This document shows, piece after piece, positions 1 to 46,511 of a DNA stretch of 46,511 nucleotides (position 1 is its first letter; every line of letters begins with the position of its first letter). Where the stretch lies: NCBI GenBank assembly GCA_020852965.1, contig JADYZV010000125.1, positions 1 through 46,511 on the forward strand, given 5' to 3'. The notes below the pieces were generated by a model, which saw only the letters and a program-made list of their open reading frames with translations, searched no databases and had not been told where the DNA came from. The translations under genes and the position numbers were made by a program. Source of the stretch: Pirellulaceae bacterium (GTDB lineage Bacteria > Planctomycetota > Planctomycetia > Pirellulales > Pirellulaceae).

Positions 1-36
1 CTCGAGTTTGGCAACTCGCTCTTCAATTGAACTCAT
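1..36 (-). CDS. 5' end of a minus-strand gene, probably an antitoxin (partial)
   Basis: Reading leftward, an ATG at 36 (or 39) begins MSSIEERVAKLE and runs off the window. A strong ribosome-binding site, AAGGAGG, lies 6 nt upstream of the ATG at 36, and a second AAGGAGG lies about 17 nt further up. The few visible residues resemble the start of the small antitoxin at 31187 (MSGTIESRLARIE), so I infer an antitoxin of the same kind with its toxin outside the window. Only 12 codons are visible, so the family assignment is tentative; the start itself is well supported by the ribosome-binding site. Confidence 0.5.
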   Translation of the reverse strand, partial: MSSIEERVAKLE

Positions 37-337
37 CATTGACCTCCTTAGGGCGACCTCCTTATGGCACTTGCTACGCCTTCATTTTATCTGACCGAAG
101 GCGAAAAGTGAAGTTGCGTTCCTACTATCAAGCCGCTGTCGACGATGGTGGTACGCCCCGCCACTAAGCGAAATAGCTTGCTACAATTCTCGACCAGTTC
201 GTCCAATCCGTGAGTTCAGGTCCCAGACGCTCCAGCACCGCAGCCCAGAGTGTTGCGTCATTTATCGCACTGATCTCGAAAATGTGGTAGGCATGAACCT
301 GCTGAAGTGGCAGGGTATCCAAGGGAAGCGATCGCTA

Positions 338-371
338 ACCAGCGCGCGAGTACCGACTACGTAGGTGCAGG
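338..371. repeat. Truncated tail of the 144-bp repeat
   Basis: The last 34 or so bases of the repeat (from ACCAGCGCGCGAGTACC to GTAGGTGCAGG) occur here alone, without the 5' part seen in the full copies at 588 and 747. It marks an older, decayed copy at the edge of the block. Confidence 0.6.
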
Positions 372-587
372 CACGGAGCGGAGTTGATTGTGCTGTTCAC
401 GGTAGCGGCGCGACACCGGCGTGCGAGAGGGAAGGGTTGATTGGCAAGCGGGTGTAGATGTAGTACGTGGCTGCCGCAGGTGCCATCGCCTGCGCAGGCC
501 GCGACTGAGGGTTGATTAACACTGTGGTGTACCAGAGGCCCACGCATTGATTGAATCTACTTGTGCATCGCGGCCTGATGCGGCTCC

Positions 588-730
588 GTTAAACGAACTC
601 AGCGTACCGATGCAGTTGTTTAACGCCAAACCGTAGTAGTCGGTAGATCACGCGTGATGTTTATAGTGGATTCGCGTACGAACCACCTGCGGCTAAAACA
701 GCGCGCAAGTACCGACTACGCAGGTGCAGG
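588..730. repeat. Structured dispersed repeat, copy 1 (about 144 bp)
   Basis: Begins GTTAAACGAACTCAGCG and ends CGACTACGCAGGTGCAGG. Inside are two inverted word pairs, GTAGTCGGT against ACCGACTAC and ACCACCTGCGG against CGCAGGTG, so the unit can fold into a long hairpin. Nearly identical units lie at 747-890 and 5674-5817. It is too long and too structured to be a CRISPR repeat and codes for nothing visible; a non-autonomous mobile or REP-like element is the likeliest reading. Confidence 0.7.
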
Positions 731-746
731 CTGCTCCGTCTCCACT

Positions 747-890
747 ATAAACGAACTCAGCGGGCCGATGCAAATTGTTTAACGCCTAACCGTAGTAGTC
801 GGTGGAGCAGGCATGATGTCTACGGTGGATTAGCGCTACAAACCACCTGCGGTTAAAACAGCGCGCAAGTACCGACTACGCAGGTGCAGG
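747..890. repeat. Structured dispersed repeat, copy 2 (about 144 bp)
   Basis: Second unit of the same repeat, directly following copy 1 after a short spacer, with the same internal inverted words (GTAGTCGGT and ACCGACTAC) and the same end CGCAGGTGCAGG. Differences from copy 1 are scattered substitutions, so the tandem arrangement is not very recent. Confidence 0.7.
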
Positions 891-1108
891 CACGAGGCGA
901 CACGTTTCTATACCCTCGGGATCGCATAAAGAATTTTGTGTCAATGTAAGCTGACTTGTACTAAACCAAGCAAGCCCGACCGGCTGTCCATCGAATACCC
1001 AACAAATCATTGAGTTTGTTTGGATACCAATAGATGAACAATCGTTTGGCACGGTTGCTGCTTTAGGTGAATCTTCATCAATTCACCCACATCCAGCAGG
1101 TCTGAACC

Positions 1109-3541
1109 ATGCCAACTCAATCGGTTATCGAAACGGTCTCCCAAGTTTTGGCCGCTACCGAAAATCTCTCGATTCAGTTCGATCCACCGGCGGATGAGGC
1201 GCGAGACGGGCGGTTTGTACCGCTAGCCGCGTCGTCCTTGCACAGTGAGCTGCGTGAGGTGGTTGGGCAGGTGGCTCCTCAGGGGATGTTTACCCATCAA
1301 CACTCGGCTATCGAGTCGGTCTTGGCCGGCCGCCATACGATCGCCGCCACGCGGACGAGTAGCGGTAAGTCGCTGATCTTCGCGCTGCCGGCGCTCGATG
1401 CGATGTGCCGTGACGATTCGGCGACATCGCTGTTCCTCTACCCGCAAAAAGCTCTGGCGAACGACCAGTTGGCGAAGCTGCGCGGCCAAGTCTCTGCGGT
1501 GCCGAGCTTGGCGAAACTACAGGCAGCGAAGCCATTCTTGGTCAGCCGTTATGATGGCGGCGTCCCTACGGATGACCGCAAGGCAATCCGCGAGCAGGTG
1601 CAGTTGCTGCTGACTAATCCCGATATGCTGCACCTGGGGATTCTACAGCACCATGAAACGGGCTGGGCCAGATTCTTCGCGAACTTGAAGACAGTCGCAA
1701 TTGACGAGTGCCACGAGTACCGAGGCATTTTCGGTACGAACGTAGCCTACGTGCTGCGACGCTTGCGGCAAATCTGTAGCCAACACGGTTCAAACCCGAC
1801 GTTTGTGGCGACCAGCGCGACGATCGCTGATCCACAGCAGCACTTGCACAACTTGGTGGGAACCGATTTCGATCTGGTTGGTCCGGAACAAGACGGCAGT
1901 CTCCAAGGTCGTCGGAAATTCTGGATGGTTGGCAGTACGGAACATCATTACCAGGCGGGACGAAAGCTGGCAACTTCCTTGGCAGACGCCGGCTTGAACG
2001 TTCTAGCGTTCTGCCCGAGTCGAGTCTCCGCTGAGCGTATGTTATCCAAGATGCGCGACGCAGACGGCGAGCTACCAAAGCACGTCGCCGTTTACCGCTC
2101 CGGCCTAACCGCCAGCGAACGCGAAGATATTGAAAGCCAATTGCGCAGCGGTGCTAAAAAACTCGTATTCTCAACCAGCGCTCTGGAGCTCGGGATCGAC
2201 ATCGGCGGGCTCGACGTGGTGGTGTGCATAGGGCTTCCGAGTTCGATGATGAGCCTCTGGCAACGCGCCGGCCGCGTAGCACGAGCTGGGCGTGAAGGGG
2301 CTATCGTGTTGGTCCCAGGCGAATCGCCGCTCGATACCTACTATGCTCAGCGCCCCGACGAATTGTTCACTCGCCAGAACGAGACGCTGGCTCTGAACCT
2401 CTCCAACGAACGCGTCTCCTGTCAGCACTACACCTGCGCGGTCCACGAGACGGGAAAAGGGGAAACGGGCCTGCAGCTCGAAGTGCTAGGGGACCAGATC
2501 GCCAAGATCCAATCGATGCGCGACGCAGGGAAACTGCAGCGTGCCGAGTTCTATTGCGCAGACCCACACATCGAGGTCAGCCTCCGCAATACGGGTGAAT
2601 GCAATTACCAGTTGATCTGCGGCAATGAGACGATCGGTGACCTGGGCAGTTTTCACTTGCTACGCGAGGCACCTCGCAACGCACTCTATCGACACAACGG
2701 ACGGACCTACCGCGTGAAGGACGTGATTCGTGGCAAACGCATCGTGAGAGTCGTGCCTGAGAGGACTCGCAACGAGACGACCTCCTACGTCCAAAAGACC
2801 ATCCGCCAGAAAACGCCGCTGCGGATGCGAGAGTATCCACAACTGACGCTGTCGGTCTCTCGCTTGGATGTCACCGAGTACTTGAAGGCGGTGAGTGAAA
2901 AAGATGCCAGCGGGAAGACCGTCCGCAACCACTCGCCGGCCGGCATGCCGACGCACTACTTGCCCACCGAAGGCGTGTGTCTAGTACTGAGCCAAACGTT
3001 GATGGCGCAGTTGCAAGACGTGATCGAAGTTCGATTGGATACCGCGTTGGCATCGATTGAGCGATTGATGGCCAACCTTTTTCCGACCGTCAGTGGCCCC
3101 TGCGACAGCCAGGACTACTCTTCGGGCATCGATCGCACGCGGACAGGCGAGCTGGCCATTTTCCTGTACGACAATGTGTACGATGGCGTCAACTTGACTG
3201 AAATCGTCTTTGACCGTCTGCCTGAACTCCTGGGGAAGGTACGGCAGCGTGTGGAGTCTTGCGACTGCAGCGATGACGCTGGCTGCGTCCGCTGTATCGC
3301 CGACCCGATGCGCGAGAGCCTGTCCAGCAAGGTTGCCACCCTGAGCACGCTGCAGTCGCTGCAAGACATACTTGAAAGCAAAACGCCGGCGACAGTCGAG
3401 TTTGCTCCGAGCGACGAAGCCGGAAGCTTTTCACCAACGGAAGTGGAATGTCCTGCTTGCCAGGCACAAGTAAAGATTCCGTGTAAATTCTGTTCCAATT
3501 GCGGTCACTCGATGCAGGAGCCCACCCATGCCCACGCTTGA
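1109..3541 (+). CDS. DEAD/DEAH-type helicase with DUF1998 C-terminus (MrfA/YprA-like)
   Basis: An 810-aa superfamily 2 helicase. Motif I TRTSSGKS is at residues 81-88, a variant DEAH box DECH at 199-202, motif III SAT at 236-238, and motif VI QRAGRVARAGR follows the GIDIGGLD motif. The C-terminal half carries the cysteine cluster CDCSDDAGCVRC typical of DUF1998 helicases and then a zinc-ribbon-like pattern (CPAC ... CKFCSNCG). Known relatives (YprA/MrfA) are 3'-5' DNA helicases; DUF1998 proteins also occur in DISARM and BREX accessory genes. The downstream 215-aa gene overlaps it by 14 nt, so the two are probably translated together. Its leader and first 122 codons are duplicated at 6036. A role with the nearby BREX genes is inferred from position only. 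Confidence 0.85.
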   Translation: MPTQSVIETVSQVLAATENLSIQFDPPADEARDGRFVPLAASSLHSELREVVGQVAPQGMFTHQHSAIESVLAGRHTIAATRTSSGKSLIFALPALDAMCRDDSATSLFLYPQKALANDQLAKLRGQVSAVPSLAKLQAAKPFLVSRYDGGVPTDDRKAIREQVQLLLTNPDMLHLGILQHHETGWARFFANLKTVAIDECHEYRGIFGTNVAYVLRRLRQICSQHGSNPTFVATSATIADPQQHLHNLVGTDFDLVGPEQDGSLQGRRKFWMVGSTEHHYQAGRKLATSLADAGLNVLAFCPSRVSAERMLSKMRDADGELPKHVAVYRSGLTASEREDIESQLRSGAKKLVFSTSALELGIDIGGLDVVVCIGLPSSMMSLWQRAGRVARAGREGAIVLVPGESPLDTYYAQRPDELFTRQNETLALNLSNERVSCQHYTCAVHETGKGETGLQLEVLGDQIAKIQSMRDAGKLQRAEFYCADPHIEVSLRNTGECNYQLICGNETIGDLGSFHLLREAPRNALYRHNGRTYRVKDVIRGKRIVRVVPERTRNETTSYVQKTIRQKTPLRMREYPQLTLSVSRLDVTEYLKAVSEKDASGKTVRNHSPAGMPTHYLPTEGVCLVLSQTLMAQLQDVIEVRLDTALASIERLMANLFPTVSGPCDSQDYSSGIDRTRTGELAIFLYDNVYDGVNLTEIVFDRLPELLGKVRQRVESCDCSDDAGCVRCIADPMRESLSSKVATLSTLQSLQDILESKTPATVEFAPSDEAGSFSPTEVECPACQAQVKIPCKFCSNCGHSMQEPTHAHA

Positions 3542-4175
3542 AATCACTACCGACCACGACACGATGTGCCTGCTACGAGCCGATCGCGTCAGCCGCTTGG
3601 GAAACAAGTACCTCGGAAGGCTGAAGCTTGACCAACCGACGCTTGAGCGACTGGGCTCTTCTCAGATCGGCCTGTTCGCCGATGGCTTTCTGAGCTTGGA
3701 CATGATGCTACGCCGAGTGTTGCCTTTGGCCGCCAAGCCGCGTGAGACGCGCACGATCGCGTTATACGCCAGCAAAGAGGCCGGAGCTTCAATTTACAAT
3801 TCGATGGTTTCCACTGGACACTGTGTCCCCTGTCATCGCACGCCTGAGTCCTGGCAAGTTGGCAATCTTGCGTTCTGCTCTGTTGAAGGGCTCAGGCGCC
3901 TCGACATGGACGAACAGCCGATCGACAGCGTCATTCTGCTTGACCCGACCTGTATGATCCATCGCGCCCGTACGCTTCGCCTAGGCAATGGCTCCATCCA
4001 CGACCGCCCCCAAATTGTTGCCAGCTTCCTGACCGACCACTTCCACCGCGGCCCCGCGCCCGTTCTGATACTGATGACTTTAAAACGAGCCGCTGCGGTT
4101 CCCACGGAAGCCATCGCCCGAGCCTTCTGCCTGGAGGCGTTCTGGTTTCTCGACGGTCCCACCCTGCAGTGCTAG
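3528..4175 (+). CDS. Unknown 215-aa partner of the helicase
   Basis: The start codon lies inside the 3' end of the helicase gene (14-nt overlap), which argues for co-expression and a shared job. I do not recognise the family. Visible features are a mixed alpha/beta composition, a CVPC pair near residues 99-102 that could bind metal, and no signal peptide or membrane segment. The last 72 nt (4104-4175) reappear, fused to the helicase N-terminus, at 6401-6472, showing that helicase and 215-aa gene were copied as one unit. It could be a specificity or nuclease subunit for the helicase, but nothing in the sequence proves this. Confidence 0.7.
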   Translation: MPTLEITTDHDTMCLLRADRVSRLGNKYLGRLKLDQPTLERLGSSQIGLFADGFLSLDMMLRRVLPLAAKPRETRTIALYASKEAGASIYNSMVSTGHCVPCHRTPESWQVGNLAFCSVEGLRRLDMDEQPIDSVILLDPTCMIHRARTLRLGNGSIHDRPQIVASFLTDHFHRGPAPVLILMTLKRAAAVPTEAIARAFCLEAFWFLDGPTLQC

Positions 4176-4438
4176 ACGCACGCAAGTCGGCGTGAACTAG
4201 CCAATGTATCTGTGCAACCCGATCCAATTGGGTTCACAGCGGTCGCACCTGATGCAGGGCAGAGCGATCGGCCTGCGGTAAGAAGCAAGGCAAGCTCGAC
4301 GCAATTCGCAACGCACAAATAGCTATGCTCTACCGCTACTCTACGAAGATTGGCGATGAAGTGTGGAGTTATGTTACAATGGGATCTGCTCACAAGGCAC
4401 TGCATTACTGCTCCCACGCCATCAGTTAGGATTCAACC

Positions 4439-4669
4439 GTGGAAACACAAGTTATGGGAACGCTTGTCGACGGCATTGTTCGGCTGGATGAGTGCGTGGA
4501 CATACCGAACAATACTCGAGTGAAAGTTGTCTTGCAAACTTTGGATTTGGATGATAGTCAGTCGCGTTACGTGCAAGGTCTACAGGCATGGATTCAGTCC
4601 TGCCAGGATCACCCAATCAGCTCAGGTGGCCTGAAATACACTCGGGATGAATTGCATGAACGCCGTTGA
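4439..4669 (+). CDS. Antitoxin of a PIN toxin-antitoxin pair
   Basis: A 76-aa protein whose N-terminus (GTLVDGIVRLDE, then DIPNNTRVKVVL) has the short beta pattern of AbrB/DUF104-like antitoxins, which bind DNA and the toxin. The listed start is GTG; an in-frame ATG at 4454 (MGTLVDGIV) is an equally good start. The 3' end overlaps the toxin start by 14 nt, the usual arrangement for such pairs. It would neutralise the toxin at 4656 and repress the shared promoter. The pair stands alone between two copies of the helicase module. Confidence 0.65.
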   Translation: METQVMGTLVDGIVRLDECVDIPNNTRVKVVLQTLDLDDSQSRYVQGLQAWIQSCQDHPISSGGLKYTRDELHERR

Positions 4670-5075
4670 TACAAATGTATTGGTGTACTTCGTCGATGTC
4701 CAAGAACCAGTTAAACAAGCTGTAGCTATCTCACTTCTTCAGTCATTGGGTCGCTCAAATAAACGCATTGTCTTGCCATGGCAAGTCGGTGGCGAGTTCC
4801 TATGTTGTCTGAGACGCTGGGAGAATGCGGGACGCATCAAACGCAATGACACTCAGCGTCATTTGTCCCAGTTGGAATCCATGTTCACTTTCGTTTTTCC
4901 AGCGCAAACCATACTTGCATCGTCTCTTCAGCTATCGTCTCGGTATCAACTTTCGCATTGGGACAGCATGTTGCTGGCTGCTTGCATCGATGCTGGAATT
5001 GACACGCTCTATTCGGAAGACCTATCGGCAGGCATGACCTACGATTCAGTTACCGTGATTAACCCATTCGCGTGA
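4656..5075 (+). CDS. vapC: PIN-domain toxin (VapC-like)
   Basis: A 139-aa PIN-domain protein. The N-terminal strand carries AVDTNVLVYF with the first acidic metal ligand, and the C-terminal part carries HWDSMLLAAC and LYSEDL with the remaining acidic residues. VapC proteins are Mg-dependent endoribonucleases cutting tRNA or rRNA. I prefer the ATG at 4656 (MNAVDTNVL) to the one at 4647 because it places the first strand at the N-terminus as in the family. It overlaps the upstream antitoxin gene, so the two are one operon. Confidence 0.75.
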   Translation: MNAVDTNVLVYFVDVQEPVKQAVAISLLQSLGRSNKRIVLPWQVGGEFLCCLRRWENAGRIKRNDTQRHLSQLESMFTFVFPAQTILASSLQLSSRYQLSHWDSMLLAACIDAGIDTLYSEDLSAGMTYDSVTVINPFA

Positions 5076-5259
5076 ATAGCCACGTGAATAGAGAGAGCAA
5101 AAAGCGGTCAAGAGTCGATTCTTTGGATTGGGTAGCTTCCGGTACTTTCTATCCTGCCTAAACGGATCCGATTCGCGGTAGTCGCAGCGAGTGATAATGC
5201 GATGCTCGTCAGCTAACCAGCGCCCGTATGTGAAAATTCTTTGGTACGCTAAGTGCTTT

Positions 5260-5328
5260 GTTGGAGTCCAGCCTTTAGGCGCCTTGCATGTCGAACGTCG
5301 AAAGAGCGGCTGAAGCCTGGACTCCAGC
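5260..5328. repeat. 69-bp palindromic repeat, copy 1
   Basis: The left arm starts GTTGGAGTCCAGCCTTTAG and the right arm ends CTGGACTCCAGC, so the ends are inverted repeats around a short variable centre. A second copy of exactly 69 bp lies at 12466-12534. Similar GTTGGAGTCCAG palindromes are scattered through planctomycete genomes as far as I recall; in the sequence itself only the shared ends and equal length can be verified. Confidence 0.7.
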
Positions 5329-5673
5329 GCATCGTCGCGCTGTCCAACTCATATCCCTGGAAACCTATGCAACAGTGCATAGTCGATTCAAACTGAAAGA
5401 CCATCCCCGCCATGACACTTCAAAACAGAGTGCTCCCAGATTCGCGAATTGTTGCGCTCGCGAATTATCGCGGCATGTTGATGGGAAATCGGGGGTGCCT
5501 GCATGATGACCAGCGGCAGTTGATGCGGCAGACGAGTGTGGATGTAGAGTTTGGCTGCCGCAGGTGCCGTCGCCTGCGCAGGCCGCGTCCGACAGTTGGC
5601 ATATCCTGTGGTGCATCGGAGTCCCACCCGTTGATCAATTTATCTCATTCATCGCGGCCTGCTGCGGCTCGGC

Positions 5674-5817
5674 GTTAAACGAACTCAGCGTACCGATGCA
5701 ATTGCTTAAAGCCTAACCGTAGTAGTCGGCGGATTACGCGTGATGTCTATGGTGAATTGGTGCTACAAAGCACCTGCGGTTGAACCAGCGCGCAAGTACC
5801 GACTACGTAGGTGCAGG
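5674..5817. repeat. Structured dispersed repeat, copy 3 (about 144 bp)
   Basis: Third unit of the repeat at 588 and 747, with the same start (GTTAAACGAACTCAGCG), the same inverted words GTAGTCGGC/ACCGACTAC, and the end GTAGGTGCAGG. Only one unit is present here, against two in the upstream block, so one unit was lost or gained after the duplication. Confidence 0.7.
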
Positions 5818-6035
5818 CACGAGGCGACACGTTTCTATACACCCGAGATCGCATAAAGAATTTTATGTCAGTGTAAACGGGCTTGTGTTGATCAAACCAA
5901 GACCAGTCTGTTGCCTATCGAATACCCAACAAATCATTGAGTTTGTTTCAATACCAATAGTTGAGCGGACGTTTGGCACGGTTGCTGCTTTAGGTGAATC
6001 TTCGTCGCTTCACCCACAACCAGCAGGTCTGAACC

Positions 6036-6472
6036 ATGCCAAACCACTCGGTTATCGAAACGGTCTCCCAAGTTCTGGCCGCTACCGAAAATCTCTCGAT
6101 CCAGTTCGATCCACCGGCGGATGAATCGCGGGACGGGCGGTTTGTACCACTAGCCGCGTCGTCTTTGCACAATGAGCTGCGTGAGGTGGTTGGGCAGGTG
6201 GCTCCTCAGGGAATGTTTACACACCAACACTCGGCCATCGAGTCGGTCTTGGCCGGCCGCCATACGATCGCCGCCACGCGGACGAGTAGCGGCAAGTCGC
6301 TGATCTTCGCGCTGCCGGCACTCGATGCCATGTGCCGCGACGATTCGGCAACTTCGCTGTTCCTCTACCCGCAAAAAGCTCTGGCCAACGACCAGTTGGC
6401 ACGGAAGCCATCGCCCGAGTCTTCTGCCTGAAGGCATTCTGGTTTCTGGACGGCCCCACCCTTAGGTGCTAG
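6036..6472 (+). pseudogene. Deleted copy of the helicase / 215-aa gene module
   Basis: Bases 6036-6400 match the first 365 nt of the helicase gene (1109-1473), including motif I. Bases 6401-6472 match the last 72 nt of the 215-aa gene (4104-4175). The roughly 2.63 kb between these points in the intact copy is missing. The fusion leaves a 131-aa open frame that keeps the phosphate-binding loop but loses the DEAH box and everything after it, then shifts frame in the tail. It is almost certainly non-functional as a helicase. The matching leader upstream shows that the whole module was duplicated first and deleted later. Confidence 0.85.
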
Positions 6473-6664
6473 GCGCCCTTTGTTAGCTCGTAGCACCAAA
6501 TGAGTAGCGACTTTTCCGTTATCGCCGAGAGTGATGAGGCCAGAATCAAATCGCCCCACAAAACGGGCGGCACGCAGTGCTGGGGAACGCTATGCCTGGT
6601 CCTTATAGCGTACAATGGCAAGCTTTGCAAAAAAGAACGATTTCCCAACCTACCTAGCGACCCA

Positions 6665-7282
6665 ATGGCTCAAAGCGAGGAATACAGATTGTCATTCACA
6701 TCGGGCGGCTTGCTACTCCAGGAATCGACTCGCATCGCGACGTTGCATTCGCAAACTGGTGACTGGTCGCGAACCCGGGAGTGTGCGGTGGCTGACAACC
6801 TGTTACAGGCTAGGTCCCCCAGCTCAAGTGTGCGTCGCGTCGGGGAAGTGTGCGCCAGGCTCAGAATGTTGACAGAACGACAACTCGCCCTATTCCAAGA
6901 GCCAATGCAAGTCGATCAGTTGTTACTGCTGTGGCTGGCTGTCTGCAAACGCTACGCAATCCTGCGCGAGTTCGCCGACGAAGTCGTGCGGAGCCACTTC
7001 CTCAGCCTGCAACTCGTGCTCTCACGAGAGGAATTTGACAGGTTCCTGGAAAAGAAGTCGGTGTGGCATCCCAAAATCGAAGGCCTGGCAGACAGCACCA
7101 GAGCGAAGCTCGCCAGGGCGGCTTACCAGATGCTAAGCGAAGCCGGCTTGATCTCCCAGGAACTCGTGATTCAACCCGTGTTGTTATCGCGAGAGCTGGC
7201 ACGGGCCATTGTCGCCGATGATATCGAACTATTGCATGTCTACCCGATTGCAGATGCTGACGTGCCAGGAGCGGGACGATGA
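6665..7282 (+). CDS. brxA: BrxA, BREX core protein (DUF1819)
   Basis: A 205-aa protein with the BrxA pattern: LSFTSGGLLLQES at the N-terminus, NLLQARSPSS, a helical middle, and a C-terminus with DSTRAKLARAAYQML and EAGLI. BrxA is a small DNA-binding helical protein required in several BREX types. The frame stays open upstream to 6500, but the ATG at 6665 (MAQSEEYRL) gives the normal family length and start, and upstream codons do not look like BrxA. The stop overlaps the brxB start (ATGA at 7279), so the two are translationally coupled. No strong ribosome-binding site is visible. Confidence 0.85.
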   Translation: MAQSEEYRLSFTSGGLLLQESTRIATLHSQTGDWSRTRECAVADNLLQARSPSSSVRRVGEVCARLRMLTERQLALFQEPMQVDQLLLLWLAVCKRYAILREFADEVVRSHFLSLQLVLSREEFDRFLEKKSVWHPKIEGLADSTRAKLARAAYQMLSEAGLISQELVIQPVLLSRELARAIVADDIELLHVYPIADADVPGAGR

Positions 7283-7890
7283 CTAGCCCTCTACAACATG
7301 CCTCCCATGCCCAACGCGTGGACCATCTGTTTAAAGTCATCAGCAGCGAACGCTTCCGGAAAAAACAAGGGTTGGGTAATGAGGTTCCATTCTTCATCTG
7401 CCCCTACAAAGCCCATGAAGCGGTGGAGATGGAACGCGCCGTCAAGCAGCTTATCAATCGCCTGTCCCAAACCGGCGTGCGCGTGCTCTCGCTCAATTTG
7501 TACGACCTGTGCATCGAGACGATGAAAGCCGAAGGGGACTGGGAGTGGTTCATCAGCAACGAAGCCAGTCAAACACCAGCCAAAAAGCTGGAAAACCTGG
7601 AGAGTATGCTGGACGTCGAATCGGTGGTAGTCCCGGCCATTGTGGAGCAGATGGACGCTCACGAGTTCGACGTCATGTTTCTCAGCGGTGTGGGCGAAGT
7701 GTTTCCCTACATCCGCTCGCACAACGTTTTAAATAATTTGCAAAAGGTAGCCAAGGCGCAGCCCACACTGATGTTCTTCCCGGGCGAGTACTCCCACTCA
7801 CTCGAGAAAGGCGCGTCGCTCGACCTATTTGGTCGCCTGCGCGACGACAAGTACTACCGTGCATTTAATATCTTCGATCAGCAGATTTAG
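7279..7890 (+). CDS. brxB: BrxB, BREX core protein (DUF1788)
   Basis: A 203-aa protein matching BrxB: RVDHLFKVISSERFRKKQG at the start, IVEQMDAHEFDVMFLSGVGE in the middle, and PTLMFFPGEYS near the C-terminus. BrxB is a core BREX component of unclear chemistry, always near brxC and pglZ. It overlaps brxA by 4 nt and is followed after 14 nt by brxC, consistent with one transcript. Length is normal for the family. Confidence 0.9.
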   Translation: MTSPLQHASHAQRVDHLFKVISSERFRKKQGLGNEVPFFICPYKAHEAVEMERAVKQLINRLSQTGVRVLSLNLYDLCIETMKAEGDWEWFISNEASQTPAKKLENLESMLDVESVVVPAIVEQMDAHEFDVMFLSGVGEVFPYIRSHNVLNNLQKVAKAQPTLMFFPGEYSHSLEKGASLDLFGRLRDDKYYRAFNIFDQQI

Positions 7891-7904
7891 GTAAGGCCAT
7901 CGCA

Positions 7905-10900
7905 GTGAAACTCAATTCAATCTTTCTGAAGCCCGTCGATCGAGCTATCGAAGGCGTCATTAAGGCCGACGACAGCGAACACTTACAGGACGAAGTCGAG
8001 GAGTACGTTCTAACCAACGAAGTTGAAAAGCGGCTCGAAGAATTCCTGGATGCGTACAACAACTACCACGGGGCCAATGGAGCCTGGATCTCTGGCTTCT
8101 TCGGTTCGGGGAAATCTCACTTGCTGAAAATGATCAGTCTGCTGCTGTCCAATGAGGACGTGGGGGGCCGCTCAGTTGTCGATTCGTTCCTTCAAAAATG
8201 TGGCGACAACAAGATCCTCAAGGGGGCGATCGAAAAATCGGGCGATATCGCGTCCAAGAGCATTCTGTTCAATATCGATCAGAAGGCCGACGTGATTAGT
8301 AAAACCGAGATCGACGCGCTTCTATCGGTGTTCGTGAAAGTCTTCAACGAGTCGTGCGGCTACTACGGCAAACAGGGCTATATCGCTGAATTCGAACGAG
8401 TCCTGGATGAAGATGGACTGCTCGATGGCTTCAAGCAGGAATTCGCCAAGCTCGAGGAGCGCGGGTGGGAGTGGGCGCGGATGCGGGTCAATCGATTCAT
8501 CACGCAAATTGACGCGGCTTACGCGGCGGTCACCGGGCAGAAAGTCGACGGCATCATCGATCGCTATCGCGCGGACTACAGCGTTTCGATCGAGGACTTC
8601 GCCAACCAGGTAAACAGCTTCATTCGCAAGCAGCCGGCCAAAAATTTCCGGCTCAATTTCTTCGTCGATGAAGTAGGCCAGTTCATCGCCGACAACATCA
8701 AGCTGATGACCAACTTGCAGACTATCGCCGAAAGCCTGGCCACTAAGTGCAAAGGCCAGGCGTGGATCATCGTTACCGGTCAGGAGGACATGAACACCGT
8801 CGTCGGTGAAATGGAAAAGCAACAGGGGAATGACTTTTCCAAAATCCAAGCCAGATTCAAGAACCGGCTCCCGCTGACCAGCAAGGATGTTGCTGAGGTC
8901 ATTCAAAAGCGACTGCTAGCCAAAACTGACGCCGGGAAACAGCAACTCGACCGTCTATACGCCGAGCAGTCCAACAACTTCCAAACGCTGTTCACCTTCT
9001 CCGACGGCTCCGTACAGTTTCGCAACTACCAGGACAACGAACACTTCTGTGACTGCTATCCCTTCGTCCCCTACCAGTTCGACCTGTTTCAGTCGTCGAT
9101 CCGCAATCTCTCCGAACGCAATGCATTTACTGGCAAGCACAGTAGCGTGGGCGAACGCTCGATGCTGGGCGTTTTCCAGGATGTAGCCAAGGGAATCGCC
9201 GATCACGCAGTGGGCCAACTAGCGACCTTTGACATGATGTTCGAGGGTCTGCGGACGGTGCTCAAATCGCAGATACAAAGCTCGATTATCAATGCCGAGC
9301 GGAATATCACCAACCCGCTAGCCGTCCGCCTGTTGAAAGCACTCTTCCTGGTCAAGTATGTCCGCGAATTCAAACCGACGGTCCGCAATCTGTGCGTATT
9401 GATGCTCGACCGCTTCGGCATGGATCTGGGGCAATTGCAAACCGACGTCGAGGAAGCGCTGAACCTTCTCGAAAATCAGGTTTACATTCAGCGCAGCGGC
9501 GAACTCTACGAATTCTTGACCGATGAGGAGAAGGACGTCGAGCAGGAGATCAAGAACACCGAGGTCGACACGGCCGACATCGCCGAAGAGCTATCGAAGA
9601 TCATCTTCGACCAAGTCATCCGCGCGAAAAAGCTGCGTTACGATGAGACCCGCCAGGACTATCCGTTCACGCGCAAGCTGGACGACCGAGTGTTCGGACG
9701 CACCCACGAGCTGTCGGTCCACATCGTCAGCCCCTTTCATGACGAATACCAGCAGCTTGACCAAATTAAAATGCGTCACATGGGCCAGCCCGAGCTATTG
9801 GTCGTACTCCCCGCCGATGATCGTCTGTTTCGCGATATCCAGCTCTTTAAGCAGACGGAGAAGTATATCAGCCAGAACTTTTCGCTCGCGAAACAGGATT
9901 CGGTCAAGCGGATTCTGACCGAGAAGACGTTCAGCAACCAAGATCGCCAGTCGGAGATCGCCGATAGCCTCAAGGAAGCGCTCGGCATGGCCAGGATGTT
10001 CGTAGCCAATAGCGAGGTGGAATCGAAGAGCCAAGATCCCAACACGCGGATTCACGAGGGGTTCGAAGAGCTCATCCGTCACACCTACACAAACTTGCCT
10101 ATGCTGCGCGGTATTCAGTACTCGGAGAACGAGATTGAGAAGTGCTTGCGAGGGGACGACAATAGTCTGTTCGCTGGCGACGCAACCGTGATGAGCGAAG
10201 CCGAGACAGAAATGCTGTCCGCCATCACCCGCAAGACACAGAGTGGTCTGCGAGTCACCGTTAAGCAACTCGTCGAGGATTTTGAAAAGAAGCCGTTTGG
10301 CTGGTACTTGGCCGCCATCCAGTGTACGTTGGCCAAGCTCTGCGGTAGATCCAGGATCGAAGTTCGGTCCGACGGACAGATTCTGGAGGATGGCAAGCTG
10401 GCGGCCGCCTTGAAAAACACACGCCTGCATGGCAATCTAGTTCTCGAGCCCCAGATCGAATTTCCCGGTCCCGTGATCCGCCGCGTGAAGGAGTTCTTTC
10501 AAGACTTCTTCGATCGCTCGGTTCGCTCCACCGAACCCAAAGGGATCGCCGAAGAACTTACCGACGGGTTCTCGGGGCTGCAGGAGGAATTGACGGCTAT
10601 GATGTCGCGCAGTCATGCCATCCCGTTTCTCTCCACGCTGGCGGAGCCGATAGCACAGTTGAAAGTCTTTGCTAAGAAGCCGGTCAAATACTTCTTCACT
10701 GAGTTCGAGTCCGAATTCGAAAGGCTGCTCGATCTCAAAGAGAACCTGTTGGACCCCATTCGCCGCTTCATGTCAGGCACCCAATTGGAGCTGTACTCGA
10801 AGGCTCGCAAGTTCTTGACTGAGAACGACGCCAACTTCAGTTATCTTGATGGCGGCGAGCACCGCCAACTCGAAGAGCTACTCAATGATCCGCAGTGTTA

Positions 10901-11420
10901 TTCTGGCACCGGAATCCAGCAGGTCAAAAAGCTGCATGAGGCCCTCCAGCAGCGATTGGAGACGCTGGCCGTCGATGCCCGCGTAGCGGCTGAGTCCGCA
11001 GTCACATCGAAGGTTCAGAGGCTGACGTCGATCAAGGACTATGACCAACTGACCAGTGAACAGAGAGCGCAGATTGAACAAATTGTACAGGAGACGATTC
11101 AGCAAATTCGATCTCAGCCGCTGATCGCAGTTGTCAAGGAAGCGGCCAGTCGCTTTGAAAACCACGGCTACAACGACATCTTGTCGAAAGTCACCCTGTG
11201 GATTAGATCAACAACAGAGGGATATCGGATTCCCAGCAAGGGAGATGCAGCTACCTCGCCTAAACCAGCTTCCGTTGCCCAGTTCATATCGCTTTCGAGT
11301 CTCAACGTCGAATTTCCCAAGCCCTGGTTGGAGAGTGAGCCAGACGTCGACGCCTACCTAGCGACCATGAAGAAAGCGATGATGCTGGCCATTAGTGAAA
11401 ACAAACGCATTCAGATTTAG
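7905..11420 (+). CDS. brxC: BrxC, BREX P-loop ATPase
   Basis: An 1171-aa AAA-type ATPase. The phosphate-binding loop GFFGSGKS is at residues 64-71, following a short N-terminal segment (SIFLKPVDRAIEGVIKADD) that is characteristic of BrxC/PglY. NFFVDEVGQF, near residue 250, is the likely Walker B region. BrxC is an essential BREX core protein, thought to act with BrxB, PglX and PglZ in methylation and phage exclusion. Start is GTG, with TAAGG 8 nt upstream. Length is typical of the family and no disruption is seen. Confidence 0.93.
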   Translation: MKLNSIFLKPVDRAIEGVIKADDSEHLQDEVEEYVLTNEVEKRLEEFLDAYNNYHGANGAWISGFFGSGKSHLLKMISLLLSNEDVGGRSVVDSFLQKCGDNKILKGAIEKSGDIASKSILFNIDQKADVISKTEIDALLSVFVKVFNESCGYYGKQGYIAEFERVLDEDGLLDGFKQEFAKLEERGWEWARMRVNRFITQIDAAYAAVTGQKVDGIIDRYRADYSVSIEDFANQVNSFIRKQPAKNFRLNFFVDEVGQFIADNIKLMTNLQTIAESLATKCKGQAWIIVTGQEDMNTVVGEMEKQQGNDFSKIQARFKNRLPLTSKDVAEVIQKRLLAKTDAGKQQLDRLYAEQSNNFQTLFTFSDGSVQFRNYQDNEHFCDCYPFVPYQFDLFQSSIRNLSERNAFTGKHSSVGERSMLGVFQDVAKGIADHAVGQLATFDMMFEGLRTVLKSQIQSSIINAERNITNPLAVRLLKALFLVKYVREFKPTVRNLCVLMLDRFGMDLGQLQTDVEEALNLLENQVYIQRSGELYEFLTDEEKDVEQEIKNTEVDTADIAEELSKIIFDQVIRAKKLRYDETRQDYPFTRKLDDRVFGRTHELSVHIVSPFHDEYQQLDQIKMRHMGQPELLVVLPADDRLFRDIQLFKQTEKYISQNFSLAKQDSVKRILTEKTFSNQDRQSEIADSLKEALGMARMFVANSEVESKSQDPNTRIHEGFEELIRHTYTNLPMLRGIQYSENEIEKCLRGDDNSLFAGDATVMSEAETEMLSAITRKTQSGLRVTVKQLVEDFEKKPFGWYLAAIQCTLAKLCGRSRIEVRSDGQILEDGKLAAALKNTRLHGNLVLEPQIEFPGPVIRRVKEFFQDFFDRSVRSTEPKGIAEELTDGFSGLQEELTAMMSRSHAIPFLSTLAEPIAQLKVFAKKPVKYFFTEFESEFERLLDLKENLLDPIRRFMSGTQLELYSKARKFLTENDANFSYLDGGEHRQLEELLNDPQCYSGTGIQQVKKLHEALQQRLETLAVDARVAAESAVTSKVQRLTSIKDYDQLTSEQRAQIEQIVQETIQQIRSQPLIAVVKEAASRFENHGYNDILSKVTLWIRSTTEGYRIPSKGDAATSPKPASVAQFISLSSLNVEFPKPWLESEPDVDAYLATMKKAMMLAISENKRIQI

Positions 11421-11534
11421 AGCCTTCCCCAAACCCTATCAGCCTTTATTCGCCGATTCGCCAATATCAGCCGCCGAACGTTAGCTCCCGGTTGTTCGTT
11501 TTCCCGACTCTTCCACGAACGGAGTACCAGTCAT

Positions 11535-12383
11535 ATGAAACGTGAATTAATACTATCGCTTACCGAGAACTTTGAGGCTCACGCTCAAGAGACGGAGAAC
11601 GGCATCGATTACTGGCTCGCCCGTGACCTTCAGCAATTGCTTGGCTATTCCAAATGGGACAATTTTCTCAATCCGATTTCCAAGGCTAAAACGGCATGTG
11701 AAGTATCTGGACATGAGGTTTTGGACCATTTTGCTGACGTCGGGAAGATGGTCGAGCTCGGTTCGGGCAGTCAGCGCGAAATCGACGACATCATGCTGAC
11801 CCGCTATGCTTGCTACCTTATCGCGCAGAATGGCGATCCACAGAAGGAAGAGATTGCCTTTGCGCAAACGTATTTTGCGATGCAGACACGTAAAGCAGAG
11901 CTCATCGAAGAAAGACTGCTTGCAGCCGAACGCATCTCTGCCAGACAAAAGCTAACCGGAACTGAGAAAGAACTATCGTCAGTCATCTACCAACAGACTG
12001 GTGGAAATCAGAACTTTGCCATAATACGCAGCAAGGGAGATCAAGCGCTTTTCAACAAATCCACACAAACGATGAAGTCGCATTGGAAAGTACCTGCGAG
12101 CCGTGCATTGGCCGACTTTGCTCCAACGATCATCTTGAAAGCAAAAGACTTCGCCACCGAGATAACGATTCATAATGCCAGGCAGCATCAACTCTCGACT
12201 GAGAATCAGATTTCCAGCGAGCATATCAGCAACAATCGTGCGGTGCGCAATACGTTGCTCAGTCGTGGCATTCGTCCCGAAGAATTGCCTGCTGCAGAAG
12301 ACGTGAAGAAAGTAGAGCGACGCTTAGCTTCAGAAGATAAGAAGTCGCTTAAAAACCCCGACTGCCTAGGGGAATCTGAGTAA
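11535..12383 (+). CDS. dinD: DinD-like DNA-damage-inducible protein
   Basis: A 282-aa protein matching DinD: YWLARDLQQLLGYSKWDNF at residues 26-44 (a BRO-N/antirepressor-like domain), LTRYACYLIAQNGDP, the FAQTYFA region, and a C-terminal part with NRAVRNTLLSRGIRPEELP. DinD of E. coli is an SOS-induced inhibitor of RecA filaments. The start is supported by GGAG 10 nt upstream. It sits between brxC and pglX, separated by 114 nt before and 215 nt after, so it is probably an inserted cargo gene with its own expression, not a BREX core part. No LexA box is evident. Confidence 0.88.
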   Translation: MKRELILSLTENFEAHAQETENGIDYWLARDLQQLLGYSKWDNFLNPISKAKTACEVSGHEVLDHFADVGKMVELGSGSQREIDDIMLTRYACYLIAQNGDPQKEEIAFAQTYFAMQTRKAELIEERLLAAERISARQKLTGTEKELSSVIYQQTGGNQNFAIIRSKGDQALFNKSTQTMKSHWKVPASRALADFAPTIILKAKDFATEITIHNARQHQLSTENQISSEHISNNRAVRNTLLSRGIRPEELPAAEDVKKVERRLASEDKKSLKNPDCLGESE

Positions 12384-12465
12384 GCCCACCGCTTCGATTG
12401 CTGAGCACGCGCCAAATACCGGTAAGCATTTTGGAACGATAGCTGATTGGGCATCGCCACACTGC

Positions 12466-12534
12466 GTTGGAGTCCAGGCTTTAGCCGCTATACGGCGTTC
12501 CACATGCAGAGGCGTCTAAAGATTGCGCTCCAAC
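12466..12534. repeat. 69-bp palindromic repeat, copy 2
   Basis: Left arm GTTGGAGTCCAGGCTTTAG; right arm ends GCGCTCCAAC, the inverse of the left end, with TCTAAAG facing CTTTAG. Length equals the copy at 5260. It lies between dinD and pglX and could form a hairpin in the transcript between the genes. Confidence 0.7.
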
Positions 12535-12598
12535 AAATGCGGATAGCCCGAATATACAAACACACAAATCTCTACCCAGCACACCATCGGCCACCAAC

Positions 12599-15500
12599 AT
12601 GGATACCAGCAAGCTTCGCAAATTCGCCTCCTCCGCTCGCCAGGCGCTCATCGAACAAGTCAGCACACGACTTACCAAAGTCCTGGCCGACGGCAGCCTA
12701 GCTCGCCGCGAAAGCGCCAGTGCCGTCGCCGAGCTCGAACAGCGAATCCGGGAAGCTGGCCAGGTCCAAGTCATCGAGACCGTTGCCTACACGTGGTTCA
12801 ATCGCTTTTGCGCATTGCGCTACATGGATGTCAACCGTTACACGCGGATCGGCGTTCTCTCTCCCACCGAAGGCCAATTCCAGCCAGAGATTTTGGCTGA
12901 AGCCAAGATGGGGCACATCGACGAAGACCTGATCCCCGACAAAGTGCGGCAAAAAGTGCTCCGTTTGCTGAATGAGAGCGATCCGAGTTCCGATCCGCAG
13001 GGGGAGGCCTATCGCTTGCTGCTGGTAGCGGTTTGCAATCACTACCACTCGCTGATGCCCTTCATGTTTGAAAAGATCGCCGACTACACCGAGCTGTTGT
13101 TACCCGACGACTTGCTATCGGCGAGCTCCATTCCCGCCGCCACGCGTGAAGCTCTCGTACCCGACAACTGTTCGCCGGAGCACACGCAAGAGTCGGTCGA
13201 GGTCATTGGCTGGCTCTACCAATTCTACATCGCCGAGAAGAAGGACGAAGTCTTTGCAGCGTTGAAGAAGGGCAAGAAGATCACGCCAGAAAACATTCCA
13301 GCCGCCACGCAGTTGTTCACGCCGCACTGGATCGTGCGCTACCTCGTCGAGAACTCGCTGGGCCGATTGTGGATGCTCAACCATCCCGACTCGAAGCTCA
13401 TCGAGCGGATGGACTATTACATCAAACCCGAGGCAGAGGCAGAGACAGGAGCGAGGGACGAGGGGCGAGGGACGAGTAGAAAACAAGGGGATACGAATGG
13501 CAGTTCAGAGCTACAAAGACCTGATCGTCTGGCAGCGTGCGATGGAACTAGTGACGCAAATTTACAAGGAGACGAAGACGTTTCCCAAAGAGGAAATGTA
13601 CGGTCTGACGAGTCAGTTGCGTCGGGCGGCCGTGTCGATTCCATCCAACATCGCGGAGAATCATGCGCGGAAAGGAACAGCGGAATTCAGGAACTTTCTA
13701 TCGATAGCGAGAGGCAGTCTGGCAGAAGTGGAAACGCAGCTTCTGATCTCGCTCAATCTGAACTACTTGGATCAAACAAGGCTGGCACAACTGATGGCCA
13801 TACAAATCGAAGTCAACAAGATGGTCAACGCACTAATGCAGAAGTTGGTCTGACTCGCCCCTCGCCCCCCGCCTCTCATCCCTCGTCCCCCGCCCCTCCC
13901 CCCTCGTCCCCCGCCCCTCATCCCTCGTCCCTCGCCCCTCATCCCTCGTCAACTAACTTTCCCCGCATATCTTCACCGGAGGAAATAAAGATCTGCGATC
14001 CCGCGTGTGGCAGCGGTCACATGCTGACGTATGCCTTTGATCTACTGTACGCCATCTACGAAGAGCAGGGTTATCAGGCGACCGACATCCCGCGATTGAT
14101 CCTCACCAATAATCTTTACGGCGTCGAGATCGACCCGCGCGCCGGCGCGTTGGCCGCATTTGCGCTGACGATGAAGGCGAGGGAAAAGTACCGGCGTTTT
14201 TTGAGCAGCGGCAAAGTCGTGCAGCCTAACATCTGCGTGTTGGAGAATATCAAAGTCGATCCACAGGAGCTCGACGACTATATGGACAAGGTCGGTCGCG
14301 ACCTATTCAGCGACTGCTTGCAGGGTGTCGTGAATCAGTGGGAGGAAGCTGAGAACTTCGGTTCGTTGATTCGTCCGCAGGTGAGCGACGTCAGTGACGT
14401 ACTGGAATTACTTCGCGAGCGCGAGATGGGCGAAGACCTGTTCATTGCCAACATTCACCAGAAAGTGCTCAAGGCGCTGCGGCAGGCCGATTATCTGAGT
14501 CCCAAGTATCACGTCGTCGTCGCAAACCCTCCGTATCTAGGCAGCCGCGGCATGAATTCTTCTATGAAGAAGTTCACGACCAGCAATTACAATGAAGCCA
14601 AGTCCGACTTATTTGCAGGTTTTATGGAACGCAACCTAGAACTTGCGCTTGAACGCGGGCTCGTTGCGATGATAACGATGCAAAGCTGGATGTTCCTGTC
14701 TTCGTACAGGGAACTAAGAGAGCGCCTGATTTCCAACATAAAATTATTGACGATGGCGCAATTAGGAGAGCGTGCTTTCGACACCATCGGAGGCGCGGTG
14801 GTGTCAACTACTTGCTTTGTGTTGGCGAACCTGCGGGGAGCAGACTATCCAACAACTTTCTTGCGCTTAGTCGATGGAGGGAGCGAAGCGGAGAAACAGC
14901 AGTCGTTCCGTGAAGACCCAAATTGTAGAATCATTGAAAAAACATCGACGTTCTCCAGTATCCCAGGTTCTCCATTTGCCTATTGGGTACATCGGAAGGT
15001 GCGAGAATGTTTTCAGTATTTCGAGCCGTTGCACGCGGTCGCGACGCCAAGAGCTGGGATGATTACCGGAAACAACGACCAGTTCGTGCGGTTCGCATTT
15101 GAGGTTGAGAGAAGGAAGATTGGCCTCAATTGCACTAGCCGTGAATCGGCATCAAAATCAGGCAAAAAGTGGTTCCCCTATCAAAAGGGCGGTACGTATC
15201 GAAAGTGGTTTGGCAATGTCGAACATGTAGTTGATTGGGAATCGGACGGACGCAGGCTTCGCACTACGACGGATGAGAACGGCAAAGTACCGGCTCATGC
15301 ATTTAACGAAGACTACATTTTCAAGCCCAACGCCAATTGGTCGGCAATTTCCACTACAAACTTTGCTTGCCGATTTACGCGAGGCGGTTGTCTATTCGAT
15401 GCGAGCGGCTCAGCAGCGTTTCCATCTCCAGAAATGGTGCCGGCCGTTGTCGCTTTTCTAAACTCAAGTGTGGCTAGGACACTATTGAATGCTATTAATC

Positions 15501-16666
15501 CAACGGTGAATTTTCAAGCATGGGAAATTGGGTCTCTTCCTTTTTTTCATTCTTCTTCGGCAGTCCAAGTTATTCGCGAAAATACGGAGTCACTAATATC
15601 AATTGTCGAAAGCGATTGGAACACCAATGAAACGTCACTTGGGTTCAGTAATAATCCGTTTCTCGACAATAGCATTCGCGGAGAAATGTGCGACGCCTAT
15701 CTGCGTTTCAATGAATCTTCGCGATCGATAACCCAGAAGGCGCAGCGCTTAGAGGAAATGATCGACGAATTAATAATTGAATCCTACCAGGTGGGATCGG
15801 TATTAAGTTCCGCAATTCAAGACCTTTCCGAAGTCACGCTCTACTGCAACCCCGCATTTCGCTACGGCTCGGACAAGAGCGAGTCGGAACTTGAAGTCCT
15901 TCTTCTTGCGGACACGATGCGTGAATTAATCAGCTACGCCGTGGGCTGCATGTTGGGGCGTTACTCGCTGGACAAACCGGGACTGATCCTGGCCAATCAA
16001 GGCGAAACGGTCGACGACTACCGTCAGCAGATTCCCGAACCGTCCTTCTCACCCGACGAAGACAACGTCATCCCCCTTCTCGATGGCGATTGGTTCACCG
16101 ACGATATCAGCCAGCGTTTCAAAGAGTTTCTCAAAGTCACCTTCGGCACCGAGCACTACGACGAGAACCTCACCTTCCTAGAAAACGCTCTCTACCCCGA
16201 CAATCTGACCGGCAGGAAGCGCAAGACCATCCGCGACTACTTCTTAAAAGAGTTCTATAACCACCACCTCAAGCTCTACAAAAAGCGGCCCATCTACTGG
16301 CTCTTCAGCAGCCCCAAGGGGACCTTCAACGCCCTGATCTACATGCACCGCTACCGCCCCGACACGGTCAGCGTCGTGCTGAGCTACCTTCGCGACTTCC
16401 GCGACAAACTCACCCACCACACCGCCCACCTCCAATCCGTCGCCGACCGCGCCGACGGCTCCAAGTCCGACAAGACCAAAGCCCTCAAGCAGATCAACGA
16501 ATTCAAAAAGCAACTGAAGGAGCTCGACGACTACGAACGCACCACGCTCTTCCCCCTAGCGCAAAAGCAGATCCCCATCGACCTCGATGACGGCGTCAAA
16601 GTCAACTACCCCAAGTTCGGCGCCGCCCTCAAGAAGATCCCAGGCCTGGAAAAGAAAGAGGACTAA
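12599..16666 (+). CDS. pglX: PglX, BREX DNA adenine methyltransferase (with in-frame insertion)
   Basis: A 1355-aa N6-adenine methyltransferase that marks host DNA in BREX type 1. The start MDTSKLRKFASSARQ is standard for the family. SAM motif I DPACGSG is at residues 467-473 and the catalytic NPPY at 643-646. The C-terminal region (FYNHHLKLYKKRPIYWLFSS) is typical. About 170 residues between roughly 284 and 451 are foreign: low-complexity Ser/Pro/Ala/His stretches and out-of-frame coding of a four-helix-bundle gene. This segment lies just before motif I and leaves the frame open, so a full-length though enlarged protein is possible. Codons from about 14550 to 15880 look AT-richer than both ends, suggesting exchange of the target-recognition part. 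Confidence 0.9.
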   Translation: MDTSKLRKFASSARQALIEQVSTRLTKVLADGSLARRESASAVAELEQRIREAGQVQVIETVAYTWFNRFCALRYMDVNRYTRIGVLSPTEGQFQPEILAEAKMGHIDEDLIPDKVRQKVLRLLNESDPSSDPQGEAYRLLLVAVCNHYHSLMPFMFEKIADYTELLLPDDLLSASSIPAATREALVPDNCSPEHTQESVEVIGWLYQFYIAEKKDEVFAALKKGKKITPENIPAATQLFTPHWIVRYLVENSLGRLWMLNHPDSKLIERMDYYIKPEAEAETGARDEGRGTSRKQGDTNGSSELQRPDRLAACDGTSDANLQGDEDVSQRGNVRSDESVASGGRVDSIQHRGESCAERNSGIQELSIDSERQSGRSGNAASDLAQSELLGSNKAGTTDGHTNRSQQDGQRTNAEVGLTRPSPPASHPSSPAPPPSSPAPHPSSLAPHPSSTNFPRISSPEEIKICDPACGSGHMLTYAFDLLYAIYEEQGYQATDIPRLILTNNLYGVEIDPRAGALAAFALTMKAREKYRRFLSSGKVVQPNICVLENIKVDPQELDDYMDKVGRDLFSDCLQGVVNQWEEAENFGSLIRPQVSDVSDVLELLREREMGEDLFIANIHQKVLKALRQADYLSPKYHVVVANPPYLGSRGMNSSMKKFTTSNYNEAKSDLFAGFMERNLELALERGLVAMITMQSWMFLSSYRELRERLISNIKLLTMAQLGERAFDTIGGAVVSTTCFVLANLRGADYPTTFLRLVDGGSEAEKQQSFREDPNCRIIEKTSTFSSIPGSPFAYWVHRKVRECFQYFEPLHAVATPRAGMITGNNDQFVRFAFEVERRKIGLNCTSRESASKSGKKWFPYQKGGTYRKWFGNVEHVVDWESDGRRLRTTTDENGKVPAHAFNEDYIFKPNANWSAISTTNFACRFTRGGCLFDASGSAAFPSPEMVPAVVAFLNSSVARTLLNAINPTVNFQAWEIGSLPFFHSSSAVQVIRENTESLISIVESDWNTNETSLGFSNNPFLDNSIRGEMCDAYLRFNESSRSITQKAQRLEEMIDELIIESYQVGSVLSSAIQDLSEVTLYCNPAFRYGSDKSESELEVLLLADTMRELISYAVGCMLGRYSLDKPGLILANQGETVDDYRQQIPEPSFSPDEDNVIPLLDGDWFTDDISQRFKEFLKVTFGTEHYDENLTFLENALYPDNLTGRKRKTIRDYFLKEFYNHHLKLYKKRPIYWLFSSPKGTFNALIYMHRYRPDTVSVVLSYLRDFRDKLTHHTAHLQSVADRADGSKSDKTKALKQINEFKKQLKELDDYERTTLFPLAQKQIPIDLDDGVKVNYPKFGAALKKIPGLEKKED
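13449..13476. repeat. Left heptad arm of the pglX insertion
   Basis: Four 7-bp units of the form GAGCGAG, GGACGAG, GGGCGAG, GGACGAG. They are the inverse of the CTCGTCC/CTCGCCC units of the right arm. No stop codon occurs in the pglX frame. Confidence 0.8.
13497..13853 (+). CDS. Four-helix-bundle protein (23S rRNA IVS / S23 family), nested in pglX
   Basis: A 118-aa protein with the S23 family pattern: YKDLIVWQRAMELV at the start, YGLTSQLRRAAVSIPSNIAE in the middle, and helical EFRNFLSIARGSLAEVETQL before the end. It is complete, with a ribosome-binding site AAGGGG about 6 nt before the ATG, and is read in the +1 phase relative to pglX. Members fold as four helices and assemble as pentamers; their function is not established (the related Avd acts with reverse transcriptase in diversity-generating retroelements). 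The stop codon is followed immediately by the right heptad arm. It could be translated from the pglX transcript. Confidence 0.85.
   Translation: MAVQSYKDLIVWQRAMELVTQIYKETKTFPKEEMYGLTSQLRRAAVSIPSNIAENHARKGTAEFRNFLSIARGSLAEVETQLLISLNLNYLDQTRLAQLMAIQIEVNKMVNALMQKLV
13854..13951. repeat. Right heptad arm of the pglX insertion
   Basis: Fourteen consecutive 7-bp units, consensus CTCRYCC (for example CTCGCCC, CTCATCC, CTCGTCC, CCCGCCC), starting directly after the TGA of the nested gene. Because 7 is not a multiple of 3, all phases are read; none of the units creates a stop in the plus direction, so pglX reads through as Pro/Ser/Ala/His-rich sequence. Confidence 0.85.
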
Positions 16667-16667
16667 T

Positions 16668-19600
16668 ATGTCTTTCCTGTTTCCTATGCCAGACAATGAA
16701 GATGCATTTGAGGCATTCTGTAAGCGACTAATGGCAAAGAAATTTGAGTCACCATCGCTACAGCTTTACGGCAAACGCGGCGAAAAGCAGGATGGTGTAG
16801 ACGTTGTTGATTTATCGGGAATCAAGCCGCTACGCGGTTGGCAGAGCAAACATCACCCAGGCAAGACATTGCCTCCTCGCGAGATTGACGCTGAAGTTCA
16901 GAAGACGACGCAATTTCGGCCAAAACTTGACGAGTACTACATATTAACCACTGGGCGAAAATCGACGCATGCCCAACGAAAGCTCTTGAATCTAAATAAG
17001 GACCGCCCCCACAGGCAGTCGTTCGAAACGTTTATTTGGACATGGGACGAGATTGAGGGAATTCTATCGGATTTGAATGATATCGAGCGCGACAGTGTGC
17101 TTCACGGCGGTACAGGGCGCGACGCTGCGGCGATCGTCGGGCTAATCAGGGAAGCAAATAAACAACTTCTCGCGGAGAATACGCTAGTCGCGACGGACCA
17201 CGTCTTGCAGTCGCGGCTCGAAGCTGCCGAGCGGCACATTAGGGACGAGAACCGGCAACTTGCAGAGTACGAGCTCGAGCAGATTGCAGGGATTTCAACC
17301 GCTACAACGAACCGGACAAACCGCTATCTGATTTATCGGCTCAACGCCAAGTTTTTGATGTTAACGGGTGAAGTGGAGGTAGCAGCAAAGCGCTTTCTGG
17401 ATGCATTCAACGAGCAACCCGAATTGGAACAGGCTCGCATCAACCGGGCGATCGCCTACGGCTTACTTGGAAACACTGAACGCGCGTTTGAACTCGCCAC
17501 AGAACTGAAAAAACAGGGCGTCCGATCCGAACCAATTCCAGCTCTTCTGCTTCAAACATCTCCTAAGCCTATTGCCGCGGAGTTGCACGCGTGGCTTGAG
17601 GATTTTCTCGATACGTCCGAAGAGCTTAATCTGAGTTACGCGATGCAGCATTTGGACGAGGGAAACCTTGAAGAAGTGCTGAAGGCCGCCGATCGCGTCA
17701 AGAGAATCAATTCCAAGTCCTCTCGCGCTGAACTATTCGAGGCGATGGTGTTCCACAATCGAGGTGTCGGTGCGCGGGGCGACACACGCAACTCGAATTT
17801 GGAGCAGGCATACGAGAAATACAATCTTGCTCTCGGCGACCAAACTGATGATTTGCCTGAGCGATCGAAGCCAGATGCTTTAAGAAATCTGTCGTCGGTC
17901 CAGTTCCTACTCGGGAGGGATGATCCCAAGAAGACATTTGAAGCAGCAATCGAGAAAGCTCGAGATAAGGCTCCCTATATCGGGTCTTACCTCAATTACC
18001 TGTGTTCACAAGAAGACTATGAAGCGGCGCGTTCCTACTTGGCCAAACTAGCTGAGGGAGCTGAGTTCGAGGATGAGCAATTCCTGCGGAATGTGATCGA
18101 GTACAACACAAATGCAGACGCTGACAAACCGGCATTGATTCAGTCAATGTTTGAGCTCGGACAGTCTGAAGGTAACAACCGCAGAATGGAATGTCTCGTC
18201 TTTGCAGTTCAGTGGTCAACGCAATCGCAACTCGTCGATACAGCTATTAACAGTCTGGAATCTTCGAAGGACTCAACCGACGCATTAGTCTTTCATACGT
18301 GCTTGACTTGGCTGAAACTTGAGAAGGGCGAAAAGCAAAAGGCCAAAGCGGAAGCCTTGGTGGCCCAAGCCATCGTCACCGACGGTTCGGATGCGCAAGT
18401 GGTTTCACTGCTTGGCCGTCTCCTAATGCGGTTAGATGCTTTTGATGTAGCGCTGCCATTGTTTGAACAGATCGCTGATCAGTCGAAGTTGTCCGACGAC
18501 ACTCGGGCACTGCTAGATTGCGCGATGAAAACTGGCAAGCACGACGTCGCATTAGCAGTCTGTGAAAAGCTACGCACAGCAAGTAGTGGGAATTCAAGCA
18601 CATTTAGCTTGGAAATCGAGTTGCTCGGAAGGTACAGTCCAACCAAAGCATTGGACGTACTCGATCAGGCACTCAACAACGACCCGGCGAACAAATGGCT
18701 GTACGCTTGTAGATGCTTCGTTCAGACACGACTAAAGGGGAGAGTGGACGACTTGGACATTAGTCGGCTTCCCGGCTGGAATGAAATCGCGTTCACCGAT
18801 GCGCACCTCGTATTGTTTCCCCTAATTGCAGCCAACTACCACAAAGAAGCGATCGATTTCGCCTATGCCCAGCTTCGTGAAAACTGGGCTGAAGAATTGG
18901 CGCATGGCCGATATATGTGGCTGTTTTTGCAGTTCGCCAGCGGAAGTGGGCTGAAGTTGGACTACACCAAAGTGGAAAACGGTTGCGCAGTTCACTATCA
19001 GGAAGAGGGTGATCCAATCAAGACCGTCCTCATCGACGGTGATTCTGCTGAACCATTGGCCGGAGACGAGAAGCGGCCAGACTCCGATTTTGGGCAGTTG
19101 CTCATGGGGGCCAAAGTAGGAGCAGAGATTGAACTTACGCCCGGAGGAGTTCAGCCTCGTAAAATCAAGATAGTGGAAATCCAATCGAAATATATTTATC
19201 GCTACCAAGATGTTCTGCACAACATGCAGATTCGCTTTCCTGGAACGTCTGCAATTCAGATGATCCAAATGGAGCACGAAGGCGAATTTGATATTTCGCC
19301 AATCGTGAAGAGTCTGGAAGAGCGCAGGAAGTACGTGGACCAAGTCCTCGAGGAATTCAAACGCTTGCCTGCTGCGACCGCTTTCCTAGCGAAATGGCTG
19401 GGGCTGTCGTTTTACGAGGCTCATGAATCGCTCACGATGTTGCCAGATATTGGCATTCGATGCTGCCTTGGTCGTAGCGAGGGCTTGGAAACAGCTTTGA
19501 CACAACTTCGAGCTGCCCCAAAATTGGTCTTAGACCAAAGTGCCATCGTCACGATCCATAACCTTGGACTCTGGGAAAAGCTCAGCGGCTACGAGCTCAT

Positions 19601-20420
19601 TGTCGCTCGCTCCATTGTCGATGACTTCAACGCGTGGGTGCGAAACCTTGAAGAGAACGGCCTCGAAAGCGGAGGTACAACTTACCTCGATGAAGATGGT
19701 CAACTGCGATTGATTGAGTTCATGCCCGAGCAAGTAGCGGATCGTAAACAGAACGCAAAAAGGCTGCAAGAAGCGATACAATCGCGCTGCCAGATCCTGG
19801 AATCAAGAACGCTTCCTAGCCTGCCGGAGGCACGGGAATACTACGAAGAGCTTGAAGCAATACCCATTCTAGAATCGCTGTTGCTAACCAAAGAAAATAC
19901 CGGCGCCGTGCTCTTAGCAGACGACGTTTACGTTCATTGGGCAGCCGGCGTCGATCACGGACTATCTGGCATCTGGACGCAGGTACTTCTTGATGAGCTC
20001 AAGAAGCAGAGGCGTTTGAAGCACGGTGAGTATGTTGACTGCAACGCGAAATTGGTTGGCTGGCGCTACAATCCAATACGCTGGGATGCGGAAACAGCAT
20101 TAGCTGCATTTGTTATCGCAGAGTATGACGCGCGGAGATATCCATTCACTGCGATTCTCCGTGAGTTCGCGAGTTCAAATCTCAGTTCAAAACGCAAGTC
20201 ACAGACAGCTCTCCATTTATTCCGCTTAATGTATCACTCCGAGATCCCACCGATCTACCACGGCTCTCTCGTCTTTAGTGTCCTGGAGGCAATAAACGAC
20301 GTCTGGGCCGCAGACAGGATACGGATGGCATCGCAAGAGGAATTCCTTCCGTACCATCGAATGGGCGAGGACCTTTCCCGGTGTATTCAGGTCTGGGACG
20401 AGCATCGAAAAGGATTCTAG
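16668..20420 (+). CDS. Large multidomain protein: Mrr-like nuclease, TPR, GreA/B-C-like, PIN-like
   Basis: A 1250-aa protein starting 1 nt after the pglX stop (the frame is open further upstream inside pglX, but MSFLFPMPDNEDAFEAFCKR is the natural start). Residues 33-61 hold YGKRGEKQDGVDVV and WQSK, matching the D...QxK core of Mrr-like PD-(D/E)XK nucleases (D45, Q59, K61). Residues about 190-720 are helical TPR-like repeats. Around 806-845, DFGQLLMGAKVGAEIELTPGG followed by KIKIVEIQSKY resembles the GreA/GreB C-terminal domain. From about 953 on, LDQSAIVTI, VARSIVDDF and GIWTQVLLDEL resemble a PIN-like nuclease domain. Domain names are by eye from motif patterns; the PIN and Gre assignments are less sure than the N-terminal nuclease. 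It probably acts with the next gene. Confidence 0.75.
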   Translation: MSFLFPMPDNEDAFEAFCKRLMAKKFESPSLQLYGKRGEKQDGVDVVDLSGIKPLRGWQSKHHPGKTLPPREIDAEVQKTTQFRPKLDEYYILTTGRKSTHAQRKLLNLNKDRPHRQSFETFIWTWDEIEGILSDLNDIERDSVLHGGTGRDAAAIVGLIREANKQLLAENTLVATDHVLQSRLEAAERHIRDENRQLAEYELEQIAGISTATTNRTNRYLIYRLNAKFLMLTGEVEVAAKRFLDAFNEQPELEQARINRAIAYGLLGNTERAFELATELKKQGVRSEPIPALLLQTSPKPIAAELHAWLEDFLDTSEELNLSYAMQHLDEGNLEEVLKAADRVKRINSKSSRAELFEAMVFHNRGVGARGDTRNSNLEQAYEKYNLALGDQTDDLPERSKPDALRNLSSVQFLLGRDDPKKTFEAAIEKARDKAPYIGSYLNYLCSQEDYEAARSYLAKLAEGAEFEDEQFLRNVIEYNTNADADKPALIQSMFELGQSEGNNRRMECLVFAVQWSTQSQLVDTAINSLESSKDSTDALVFHTCLTWLKLEKGEKQKAKAEALVAQAIVTDGSDAQVVSLLGRLLMRLDAFDVALPLFEQIADQSKLSDDTRALLDCAMKTGKHDVALAVCEKLRTASSGNSSTFSLEIELLGRYSPTKALDVLDQALNNDPANKWLYACRCFVQTRLKGRVDDLDISRLPGWNEIAFTDAHLVLFPLIAANYHKEAIDFAYAQLRENWAEELAHGRYMWLFLQFASGSGLKLDYTKVENGCAVHYQEEGDPIKTVLIDGDSAEPLAGDEKRPDSDFGQLLMGAKVGAEIELTPGGVQPRKIKIVEIQSKYIYRYQDVLHNMQIRFPGTSAIQMIQMEHEGEFDISPIVKSLEERRKYVDQVLEEFKRLPAATAFLAKWLGLSFYEAHESLTMLPDIGIRCCLGRSEGLETALTQLRAAPKLVLDQSAIVTIHNLGLWEKLSGYELIVARSIVDDFNAWVRNLEENGLESGGTTYLDEDGQLRLIEFMPEQVADRKQNAKRLQEAIQSRCQILESRTLPSLPEAREYYEELEAIPILESLLLTKENTGAVLLADDVYVHWAAGVDHGLSGIWTQVLLDELKKQRRLKHGEYVDCNAKLVGWRYNPIRWDAETALAAFVIAEYDARRYPFTAILREFASSNLSSKRKSQTALHLFRLMYHSEIPPIYHGSLVFSVLEAINDVWAADRIRMASQEEFLPYHRMGEDLSRCIQVWDEHRKGF

Positions 20421-20525
20421 TAGTGCAGTTGTCATTTGCACGAAACACAACATATAGTCAGCGCGCCAAAATAACACGACGCATTCACCCATACACCACA
20501 GATTCATTTCGAGACAACAACAGCA

Positions 20526-23500
20526 ATGGCCGGAATTAGTGTAGATGTCGTCAGCTACCTGAGAACCAACCTCCGAGATCGATACAAAGACTCGTATTCA
20601 ATTCTCAAGGAACTTGTCCAGAACGCAGACGATGCCGGTGCCGACGAATTGCATCTGACAAGCTACGAAGCAATGGGAGCGTATTTCAAGCATCCACTGC
20701 TGAAGGGCCCGCTCGTTTGCATTGTCAATAACGCGGAATTCACGCTAAACGATGCATGTGCGATTCACCAGGCGGGGATTGGAACCAAAGGACTCGACGA
20801 AGACAAGATAGGTAAATTTGGGCTTGGCCTCAAGAGTGTCTTCCATCTCTGCGAGGCCCTTTTCTACGTCAGTTCAGCAATTGGCGAGAATTCAGCACCT
20901 CTGTCCAGCCACGCCCACAAGTACCGTCGCGACGGATTACTGAACCCGTGGCATGAGCAGCGCTATGAGCACTGGGACGAGCTCGAAGAGCACGACATCA
21001 AGAATCTCAAACTACTAGTTGAGGCACAATTAAGAAAGTCACCTTCTGGATTGCCGGAGAACTGGTTTGCCATTTTTCTTCCGTTGAGACTGCCTGAGCA
21101 CTGTATCGATCCGGCGCAGGCCAACGCGCAAGAACTGACACCAGCAGAGCAACTCACGCTGGCGAAACAATGGGCCCTAGAACCGAAGTTCCCAACCTTA
21201 CCCGGTGCAGACGAACGCGACCTGCTGGACGCCAGGCAACACATTGAACGAGTTCATGGCGTGATGCCACTTTTGACACGGGTGCGCCTGATTCGGTTCA
21301 GCCGGGCGACCGCACAGACATGGAAGACACCTGAGGTCACGGCAACCATTGAATTCCGCTGCGAAACAGAACGCCTCAACTGGCGGAGGATGAGCACTGG
21401 CACGCACCGAGAACACGGCGCAATTGTCGTTCAGCAAAATGAAATCGCACCGTTCGAATCAGTCTATGCTGTGGCACATACACTAGCGGAACTGCCAGAG
21501 CTTAAGCGAATCGTACAATCTGCCAGCTGGCCGTGGATGGATGCCTTAGACGAAGACCAGGGATGGCAACGAAAACCCGCCGTGGCAAAGCAGCACGGGG
21601 CTGTTGCGATCCTCGATACTGAAGGGCCTGGAGTTGTCAGCATCAATCGGGCTGTCTTCCTGCCTTTGGCAGAAACCAACAATCGAGGTTTTCAATCAGA
21701 GATCTGCTGTGGGGGGAGCCGCAGTTTTCGGATTTCGCTTCACGGTTATTGTTTCGTCGATGCTGGTCGATTGGGGATCGACGAGGCGAACGAGGGCGAG
21801 GAGCAGTCGGCCCGCCAACTCTGGAATCAAACGCTAATTGATAACGTAGTCCTACCGCTTGTTATTCCAGCTCTCGAGGAGTATCGAAACAAAATTGGCC
21901 AGTTGGCGGATCGAGATGAACGCCTGAAAAATCTTACGGACGGTCTGAGCAAAGCGTTTTCACACCACTATGAATCCTGCATCTGCCGCGACAATTCTTG
22001 GAATTACTTGCTTAGGGGCAAAAAGGCCCAGTGGGAAATCTGTCCTAATGCAACTCCGCTGATCTCGTTGCCAGGTAGCCAGGATGAAATAGGTACTCTG
22101 TTGAAGCTGTTTCCAGCTCTAAGCTCCCTGTCAAAGGATCATGTATTTGTACTGTGTGATATGCCGTCGTTAAGTAGCGGTGCGACCTACGAATGGCCGG
22201 TGCACATCGCGGAGCAGTTGCTGAGCTCTGTGCCGGTCGATCCCGTCACCCGTGATCCGGATCTCTTAAGTGCCTTGGTGGAATTTTGCGAACACTTGAA
22301 ACGTGAGCTTGGAAGTGCAATTGAATCCGCCCTTTGCGATCTGATTCGACGGATCCTGTCGGATGAGAAAGTGCCGTTATCTCGGCTGCGGAGCAATGAA
22401 TCCAATCGCATTTGCTTTGCTGCACTCCTCAACCTAGTCGCCGACTCAAGAAAGCTTTGGATACCGTTTCGCGATGACTTGGTGGGGGAGTCCGAGAATT
22501 TGATGGACGGGCTTCAGGCCGTCACGAAACAGCGAATTGTGATACCCAGCGTGCTAGATCCGCGAAAGAGGTCAGTCGATCTCGCGGATGACGAAGCTCT
22601 CAGGATATTTGCTCAGTTAGCGAGCACAGAAGCCACTGGGGCCAATGAGGACGGCTATCGCAAACTGATGAGCGAAACCGTGGACTGGATGCTTGACGCC
22701 TGGCCTCAGGCTGTTGATAAGATTCTGGATGCCCCCCTTTGTGATCTGCGGCTGTTCTACGCACGGGATTTTTCGTCTCAGACTGTTACTAAATTCAGCC
22801 CATTTGAACTCTACGCAGCAGCCTACGAGCATCGACTCTTTGGCAGCAGCGCACAACTTTGTGACAAACTGCAATCTTGTGTGGTTGATCTGGCTGTTCT
22901 GTACATCGATTCCCCAAGTGGTTGTTTTACCAAAGCGCTCGGCTCCGACCTGCCTCCGTGTACGCCCAAGTATTGTACTGAGTTGCTTGGCAAGCGGCCG
23001 AGGCTGATTCCAGAGCTTGCGCCTCGCGTTGCACTGCTTGAGCAGTTGACGTCGGTTGGAGCCGACGCTGACTGGGCGAGCATACGCTACCTGCTTCACG
23101 GTCAACCCGAGGGTGTAGCCGATGAGCTGGGTTTGGTTGCGATGGACAAAGGTCCGTGGAGCATGCTTGCAGAACGCTTGCTACAAGCCAATGCACAAGA
23201 TTGGCGAGGCATCAGTGAGGATTTGCTAGACAATTTGACGTCGGCAGATAAACGCAATCTTTGGATCGAAAGCTGCGGTCCCGCGACTGTTGCGCAGTTA
23301 GTTAAGGAAGTGGATACGCTAACGCTGGATCTCTCTTCGCTCGCAACAGACCGCGCTGCGCGCTACACGATTATTCGCAATTGGCCAGCCGACCAGGAGG
23401 AATTGCTCAGGAGTCTACCGATTTTCAGCAAGTCCGACGGTAGTTTTACCCCGATCACTCAGCATACTTTCATCAACAGCGGTAACGTAGCACCACCAAG

Positions 23501-26500
23501 TGACCTTTTTTCGGACCTTCAACTGATTGAAGATCCTGACGGAGTTTTGGCATCTCGCCAGTTAGCTCCAACCCTCAACTCACAGGACATCCTCAAGAAA
23601 CTGCTGGAAGAGAAAGGCTGTCACAAACACTGGCTGTTTATCATGGATCAGTTGGATGCAGCGACGGATCCGGCTGTTAGGTCATTGCTTGGACAGGCTC
23701 CTTGGCTGACGACCAAGGACGGAGTGGCAGTTAGCCCAAAGCATGTCATTTGTGAAGATACGCTCGAAAGCTACGTTGCTAAGCTGAAGGCGCAGGGTGC
23801 TACGCTCGTCCACCAATCCGAGCTTCTGTCAGATTTAACGGCTCATCAAAAATGGCAGCGTGTCGCGACAGGCTTTTGTCCAACAACGGATTCTCTGTGC
23901 CGAACAATTGGAGAAAGCGTCCGTGTCCTACCCTGCTATCGGGTTGGGGCAGGCACATGGCAGGATGGACTCCTGGAGAGTCTGCTTGAGCTGTTTGCGG
24001 ATTCAAACGACCTCCTTCCTGCAATTGGGCTGATAGAAGCCCTGAGGAATCTGCCTGGCATTGGTCTTCAGCAGCTAGAGAAATTGCTTTTGCCCGTAAT
24101 AGGCAAACGAATCGACGTCGCCTGCTCCGTTCAAGCATTGAATCATATTCGGGGCAGGCATGAGGGAGCGACATCGGCGCAGAAAAGAGGTTATCTACGG
24201 ATCTTTAATTCATTATTGGATGAAGGATTACTACAAGACGGATTTGCCGAACGGCTCGACGAAATCAGCCTACTCAATCAGATCGGAGAATGGCGAGAAG
24301 CCTCGGAGCTGGCGATTGAAGGTTACAATATAGCTCCCACGAGCCTGGTGCACGAAACGCAATTGGAAGTCCTCCGGAAACACCGTGTGGGCGTGGGCAA
24401 GGCGCCGGAAAGTCATTTGACCGGTGGGATATTGAGCGGAGACGGCTTCGATGAGTCGCACATCAGCAGAGGAGTGAGGGCCTTCGAAGAGTATTTAAAA
24501 CAATGGCGGACAGATGAGATTCCCGGCGACGCCGTTGCCTCGTTGATTGCGATGCTGGGCGCGAAGGATGGCTTGCGTGAGATGTACGATCGATTCAAGG
24601 ATGGACGCGACTGGCAAGCCACGAAAAACTTATTGTTTGGTTCGCCGAGCATTCAGTCACGGTACGACTCCTATCGGTTCTGGATCAGCGAGGCTGAGCC
24701 TCGCAAAGTCGATGCCATAAACATCCGCGGAAATCGATTTCATGCGGATGTTGCCACTGAGATTACGAGTCTTTTTGACGGCTTCGGGGATGGTCGTTAT
24801 ATCCAGTTCATTCTCTTGCCCGGTAATGAGAAGTGCTTTCATATCCGCCTTCGCAAGATCGAGGTCGATAAGCTCAATCAAAGCCAACAACTCGAGATTC
24901 TCCGCAATACGATCATCGCAATTCGCAGCGGCATCTATCAAATCTCGGGAGGGGAAATCGATGAGGAATGGGAGAAAATCACCAATGTCAATCAGCTTGA
25001 TATTGACATTGCTCAACAGCTGATTCTCGACTCCAGCGCGATGTTGTTGGAAACGCAGCTCGCCGGTAATCTGCCCGCCGTTTTGAAAGAAATCTTCAGA
25101 GACCTACATTCAGTTCGCCAACGTGAAAAAGTATCCGAGCAATCTGATTGTTCTCAGGGAGAGTTGGAGTCAATTCGGAAAGAAAAAAGAAAAGTGTTTG
25201 AGCGGCTGCGTCATAGCCTATCTGAGGACGAGGAGGTCAAGCGGCATCTCATTCAAATGATTCGCTCGCGACTCGAGTCTCAAAGCTACGATCAGTCATC
25301 GATTCCATTTGAATTGTTTCAAAACGCTGATGACGCGGTGATTGAACTGTCAAGTCTGGCATCTGACGACGAGCTCGAACGAATGCGGCCCGCCTCGCTG
25401 CGTGACCAGTTCTTGATTGAATTCGATCGAATTGGCGACAGCCCGGTACTACGCTTTCTCCACTGGGGGCGCGGCATCAATCAATACCGAGGTATCTCGA
25501 GGGAAAATCAAGATTTCAGCCGAGATATGGAACGCATGCTCGTTTTACAGGGCTCCGGTAAACATGGTGAGGGCACTGAAAAGCGGACCGGAGGATTCGG
25601 TTTAGGATTCAAGAGTGTCCTTTTCGTATGTGATCAACCTGTCGTGTTCAGCGGAGCGAGGAGTCGTTTTCGTGTGCTGGCAGGTGTTTACCCTGCGTCA
25701 CTATCGGACCGACAAGACAAAAGGGATGAAGAGCGTCTCAAAAAACGTCTGGAAGAGTTTGGGGATCACAATCACAAGGGAACGATCGTCGAACTGCTTC
25801 TTGAGGATGGGATTGACGGAGACGCATTGCTGAACCGATTTCGTGCATATGCCGGATACTTGGTAGTCTTCTCCCGTGCGATTCGCAAATGCGATGTAGG
25901 TAGCATCACTTCGCCTGTTTCTTTTACTTGGCAACCCCAACGCATCCTCGAAAATATCGATGTGGGTGATTTAGTTGGGCCAACGGGTCGGCATACCGCG
26001 CTCGTCGTCAAGTCAGCGGACTCGTCGGATGCCGTGCTGATACCGCTCGATAAATTGGGAGTAAATCCGAATCTAACGGCTGGTGTTCCTGAAATCTGGG
26101 TAACGACTCCAACCGGGCATGAGGGGCGGAGCGGAATGCTGGTGAACGGCGCCTTTGACGTTAATCCTGGAAGGACTCAGTTACGAGATACACCACAGAA
26201 TACTCAGCGTGCAAACAAAATTGGTCTAGCTCTCGGAAATGCGCTAGGTCATTTGTTTGAGTTCGCAACAAATGACTGGAATAGTTGCCGCCAGCCATTA
26301 GGATGCACCCAATTAAGTTCGAAACAGTTCTGGTCTTCCCTGTGGACTGCTGCAACTAACGCACTGAGCTCAAATTCTACTGACCCGGCAAAACAAGTTG
26401 TTCAGACTGTTTTTTTTGGGAGTGAACATAATGGCATCTTGAAGCTGATCAGCAGTTATCCCGCGCTACCCACCGGTTTACGTGGTGATTACGATGTTCT

Positions 26501-28277
26501 CGCGCAATTGACTAGTTGCCGATGGAGATTGGATGGAATTCTTGCTCGAGAAGCCATTTGGGAAAGCGTCAGCCAGATAGCGAGAGTACAAAATAAATTC
26601 AAGCCAGGAACCGTTCTTTCTTCTAAAACAAGTAGGGAACTGGCAGATATCAGCGAGGAACTTTTCCTCGCGCTCAATCCACTAACCTTCAACGATATCC
26701 TCTTTGAACTGCTGGACAACAAAACCTCCGTTTCGCCTGAGCTTGCAGGTGAACTTTCGCGTTTTATCAACAAGGCTGCATGGAAAGAAATTGAGGGTAT
26801 TGAGTCTCTACGACCTGAACTTGAGACAGTGACAGAGCGTCTTTCCCAGTTGATGTTTCAAACTAAAGATGGTGGCTGGGCGCGTTCGCAAGAGCTGCTT
26901 TGCGACAAAGAACATCCTTCTTGTAGCGATGACGAGCAGGCACGAGCAGCATTTGCACCGCTAGAGAGATTACTGGGAGAAGACTACGAAGGCCAAGGAC
27001 TGGAGCTCTATTTCGTATGCAGAGGTGGACTCAGAGTAGATGCTGAAACGATGGTTTCCTGGTTAGCAGAAGCTACGAATCACGCAGCTCGAACGGCTGG
27101 CCTCAAATATCTGAGTACGGGTTTACAGAGGTTGCAAATGCAAAATATTCTTCGCCCACCCGCGAGTACTTATCGGACGAAATGGCTACTAGACAAACTG
27201 GAAGTCCACCGGGCAGCCCAAGGTCTTGAGGACCATGAAAAGGCGCTGATAGATATTACGTTGGGCTTCATGGCATATTCAGCTCCAGTTGTTTCTGCAA
27301 GCATACAACGCGTGCGTACTTGTAAAGAGATTCTTGAAGACACTTATTCATGGTGGGCCGAGAACAAACGCGACATACTTACGACGCATGATTCCGCCGT
27401 CTACGCCTCCGGCGAATTACCCTTACTGAGCTTTTCTCCCGCGAAGCTTGATTCTGATCTGAATGCCAAAAAGGAATGGCTAAAGCTTTTTTTTCGCGGC
27501 ATCATGTTTCGCATTGGCCGTTTGACTCCTCAGCAAGCGAGGCATTTCCTACGGGACTTCGAAGATCGGGGGTGGCTTGCACAACTGGCAGACAACGACA
27601 CACCAAGCGAGTGGTTTCGAATACTCGACGAGTATTTGGAGCAAGACTCCCAGCGTTCGATGTACTACCACTACATGAACCAGTTTCTAGCTTACTATCA
27701 GGTGGCTCGCTGGCTGCCAAACTATGTTCGAGCGTTTGAGGCCGTGACGAGACCGGGAGTCAATCTCAAAAATTTGGGGCAGATTACGGAAATCACCAAT
27801 CTTCGCACCAGCCACATATTTGAAGGAGCCACCGGCTTTGACGCCCCACCTTGTTACGTAACGATGGGCAAAGGCTCGCATTTCGTACTTCGGGAGGTCA
27901 TACGGTCGAGAATCAAGCAGGCGGAGGCGAATCTTGAGAAGTATAAAGTGAATCCACAGTTATCTCAGCAGGCGTTTGTGCCCTCGCTGGCGGTGCTTCG
28001 GCTGCTTGAGGATATCACTGGGGACTATAGCTGGACTGAAGTGCCCAGCTCACGTGAAGCTTATATGTATCAATCCAAACGAATTAGTACATTGCTTACC
28101 GAGCATCTTGGTCCAGAGCGAGCAACTTTTGGCGGTAATTATGACATTCCTTTGTTGGCGCTAAATTGGACCGATTTCGCTGAAGACCGTGCATGTATCT
28201 TTGGCTATAGTTCGGACAGTGGTTCGGATCCTAACGAACTGGACTTCTTGGCAGAATCGGAAGAAAACAATGAATGA
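20526..28277 (+). CDS. Giant sacsin-like protein with two HSP90-type ATPase domains
   Basis: A 2583-aa protein. The first Bergerat (GHKL) ATPase domain is at the N-terminus: ELVQNADDAGAD (residues 29-40) and KIGKFGLGLKSVFHLCE (94-110). A second complete domain begins near residue 1590: ELFQNADDA (1596-1604), HWGRGIN, and GFGLGFKSV (1690-1698). The remainder is largely helical with no transmembrane segment. Sacsin-type proteins use such domains as ATP-driven chaperones, and bacterial sacsin-like ATPases occur in predicted conflict systems. It follows the TPR/nuclease gene by 105 nt and overlaps the helicase gene by 8 nt. Two ATP sites in one chain may replace a dimer. Role in phage defence is inferred from context. 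Confidence 0.85.
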   Translation: MAGISVDVVSYLRTNLRDRYKDSYSILKELVQNADDAGADELHLTSYEAMGAYFKHPLLKGPLVCIVNNAEFTLNDACAIHQAGIGTKGLDEDKIGKFGLGLKSVFHLCEALFYVSSAIGENSAPLSSHAHKYRRDGLLNPWHEQRYEHWDELEEHDIKNLKLLVEAQLRKSPSGLPENWFAIFLPLRLPEHCIDPAQANAQELTPAEQLTLAKQWALEPKFPTLPGADERDLLDARQHIERVHGVMPLLTRVRLIRFSRATAQTWKTPEVTATIEFRCETERLNWRRMSTGTHREHGAIVVQQNEIAPFESVYAVAHTLAELPELKRIVQSASWPWMDALDEDQGWQRKPAVAKQHGAVAILDTEGPGVVSINRAVFLPLAETNNRGFQSEICCGGSRSFRISLHGYCFVDAGRLGIDEANEGEEQSARQLWNQTLIDNVVLPLVIPALEEYRNKIGQLADRDERLKNLTDGLSKAFSHHYESCICRDNSWNYLLRGKKAQWEICPNATPLISLPGSQDEIGTLLKLFPALSSLSKDHVFVLCDMPSLSSGATYEWPVHIAEQLLSSVPVDPVTRDPDLLSALVEFCEHLKRELGSAIESALCDLIRRILSDEKVPLSRLRSNESNRICFAALLNLVADSRKLWIPFRDDLVGESENLMDGLQAVTKQRIVIPSVLDPRKRSVDLADDEALRIFAQLASTEATGANEDGYRKLMSETVDWMLDAWPQAVDKILDAPLCDLRLFYARDFSSQTVTKFSPFELYAAAYEHRLFGSSAQLCDKLQSCVVDLAVLYIDSPSGCFTKALGSDLPPCTPKYCTELLGKRPRLIPELAPRVALLEQLTSVGADADWASIRYLLHGQPEGVADELGLVAMDKGPWSMLAERLLQANAQDWRGISEDLLDNLTSADKRNLWIESCGPATVAQLVKEVDTLTLDLSSLATDRAARYTIIRNWPADQEELLRSLPIFSKSDGSFTPITQHTFINSGNVAPPSDLFSDLQLIEDPDGVLASRQLAPTLNSQDILKKLLEEKGCHKHWLFIMDQLDAATDPAVRSLLGQAPWLTTKDGVAVSPKHVICEDTLESYVAKLKAQGATLVHQSELLSDLTAHQKWQRVATGFCPTTDSLCRTIGESVRVLPCYRVGAGTWQDGLLESLLELFADSNDLLPAIGLIEALRNLPGIGLQQLEKLLLPVIGKRIDVACSVQALNHIRGRHEGATSAQKRGYLRIFNSLLDEGLLQDGFAERLDEISLLNQIGEWREASELAIEGYNIAPTSLVHETQLEVLRKHRVGVGKAPESHLTGGILSGDGFDESHISRGVRAFEEYLKQWRTDEIPGDAVASLIAMLGAKDGLREMYDRFKDGRDWQATKNLLFGSPSIQSRYDSYRFWISEAEPRKVDAINIRGNRFHADVATEITSLFDGFGDGRYIQFILLPGNEKCFHIRLRKIEVDKLNQSQQLEILRNTIIAIRSGIYQISGGEIDEEWEKITNVNQLDIDIAQQLILDSSAMLLETQLAGNLPAVLKEIFRDLHSVRQREKVSEQSDCSQGELESIRKEKRKVFERLRHSLSEDEEVKRHLIQMIRSRLESQSYDQSSIPFELFQNADDAVIELSSLASDDELERMRPASLRDQFLIEFDRIGDSPVLRFLHWGRGINQYRGISRENQDFSRDMERMLVLQGSGKHGEGTEKRTGGFGLGFKSVLFVCDQPVVFSGARSRFRVLAGVYPASLSDRQDKRDEERLKKRLEEFGDHNHKGTIVELLLEDGIDGDALLNRFRAYAGYLVVFSRAIRKCDVGSITSPVSFTWQPQRILENIDVGDLVGPTGRHTALVVKSADSSDAVLIPLDKLGVNPNLTAGVPEIWVTTPTGHEGRSGMLVNGAFDVNPGRTQLRDTPQNTQRANKIGLALGNALGHLFEFATNDWNSCRQPLGCTQLSSKQFWSSLWTAATNALSSNSTDPAKQVVQTVFFGSEHNGILKLISSYPALPTGLRGDYDVLAQLTSCRWRLDGILAREAIWESVSQIARVQNKFKPGTVLSSKTSRELADISEELFLALNPLTFNDILFELLDNKTSVSPELAGELSRFINKAAWKEIEGIESLRPELETVTERLSQLMFQTKDGGWARSQELLCDKEHPSCSDDEQARAAFAPLERLLGEDYEGQGLELYFVCRGGLRVDAETMVSWLAEATNHAARTAGLKYLSTGLQRLQMQNILRPPASTYRTKWLLDKLEVHRAAQGLEDHEKALIDITLGFMAYSAPVVSASIQRVRTCKEILEDTYSWWAENKRDILTTHDSAVYASGELPLLSFSPAKLDSDLNAKKEWLKLFFRGIMFRIGRLTPQQARHFLRDFEDRGWLAQLADNDTPSEWFRILDEYLEQDSQRSMYYHYMNQFLAYYQVARWLPNYVRAFEAVTRPGVNLKNLGQITEITNLRTSHIFEGATGFDAPPCYVTMGKGSHFVLREVIRSRIKQAEANLEKYKVNPQLSQQAFVPSLAVLRLLEDITGDYSWTEVPSSREAYMYQSKRISTLLTEHLGPERATFGGNYDIPLLALNWTDFAEDRACIFGYSSDSGSDPNELDFLAESEENNE

Positions 28278-30927
28278 ACCACTGAATCGTGGTCAGCGCG
28301 TGCGCGTGGCCGGCCACGGACTGGGAGAGGTGCAGGCAGATCTAGGTCAGACCGTTATTGTTCGATTTGGAACTGAGATCCACGAATGTGATCGCAGCAG
28401 CGTTCAGGTCATACAAGACGCGCGACAAGCCTTTGCAAGTGGGACCGCACACTCTCCCCTGGAAGTCGTCACGCGAGTGCAAGCTGAGTGCATTAGCTCC
28501 ATCAATGCTACTTGGGGAATGTTCGCTCGCAGCAAAATATCCCTGCTGCCCCATCAGCTTTGGGTGTGCAGGAAAGTGCTCGAAACATGGCCCGCCCGAT
28601 GGCTAGTCGCCGATGATGTTGGCCTGGGCAAGACGATCGAAGCGGGGTTGATCTTGTCTGCCTTGAAATCCAGGGGATTGCTCGAGCGATTACTAATACT
28701 CTGCCCAGCGTCGCTGGTCGAGCAATGGCAGTACCGATTGCGCACGATGTTCGATCTGCGAACCAGCGTCTATGCGCCTGACGCTGACGGGGAGCGTACG
28801 GATTTCTGGAATACCAATCCACGAGTGGTTGCGTCGCTCCATACACTACGCATCGAAAATAAGGGTCGTCAGAAGCGGCTCATTGAGTCGGAACCCTGGG
28901 ATGTCGTGCTGGTCGACGAGGCACACCACTTGAATGCGGACGAGCAGGCAGGTCCCACGCTGGGATTCAAACTGGTTCAACGGCTAGAAACCGCCAACCG
29001 AGTTCGATCGATGATCTTTTTCACCGGCACACCGCACCGTGGCAAGCCATTCGGTTTTTTATCACTGCTGAGCTTGCTGCGACCCGATGAGTTTGGCCCC
29101 AAGAAGGCGATGAAGGAGCAATTGCGCAATCTGCCAAACGTGATGATTCGCAACAACAAGCAGAACGTGACGGACCTCCACGGCAAGCAGTTGTTTCAGC
29201 CACTCGTCGTTGAGCCCCGCACCTATACCTACTCTGCCGCTGAGGCAAAATTCTACGATATGCTGACCGAGTTTATCGTTTCAGGCAAAGCTTATGCGAG
29301 TCATTTAGGCGGACGCGATGGCAGGGCCGTCATGCTAGTGCTCATTTCCATGCAAAAGCTAGCCTCTAGTTCCGTCGCGGCCATCCTTCGCGCACTGCGT
29401 GGACGGCTAGCGAGGATAGATGTGGAGACAGATTCGATTGAAAGTCAACGCCTTGCTAATCAGCAGGAGGAGTTGGAAGAAAATGGAGACTTGGACGACG
29501 CGGCTGCAATCGACGAACGCATAGCCGAAATTCGCTTGCGATTGATGAAGGACGAGAAGGAGTGGCTGACGAAGCTCATTGATGCCGGAGAAGAGGTAGA
29601 CGAGGAAACCAAGATCCAGTCCATCGTTGCCGAGATCGAGAAACTAGACACCTCCGTATTGCTGTTCACAGAATACAAAGCGACCCAGTCGCTGCTACTG
29701 TCACGTCTGATTGCTCGATTCGGAATTGAATCCGTGAGTTTCATCAACGGGGATGAGGAAGCTCGTGGGGTTCGACTGCCCAATGGCAAGGAGACCACGC
29801 TTCGCAAACGTCGCTCGGAAGCCGCCGACCAGTTCAATGAAGGTACAGTGCGTTTCCTGGTTTCGACAGAGGCGGCCGGCGAAGGAATTGACTTGCAGCA
29901 GAAGTGCCACACTTTGATTCACGTTGACCTGCCGTGGAACCCAATGCGATTGCACCAGCGTGTAGGGCGGCTCAATCGCTACGGTCAAACGGAGCGGGTT
30001 CAAGTGATTAGCTTCCGCAACCCCTCCACGGTTGAAAGTCGCATCTGGGAAAAGCTAACTGAAAAAATTGAGCACATCAACAATGCTTTACGACAAGCCA
30101 TGGCAGATCCGGAAGATCTATATCAACTAGTTCTGGGGATGACGCCACCTAACGTCTTTCGGGATGTGTTCGCTTCGGGTGGTGACGTTCCTGCCGAACG
30201 GTTTGACGAATGGTTCGATCGCGAGACCGCGACTTTCGGTGACGCGGATGTGATTGATACGGTGAAGCAGCTAGTTGGCAATTGCTCACGCTTCGATTTC
30301 CAGCAGATATCGGAAAAATTGCCCAAGGTGGATCTTCCCGATCTGATCCCTTTTATGCAGAACAGCCTTGTTCTGAATCGACGTCAGCCGCGACTCGTAG
30401 ATGGCGAGCTAAGCTTTAAGACGCCTGATTGCTGGATGTCAGACATAAGGGTATTACCAGAATATGAACGCATGGTGTTTGATCGCAATCAACGGGAATC
30501 TCGGTCGCTTGACCGCCTCCTCGGGGTTGGTCACGTAATAGTCGACTCTGCCCTGGCCCAAGCTTTGGACCTAGAGGCAACCACAGCATTCATTACCGCT
30601 GATCGTCTTGAGTCTCCAATCGCTGTGTACCGGGTCTTTGATCGAATTACAACTGATGCCCAAAATCGCAAGACGCTGGTCTATGGAGCTGCATTTTCTG
30701 CTGACGGACAGATTCGAGTGTTACCTGATTGGCAACTGTTGAAAACGCTGAACTCGCTCTCCGCCCACAGTCTTAAAGCCATGCCGGAAACGTTCACGGG
30801 AAGCCCGCTCGTCACTGACTCCCGACTGGAAGAAGCCGGAGCCCTCGCTTTGGAAACGGCGCTAGCTTCCGGCGAATTGTTTACGGCGCCGGACACCTCG
30901 CTTGTAGCATTGTTGAATCCCAAATAG
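28270..30927 (+). CDS. SNF2-family helicase (DrmD/BrxHII-like)
   Basis: An 885-aa superfamily 2 ATPase. Motif I DDVGLGKT is at residues 115-122, DEAH at 216-219, a TGTPHRG motif follows, and the C-terminal lobe has STEAAGEGIDLQ and HQRVGRLNRYGQ. A charged helical insertion lies between the lobes. Such enzymes translocate on duplex DNA and are the DrmD subunit in DISARM and a helicase subunit in some BREX types. The frame is open upstream to 28189, but the ATG at 28270 overlaps the preceding stop in ATGAATGA, a coupling arrangement, and starts at the conserved part. Bases 30013-30160 recur as a remnant at 31851. Confidence 0.9.
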   Translation: MNEPLNRGQRVRVAGHGLGEVQADLGQTVIVRFGTEIHECDRSSVQVIQDARQAFASGTAHSPLEVVTRVQAECISSINATWGMFARSKISLLPHQLWVCRKVLETWPARWLVADDVGLGKTIEAGLILSALKSRGLLERLLILCPASLVEQWQYRLRTMFDLRTSVYAPDADGERTDFWNTNPRVVASLHTLRIENKGRQKRLIESEPWDVVLVDEAHHLNADEQAGPTLGFKLVQRLETANRVRSMIFFTGTPHRGKPFGFLSLLSLLRPDEFGPKKAMKEQLRNLPNVMIRNNKQNVTDLHGKQLFQPLVVEPRTYTYSAAEAKFYDMLTEFIVSGKAYASHLGGRDGRAVMLVLISMQKLASSSVAAILRALRGRLARIDVETDSIESQRLANQQEELEENGDLDDAAAIDERIAEIRLRLMKDEKEWLTKLIDAGEEVDEETKIQSIVAEIEKLDTSVLLFTEYKATQSLLLSRLIARFGIESVSFINGDEEARGVRLPNGKETTLRKRRSEAADQFNEGTVRFLVSTEAAGEGIDLQQKCHTLIHVDLPWNPMRLHQRVGRLNRYGQTERVQVISFRNPSTVESRIWEKLTEKIEHINNALRQAMADPEDLYQLVLGMTPPNVFRDVFASGGDVPAERFDEWFDRETATFGDADVIDTVKQLVGNCSRFDFQQISEKLPKVDLPDLIPFMQNSLVLNRRQPRLVDGELSFKTPDCWMSDIRVLPEYERMVFDRNQRESRSLDRLLGVGHVIVDSALAQALDLEATTAFITADRLESPIAVYRVFDRITTDAQNRKTLVYGAAFSADGQIRVLPDWQLLKTLNSLSAHSLKAMPETFTGSPLVTDSRLEEAGALALETALASGELFTAPDTSLVALLNPK

Positions 30928-31186
30928 ATCAACTTTCCAAAATTTATTAGTCCAGCCCGTGAACGCTTACCTGCACAGAAGCGTCACAGGATGGCTGCTG
31001 ATGACAGTACCCCCAGCAGAAATTTGGAGCAGACCGCTGCCGTCAGTTCATTTCGTTTACAATGAGCCTTGTCCGTAACTTACCGCATTCGGAGTTTCGG
31101 AAACGTCGGAGGCGAGTCGAGGACACTGAGTAGATGTGTCGCTGTACTGAATGTTGCTAGTTGTCTCTACCTAACAGGATGTAACC

Positions 31187-31381
31187 ATGTCGGGGACCAT
31201 TGAATCACGCTTGGCAAGAATCGAGCGCGAGTTGGCTATTTTAAAAGCTAGAACCTCTCGTGATAAATCCAATTGGATTGCTGAAATCACGGGCTCCTTT
31301 AAGGACGACTCCGACTTTGACGAGATCGTACGGTTGGGCAAGGAAATGCGGGACGCTGAGCAACCCGAGGATAGCGACTAA
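31187..31381 (+). CDS. Small antitoxin of the second PIN pair
   Basis: A 64-aa, charged, helical protein (MSGTIESRLARIERELAIL...) with no recognised DNA-binding motif. It ends 1 nt before the toxin start at 31383, which together with its size identifies it as the antitoxin. The beginning resembles the partial gene at the left window edge. A weak AGGATG lies before the start. The pair interrupts the BREX operon between the SNF2 helicase and pglZ. Confidence 0.7.
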   Translation: MSGTIESRLARIERELAILKARTSRDKSNWIAEITGSFKDDSDFDEIVRLGKEMRDAEQPEDSD

Positions 31382-31382
31382 G

Positions 31383-31814
31383 ATGTATGTTCTCGATTCC
31401 GATCATTTGAGCATTCTGCAACGCCCCCATATGGACGAGTTTTCGAACCTATCGCGACGTTGCTCCGAACGTCCAGCTAGCGAGTTCTTTGTCTCGATCG
31501 TTTCGTTTCACGAACAGGTCAACGGCTGGACGAAGTATATCGCCAGAGCGGCGAAATCGGATGGATTGATTCGTGGGTACACCGAACTTGAAGGAATTCT
31601 CGACGCCTTCGCACGCGCCCAAGTCCTCCCATTCAGCTCAGCCGCAGCGGAAGTTTACGACGAACTTCGATCCCAACGGATACGGGTCGGAGCCATGGAT
31701 TTGCGAATTGCGTCAATTGCGATTGCCAATGGAATGACGCTCTTGACACGAAATGCTGTCGACTTTGAGCGGATTCCCAATTTGGTCTTTGAGGACTGGA
31801 CAGTCGATCTGTAG
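31383..31814 (+). CDS. vapC: PIN-domain toxin (VapC-like)
   Basis: A 143-aa protein starting MYVLDSDHLSILQ, with the first acidic ligand D5. The C-terminal AMDLRIASIAIANGMTLLTRN and VDFERI carry the other PIN acidic residues and the typical strand order. It is an expected Mg-dependent RNase, kept in check by the 64-aa protein upstream. The open frame extends upstream to 31260 in the antitoxin region, but the ATG at 31383 fits the family start. It is unrelated in sequence to the pair at 4439. Confidence 0.82.
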   Translation: MYVLDSDHLSILQRPHMDEFSNLSRRCSERPASEFFVSIVSFHEQVNGWTKYIARAAKSDGLIRGYTELEGILDAFARAQVLPFSSAAAEVYDELRSQRIRVGAMDLRIASIAIANGMTLLTRNAVDFERIPNLVFEDWTVDL

Positions 31815-31850
31815 TGGGACTCTTCCAATTGGCAGTCAAGACTGTAATCA

Positions 31851-31998
31851 TTCCGCAACCCCTCCAGGGTTGAAAGTCGCATCTGGGAAAAGCTAATCGA
31901 TAAAGTTGAACACATCAACAATGCTATACGGCAAGCCATGGCAGATGCGGAAGCCCTATATCAACTAGTTCTGTGGATGTCGCCACCTAACGTCTTTC
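31851..31998 (+). pseudogene. 148-bp remnant of a second SNF2 helicase copy
   Basis: An ungapped match to 30013-30160 of the helicase gene, starting TTCCGCAACCCCTCCA and ending CACCTAACGTCTTTC, with 13 differences counted by eye. It lies directly before pglZ, where the ancestral locus could have carried the helicase's downstream boundary. It codes for nothing useful alone. Confidence 0.85.
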
Positions 31999-32034
31999 TC
32001 CCCCCAACTCAGCCCTCCGCAGAAAAATAGCTAC

Positions 32035-34536
32035 ATGAGCCAGCGCATTCAAAAGACTCTAAAAAAGAAGTTCGAAAAACACCGGATCGTCTTTTGGTAC
32101 GACGGCGAACAGGAGCTGCGAAAAGAATTTGAAGAGCTAGACTTGGCGGACGTTGTCAAGCTGGAAATTGCGAACAACGAGTTTGGACTGAAGCATCGGT
32201 TGCTTCGCGAACAACCCAGCCAAAAGTTTCTGGTGTATAAGCAGGGAGATCAGCCACCGGACCTCTCCAACTGGTTGCTCGATGTGCAGTTGGCCCACGA
32301 TGAGTTTCGTACGGACCAAGCCGCTTTATGGCTTGCAGAGTTGGAGCTAGGGTACGAATTCAGTAGCGTCGTCCGAGATCATAGCGCATTCTTCAATAAC
32401 AAGAAGCGTCGCGAAAGCCTCAAACGAATTGTTGCGCCGGACGACACACATGGCCGCATCCGCCTGAAAATGCTGGCCGTATGCGCGTCGTCTGATCCTC
32501 GACTGGATTCGATCCTGGAAAACCTGTTGGCCGAGCACTCTGCGGGGCGGAGCGATCGCATGGCAGAGATCAAGCGTGCGAATCTGGAGGATTTCCTGTG
32601 GGAACAGGCCAACAAGACGTACAGCTATCGCTCAGACACGCCAGGCGTCCACGATTTCGTTATCGAGCTGTTCAAATCATGCTATGCCATGGGGACCGAC
32701 GGGGAGGTTCGCTTGAACTCCGAGGCGCTCGTGTTTCTCAAACGCTGGAAGGACAGTCGTCAGCATGAGGCCCCCTTCGAGGATCTATCGAATAAATGCG
32801 CCGCCATCCTGGGCATTGAAGATGAGCTGCAGCACTGCGACTATCGGCATATCATCGACTTGGACTACTTCGAGCTCATCGACCGCAAGATCCTGAGCGA
32901 CTTGGTCTCCCAGGTGAAGAACCGCACGCTATCGGCGGGAGAGTGTACCCAGTACATACGCTCTCGACGTTCGGGTCACTGGTTCTCTCGTTTTGCCGAG
33001 CTGTACAACGCTATCGACCTCGCGTCCCAATTCTTCCACACCTTGGATAATGCCAAGGTCGAGTGCGAGTCTATCGAACAAGGGCTGGAGGCGTACACGC
33101 AAAACCTCTTCAAGATTGACCAACTGTACCGCAAGTTCATCCTCAACTACCGGCGTTCACGGCAGGTGACTCTACTGGAGGAACTGGCCAACGAAGTGCG
33201 GAATCATTATACGAATACCTACTTGGTTCGGCTTTGTAATCACTGGCAATCCTGTGTTAACCGTCTGCCGGAATGGTCGCTGCCGGGCTCTATGCCGCAA
33301 TCGCAGTTCTTCAGCCGCACGGTTGATCGCTTTTTAAGCAAGAACAAAAAGATCTACGTGATTATCTCAGATGCGTTGCGGTACGAGGTAGCAGATGAAC
33401 TCGCCGCGATCATTCGACAGGAGGACCGCTTTGATGCCGAGCTGAAGCCCATGGTGACCGGCCTGCCGAGCTACACACAACTCGGCATGGCGTCCCTGCT
33501 GCCACATGGGAAGCGACAAATCAATGCAGACAAATCCGCCACGGTCAATGTCGATGGGGGTAGCTCTCAAGGAACCGCCAATCGCAACGCATTGCTCAGT
33601 GCGGCCATCGCCGGCGGTAAGGGACTGGCCATCCAAGCTGAGGAGATTTTAAACAAGACCACGGAGAGTTGCCGAGAGTTGGTTCGCGACTACGACGTGA
33701 TCTACATCTACCAAAATCGCATCGACAAAACGGGGCATTCACGAGACACCGAAAAGGATGTGTTCATCGCCGTCGAGGAGGCGATCGATGAGATCACCAA
33801 GCTGGTGAAGAAGCTTACCTCTGCCAACGCAAACAACCTATTGATCACGGCAGACCACGGATTTCTGTATCAAGACGAAGTTGTGGAGGAGAGCGACTTT
33901 TCCGTCGCGGAACCCGAGGGGGACATCCTGTTTATGGATCGTCGCTTCATACTTGGGCGAAACCTCAAGGAAGTCGATGGCGTCAAGAAGTACACGGCCG
34001 CTCAACTGGGGCTTGAGGGGGATATGGAGGTGCTCATCCCCAATTCGATCAATCGCTTCCGCAAGCGAGGCTCGTCGACGCGCTTTGTCCACGGTGGATC
34101 CACGTTGCAGGAAATTGTTGTGCCGCTCATTGAGGTCAATAAAAAACGTACGACGAATATCTCCATCGTCGATGTCGATTTGATTCCGAGTTCGACCTCC
34201 CTGATCTCTTCAGGCCAACTGGCGGTGGCGCTGTACCAAACCGCACCCGTGACCGACAAATTGCAGGCGCGCAAATTGCGAGTCGGCCTGTATTCTGCGA
34301 CTGGCGAACTGATTTCGGACAGCCACGATCTGAGTTTTGACCTGACTTCGGAAAATCCGCGTGAACGAGAACTGAAGATTCGATTGCTGCTTTCCAAGCT
34401 GGCGGATGAATTTAACAAGCAACAGGTCACGCTCCGCCTACAGGAACCGGTTGCGGGGACTTCCCATTACACTGATTACAAAGCCATTGCCTATACGCTC
34501 CGTCGCTCGTTCACCAGCGAGTTTGACTTTGAGTAA
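32035..34536 (+). CDS. pglZ: PglZ, BREX type 1 phosphatase-superfamily protein
   Basis: An 833-aa protein of the alkaline phosphatase superfamily. The type 1 start (RIQKTLKKKFEKHRIVFWYD) is clear. The metal-binding segments VIISDALRYE (residues 442-451, D446) and LITADHGFLYQ (603-613) are intact. PglZ is the defining BREX protein; it has nuclease or phosphodiesterase-like activity in characterised members and works with PglX. It is followed 18 nt later by brxL. In this locus it is separated from pglX by about 15 kb, which is abnormal for type 1. Confidence 0.93.
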   Translation: MSQRIQKTLKKKFEKHRIVFWYDGEQELRKEFEELDLADVVKLEIANNEFGLKHRLLREQPSQKFLVYKQGDQPPDLSNWLLDVQLAHDEFRTDQAALWLAELELGYEFSSVVRDHSAFFNNKKRRESLKRIVAPDDTHGRIRLKMLAVCASSDPRLDSILENLLAEHSAGRSDRMAEIKRANLEDFLWEQANKTYSYRSDTPGVHDFVIELFKSCYAMGTDGEVRLNSEALVFLKRWKDSRQHEAPFEDLSNKCAAILGIEDELQHCDYRHIIDLDYFELIDRKILSDLVSQVKNRTLSAGECTQYIRSRRSGHWFSRFAELYNAIDLASQFFHTLDNAKVECESIEQGLEAYTQNLFKIDQLYRKFILNYRRSRQVTLLEELANEVRNHYTNTYLVRLCNHWQSCVNRLPEWSLPGSMPQSQFFSRTVDRFLSKNKKIYVIISDALRYEVADELAAIIRQEDRFDAELKPMVTGLPSYTQLGMASLLPHGKRQINADKSATVNVDGGSSQGTANRNALLSAAIAGGKGLAIQAEEILNKTTESCRELVRDYDVIYIYQNRIDKTGHSRDTEKDVFIAVEEAIDEITKLVKKLTSANANNLLITADHGFLYQDEVVEESDFSVAEPEGDILFMDRRFILGRNLKEVDGVKKYTAAQLGLEGDMEVLIPNSINRFRKRGSSTRFVHGGSTLQEIVVPLIEVNKKRTTNISIVDVDLIPSSTSLISSGQLAVALYQTAPVTDKLQARKLRVGLYSATGELISDSHDLSFDLTSENPRERELKIRLLLSKLADEFNKQQVTLRLQEPVAGTSHYTDYKAIAYTLRRSFTSEFDFE

Positions 34537-34554
34537 ACAATCTAGAGACAATCA

Positions 34555-36585
34555 ATGACCCAACTGGATGACAAGATAAACCAGCACTTCGCAGGGCTGG
34601 TGGTACGTAAGGACCTTGTAAAATCGATCAAGGGCAACGCCATCGTTCCGTCCTATGTGCTCGAGTATTTACTCGGGCAGTATTGTGCGACGGCTGACGA
34701 GGATTCGATCAACAGCGGGATTGAGACCGTCAAGGAGATCTTGGCCAAGCATTATGTCCATCGCAACGAGGCCGGCCTAATCCGCTCGAATATCCGCGAG
34801 AAGGGGCGCTATAAGGTCATCGATAAAGTGAGCGTGGACCTCAACGAAAAGGACGACGTCTACGAGGCCACATTCTCCAACCTGGGAGTCAACAAGGTCA
34901 TTGTTGGTTCCGACACTGTAAAAAAGCATCCTAAGCTGCTGGTCAGTGGTGTATGGTGCATCGCCGACATCGAGTATGGGCACTCTGACGAGAAGAGTGT
35001 GCCCTGGATCTTGGATTCGCTTAAGCCAATCCAGCTTTCCCATTTTGATTACGACGCCTACGTTGCAGCTCGTGCGGAGTTCACAACAGACGAATGGATC
35101 GACACGCTGATTCAGAGCATCGGCTTTAACCCCGAAGTGCTTGGACGCAGAAGCAAGCTGCTGCAGTTGGTGCGGCTGATTCCCTATTGCGAGCGCAACT
35201 ATAATCTGATCGAGCTCGGGCCGAAGGGTACGGGGAAGTCCCACATATACTCAGAGTTCTCACCTCATGGCATGTTGATATCCGGCGGCGAAGTGACTGT
35301 TCCCAAACTGTTCGTCAATAATTCGACGGGCAAATTGGGTTTGGTTGGCTACTGGGACTGCGTCGCCTTTGATGAATTTGCAGGGAAGAAAAAGCGTGTC
35401 GACAAGGCCTTGGTCGACATCCTCAAGAACTACATGGCTAACAAGTCGTTTTCGCGGGGCGTTGAGTCGCTAGGCGCGGAAGCCTCGATGGTATTCATCG
35501 GCAACACGCAGAATACGGTGGCCTATATGTTGCGCCACTCCGATCTTTTTGACGAGCTGCCCGACGCGTATCATGACTCAGCCTTCCTCGACCGTGTCCA
35601 TTTCTTTATCCCGGGTTGGGAGGTAGACATTATTCGTAGCGAGCTGTTTACCGATGGCTTTGGCTTCGTCGTCGATTACCTGGCGGAGATTCTCAAAAGC
35701 CAGCGCAACCTCGATTTTTCGCGCTACTATGCTCCAGGCTATTCGATATCGGAAGACATTTCGACGCGGGATCGGGACGCCATCCATAAAACGTTTTCGG
35801 GATTGATGAAGATTCTCCATCCTCACCGAAAAGCGACCGACCAGGAGATCGAGGAGCTGTTGCAGTTTTCGATCGAGGGGCGAAAGCGGGTTAAAGATCA
35901 GCTCATGCGCATCGACGAAACGTTTACGCCTGTGCAGTTTACCTTTTCCAGCGCCGACGGCCGGCAGGTCAGCGTGCGGACGCTTGAAGAGCAGGAGTAT
36001 CCGAAGACCTACTATCGCGAGACTGCGGGCAATACGAATGTCGATGTTGAACCGGTGGAGGCGTCGCCAAGCCCAGCGAGCTCAGCCACGGATCCGCGAG
36101 AGCCTACCACCGGCCATGTCCAAATTGCAGAAAACCAGAAAGGGGTCAGTTTCGACAATTTATTCGGCCCCTATATTCGCGGGGCCAAGCGACTGGTGGT
36201 CACCGACCCCTACATTCGCATGTTCTTCCAGGCTAAGAACCTCATGGATTTCATGGAGACCGTTGCCAAGTTCATGGGCGACAGCAACTCGATCGAGGTT
36301 CACTTAGTCACCGTGAAAGACGAGTTCAAAGGCGACCAACAGGAAGATTTCTTTCAGCAGATTCAGAAGAACTGCATTCGAACGGGCATCAAGTTCACTT
36401 GGGAATACGACGAGTCCGGTATCCACGCGCGGCACATCGTCACCGACCACGGCTGGAAGATATCGCTCGATCGCGGCTTCGACGTATTTCAGCAGTACGA
36501 CATGAAAGACACATTTTCGCTTGCCAACCGTCTCCAGACTCACCGATCGTGCAAGCAGTTTGAAGTGACGTATATCAAGTTGTGA
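34555..36585 (+). CDS. brxL: BrxL, Lon-like AAA+ BREX protein
   Basis: A 676-aa AAA+ protein. Walker A GPKGTGKS is at residues 222-229, Walker B AFDEF with D273/E274, and the segment GMLISGGEVTVPKLFVN is family-typical. BrxL forms ring assemblies on DNA and is needed for exclusion in type 1 systems. Length is normal. Its stop overlaps the GTG start of the next small gene. Together with PglZ this fixes the type as BREX 1. Confidence 0.92.
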   Translation: MTQLDDKINQHFAGLVVRKDLVKSIKGNAIVPSYVLEYLLGQYCATADEDSINSGIETVKEILAKHYVHRNEAGLIRSNIREKGRYKVIDKVSVDLNEKDDVYEATFSNLGVNKVIVGSDTVKKHPKLLVSGVWCIADIEYGHSDEKSVPWILDSLKPIQLSHFDYDAYVAARAEFTTDEWIDTLIQSIGFNPEVLGRRSKLLQLVRLIPYCERNYNLIELGPKGTGKSHIYSEFSPHGMLISGGEVTVPKLFVNNSTGKLGLVGYWDCVAFDEFAGKKKRVDKALVDILKNYMANKSFSRGVESLGAEASMVFIGNTQNTVAYMLRHSDLFDELPDAYHDSAFLDRVHFFIPGWEVDIIRSELFTDGFGFVVDYLAEILKSQRNLDFSRYYAPGYSISEDISTRDRDAIHKTFSGLMKILHPHRKATDQEIEELLQFSIEGRKRVKDQLMRIDETFTPVQFTFSSADGRQVSVRTLEEQEYPKTYYRETAGNTNVDVEPVEASPSPASSATDPREPTTGHVQIAENQKGVSFDNLFGPYIRGAKRLVVTDPYIRMFFQAKNLMDFMETVAKFMGDSNSIEVHLVTVKDEFKGDQQEDFFQQIQKNCIRTGIKFTWEYDESGIHARHIVTDHGWKISLDRGFDVFQQYDMKDTFSLANRLQTHRSCKQFEVTYIKL

Positions 36586-36944
36586 CGGATCACCAGGAGA
36601 TCAGGAAGCCTTGTTACCTTCCAGCACGCGAAATTTCGCTAGTGGAAGTTGATTCCGATGTACCGTTTGAAATCGGCATCGCGCTCGATAACGCAACGTT
36701 AGAAGATGTCCTACGGCTGATCGCGTACCCGACCGCTCTCGACATTGGCGACAACAAGACACCGCTATCAGCGCGAACGACTCAGATGGTTGGAGGCCGT
36801 GTCCCCAGCCTGTACCACGGGACGCTCGAGGGGGATACGCACAAAATCTCCAGTGAACGCGTCGATGAATTGGCTTTCCCCACCGAAGGTGAATCTGTGC
36901 CGGTTAGGCGGTTCGCTCCGAATTCGCCAGTTACGGAAAGTTAG
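36582..36944 (+). CDS. Unknown 120-aa protein coupled to brxL
   Basis: A GTG start overlaps the brxL stop (GTGA), the usual sign of translational coupling. The protein is acidic with no recognised domain, signal peptide or membrane segment; the middle reads LDIGDNKTPLSARTTQMVGG. I do not recognise it. The overlap is the main reason to keep it; it could be a BREX accessory protein or a chance frame. Confidence 0.45.
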   Translation: MTDHQEIRKPCYLPAREISLVEVDSDVPFEIGIALDNATLEDVLRLIAYPTALDIGDNKTPLSARTTQMVGGRVPSLYHGTLEGDTHKISSERVDELAFPTEGESVPVRRFAPNSPVTES

Positions 36945-36998
36945 GGATAGGGTTCGCTCAAAGATCCGCCTCCCCCTATCTTGAATTGACGAGACCGT

Positions 36999-37017
36999 GG
37001 GTATACCCTATCGTCCC
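36999..37017 (+). promoter_or_regulatory. Shared 19-nt motif, copy 1 (possible promoter)
   Basis: GGGTATACCCTATCGTCCC occurs 61 nt before the ATG at 37079 and matches 38091-38109 at 16 of 19 positions. It contains a TATA core like a -10 box; a weak TTGAAT lies about 15 nt upstream of that core. It could be a promoter or an operator shared by the two units. Confidence 0.35.
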
Positions 37018-37078
37018 ATGCTAGAAAGTTTCGGCTTGCGGCAAAATGGACTTTGCACAACAAAAGGAGCTTCAAATC

Positions 37079-37381
37079 ATGAGCAATAAAATGTTCTTCA
37101 TCCCCTGTGAGATCGAGCGGGGTGGATTCACTAGCGAGCGCACCTTTGAGATATCGGTAGACAGCGGTAAGTTGATTGGAACGGCAGATGTGGAGTACCT
37201 GCGGACAGAGGGGCGACAACATTTGGACGAAGACACACCAAGCTATGGCGAGAAGATCCGTGGTTTTGTTGCTTGCCGCAAGATTCGTGAAGAAGATGAT
37301 GAAGTATTAGTTGAGGTCCCTAGCAGCGATATGATTCATGTCGCAACCAAGGATCTTCTTGACTTTGCCGATTGCCACTAA
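37079..37381 (+). CDS. Unknown 100-aa protein
   Basis: MSNKMFFIPCEIERGGFTSE begins at an ATG with AAAGGAG 9 nt upstream, the best ribosome-binding site in this part of the window, so this start is preferred to the one at 37046. The chain is acidic and beta-rich in appearance with no recognised family. It precedes the dcd remnant by about 30 nt and may have formed a unit with it. Confidence 0.6.
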   Translation: MSNKMFFIPCEIERGGFTSERTFEISVDSGKLIGTADVEYLRTEGRQHLDEDTPSYGEKIRGFVACRKIREEDDEVLVEVPSSDMIHVATKDLLDFADCH

Positions 37382-37412
37382 ACTCACTACTGGTTTCTAA
37401 ATGGTGTAAACC

Positions 37413-38043
37413 ATGTAGTTGTCCGATGTGGATCTTCGAGAAGCGATTGATTCAGGCAAGCTTGTTTTTGAGCCGAGCCCAGAAGGCATCGACGCCACTT
37501 CGATTGATCTACACTTGGATAGGATTGAAGAAGCCAAGATATGGAATATTGCGAAGTACTCTGAGGACGAGCAATCCGCAGGACGTCAGCGACCCGAATT
37601 GCGCATCGGGCAATATAATTTGGCGAAATTCTCGTCTCGCTATCTCACCGAGGCACCGCAGTACAATGAGTACTCTGCTGAGCTTGTGCAGCGGAGAATG
37701 AACCAAGTAATCGTGCGAACAGGAGGCTTTCTACTCTGGCAAACAAAAAGAGAGAGTCGGAACGCCGACAGATGGAGCTGAATTGATCTGTTTTGTTGAT
37801 GGCAAAAGCACTAGAGCTCGCGCCGGAATCGTCGTCCACCTCACGGCTCCAACAATTCACTCTTCATGGGCCGGTAAAATCGTTCTTGAGATCGCGAACC
37901 TTGGACCATTCGACATTGTTCTGCAAGAAGACGACGTCATCGCGCAGTTGACTGTCGCCCGAATTACAAGTCCGCCACAACGAACAATGTCCCAAACTTC
38001 TCAAACTTTCCAGCAGGGATCTGTAGGCGGTTTAAAGACTTAG
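37413..38043 (+). pseudogene. dcd: Broken dCTP deaminase / dUTPase-family gene
   Basis: Two frames together give a Dcd-like protein of about 207 aa: DLREAIDSGKLVFEPSPEG at the N-terminus, and after a frame change GKSTRARAGIVVHL and GKIVLEIANLGPFDIVL with the catalytic-glutamate region, then DDVIAQLTVARI. Two lesions are visible. The codon after the likely original ATG (37413) is TAG, before LSDVDLREAI. An extra A in the run 37745-37749 shifts the frame; removing one A restores QTKERVGTPTDGAEL. A TTG at 37419 could bypass the first lesion but not the second. Dcd-type enzymes deplete dCTP and some act in phage defence. Confidence 0.8.
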
Positions 38044-38579
38044 TTCGCGCAGGCCGGTCTTTCATCCTCACGACTATGATAGTGACTTGCGGGTATAATC
38101 TACCGTCCCGGCCATCAACCGTAGATCGAAAGCTAGGACAGTGATCCTGCAGTCTATAACGCTCACTTCAACGGCGACGTCAGCAGAGCCCCATCGTTCA
38201 AGAGCGCTTGCGCACGAACGGGAAACTGACGTACCGTACCAAGTGGCGGGCGAACAGGTAACTGAAAGGGATGGCAAGTCGCAATAATAATATTGTTAAA
38301 GGGGCTTCGCGCTGCACAGGAACGGCTGCGTACCGTTTGGCCCTCGGTGGAGCGGAACGAATTTCAAAGCTACGACAAGTCGCAGCACTCCACAGAGCTT
38401 CTGCGCAGCCCAGAAAACCTGCTTACCGTTTGATATTTACTGTGACGTAGCGGACGCTAAGGCTGCGGCGAGCCGCAGGACTTCATAATTGCTGTTACAC
38501 CCAGTGACCTGAGGTGTCACGGCAATGCATAATAATAGAAGCTTGTCGAAACCCTTATCTGCCACCTAGGAGCACCACA
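38044..38579. other. Non-coding stretch before the vWA gene
   Basis: No convincing gene. It contains the second copy of the 19-nt motif (38091-38109) and a short perfect hairpin, CTGCGGC/GCCGCAG at 38463-38478 with a 2-nt loop. The small minus-strand frame at 38074-38277 shows no family resemblance. Confidence 0.5.
38091..38109 (+). promoter_or_regulatory. Shared 19-nt motif, copy 2 (possible promoter)
   Basis: GGGTATAATCTACCGTCCC, 16 of 19 identical to 36999-37017, includes a perfect TATAAT. No clear -35 box is seen. The next gene starts nearly 500 nt downstream, so if it is a promoter it may drive a leader or an unrecognised small RNA. Confidence 0.35.
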
Positions 38580-39212
38580 ATGAAACTTGACCTGACTGAT
38601 ATTACGCTGGTTGTCGATCGCAGCGGTTCGATGCAGGACATTCGTTCGGACGCGGAAGGAGGTGTCAATGCGTTCATCGAAAACCAAGCTAAAGAGCCGG
38701 GCGAAGCGCTGCTGACGCTGGTCCAGTTCGATACCGACTACGAGTTCCTGCACAAGGGTGTTCCGATCGGCGACGTGCCCAAATATGAGCTCGTCCCGCG
38801 CGGCGCGACGGCCTTGCTGGACGCCGTGGGACGCGCAATCAATGAAACCGGCGAGCGTTTGAGCAAGATGAACGAGGCGGATCGACCAGGCTTGGTAGTC
38901 TTCGTGGTGATGACGGATGGACTGGAGAATTCGAGCCAAGAATTCTCAAAGCCGCGCATCAAAGAAATGATCCAGCACCAACAAAACGTGTTCGGTTGGC
39001 AGTTTACGTTCCTGGGAGCCGATCAGGATGCGTTTGCCGAAGCCAGCGCCATGGGGATGGACGCCGCTGGTGCCGCTAACTTTTCGAAGCATAAAATTGC
39101 TGCTGCTTATGGCCACACCGGCGCAAAAGTGGCCAGGATGCGAAAGCAACGCAGTCAGGGTGAAACCGTCGTCAATGAGTTTACGCCCGAAGAGCGCCAA
39201 GACATGAATTGA
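38580..39212 (+). CDS. von Willebrand factor A domain protein
   Basis: A 210-aa protein that is essentially one vWA domain. The metal-binding MIDAS motif DRSGSM is at residues 13-18, with T78 (GATALLDA) and MTDGLENS at 111-118 as the other MIDAS positions. Such stand-alone vWA proteins act as metal-dependent interaction modules. The ATG at 38580 has AGGAGC about 7 nt upstream and removes an unrelated N-terminal extension. No signal peptide. It may belong to the defence island, but its partner is not apparent. Confidence 0.85.
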   Translation: MKLDLTDITLVVDRSGSMQDIRSDAEGGVNAFIENQAKEPGEALLTLVQFDTDYEFLHKGVPIGDVPKYELVPRGATALLDAVGRAINETGERLSKMNEADRPGLVVFVVMTDGLENSSQEFSKPRIKEMIQHQQNVFGWQFTFLGADQDAFAEASAMGMDAAGAANFSKHKIAAAYGHTGAKVARMRKQRSQGETVVNEFTPEERQDMN

Positions 39213-39426
39213 CAAGCCTCCATTGTCAGAAGTAAGGAGTCAGTATGACGTGGAAACGCGGCACAATAGTCAATTGCTTCGGTCTGCCGTAACTCGTGGT
39301 ACTCGTTACGAGCCTACAACCAAGCACTCGGAGTATTCTTGGCTGCGACTTATGCACAAACCGAAATCCCAGTTGCGTTTCGCCCAACATTGCTCGCGAA
39401 CGGGCCTATCTCCTCGTCGTGCCTTC

Positions 39427-40272
39427 CTAGTCAAAGAACAAGTTTTGCAGGGATGCCTTCATCGTATTGCGGTGAATCGACAGAACTTTTTCGATCGATC
39501 CATCGGCTTCACGCTGATAGCCGCCGGCTAGGTTCCAAGCAACTGGAATCTGATATTTACGCATTTGAGTGAAAACAAACTGATCCCGCTCCAGTAATTC
39601 ACTGTCGTTCAACAAACCGCCCAACGGGTCATCGCGGTGAGCGTCCGCGCCAGCCTGATAGAGTATCACTGAGACGTCGTGATCCAGCAGATTCTGAATG
39701 GAGTCCTCAAGCCAGTCAAAGTAGTCAGAAACGGATTTGATCCAAAGCATGCCGGAGGAGTAATGATGAATTTGCTGGCTCAGCCCAAGCCGTTCAATAA
39801 TCTGCTCGGAACCATCGCCGGCATGCCAGTCGCAGTCAAGGATGCCAACGCTTTCGACTCCCGGTAAGTCGAGAACTTTGCGCGCTGCGACGATCAAGCC
39901 ATTAAACGTGCAATATCCATGATTGCTGTCGTAGCTTGCGTGGTGAAAGCCGCTCGAAGGCGAACAAGTGGTCGTTCCGTTCGTTACTGCGTGTATGGCA
40001 GCGGCTACCATCGAGCCCACGGTCCAGCGGGTAGACTCAGCTACGGCCAAGTCGTAGTTGTGGTGTCCATTGGCGATGTTCCCAGCAAAGATGTCACGAA
40101 CGTAGTCTGCGCAATGCGCCAGTTCCAGGTCCACGTTGCTGGCTGGCTCAAAACCGACGACTTCGATCAACTGGTGCGCCAGCCAATCGGCCACGACCGA
40201 CGACGGTTTTTCACCCGACGGCGAAAAGCTGCCGCTCGGGGCGGACATTCGATGATCGAAAAAGGTCTTCAT
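39427..40272 (-). CDS. Histone-deacetylase-family metal hydrolase
   Basis: A 281-aa protein of the HDAC / acetoin-utilisation / acetylpolyamine amidohydrolase family. The conserved HH pair is at residues 110-111, GYCTFNGL at 119-126, metal ligands D148 and H150 in LDCDWHAGDG, D210 in YQAGADAHRDDPLGG, and a C-terminal LAGGYQ. These enzymes remove acyl groups from lysine or polyamines using zinc. I chose the ATG at 40272 (MKTFFDHRM), a family-like start; a TTG at 40356 would add 28 unrelated residues. It is the last of three minus-strand genes. Confidence 0.85.
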   Translation of the reverse strand: MKTFFDHRMSAPSGSFSPSGEKPSSVVADWLAHQLIEVVGFEPASNVDLELAHCADYVRDIFAGNIANGHHNYDLAVAESTRWTVGSMVAAAIHAVTNGTTTCSPSSGFHHASYDSNHGYCTFNGLIVAARKVLDLPGVESVGILDCDWHAGDGSEQIIERLGLSQQIHHYSSGMLWIKSVSDYFDWLEDSIQNLLDHDVSVILYQAGADAHRDDPLGGLLNDSELLERDQFVFTQMRKYQIPVAWNLAGGYQREADGSIEKVLSIHRNTMKASLQNLFFD

Positions 40273-40438
40273 CCTCGTTGGCAATTTGTTGATCCAGGGT
40301 GCGAGACGAGAGTCAATATTAAAGGCTGACGGATTCTGGCGTTCGCTGTGGGGCAATGTGCGCGATTGTGGTGTTGGCTGCGGGTATTGAATTACCGAGT
40401 GCTAGCGCACGGTCGCTCAGTTCTGGACTGTGGCAAAA

Positions 40439-40873
40439 TCAAAAGTCATCGTGAGGTCGGGCGTGTTCGGTCCACGCAATATTTTGCAACGCTTCAAGAA
40501 CATGGGCGTCGATCGGGAAGGCAAAATCGTCTTGATACCAACATACATTGATGCTTGAGCCAAACTCGCCAAAGGATCGGCTGAAAAAATAGGCTTCGCA
40601 TGCAATTCCCGGTAGCTCCACCCATGGACGTTTAACGACCTTTAGATCGTGCGATACCGGACGTTCAGTCGGAGTTATTAAATACGGCTTCCAACCGGAC
40701 TGCTTCTCAACACGCTTCACGAATCGCTGGATTAAGCCAGCGTTCATGTCGCCGTTAGGATGTCCCTCAAGCATCCCACCGTACGTGGATGATTGGTTGA
40801 GGCTCACGAGACTGATCTCCGTGCCACATGCTAACCTGAGCCTTCCAGACGATTGCGAGTTCTTCTTCGACAT
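40439..40873 (-). CDS. Unknown 144-aa protein
   Basis: Starts MSKKNSQSSGRLRLACGTE with GGGGAG about 9 nt upstream of the ATG. The start is preferred over the GTG at 40933 because of this site and because it leaves a 47-nt gap to the metallophosphatase gene. The family is not recognised; the protein is soluble and mixed in composition, with an acidic C-terminus. It probably shares a transcript with the flanking minus-strand genes. Confidence 0.6.
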   Translation of the reverse strand: MSKKNSQSSGRLRLACGTEISLVSLNQSSTYGGMLEGHPNGDMNAGLIQRFVKRVEKQSGWKPYLITPTERPVSHDLKVVKRPWVELPGIACEAYFFSRSFGEFGSSINVCWYQDDFAFPIDAHVLEALQNIAWTEHARPHDDF

Positions 40874-40920
40874 AATAGGAGCTCCCCTAAAAGGACCCTC
40901 GCAACGAAAAGACTCATGAA

Positions 40921-41901
40921 TTAGTTCGTCCACACGAACTTATTGTCGTCGATCTCCGACTCGCCATCCCAACGATAGGCGCACAAGAAACCGTGCTTGG
41001 CGACGCTGTAGTCAAGGCAAGCAACATTGGGAGCCAGACGCTGAGGTTGATCTGCCTTGAGCCAATAGTGGCCGACAAATACAGGAGGCTGCTGTGGCGC
41101 ATAGGCGGTGATGCCGTCGAGGGCGCCAGCGGGAATCGCAATTGGGCAGTCGATCGGATCGGATTGCAATGCGTAGGACTGATAAGTCCTATCAGCCTCC
41201 GGACGCTCGAACCACCGGGCGCGGACGGCAGTTCGCTCGTGGCCTTCCTTATCTTTGAAAGAGTGCCCTTCAGGGAGCTTGATCTCCTTGCCCTTAAGCA
41301 CTATTTCGACTGCTTTGAACAGGTCGGAATGTTTGCTACTTGCCCGACCGAGAAATTGATCCGTCACTCCACTGCAGGATTGGTGCTCCATCTGAATTTT
41401 CTGAATTTGCTCATCATCCCAACAGGCGTGAACGGCGCGACAGGTCGAGCCTTGCGTATTCGAAATCTCAAGCCACATGGGCAGTTTGCGAAACCATGCA
41501 AGGGCGTCAGCCAGTTGAAAGTCTTTTAACTGCGCAAGTGTAGCCGTATGTTGGCGGATGTTTTTCACTGAGCGAGGTCGTAACGTAACATTGGCTTGTG
41601 GTGTCCCTTTGGATGTGGCGTCGCACGGTGTGTGGAATGCCAGTGCATTGAATTCATGATTGCCCATGACGGCTTGGGCGGTACCTGCACACAACATGGC
41701 TCGCACGGTATCGAGCACTTCGAGAATTTTCGGACCACGATCGATGAAATCGCCCAGGAAGATGACTTGTCGCTCACTCTGGGAGAACCCGTCGCTGCTG
41801 CTACCGTGATAGCCAAGCTTGCGCAACAGGGCATGCAGCTCGTCCGCGTGGCCGTGAATATCGCCAATGAGGTCGTATCCCGCAAATTGTTTCAAGTACA
41901 T
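40921..41901 (-). CDS. Calcineurin-like metallophosphatase
   Basis: A 326-aa protein with all PPP-type signature motifs: GDIHGHADE at residues 13-21, GDFIDRG at 50-56 and GNHEFNA at 80-86, followed by C-terminal histidines (GHYW region). It removes phosphate from proteins or small substrates using two metal ions. The layout resembles the PrpA/PrpE and diadenosine tetraphosphatase-like group. Cytoplasmic, no signal peptide. It is first in a minus-strand group of three. Confidence 0.88.
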   Translation of the reverse strand: MYLKQFAGYDLIGDIHGHADELHALLRKLGYHGSSSDGFSQSERQVIFLGDFIDRGPKILEVLDTVRAMLCAGTAQAVMGNHEFNALAFHTPCDATSKGTPQANVTLRPRSVKNIRQHTATLAQLKDFQLADALAWFRKLPMWLEISNTQGSTCRAVHACWDDEQIQKIQMEHQSCSGVTDQFLGRASSKHSDLFKAVEIVLKGKEIKLPEGHSFKDKEGHERTAVRARWFERPEADRTYQSYALQSDPIDCPIAIPAGALDGITAYAPQQPPVFVGHYWLKADQPQRLAPNVACLDYSVAKHGFLCAYRWDGESEIDDNKFVWTN

Positions 41902-42170
41902 CTACCCTTCAAAGCGATCCAATTGACTCGTATTTCCCACATCCACGTTAGCCTGGCAGCCGCAAACATCCCGATTGAGCTGGTGGACATTCGCTCCTAA
42001 CGCATTCAATATGGCACCGTTTGAGCTAACAGCAGGCGCCATAATCCATGAAAAACCAATGGAAACATTGGCTGCTTGCGTGACCAAAGGTGTCACGCTC
42101 GTAGCCTAAATTAGAATAGTGTCGCAAGGTTAAGTCGAAGCTTCGAGCATTATTGAGGAGTAGAAGTCAA

Positions 42171-42371
42171 ATGCACAATACGGTCGAAATCAAGAATCGC
42201 CGTATCGAGCAGTTCAGGCAACTGCTCGCGAAAATGCACGACCGTGCCCACAACGAGGATGTACGTCAGCGAGTTACGCTTCCACAAATCCTCTCGAACG
42301 GAAAATGTCTGCTAGCAACTCTCTGGAGTGACTCCGAGCAACTGCGCTTGTTGCTCAATCCAATCGAATAG
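42171..42371 (+). CDS. Small unknown protein, possibly truncated
   Basis: A 66-aa frame beginning MHNTVEIKNRRIEQF with GAGGAG about 10 nt before the ATG. The first half looks like a genuine amphipathic helix; the last 20 residues overlap the 3' end of the minus-strand gene at 42312. It may be the surviving start of a longer gene. Confidence 0.35.
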   Translation: MHNTVEIKNRRIEQFRQLLAKMHDRAHNEDVRQRVTLPQILSNGKCLLATLWSDSEQLRLLLNPIE

Positions 42372-42659
42372 TTCTTGATTCTGCTCAGGGTAAACATTGG
42401 GCGCGCTTGGATGGTACTCATCTAGAGAGCTGATCGGGCACTCGCAAATGGCTTCAAGCGGATTCGCTGTTCCGTAAGGTTCTCCCGTGTCCCAATGAAA
42501 CTCAGCGAACAGGTAACGCAGCGTGAACTTTCGCCTGATCCCGACGAACCCATGATCCGACTCTCGGTAAACGCCAAGATTCAAGTTTCGCGAGTAGATG
42601 CGGTACAGCCAACCATGCTGACATTGTTCCATTGGAATACGATCAGGATGATCACGCAT
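42312..42659 (-). CDS. Unknown 115-aa protein
   Basis: The internal part (GFVGIRRKFTLRYLFAEFHW followed by DTGEPYGTANPLE) reads like a compact conserved domain and not a shadow frame, because it is rich in aromatic residues in regular strands. The ATG at 42659 is used; a TTG at 42689 would add 10 residues. I do not know the family or function. It converges with the small gene at 42171. Confidence 0.55.
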   Translation of the reverse strand: MRDHPDRIPMEQCQHGWLYRIYSRNLNLGVYRESDHGFVGIRRKFTLRYLFAEFHWDTGEPYGTANPLEAICECPISSLDEYHPSAPNVYPEQNQELFDWIEQQAQLLGVTPESC

Positions 42660-42816
42660 AGTTCGGTGGCTCGTCGAATTCCAATTCAAAGAGGAGGGGT
42701 GAAACGTGTTGCTCTGGCTTAAAGTAGATTTAGTTGGCAGGCCACTCGCTCTATATTTACTACAATACTCGAAACCAACGATCTGATTGATATTTAAACT
42801 CTTGGATTTGAACCCA

Positions 42817-43143
42817 ATGAGCAGTAGTGAAAGCGGTCATCCAAAACTGACAAGAGCAATTGTGGTGGAAATGTCGAGCGAGGCGATTGCGCAAAGGATA
42901 CGCGAGACAGCAAAACTCCATGAACTCGACCTATCGCTGTCTCGAGCCAAGCGTATCCATATTCCAGACAGACTCCCCATGATTCGGCTAGCGAAAATCT
43001 GCCTGCTTTCGCTGATCGGAAACCTACGCATGGCAAACAGCCTTAGTTCGACAGTTAGCTGGTTCTGCACAGAACGGACAGTGCTCTCGCTGGCGGTAAT
43101 CATCCACGTGGAAGCTTTGGCTCACACAGCCGCGCGCTTTTGA
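42817..43143 (+). CDS. Weakly supported small frame
   Basis: A 108-aa frame. The first 50 residues (MSSSESGHPKLTRAIVVEMS...) look protein-like; the second half looks like out-of-frame sequence, so this may be a gene with a frameshift near 42975. No family resemblance or ribosome-binding site was found. Confidence 0.25.
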   Translation: MSSSESGHPKLTRAIVVEMSSEAIAQRIRETAKLHELDLSLSRAKRIHIPDRLPMIRLAKICLLSLIGNLRMANSLSSTVSWFCTERTVLSLAVIIHVEALAHTAARF

Positions 43144-43308
43144 AGGTATTTGCGTTCAAAGTCGTCGGATCCCGGACCTGTCGAAAGTACCCCCTGTGAA
43201 TTAAACCTGTGGAGCGCGGACCGTTATTCAACCTGCAAAATTTGGCTTTTATTGTTAGAGTGTTGGTCGGACGCAGTTTCAATGAGCCTCCCCCCGAGAA
43301 TTTACGTC

Positions 43309-44499
43309 ATGCAGTTAAATGCACATTTGATGTTCGGCCTACTAGTCACAGTAATAATTGGACAACAGTGCATTGCTGAGGACCGAGACCAGCGAATCCA
43401 ACTATGGATTGTTCGCACTGTTGAAACTACAGCAGCAATATTAGTCGATACCACCCGACCAGACTACGACAAGGATGCCAGTGCGGGCATGGCTTGCCTA
43501 GCCTTGGGACAAATTGGGTGTGTTAATGAAGCACTGGAACTCTTCGATCGAGCAGGGTTCTCCGAAAGCTCAAAAATACGCCAGGAGGGACTTTTATGGT
43601 TGGCAGACGGTCTATCGTCGGGTGACCATGTTGAAGTCGCGATAGATATTGCCGGCACTATAGAGAATGAATTCCTGCAAGGGTCTGCTTATAGCCTCAT
43701 TGCCATCCGGCAATCGCAAAGAGGCGATTTTGAAGACGCTGAGAGTCTGCTAAATCGGATACCTACTCAAGCCTATCGTGATAGAGCGGTCAAGCAAATT
43801 TGTAGTGAATACGTAACGGTTGGCAGATTCGACGATGCACGGCGACTATCAGTGGGTATTTCAGACGAAGAGGTTCTTTCCGTCGTAAAAAAGGAGATGG
43901 ACCGTCAAAGTAAGCGCCCGTCTGTTACAGACACGGGCTATGTTGCGTTTCAGCTTGCTGCAGCTCGCAGCCGACCGTTTTCCGGCGCCTCAAACTCGGA
44001 ATTGGAGTTTCTGAAGCACTACTATCAAGCCGAAGTGGCCTCTGAGCTTGATGACCAGACGCTTTTTGACCGTGAATCGCATTCTGCTCGACAACTAGCA
44101 GAATCAATGGAAGAAAATGATGGAGCATTACTGTTGCTGGCTCGACTGATGTATAGAGCCGGAAAGCAGGAAGAGTCGAAAGCGTTATATGCAAGCTTAT
44201 TCCGCAAATATACAGTGGAGAGCGACGAATTGGCATTCGACTTCAACAAGATGATGTTTGGATCCTCAAGGAACTCGGACGCAGAAATCGCAGCCGCATG
44301 TCTGACAGAAGAAGAAGCAAAGAAGGCATTGGAGAATCTTTTGCCGCTCAAAAGTGCAACAATGGTGGCGGCTCCACTTTTCGGCGCCGTTGTTAGCCGG
44401 ACAAATCCGAATTGGGCAGAAAGAATGTATGAAGATATAGATGACTTGAAATTGAGAGCTTGTCTTGCTAGCAACTGTTTGCTTAGTCTTGCACAGTAG
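43309..44499 (+). CDS. Exported helical-repeat protein
   Basis: A 396-aa protein with a signal peptide at the N-terminus (hydrophobic LMFGLLVTVIIG, then QQCIAED). The body is a chain of helix pairs of TPR-like character (for example GMACLALGQIGCVNEALELF, and repeated EDAESLL/DDARRLS segments). The frame is open from 43150 but the preceding residues are not a signal peptide; ATGs at 43282 and 43309 are both possible and I chose the one next to the hydrophobic segment. Expected outside the cytoplasm as a scaffold; the partner is unknown. Confidence 0.65.
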   Translation: MQLNAHLMFGLLVTVIIGQQCIAEDRDQRIQLWIVRTVETTAAILVDTTRPDYDKDASAGMACLALGQIGCVNEALELFDRAGFSESSKIRQEGLLWLADGLSSGDHVEVAIDIAGTIENEFLQGSAYSLIAIRQSQRGDFEDAESLLNRIPTQAYRDRAVKQICSEYVTVGRFDDARRLSVGISDEEVLSVVKKEMDRQSKRPSVTDTGYVAFQLAAARSRPFSGASNSELEFLKHYYQAEVASELDDQTLFDRESHSARQLAESMEENDGALLLLARLMYRAGKQEESKALYASLFRKYTVESDELAFDFNKMMFGSSRNSDAEIAAACLTEEEAKKALENLLPLKSATMVAAPLFGAVVSRTNPNWAERMYEDIDDLKLRACLASNCLLSLAQ

Positions 44500-44541
44500 G
44501 AAATGCGTGCATGCGTCCTTGTCAGTTGTTTGCTTACGAAG

Positions 44542-44575
44542 ACACCCGTGAATCGGAATGCCGAAACGCGGGTGT
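44542..44575 (+). terminator. Hairpin, likely terminator of the exported-protein gene
   Basis: ACACCCG (44542-44548) pairs with CGGGTGT (44569-44575), with an inner TCGG/CCGA stem around an AATG loop. It lies 42 nt after the stop at 44499 and is followed by a weakly T-rich stretch. Confidence 0.5.
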
Positions 44576-44587
44576 TGGGTTTGTTTC

Positions 44588-44606
44588 GACAGGCAAGTTG
44601 CCTGTC
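44588..44606. repeat. 19-bp palindrome GACAGGCAAGTTGCCTGTC
   Basis: A perfect inverted repeat of 9 bp around a single central G. I recall this word as a scattered short palindrome in planctomycete genomes. It lies at the end of the TROVE scrap and may mark a recombination point. Confidence 0.5.
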
Positions 44607-44613
44607 CCACTAT

Positions 44614-44745
44614 CTACAGTTCGGCTGCTTCGACCTCGCGGACGAAGCGGGCGGTGTCGTCGATGAAGTAGTTGGAGACAATTTCGAACACGGCGTCACT
44701 GAAGCCACCAATGTTGAGGATGTCCTTACGCTCCACCGCATGGAC
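44614..44745 (-). pseudogene. C-terminal fragment of a Ro60/TROVE-family protein
   Basis: The last 40 or so residues before the stop read HAVERKDILNIGGFSDAVFE and IVSNYFIDD. They align with the end of Ro60 ([20 protein letters not shown] in the human protein, from memory). The rest of the protein is absent; the sequence upstream on this strand is unrelated and leads into tRNA-like sequences. Ro proteins bind misfolded and Y RNAs and in bacteria often sit near tRNA-like RNAs and RtcB. This is a scrap, not a functional gene. Confidence 0.6.
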
Positions 44746-44851
44746 CGTCTGGCACAGTTGGTTCCTCCGCCTCCGTACTTTCTCAGTCCCCAGGCTCACT
44801 GGTCACTTCATTGGTGGTGCATGGATTCCGAACAGGCAGTTCAAATGCCAG

Positions 44852-44924
44852 AGCCGACGACTGGTTTCGCACCAGCATGAATCTGTTTGTAAAACAGAAG
44901 CCTTCGCCGCTAGGCCACAGGACT
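44852..44924 (-). pseudogene. tRNA-like sequence, anticodon TAC (Val-like), acceptor unpaired
   Basis: Read on the minus strand, 73 nt fit the tRNA numbering: D stem GCCT/AGGC, anticodon stem TCTGT/ACAGA with loop TTTACAA (anticodon TAC), T stem GCTGG/CCAGT with loop TGCGAAA. The acceptor strands (AGTCCTG and CGTCGGC) do not pair and position 55 is G instead of T. It is thus a decayed tRNA or a tRNA-shaped RNA. Confidence 0.4.
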
Positions 44925-44941
44925 ATGCATTTCAAATAAGG

Positions 44942-45026
44942 CGGAAGACCAGGGACTCAGGTCTCCGAAGCCGTATCAGCGCCAGCCGTTTTCAAGTCGG
45001 TTTCCTCATCCAGCCGGATGTCTTCC
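44942..45026 (-). tRNA. tRNA-Ser-like sequence, anticodon TGA (degenerate)
   Basis: On the minus strand, the acceptor stem GGAAGAC/GTCTTCC pairs perfectly over 7 bp, the length of 85 nt suits a long-variable-arm tRNA, and the anticodon region CCGACTTGAAAACGG matches the serine TGA pattern with one mismatch. The T arm lacks the usual TTCGA loop. It may be a pseudo-tRNA or a tRNA-like RNA. Confidence 0.45.
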
Positions 45027-45038
45027 AATAATGCAAAG

Positions 45039-45111
45039 CGCCCTTAACGAGGATCGAACTCGCCGCGAACTGATCGACAATCAGCCTTCACCACCAGATG
45101 GACTCAAGGGC
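45039..45111 (-). tRNA. tRNA-Asp (GTC)
   Basis: A 73-nt cloverleaf on the minus strand. The acceptor stem GCCCTTG/TAAGGGC has 7 pairs (one G-T). The anticodon loop TTGTCGA gives anticodon GTC at positions 34-36. The T stem GCGAG/CTCGT encloses the canonical loop TTCGATC, and the discriminator is G. CCA is not encoded. Position 8 is A instead of T and the D stem has one mismatch, so it may be slightly decayed or of mobile-element origin. Confidence 0.75.
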
Positions 45112-45368
45112 ATGAACAGGCTAGAGACTGGAGGGTTTTCTTCTTCCCTCACGCCTACAGCCTCATGCCCACAGCCTTTTGCAGGCTGTCATGCTGCGCG
45201 ACTTTCGGGATCGATGAGGGTGTTGCCGCGCGGGATCTGGCTCAACTTTCCAAACACGCTGCTGGAATGCGGCGCTCTGAACATGCAATGGGAATCTTCT
45301 TCCAGTGAATGCCAGTTTAAAGTAGACTGATGCGTCGAGTTCAGTAGTTCGTATACTTGGGAGTGGTC

Positions 45369-46511
45369 ATGTTTTCCAATTCACCTATCGTCTTTCGGAT
45401 CGTTCCTTTTCCGGTAATTGCCTTTGTGATGGGAGCGATGGGCTCGACAATATCGCACGCTCAGACCGAACGCTGGTCGCAAGAAAAGGCGAACGCATGG
45501 CACAATGAATCGAAATGGTTGGTCGGCGCGAACTACACGCCCGCCTACGCAATCAACCAGTTGGAAATGTGGCAAGCCGATTCGTTTGACGTCGCGGCGA
45601 TCGATCGCGAATTGCAGTGGGGCCAGGATCTTGGATTTACCAGCATTCGTGTCTATCTGCATCACCTGCTATGGGAACAAGATGCTGACGGATTTCTAAA
45701 ACGACTCGATACGTTTCTGAAGACAGCGGACAAGCACAAGATCGGCGTGATGTTCGTGCTGTTCGACAGCGTTTGGGATCCCAATCCGAAACTCGGCAAA
45801 CAACGTCCGCCGCAAAAAGGTTTGCACAATTCCGGTTGGGTGCAGAGTCCCGGAGTGAAGGACTTGCAAGATAGCTCGCGACACGGTTTGCTCGAGGCGT
45901 ACGTGAAGGGCGTCGTTGGGCGTTTCAAAGACGATCAGCGCGTGCAAGTTTGGGACCTCTGGAATGAACCCGACAACCTGAATGACAACAGCTACGGAAA
46001 AAATAATCTGAAGCAAGAACCCAACGACAAACTGAAATATGTTTTGGATCTGCTTCCGAAAACGTTTGAGTGGGCTCGCGAAGCCGGAGCGACGCAGCCG
46101 TTGACTGCCGGCGTTTGGCTGAGCGATCGCAAAGCGGATCCGAACAAGCTAAACGACATCGAGGAAGTTCAGCTCGAACAATCCGACGTGATTAGTTTTC
46201 ACTGCTACGATGGGTTGGAGCGACTGAAAACGTGGGTCAACAACTTGCGGCCGCTCGGTCGTCCGCTGATTTGCACTGAATATATGGCTCGCCCGAACGG
46301 AAGCGAGTTCGATCCGATTTTGGGCTACTTCGCCGCACAGAAAATTGGTGCTTATAACTGGGGCTTCGTCGCCGGCAAATCGAACACAATCTATCCTTGG
46401 GATTCGTGGCAGAAACCGTATGACGACGAACCGCCGGTCTGGTTCCACGACATCTTTCGGGAAGACGGCACGGCGTATCGTCAAGCGGAAGTTGATTACA
46501 TTCGAAACGTC
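45369..46511 (+). CDS. Secreted glycoside hydrolase, GH5-like (3' end outside window)
   Basis: 381 codons are visible with no stop before the window edge. The N-terminus has a signal peptide (hydrophobic VIAFVMGAMGSTISHAQ, cleavage likely after the AQ region). The TIM-barrel motifs of clan A glycosidases are present: WDLWNEPDN at residues 195-203 with acid/base E200, and LICTEYMARP at 300-309 with nucleophile E304. HCYDGL lies between them. The substrate is probably a beta-1,4 polysaccharide such as cellulose, mannan or xylan; the exact one cannot be read from the sequence. It is unrelated to the defence genes and probably marks the start of ordinary chromosome. Confidence 0.8.
   Translation, partial: MFSNSPIVFRIVPFPVIAFVMGAMGSTISHAQTERWSQEKANAWHNESKWLVGANYTPAYAINQLEMWQADSFDVAAIDRELQWGQDLGFTSIRVYLHHLLWEQDADGFLKRLDTFLKTADKHKIGVMFVLFDSVWDPNPKLGKQRPPQKGLHNSGWVQSPGVKDLQDSSRHGLLEAYVKGVVGRFKDDQRVQVWDLWNEPDNLNDNSYGKNNLKQEPNDKLKYVLDLLPKTFEWAREAGATQPLTAGVWLSDRKADPNKLNDIEEVQLEQSDVISFHCYDGLERLKTWVNNLRPLGRPLICTEYMARPNGSEFDPILGYFAAQKIGAYNWGFVAGKSNTIYPWDSWQKPYDDEPPVWFHDIFREDGTAYRQAEVDYIRNV

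Follow-up and report, generated by a model that had tools for sequence, protein, structure and literature searches.

A Two-Gene Unit Encoding a Double Sacsin-Type GHKL ATPase and an SNF2 Translocase in the pglX-pglZ Interval of a Planctomycete BREX Operon

Results

The BREX operon and its occupied interval

The window, i.e. the whole 46,511-nucleotide stretch of DNA that was analyzed (contig JADYZV010000125.1 of a Pirellulaceae bacterium, assembly GCA_020852965.1), carries a type 1 BREX operon that is complete by gene content. As identified with Pfam and PADLOC models, all six genes are intact ORFs on one strand in the type 1 order brxA-brxB-brxC-pglX-pglZ-brxL, and the operon had thus been correctly named in the preliminary description. 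The sole PF08665 match in the organism's own genome is the PglZ domain of this operon. The features are:

6500..7282, + strand: brxA (PF08849, 159.7 bits)
7279..7890, + strand: brxB (PF08747, 133.1 bits)
7905..11420, + strand: brxC (full-length match to PADLOC BrxC, 1659 bits)
11535..12383, + strand: dinD-like (Bro-N) gene between brxC and pglX (NCBIfam PRK11525, 369.6 bits, cut-off 242; PADLOC PDC-S13, 387.5 bits)
12599..16666, + strand: pglX (brxX), methyltransferase (PADLOC PglX, 1376 bits; Eco57I Pfam match)
16668..20420, + strand: module 1, REase-like/TPR/GreAB-C/PIN protein, 1250 aa (PF20698, family profile, alignment)
20429..20458, + strand: weak promoter-like site (10/12 matches) in the 105-nt gap 5' of the GHKL gene
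20526..28277, + strand: module 2, gene 1, double sacsin-type GHKL ATPase, 2583 aa (PF25794; sacsin and MORC2 matches in the PDB)
28270..30927, + strand: module 2, gene 2, RapA/DrmD-like SNF2 translocase, 885 aa (PADLOC DrmD PDLC02634; RapA structures)
31187..31381, + strand: vapB-like antitoxin ORF, 64 aa (position and sequence; identity suggested by its neighbor)
31383..31814, + strand: vapC-like PIN toxin (PF01850, 27.9 bits, cut-off 23.6)
31851..31998, + strand: decayed SNF2 relic (nt 1744-1891 of the gene, as a direct copy)
32035..34536, + strand: pglZ (PF08665, 197.2 bits)
34555..36585, + strand: brxL with a C-terminal PLD-like domain (BrxL_ATPase, 417.7 bits; MIT_C, 141.7 bits)

The ATG of module 1 sits 1 nt past the pglX stop at 16666, the GHKL gene begins 105 nt after module 1, and the SNF2 gene overlaps the GHKL gene by 8 nt. 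These ORF positions, with the 1-nt gap and the 8-nt overlap, are as first reported. It had also been stated that three genes of about 14 kb part pglX from pglZ; the genes are indeed present, but the interval (hereafter the slot) spans 15,368 nt and contains, besides module 1 and the GHKL and SNF2 genes, a VapBC-like pair and the SNF2 relic. No match to BrxU (GmrSD) or PARIS was found among the window ORFs scanned with Pfam and PADLOC. Promoter-like sites in the region number 15, versus 11.8 (sd 3.6) in shuffles; this count is not above that of the shuffles, and a promoter dedicated to module 2 is thus unsupported. The 1-nt junction with pglX probably ties module 1 to BREX expression, and perhaps module 2 also.

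The VapBC-like pair, which like the relic was missing from the first account of the slot, is assigned with caution: the vapC-like ORF scores 48.8 bits with the NCBIfam VapC model, under the cut-off of 140, and the vapB-like ORF has no Pfam match and is called an antitoxin purely by its position.

The GHKL protein

As judged from its SACS domain and intact ATP-binding motifs, the 2583-aa protein is a sacsin-type GHKL ATPase. The sacsin domain (PF25794) scores 101.5 bits against a cut-off of 32.8 and occurs in two stretches, which upholds the earlier reading of a sacsin-like double HSP90-type ATPase; GHKL motifs lie near residues 29-104 and 1596-1697 (sites E29 and E1596). Its sequence relatives in the PDB are sacsin (E = 1.3e-14) and, more weakly, MORC2 (about 1e-4). 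Because the ATP-binding motif residues of both GHKL domains are kept at 95% or above in 47 aligned sequences (ORFs between 2300 and 2750 aa long, some few of them truncated where a contig stops; 44 of these 47 went into the later alignments), both domains are probably active. At seven loci, five of them cyanobacterial (L022, L049, L084, L089, L101) plus L054 and L055, the protein is split into two ORFs (799-913 and 1678-1868 aa), and hence the two ATPase halves may work as separate chains.

Profile searches of the PDB and Pfam returned no convincing match for residues 540-1560 and 1880-2583; PDB chain 2qgu (E = 0.052) and four Pfam families, each found in 1 of 44 members, were taken as chance matches for these regions. 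No nuclease was recognized by sequence in the GHKL or SNF2 protein, which is weak negative evidence: since the two GHKL regions match nothing convincing, they could possibly hide one.

The SNF2 protein and its relic

Pfam places SNF2 and helicase C domains in the 885-aa protein, confirming the third gene as an SNF2 helicase. The closest PDB relatives are RapA structures, and the Walker lysine (K121 in the 885-aa protein) and DEAH box are kept at 95% or above in 44 aligned SNF2 sequences, including the two weaker ones mentioned below. The protein scores 935.5 bits with the PADLOC DrmD model PDLC02634, which is shown without a curated cut-off, and 183.5 bits, well under this, with a DrmA model. 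It fails both curated NCBIfam DrmD cut-offs (288.9 versus 610 bits and 143.2 versus 950 bits), and membership in DISARM as DrmD was rejected on these grounds.

The relic is 91% identical to the SNF2 gene over 148 nt and 82% identical in protein over 50 aa; a slightly longer match holds one TAA stop. Over the same 148-nt stretch, the window's intact SNF2 gene and its counterpart in a genome of the same genus (G007) are 81% identical in DNA and 98% in protein. Therefore, the intact gene looks to be kept by selection while the relic drifts. A past duplication or replacement within the slot would fit the relic, which points to turnover there.

Module 1

The 1250-aa protein is classed in the TPR-GreAB-C-PIN system by PF20698, the PIN domain of that system (44 bits, cut-off 27.8), with GreAB-C assigned by the family profile alone. 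TPR matches are weak, and the window protein by itself falls short of the GreAB-C cut-off (14.9 versus 26.9 bits); the profile, built on eight aligned family members, picks out GreB in the PDB (E = 1.4e-5). PADLOC gives no match for the protein, and its N-terminus has no Pfam match. A REase-like N-terminus with an aligned D...Q[CS]K motif is present in six of the eight sequences, and Mrr_cat_2 reaches 22.8 bits (cut-off 22) in the homolog at L122 and 16 bits, below cut-off, in that at L116. Thus, of the original designation "Mrr-like/TPR/GreAB-like/PIN", the PIN part is over cut-off, the Mrr-like part stands by motif and homologs, and the GreAB part by the family profile; the latter two are not over cut-off in the window protein. 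The other N-termini among the eight are a SIR2 domain (L118) and a phosphorylase domain (L127). A C-terminal chassis is common to all eight and the N-terminus is swapped, a pattern that suggests an effector-swapping conflict protein.

PF20698 is over cut-off in the window protein and five homologs scanned, and it was matched in 4 of 294 genomes of a phylum sample (three over cut-off, own genome included). The protein is matched in 18 of 72,556 plasmid records, seven of these matches covering no more than 11% of the query. Nine module 1 loci were opened, five genomic (by BLAST with the window proteins; at one, L120, the PF20698 match is below cut-off) and four on plasmids (by annotation). Neither BREX genes nor the GHKL-SNF2 pair were detected at any of the nine, and the records of the four plasmids have no GHKL match. 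In the three Hyphomicrobiales plasmids opened, an HTH gene lies upstream of the TPR-GreAB-C-PIN gene; the window protein is without it, and differs from these homologs by its location in a BREX operon. We conclude that module 1 belongs to a named Pfam system, that it is rare, and that it occurs elsewhere on its own.

The GHKL-SNF2 pair across genomes

Searching 84,980 species, each represented by a single genome, with an alignment of four sequences gave 135 relatives, of which the best 80 were kept; these represent 79 loci. Sixty loci were testable, with 1.5 kb or more of sequence downstream of the GHKL gene (L102 and L107, with no labeled GHKL ORF, and 17 others with too short a downstream stretch were excluded). 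Among these best 80 of 135 relatives, an SNF2 gene of more than 40% identity lies on the same strand within 300 nt of the GHKL gene at 46 of the 60 loci, with a classical 4-nt overlap in 13 of the 46. The SNF2 gene is farther away (677-819 nt) at three loci, on the opposite strand at one, and weaker (29-32%) at two; at 8 of the 60 there is none within 4 kb. L093 and L094 seem to be duplicate records of a single sequence, and the genomes behind L036/L053 and L034/L078 supply two loci each.

Plasmids give a similar picture. All five records with an SNF2 match at 46-51% identity also match the GHKL protein, and the next SNF2 matches, at 32%, are in records without a GHKL match; a close SNF2 match is lacking in two of the seven plasmid GHKL records (Synechocystis and Haematobacter). 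Further, pairwise distances of the GHKL and SNF2 proteins correlate (Mantel r = 0.717, 44 pairs; 0 of 2000 permutations as high, the top being 0.218). The locus counts and the Mantel test together rule out a chance pairing. Across the 49 pair loci, no family of third partners (ORFs of 120 aa or longer) recurs in more than eight, and the eight-locus family comprises other helicases; a third conserved partner gene of at least 120 aa is thereby ruled out.

By record titles, many of which belong to metagenome bins and may err, the pair is seen in about ten phyla: Pseudomonadota, Desulfobacterota-type, Planctomycetota, Verrucomicrobiota, Acidobacteria, Chloroflexota, Cyanobacteria, Bacteroidales, Gemmatimonadetes and Bacillota lineages, as well as Deinococcus plasmids. 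Viral contigs yielded one GHKL relative (L129). Among 98 related genomes, the GHKL protein was matched in six, own genome included, and module 1 likewise in 6 of 98. The GHKL and SNF2 genes are a mobile two-gene unit.

Linkage to BREX and to other defense genes

BREX genes were found, by BLAST with type 1 proteins from the window, at 4 of the 79 GHKL loci (best 80 of 135 relatives), in differing positions. BREX, DISARM and TPR matches at these loci are BLAST best matches at E = 1e-5, which divergent genes may escape, and the flanks examined are at most 10 kb, many being short; because some loci are short and the queries are of type 1, the BREX and DISARM counts are lower bounds. The GHKL gene lies about 760 nt after brxL at L033 (the same contig as G007:C78), about 350 nt after it at L062, and 6.7 kb after it at L059, with the intervening genes mostly on the other strand. 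At L049, a two-ORF GHKL without SNF2 is situated between pglX and pglZ, 53 nt after pglX, in a BREX locus that differs in also having BrxD and a DEAD helicase. PglZ was confirmed by Pfam at all four. In addition, on a Deinococcus plasmid some 20 kb separate the pair from a gene with a BrxB domain. BREX or DISARM genes are present at 5 of the 79 loci (best 80 of 135 relatives), and among the 39 genomes searched, which account for 40 of the 79 loci, 22 have a PglZ domain over cut-off somewhere (a figure without a background rate). These results leave room for a functional link with BREX.

Compared with the window, the G007 SNF2 protein is 84% and the GHKL protein 71-72% identical, and the BREX proteins are 48% (brxC, last 265 aa), 52% (pglX, residues 434-1350), 56% (pglZ) and 71% (brxL) identical. 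The first 283 PglX residues, however, are 81% identical, above the GHKL protein, which counts against a modular reading. The G007 GHKL gene beside BREX is broken by a 3.2-kb insert and runs off its contig; another G007 contig carries GHKL residues 1041-2583 with SNF2 directly adjoining, and we infer that both fragments belong to a single gene. Either the whole pair or its GHKL gene has thus been placed beside BREX on more than one occasion, in positions that vary; it looks like a passenger or partner of BREX rather than a core part.

The preliminary description had treated the three slot genes as one cassette, either part of a composite system or a nested independent module. No ORF at the 79 GHKL loci, many with short flanks, has the module 1 TPR protein as its best match; the seven plasmid records that match GHKL and the 18 that match the TPR protein have zero overlap; and among the 98 related genomes, both proteins were matched only in the window's own. 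The trio is found only here across these genomes, plasmids and GHKL loci, so that a conserved cassette was rejected, and co-occurrence of the cassette as a unit with BREX in other genomes, as expected of BREX subunits, was not observed. As far as the searches reach, the composite idea fails by the very test attached to it, namely that it would fall were the trio found only here. The other reading, a nested independent module, gains support in the case of the GHKL-SNF2 pair, given BREX genes at only 4 of the 79 GHKL loci.

The company that the pair keeps is rich in defense genes. The 116 neighboring proteins, taken from 41 of the 49 pair loci, match 151 PADLOC models (E = 1e-20), argonaute, type IV restriction, BrxH-like and PDC-S68 models among them, whereas 116 control proteins from 13 of 19 stretches elsewhere in such genomes match five. 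This excess gives a direction and not a size, because the comparison counts models, which are redundant, rather than proteins, a few of the neighbors are themselves BREX/DISARM genes, from L040 and L062, and the control is shorter (38,217 versus 49,433 residues).

Discussion

The preliminary description assumed that pglX and pglZ normally lie close together. Counts given in a portion of PMC11341690 contradict this: of about 9,000 genomes in which pglZ and pglX are co-located, about 7,000 have genes between BREX components, and about 5,000 of those 7,000 loci held no system recognized by the defense catalogs of the time. Because such genes are reported as common, we view the slot as an ordinary arrangement; the GHKL-SNF2 pair is its notable part. 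According to the same portion of that paper, BrxU and PARIS nested in BREX likewise place extra defense genes in the pglX-pglZ interval, with contents that differ from those found here.

The pair has relatives in a broader theme. The prokaryotic MORC/paraMORC operons of Iyer et al. (2008), as presented in part of PMC2292703, have a GHKL gene beside an SF2 helicase, of which one class is SWI2/SNF2, in mobile restriction-like loci, as here. Those operons are linked to nucleases and often to methylases, whereas the window pair has two GHKL domains per chain and no recognized nuclease; the word "sacsin" is absent from PMC2292703. The sections of PMC12137116 on VcSduA, a paraMORC3-type Shedu, describe an anti-phage GHKL protein modeled as a dimer with a clamp-like middle domain; it carries a C-terminal nuclease and no SNF2 partner is described there, unlike the window GHKL protein, which has one. 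DISARM DrmD, BrxHII and RapA have the SNF2 motor core in common with the window protein, but their partner genes differ. The best PADLOC match of the GHKL protein is TmtA (74.5 bits), which we take to be the Tiamat protein. Tiamat is a single-gene system. The match is confined to about 100 residues of the GHKL regions, and the TmtA models have 1302-1782 positions versus 2583 aa in the window protein; with no full-length TmtA match, Tiamat membership was rejected.

We found no description of a double-GHKL and SNF2 pair among the open-access papers that our searches listed, supplements aside, nor anything there on TPR-GreAB-C-PIN or joining BREX with sacsin or with an HSP90-like protein and SNF2. 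The main text of the 2026 BREX survey (PMC12839542) does not mention HSP90, GHKL, GreAB or TPR, and a HEPN survey (PMC3710099), in its passage on sacsin, ties that protein to animals and slime molds. Given these published accounts of BREX slots, BREX effectors and sacsin, we regard the arrangement as ordinary, module 1 as rare, and the pair as a new variant within the GHKL-helicase theme.

How, then, should the slot be explained? The trio could consist of BREX subunits, with SNF2 and GHKL remodeling marked or unmarked DNA and the TPR-PIN protein acting as effector. The shared strand and the tight 1-nt and 8-nt junctions would suit such a composite subtype, as would the two-ORF GHKL in the same slot at L049 and, per part of PMC12839542, the assignment of the SNF2 motor BrxHII to type 3 BREX. 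Yet the trio was found only in this window, 75 of the 79 GHKL loci (best 80 of 135 relatives, some flanks short) have no BREX match, the six-gene core is complete without the cassette, and the TPR protein was unlinked to BREX at the nine loci opened; we consider this explanation quite improbable. Still less probable is that the pair is a DISARM-derived helicase unit and the locus a DISARM variant. The high PADLOC DrmD score speaks for it, L040 has drmA-drmB-drmC ahead of the pair on the same strand, and in Trichormus drmC-drmB-drmA lies about 5-11 kb beyond the pair on the other strand. The SNF2 protein nonetheless falls under both NCBIfam DrmD cut-offs, drmA/B/C best matches are lacking at 78 of the 79 loci (best 80 of 135 relatives), and a search of 13 window ORFs, up to brxL, for the class 1 genes drmA, drmB and drmC gave only cross-matches of helicase models.

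A locus with a chaperone-like or repair function and no role in defense, merely parked in an island, would accord with sacsin and Hsp90 being chaperones and with RapA recycling RNA polymerase. The sporadic distribution of the GHKL gene among related genomes, the plasmid carriage of the pair and its defense-rich neighbors all speak against this, and leave it with poor prospects. A back-up layer guarding BREX against phage anti-BREX proteins, as PARIS answers Ocr, is partly compatible with the modular reading and is possible, if on balance unlikely. Known BREX operons have PARIS and BrxU in such intervals (PMC11341690, in part), the 2026 survey, where it turns to effectors, proposes back-up nucleases including REase and PIN types (PMC12839542), and the TPR-PIN family swaps Mrr, SIR2 and phosphorylase domains at its N-terminus. 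The GHKL-SNF2 pair, however, is mostly away from BREX, no trigger is known, and a toxic effector domain was not recognized in the pair.

We favor the explanation, to which we assign a probability of roughly 0.72, that the pglX-pglZ slot of this BREX operon has collected at least two separable accessory modules together with a VapBC-like pair. The modules are taken to be separable because the pair recurs mostly without BREX and the TPR-PIN protein is unseen with the pair elsewhere. To judge from the sequence data, the pair itself most likely constitutes an independent anti-phage system.

GHKL proteins dimerize their ATPase domains upon ATP binding, and so clamp clients or DNA. We tentatively propose, by analogy and at somewhat less than even odds, a mechanism built on this property. 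The SNF2 protein would bind and translocate on foreign or actively transcribed DNA, and ATP binding would close the two GHKL domains around that DNA as a clamp, like MutL, MORC and Hsp90; the domains would come from one chain or, with a split gene, from two. The closed clamp would then keep the phage DNA from being replicated or transcribed, and the system would need no nuclease of its own. There are precedents for parts of this scheme: the relevant portion of PMC8277788 reports that MORC-1 entraps DNA topologically and condenses it, and that of PMC2292703 has Iyer et al. proposing DNA looping for MORC-type GHKL proteins with SF2 helicases. That the pair uses the BREX mark to tell self from non-self is an attractive but thinly supported guess. 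A bolder version, which we deem improbable, would make the pair a new and widespread nuclease-free anti-phage machine and a bacterial counterpart of MORC/SNF2 silencing, in which SNF2 would load the clamp on DNA without the methyl mark of the host, as an alternative restriction arm that silences DNA for methylation systems such as BREX and DISARM.

If the pair is protective, it would represent a clamp-and-motor phage defense that works without a nuclease, and would give sacsin a prokaryotic relative whose partner is defined. The locus supplies one formerly unrecognized content of the BREX slot as a testable, transferable two-gene unit.

Features flanking or inserted in the BREX operon, and in related loci
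Window 1109-3541: DEAD-box helicase with an MrfA-type zinc-binding domain, 5' of BREX
Window 4647-5075: PIN protein, 5' of BREX
Window 11535-12383: Bro-N gene resembling dinD; matches PRK11525 (over cut-off) and PADLOC PDC-S13
Window 34555-36585: brxL, with a C-terminal PLD-like (MIT_C) domain
L118 9497-13924: relative of the TPR-GreAB-C-PIN protein; a SIR2 domain replaces the REase-like N-terminus
L127 9853-14010: another such relative; a phosphorylase domain replaces the REase-like N-terminus

The dinD-like gene lies between brxC and pglX. The PLD-like C-terminus of BrxL is consistent with PMC12839542, in which type 1 BrxL has an HKD-DNase variant. Upstream of BREX, within 1109-5075, a 215-aa ORF has no Pfam match.

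Comparison with the BREX genes of the same-genus genome (L012) suggests that part of pglX has been exchanged, because the identity of the two predicted proteins steps sharply: the same-genus PglX (L012 2915-6535) and the window protein are 81% identical over residues 1-283, whereas over 434-1350 they are only 52% identical. In the same stretch, 3.2 kb of inserted DNA (14481-17688) separates the first 66 codons of the gene for the double-GHKL, sacsin-like ATPase from the rest. This insert contains a sigma-70-like ORF, and it may represent either a mobile element or an assembly fault.

On an IMG/VR contig filed as viral (L129), a 2503-aa GHKL relative (7965-15476) is adjoined by an 886-aa ORF of SNF2 size. 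Three alphaproteobacterial loci with the GHKL-SNF2 pair (L092, L096 and L098) have in common an upstream gene set comprising a WYL regulator, a RecB-like nuclease, a protein of 1076-1079 aa and another of 438-442 aa. Together, this set and the pair possibly constitute a larger system.
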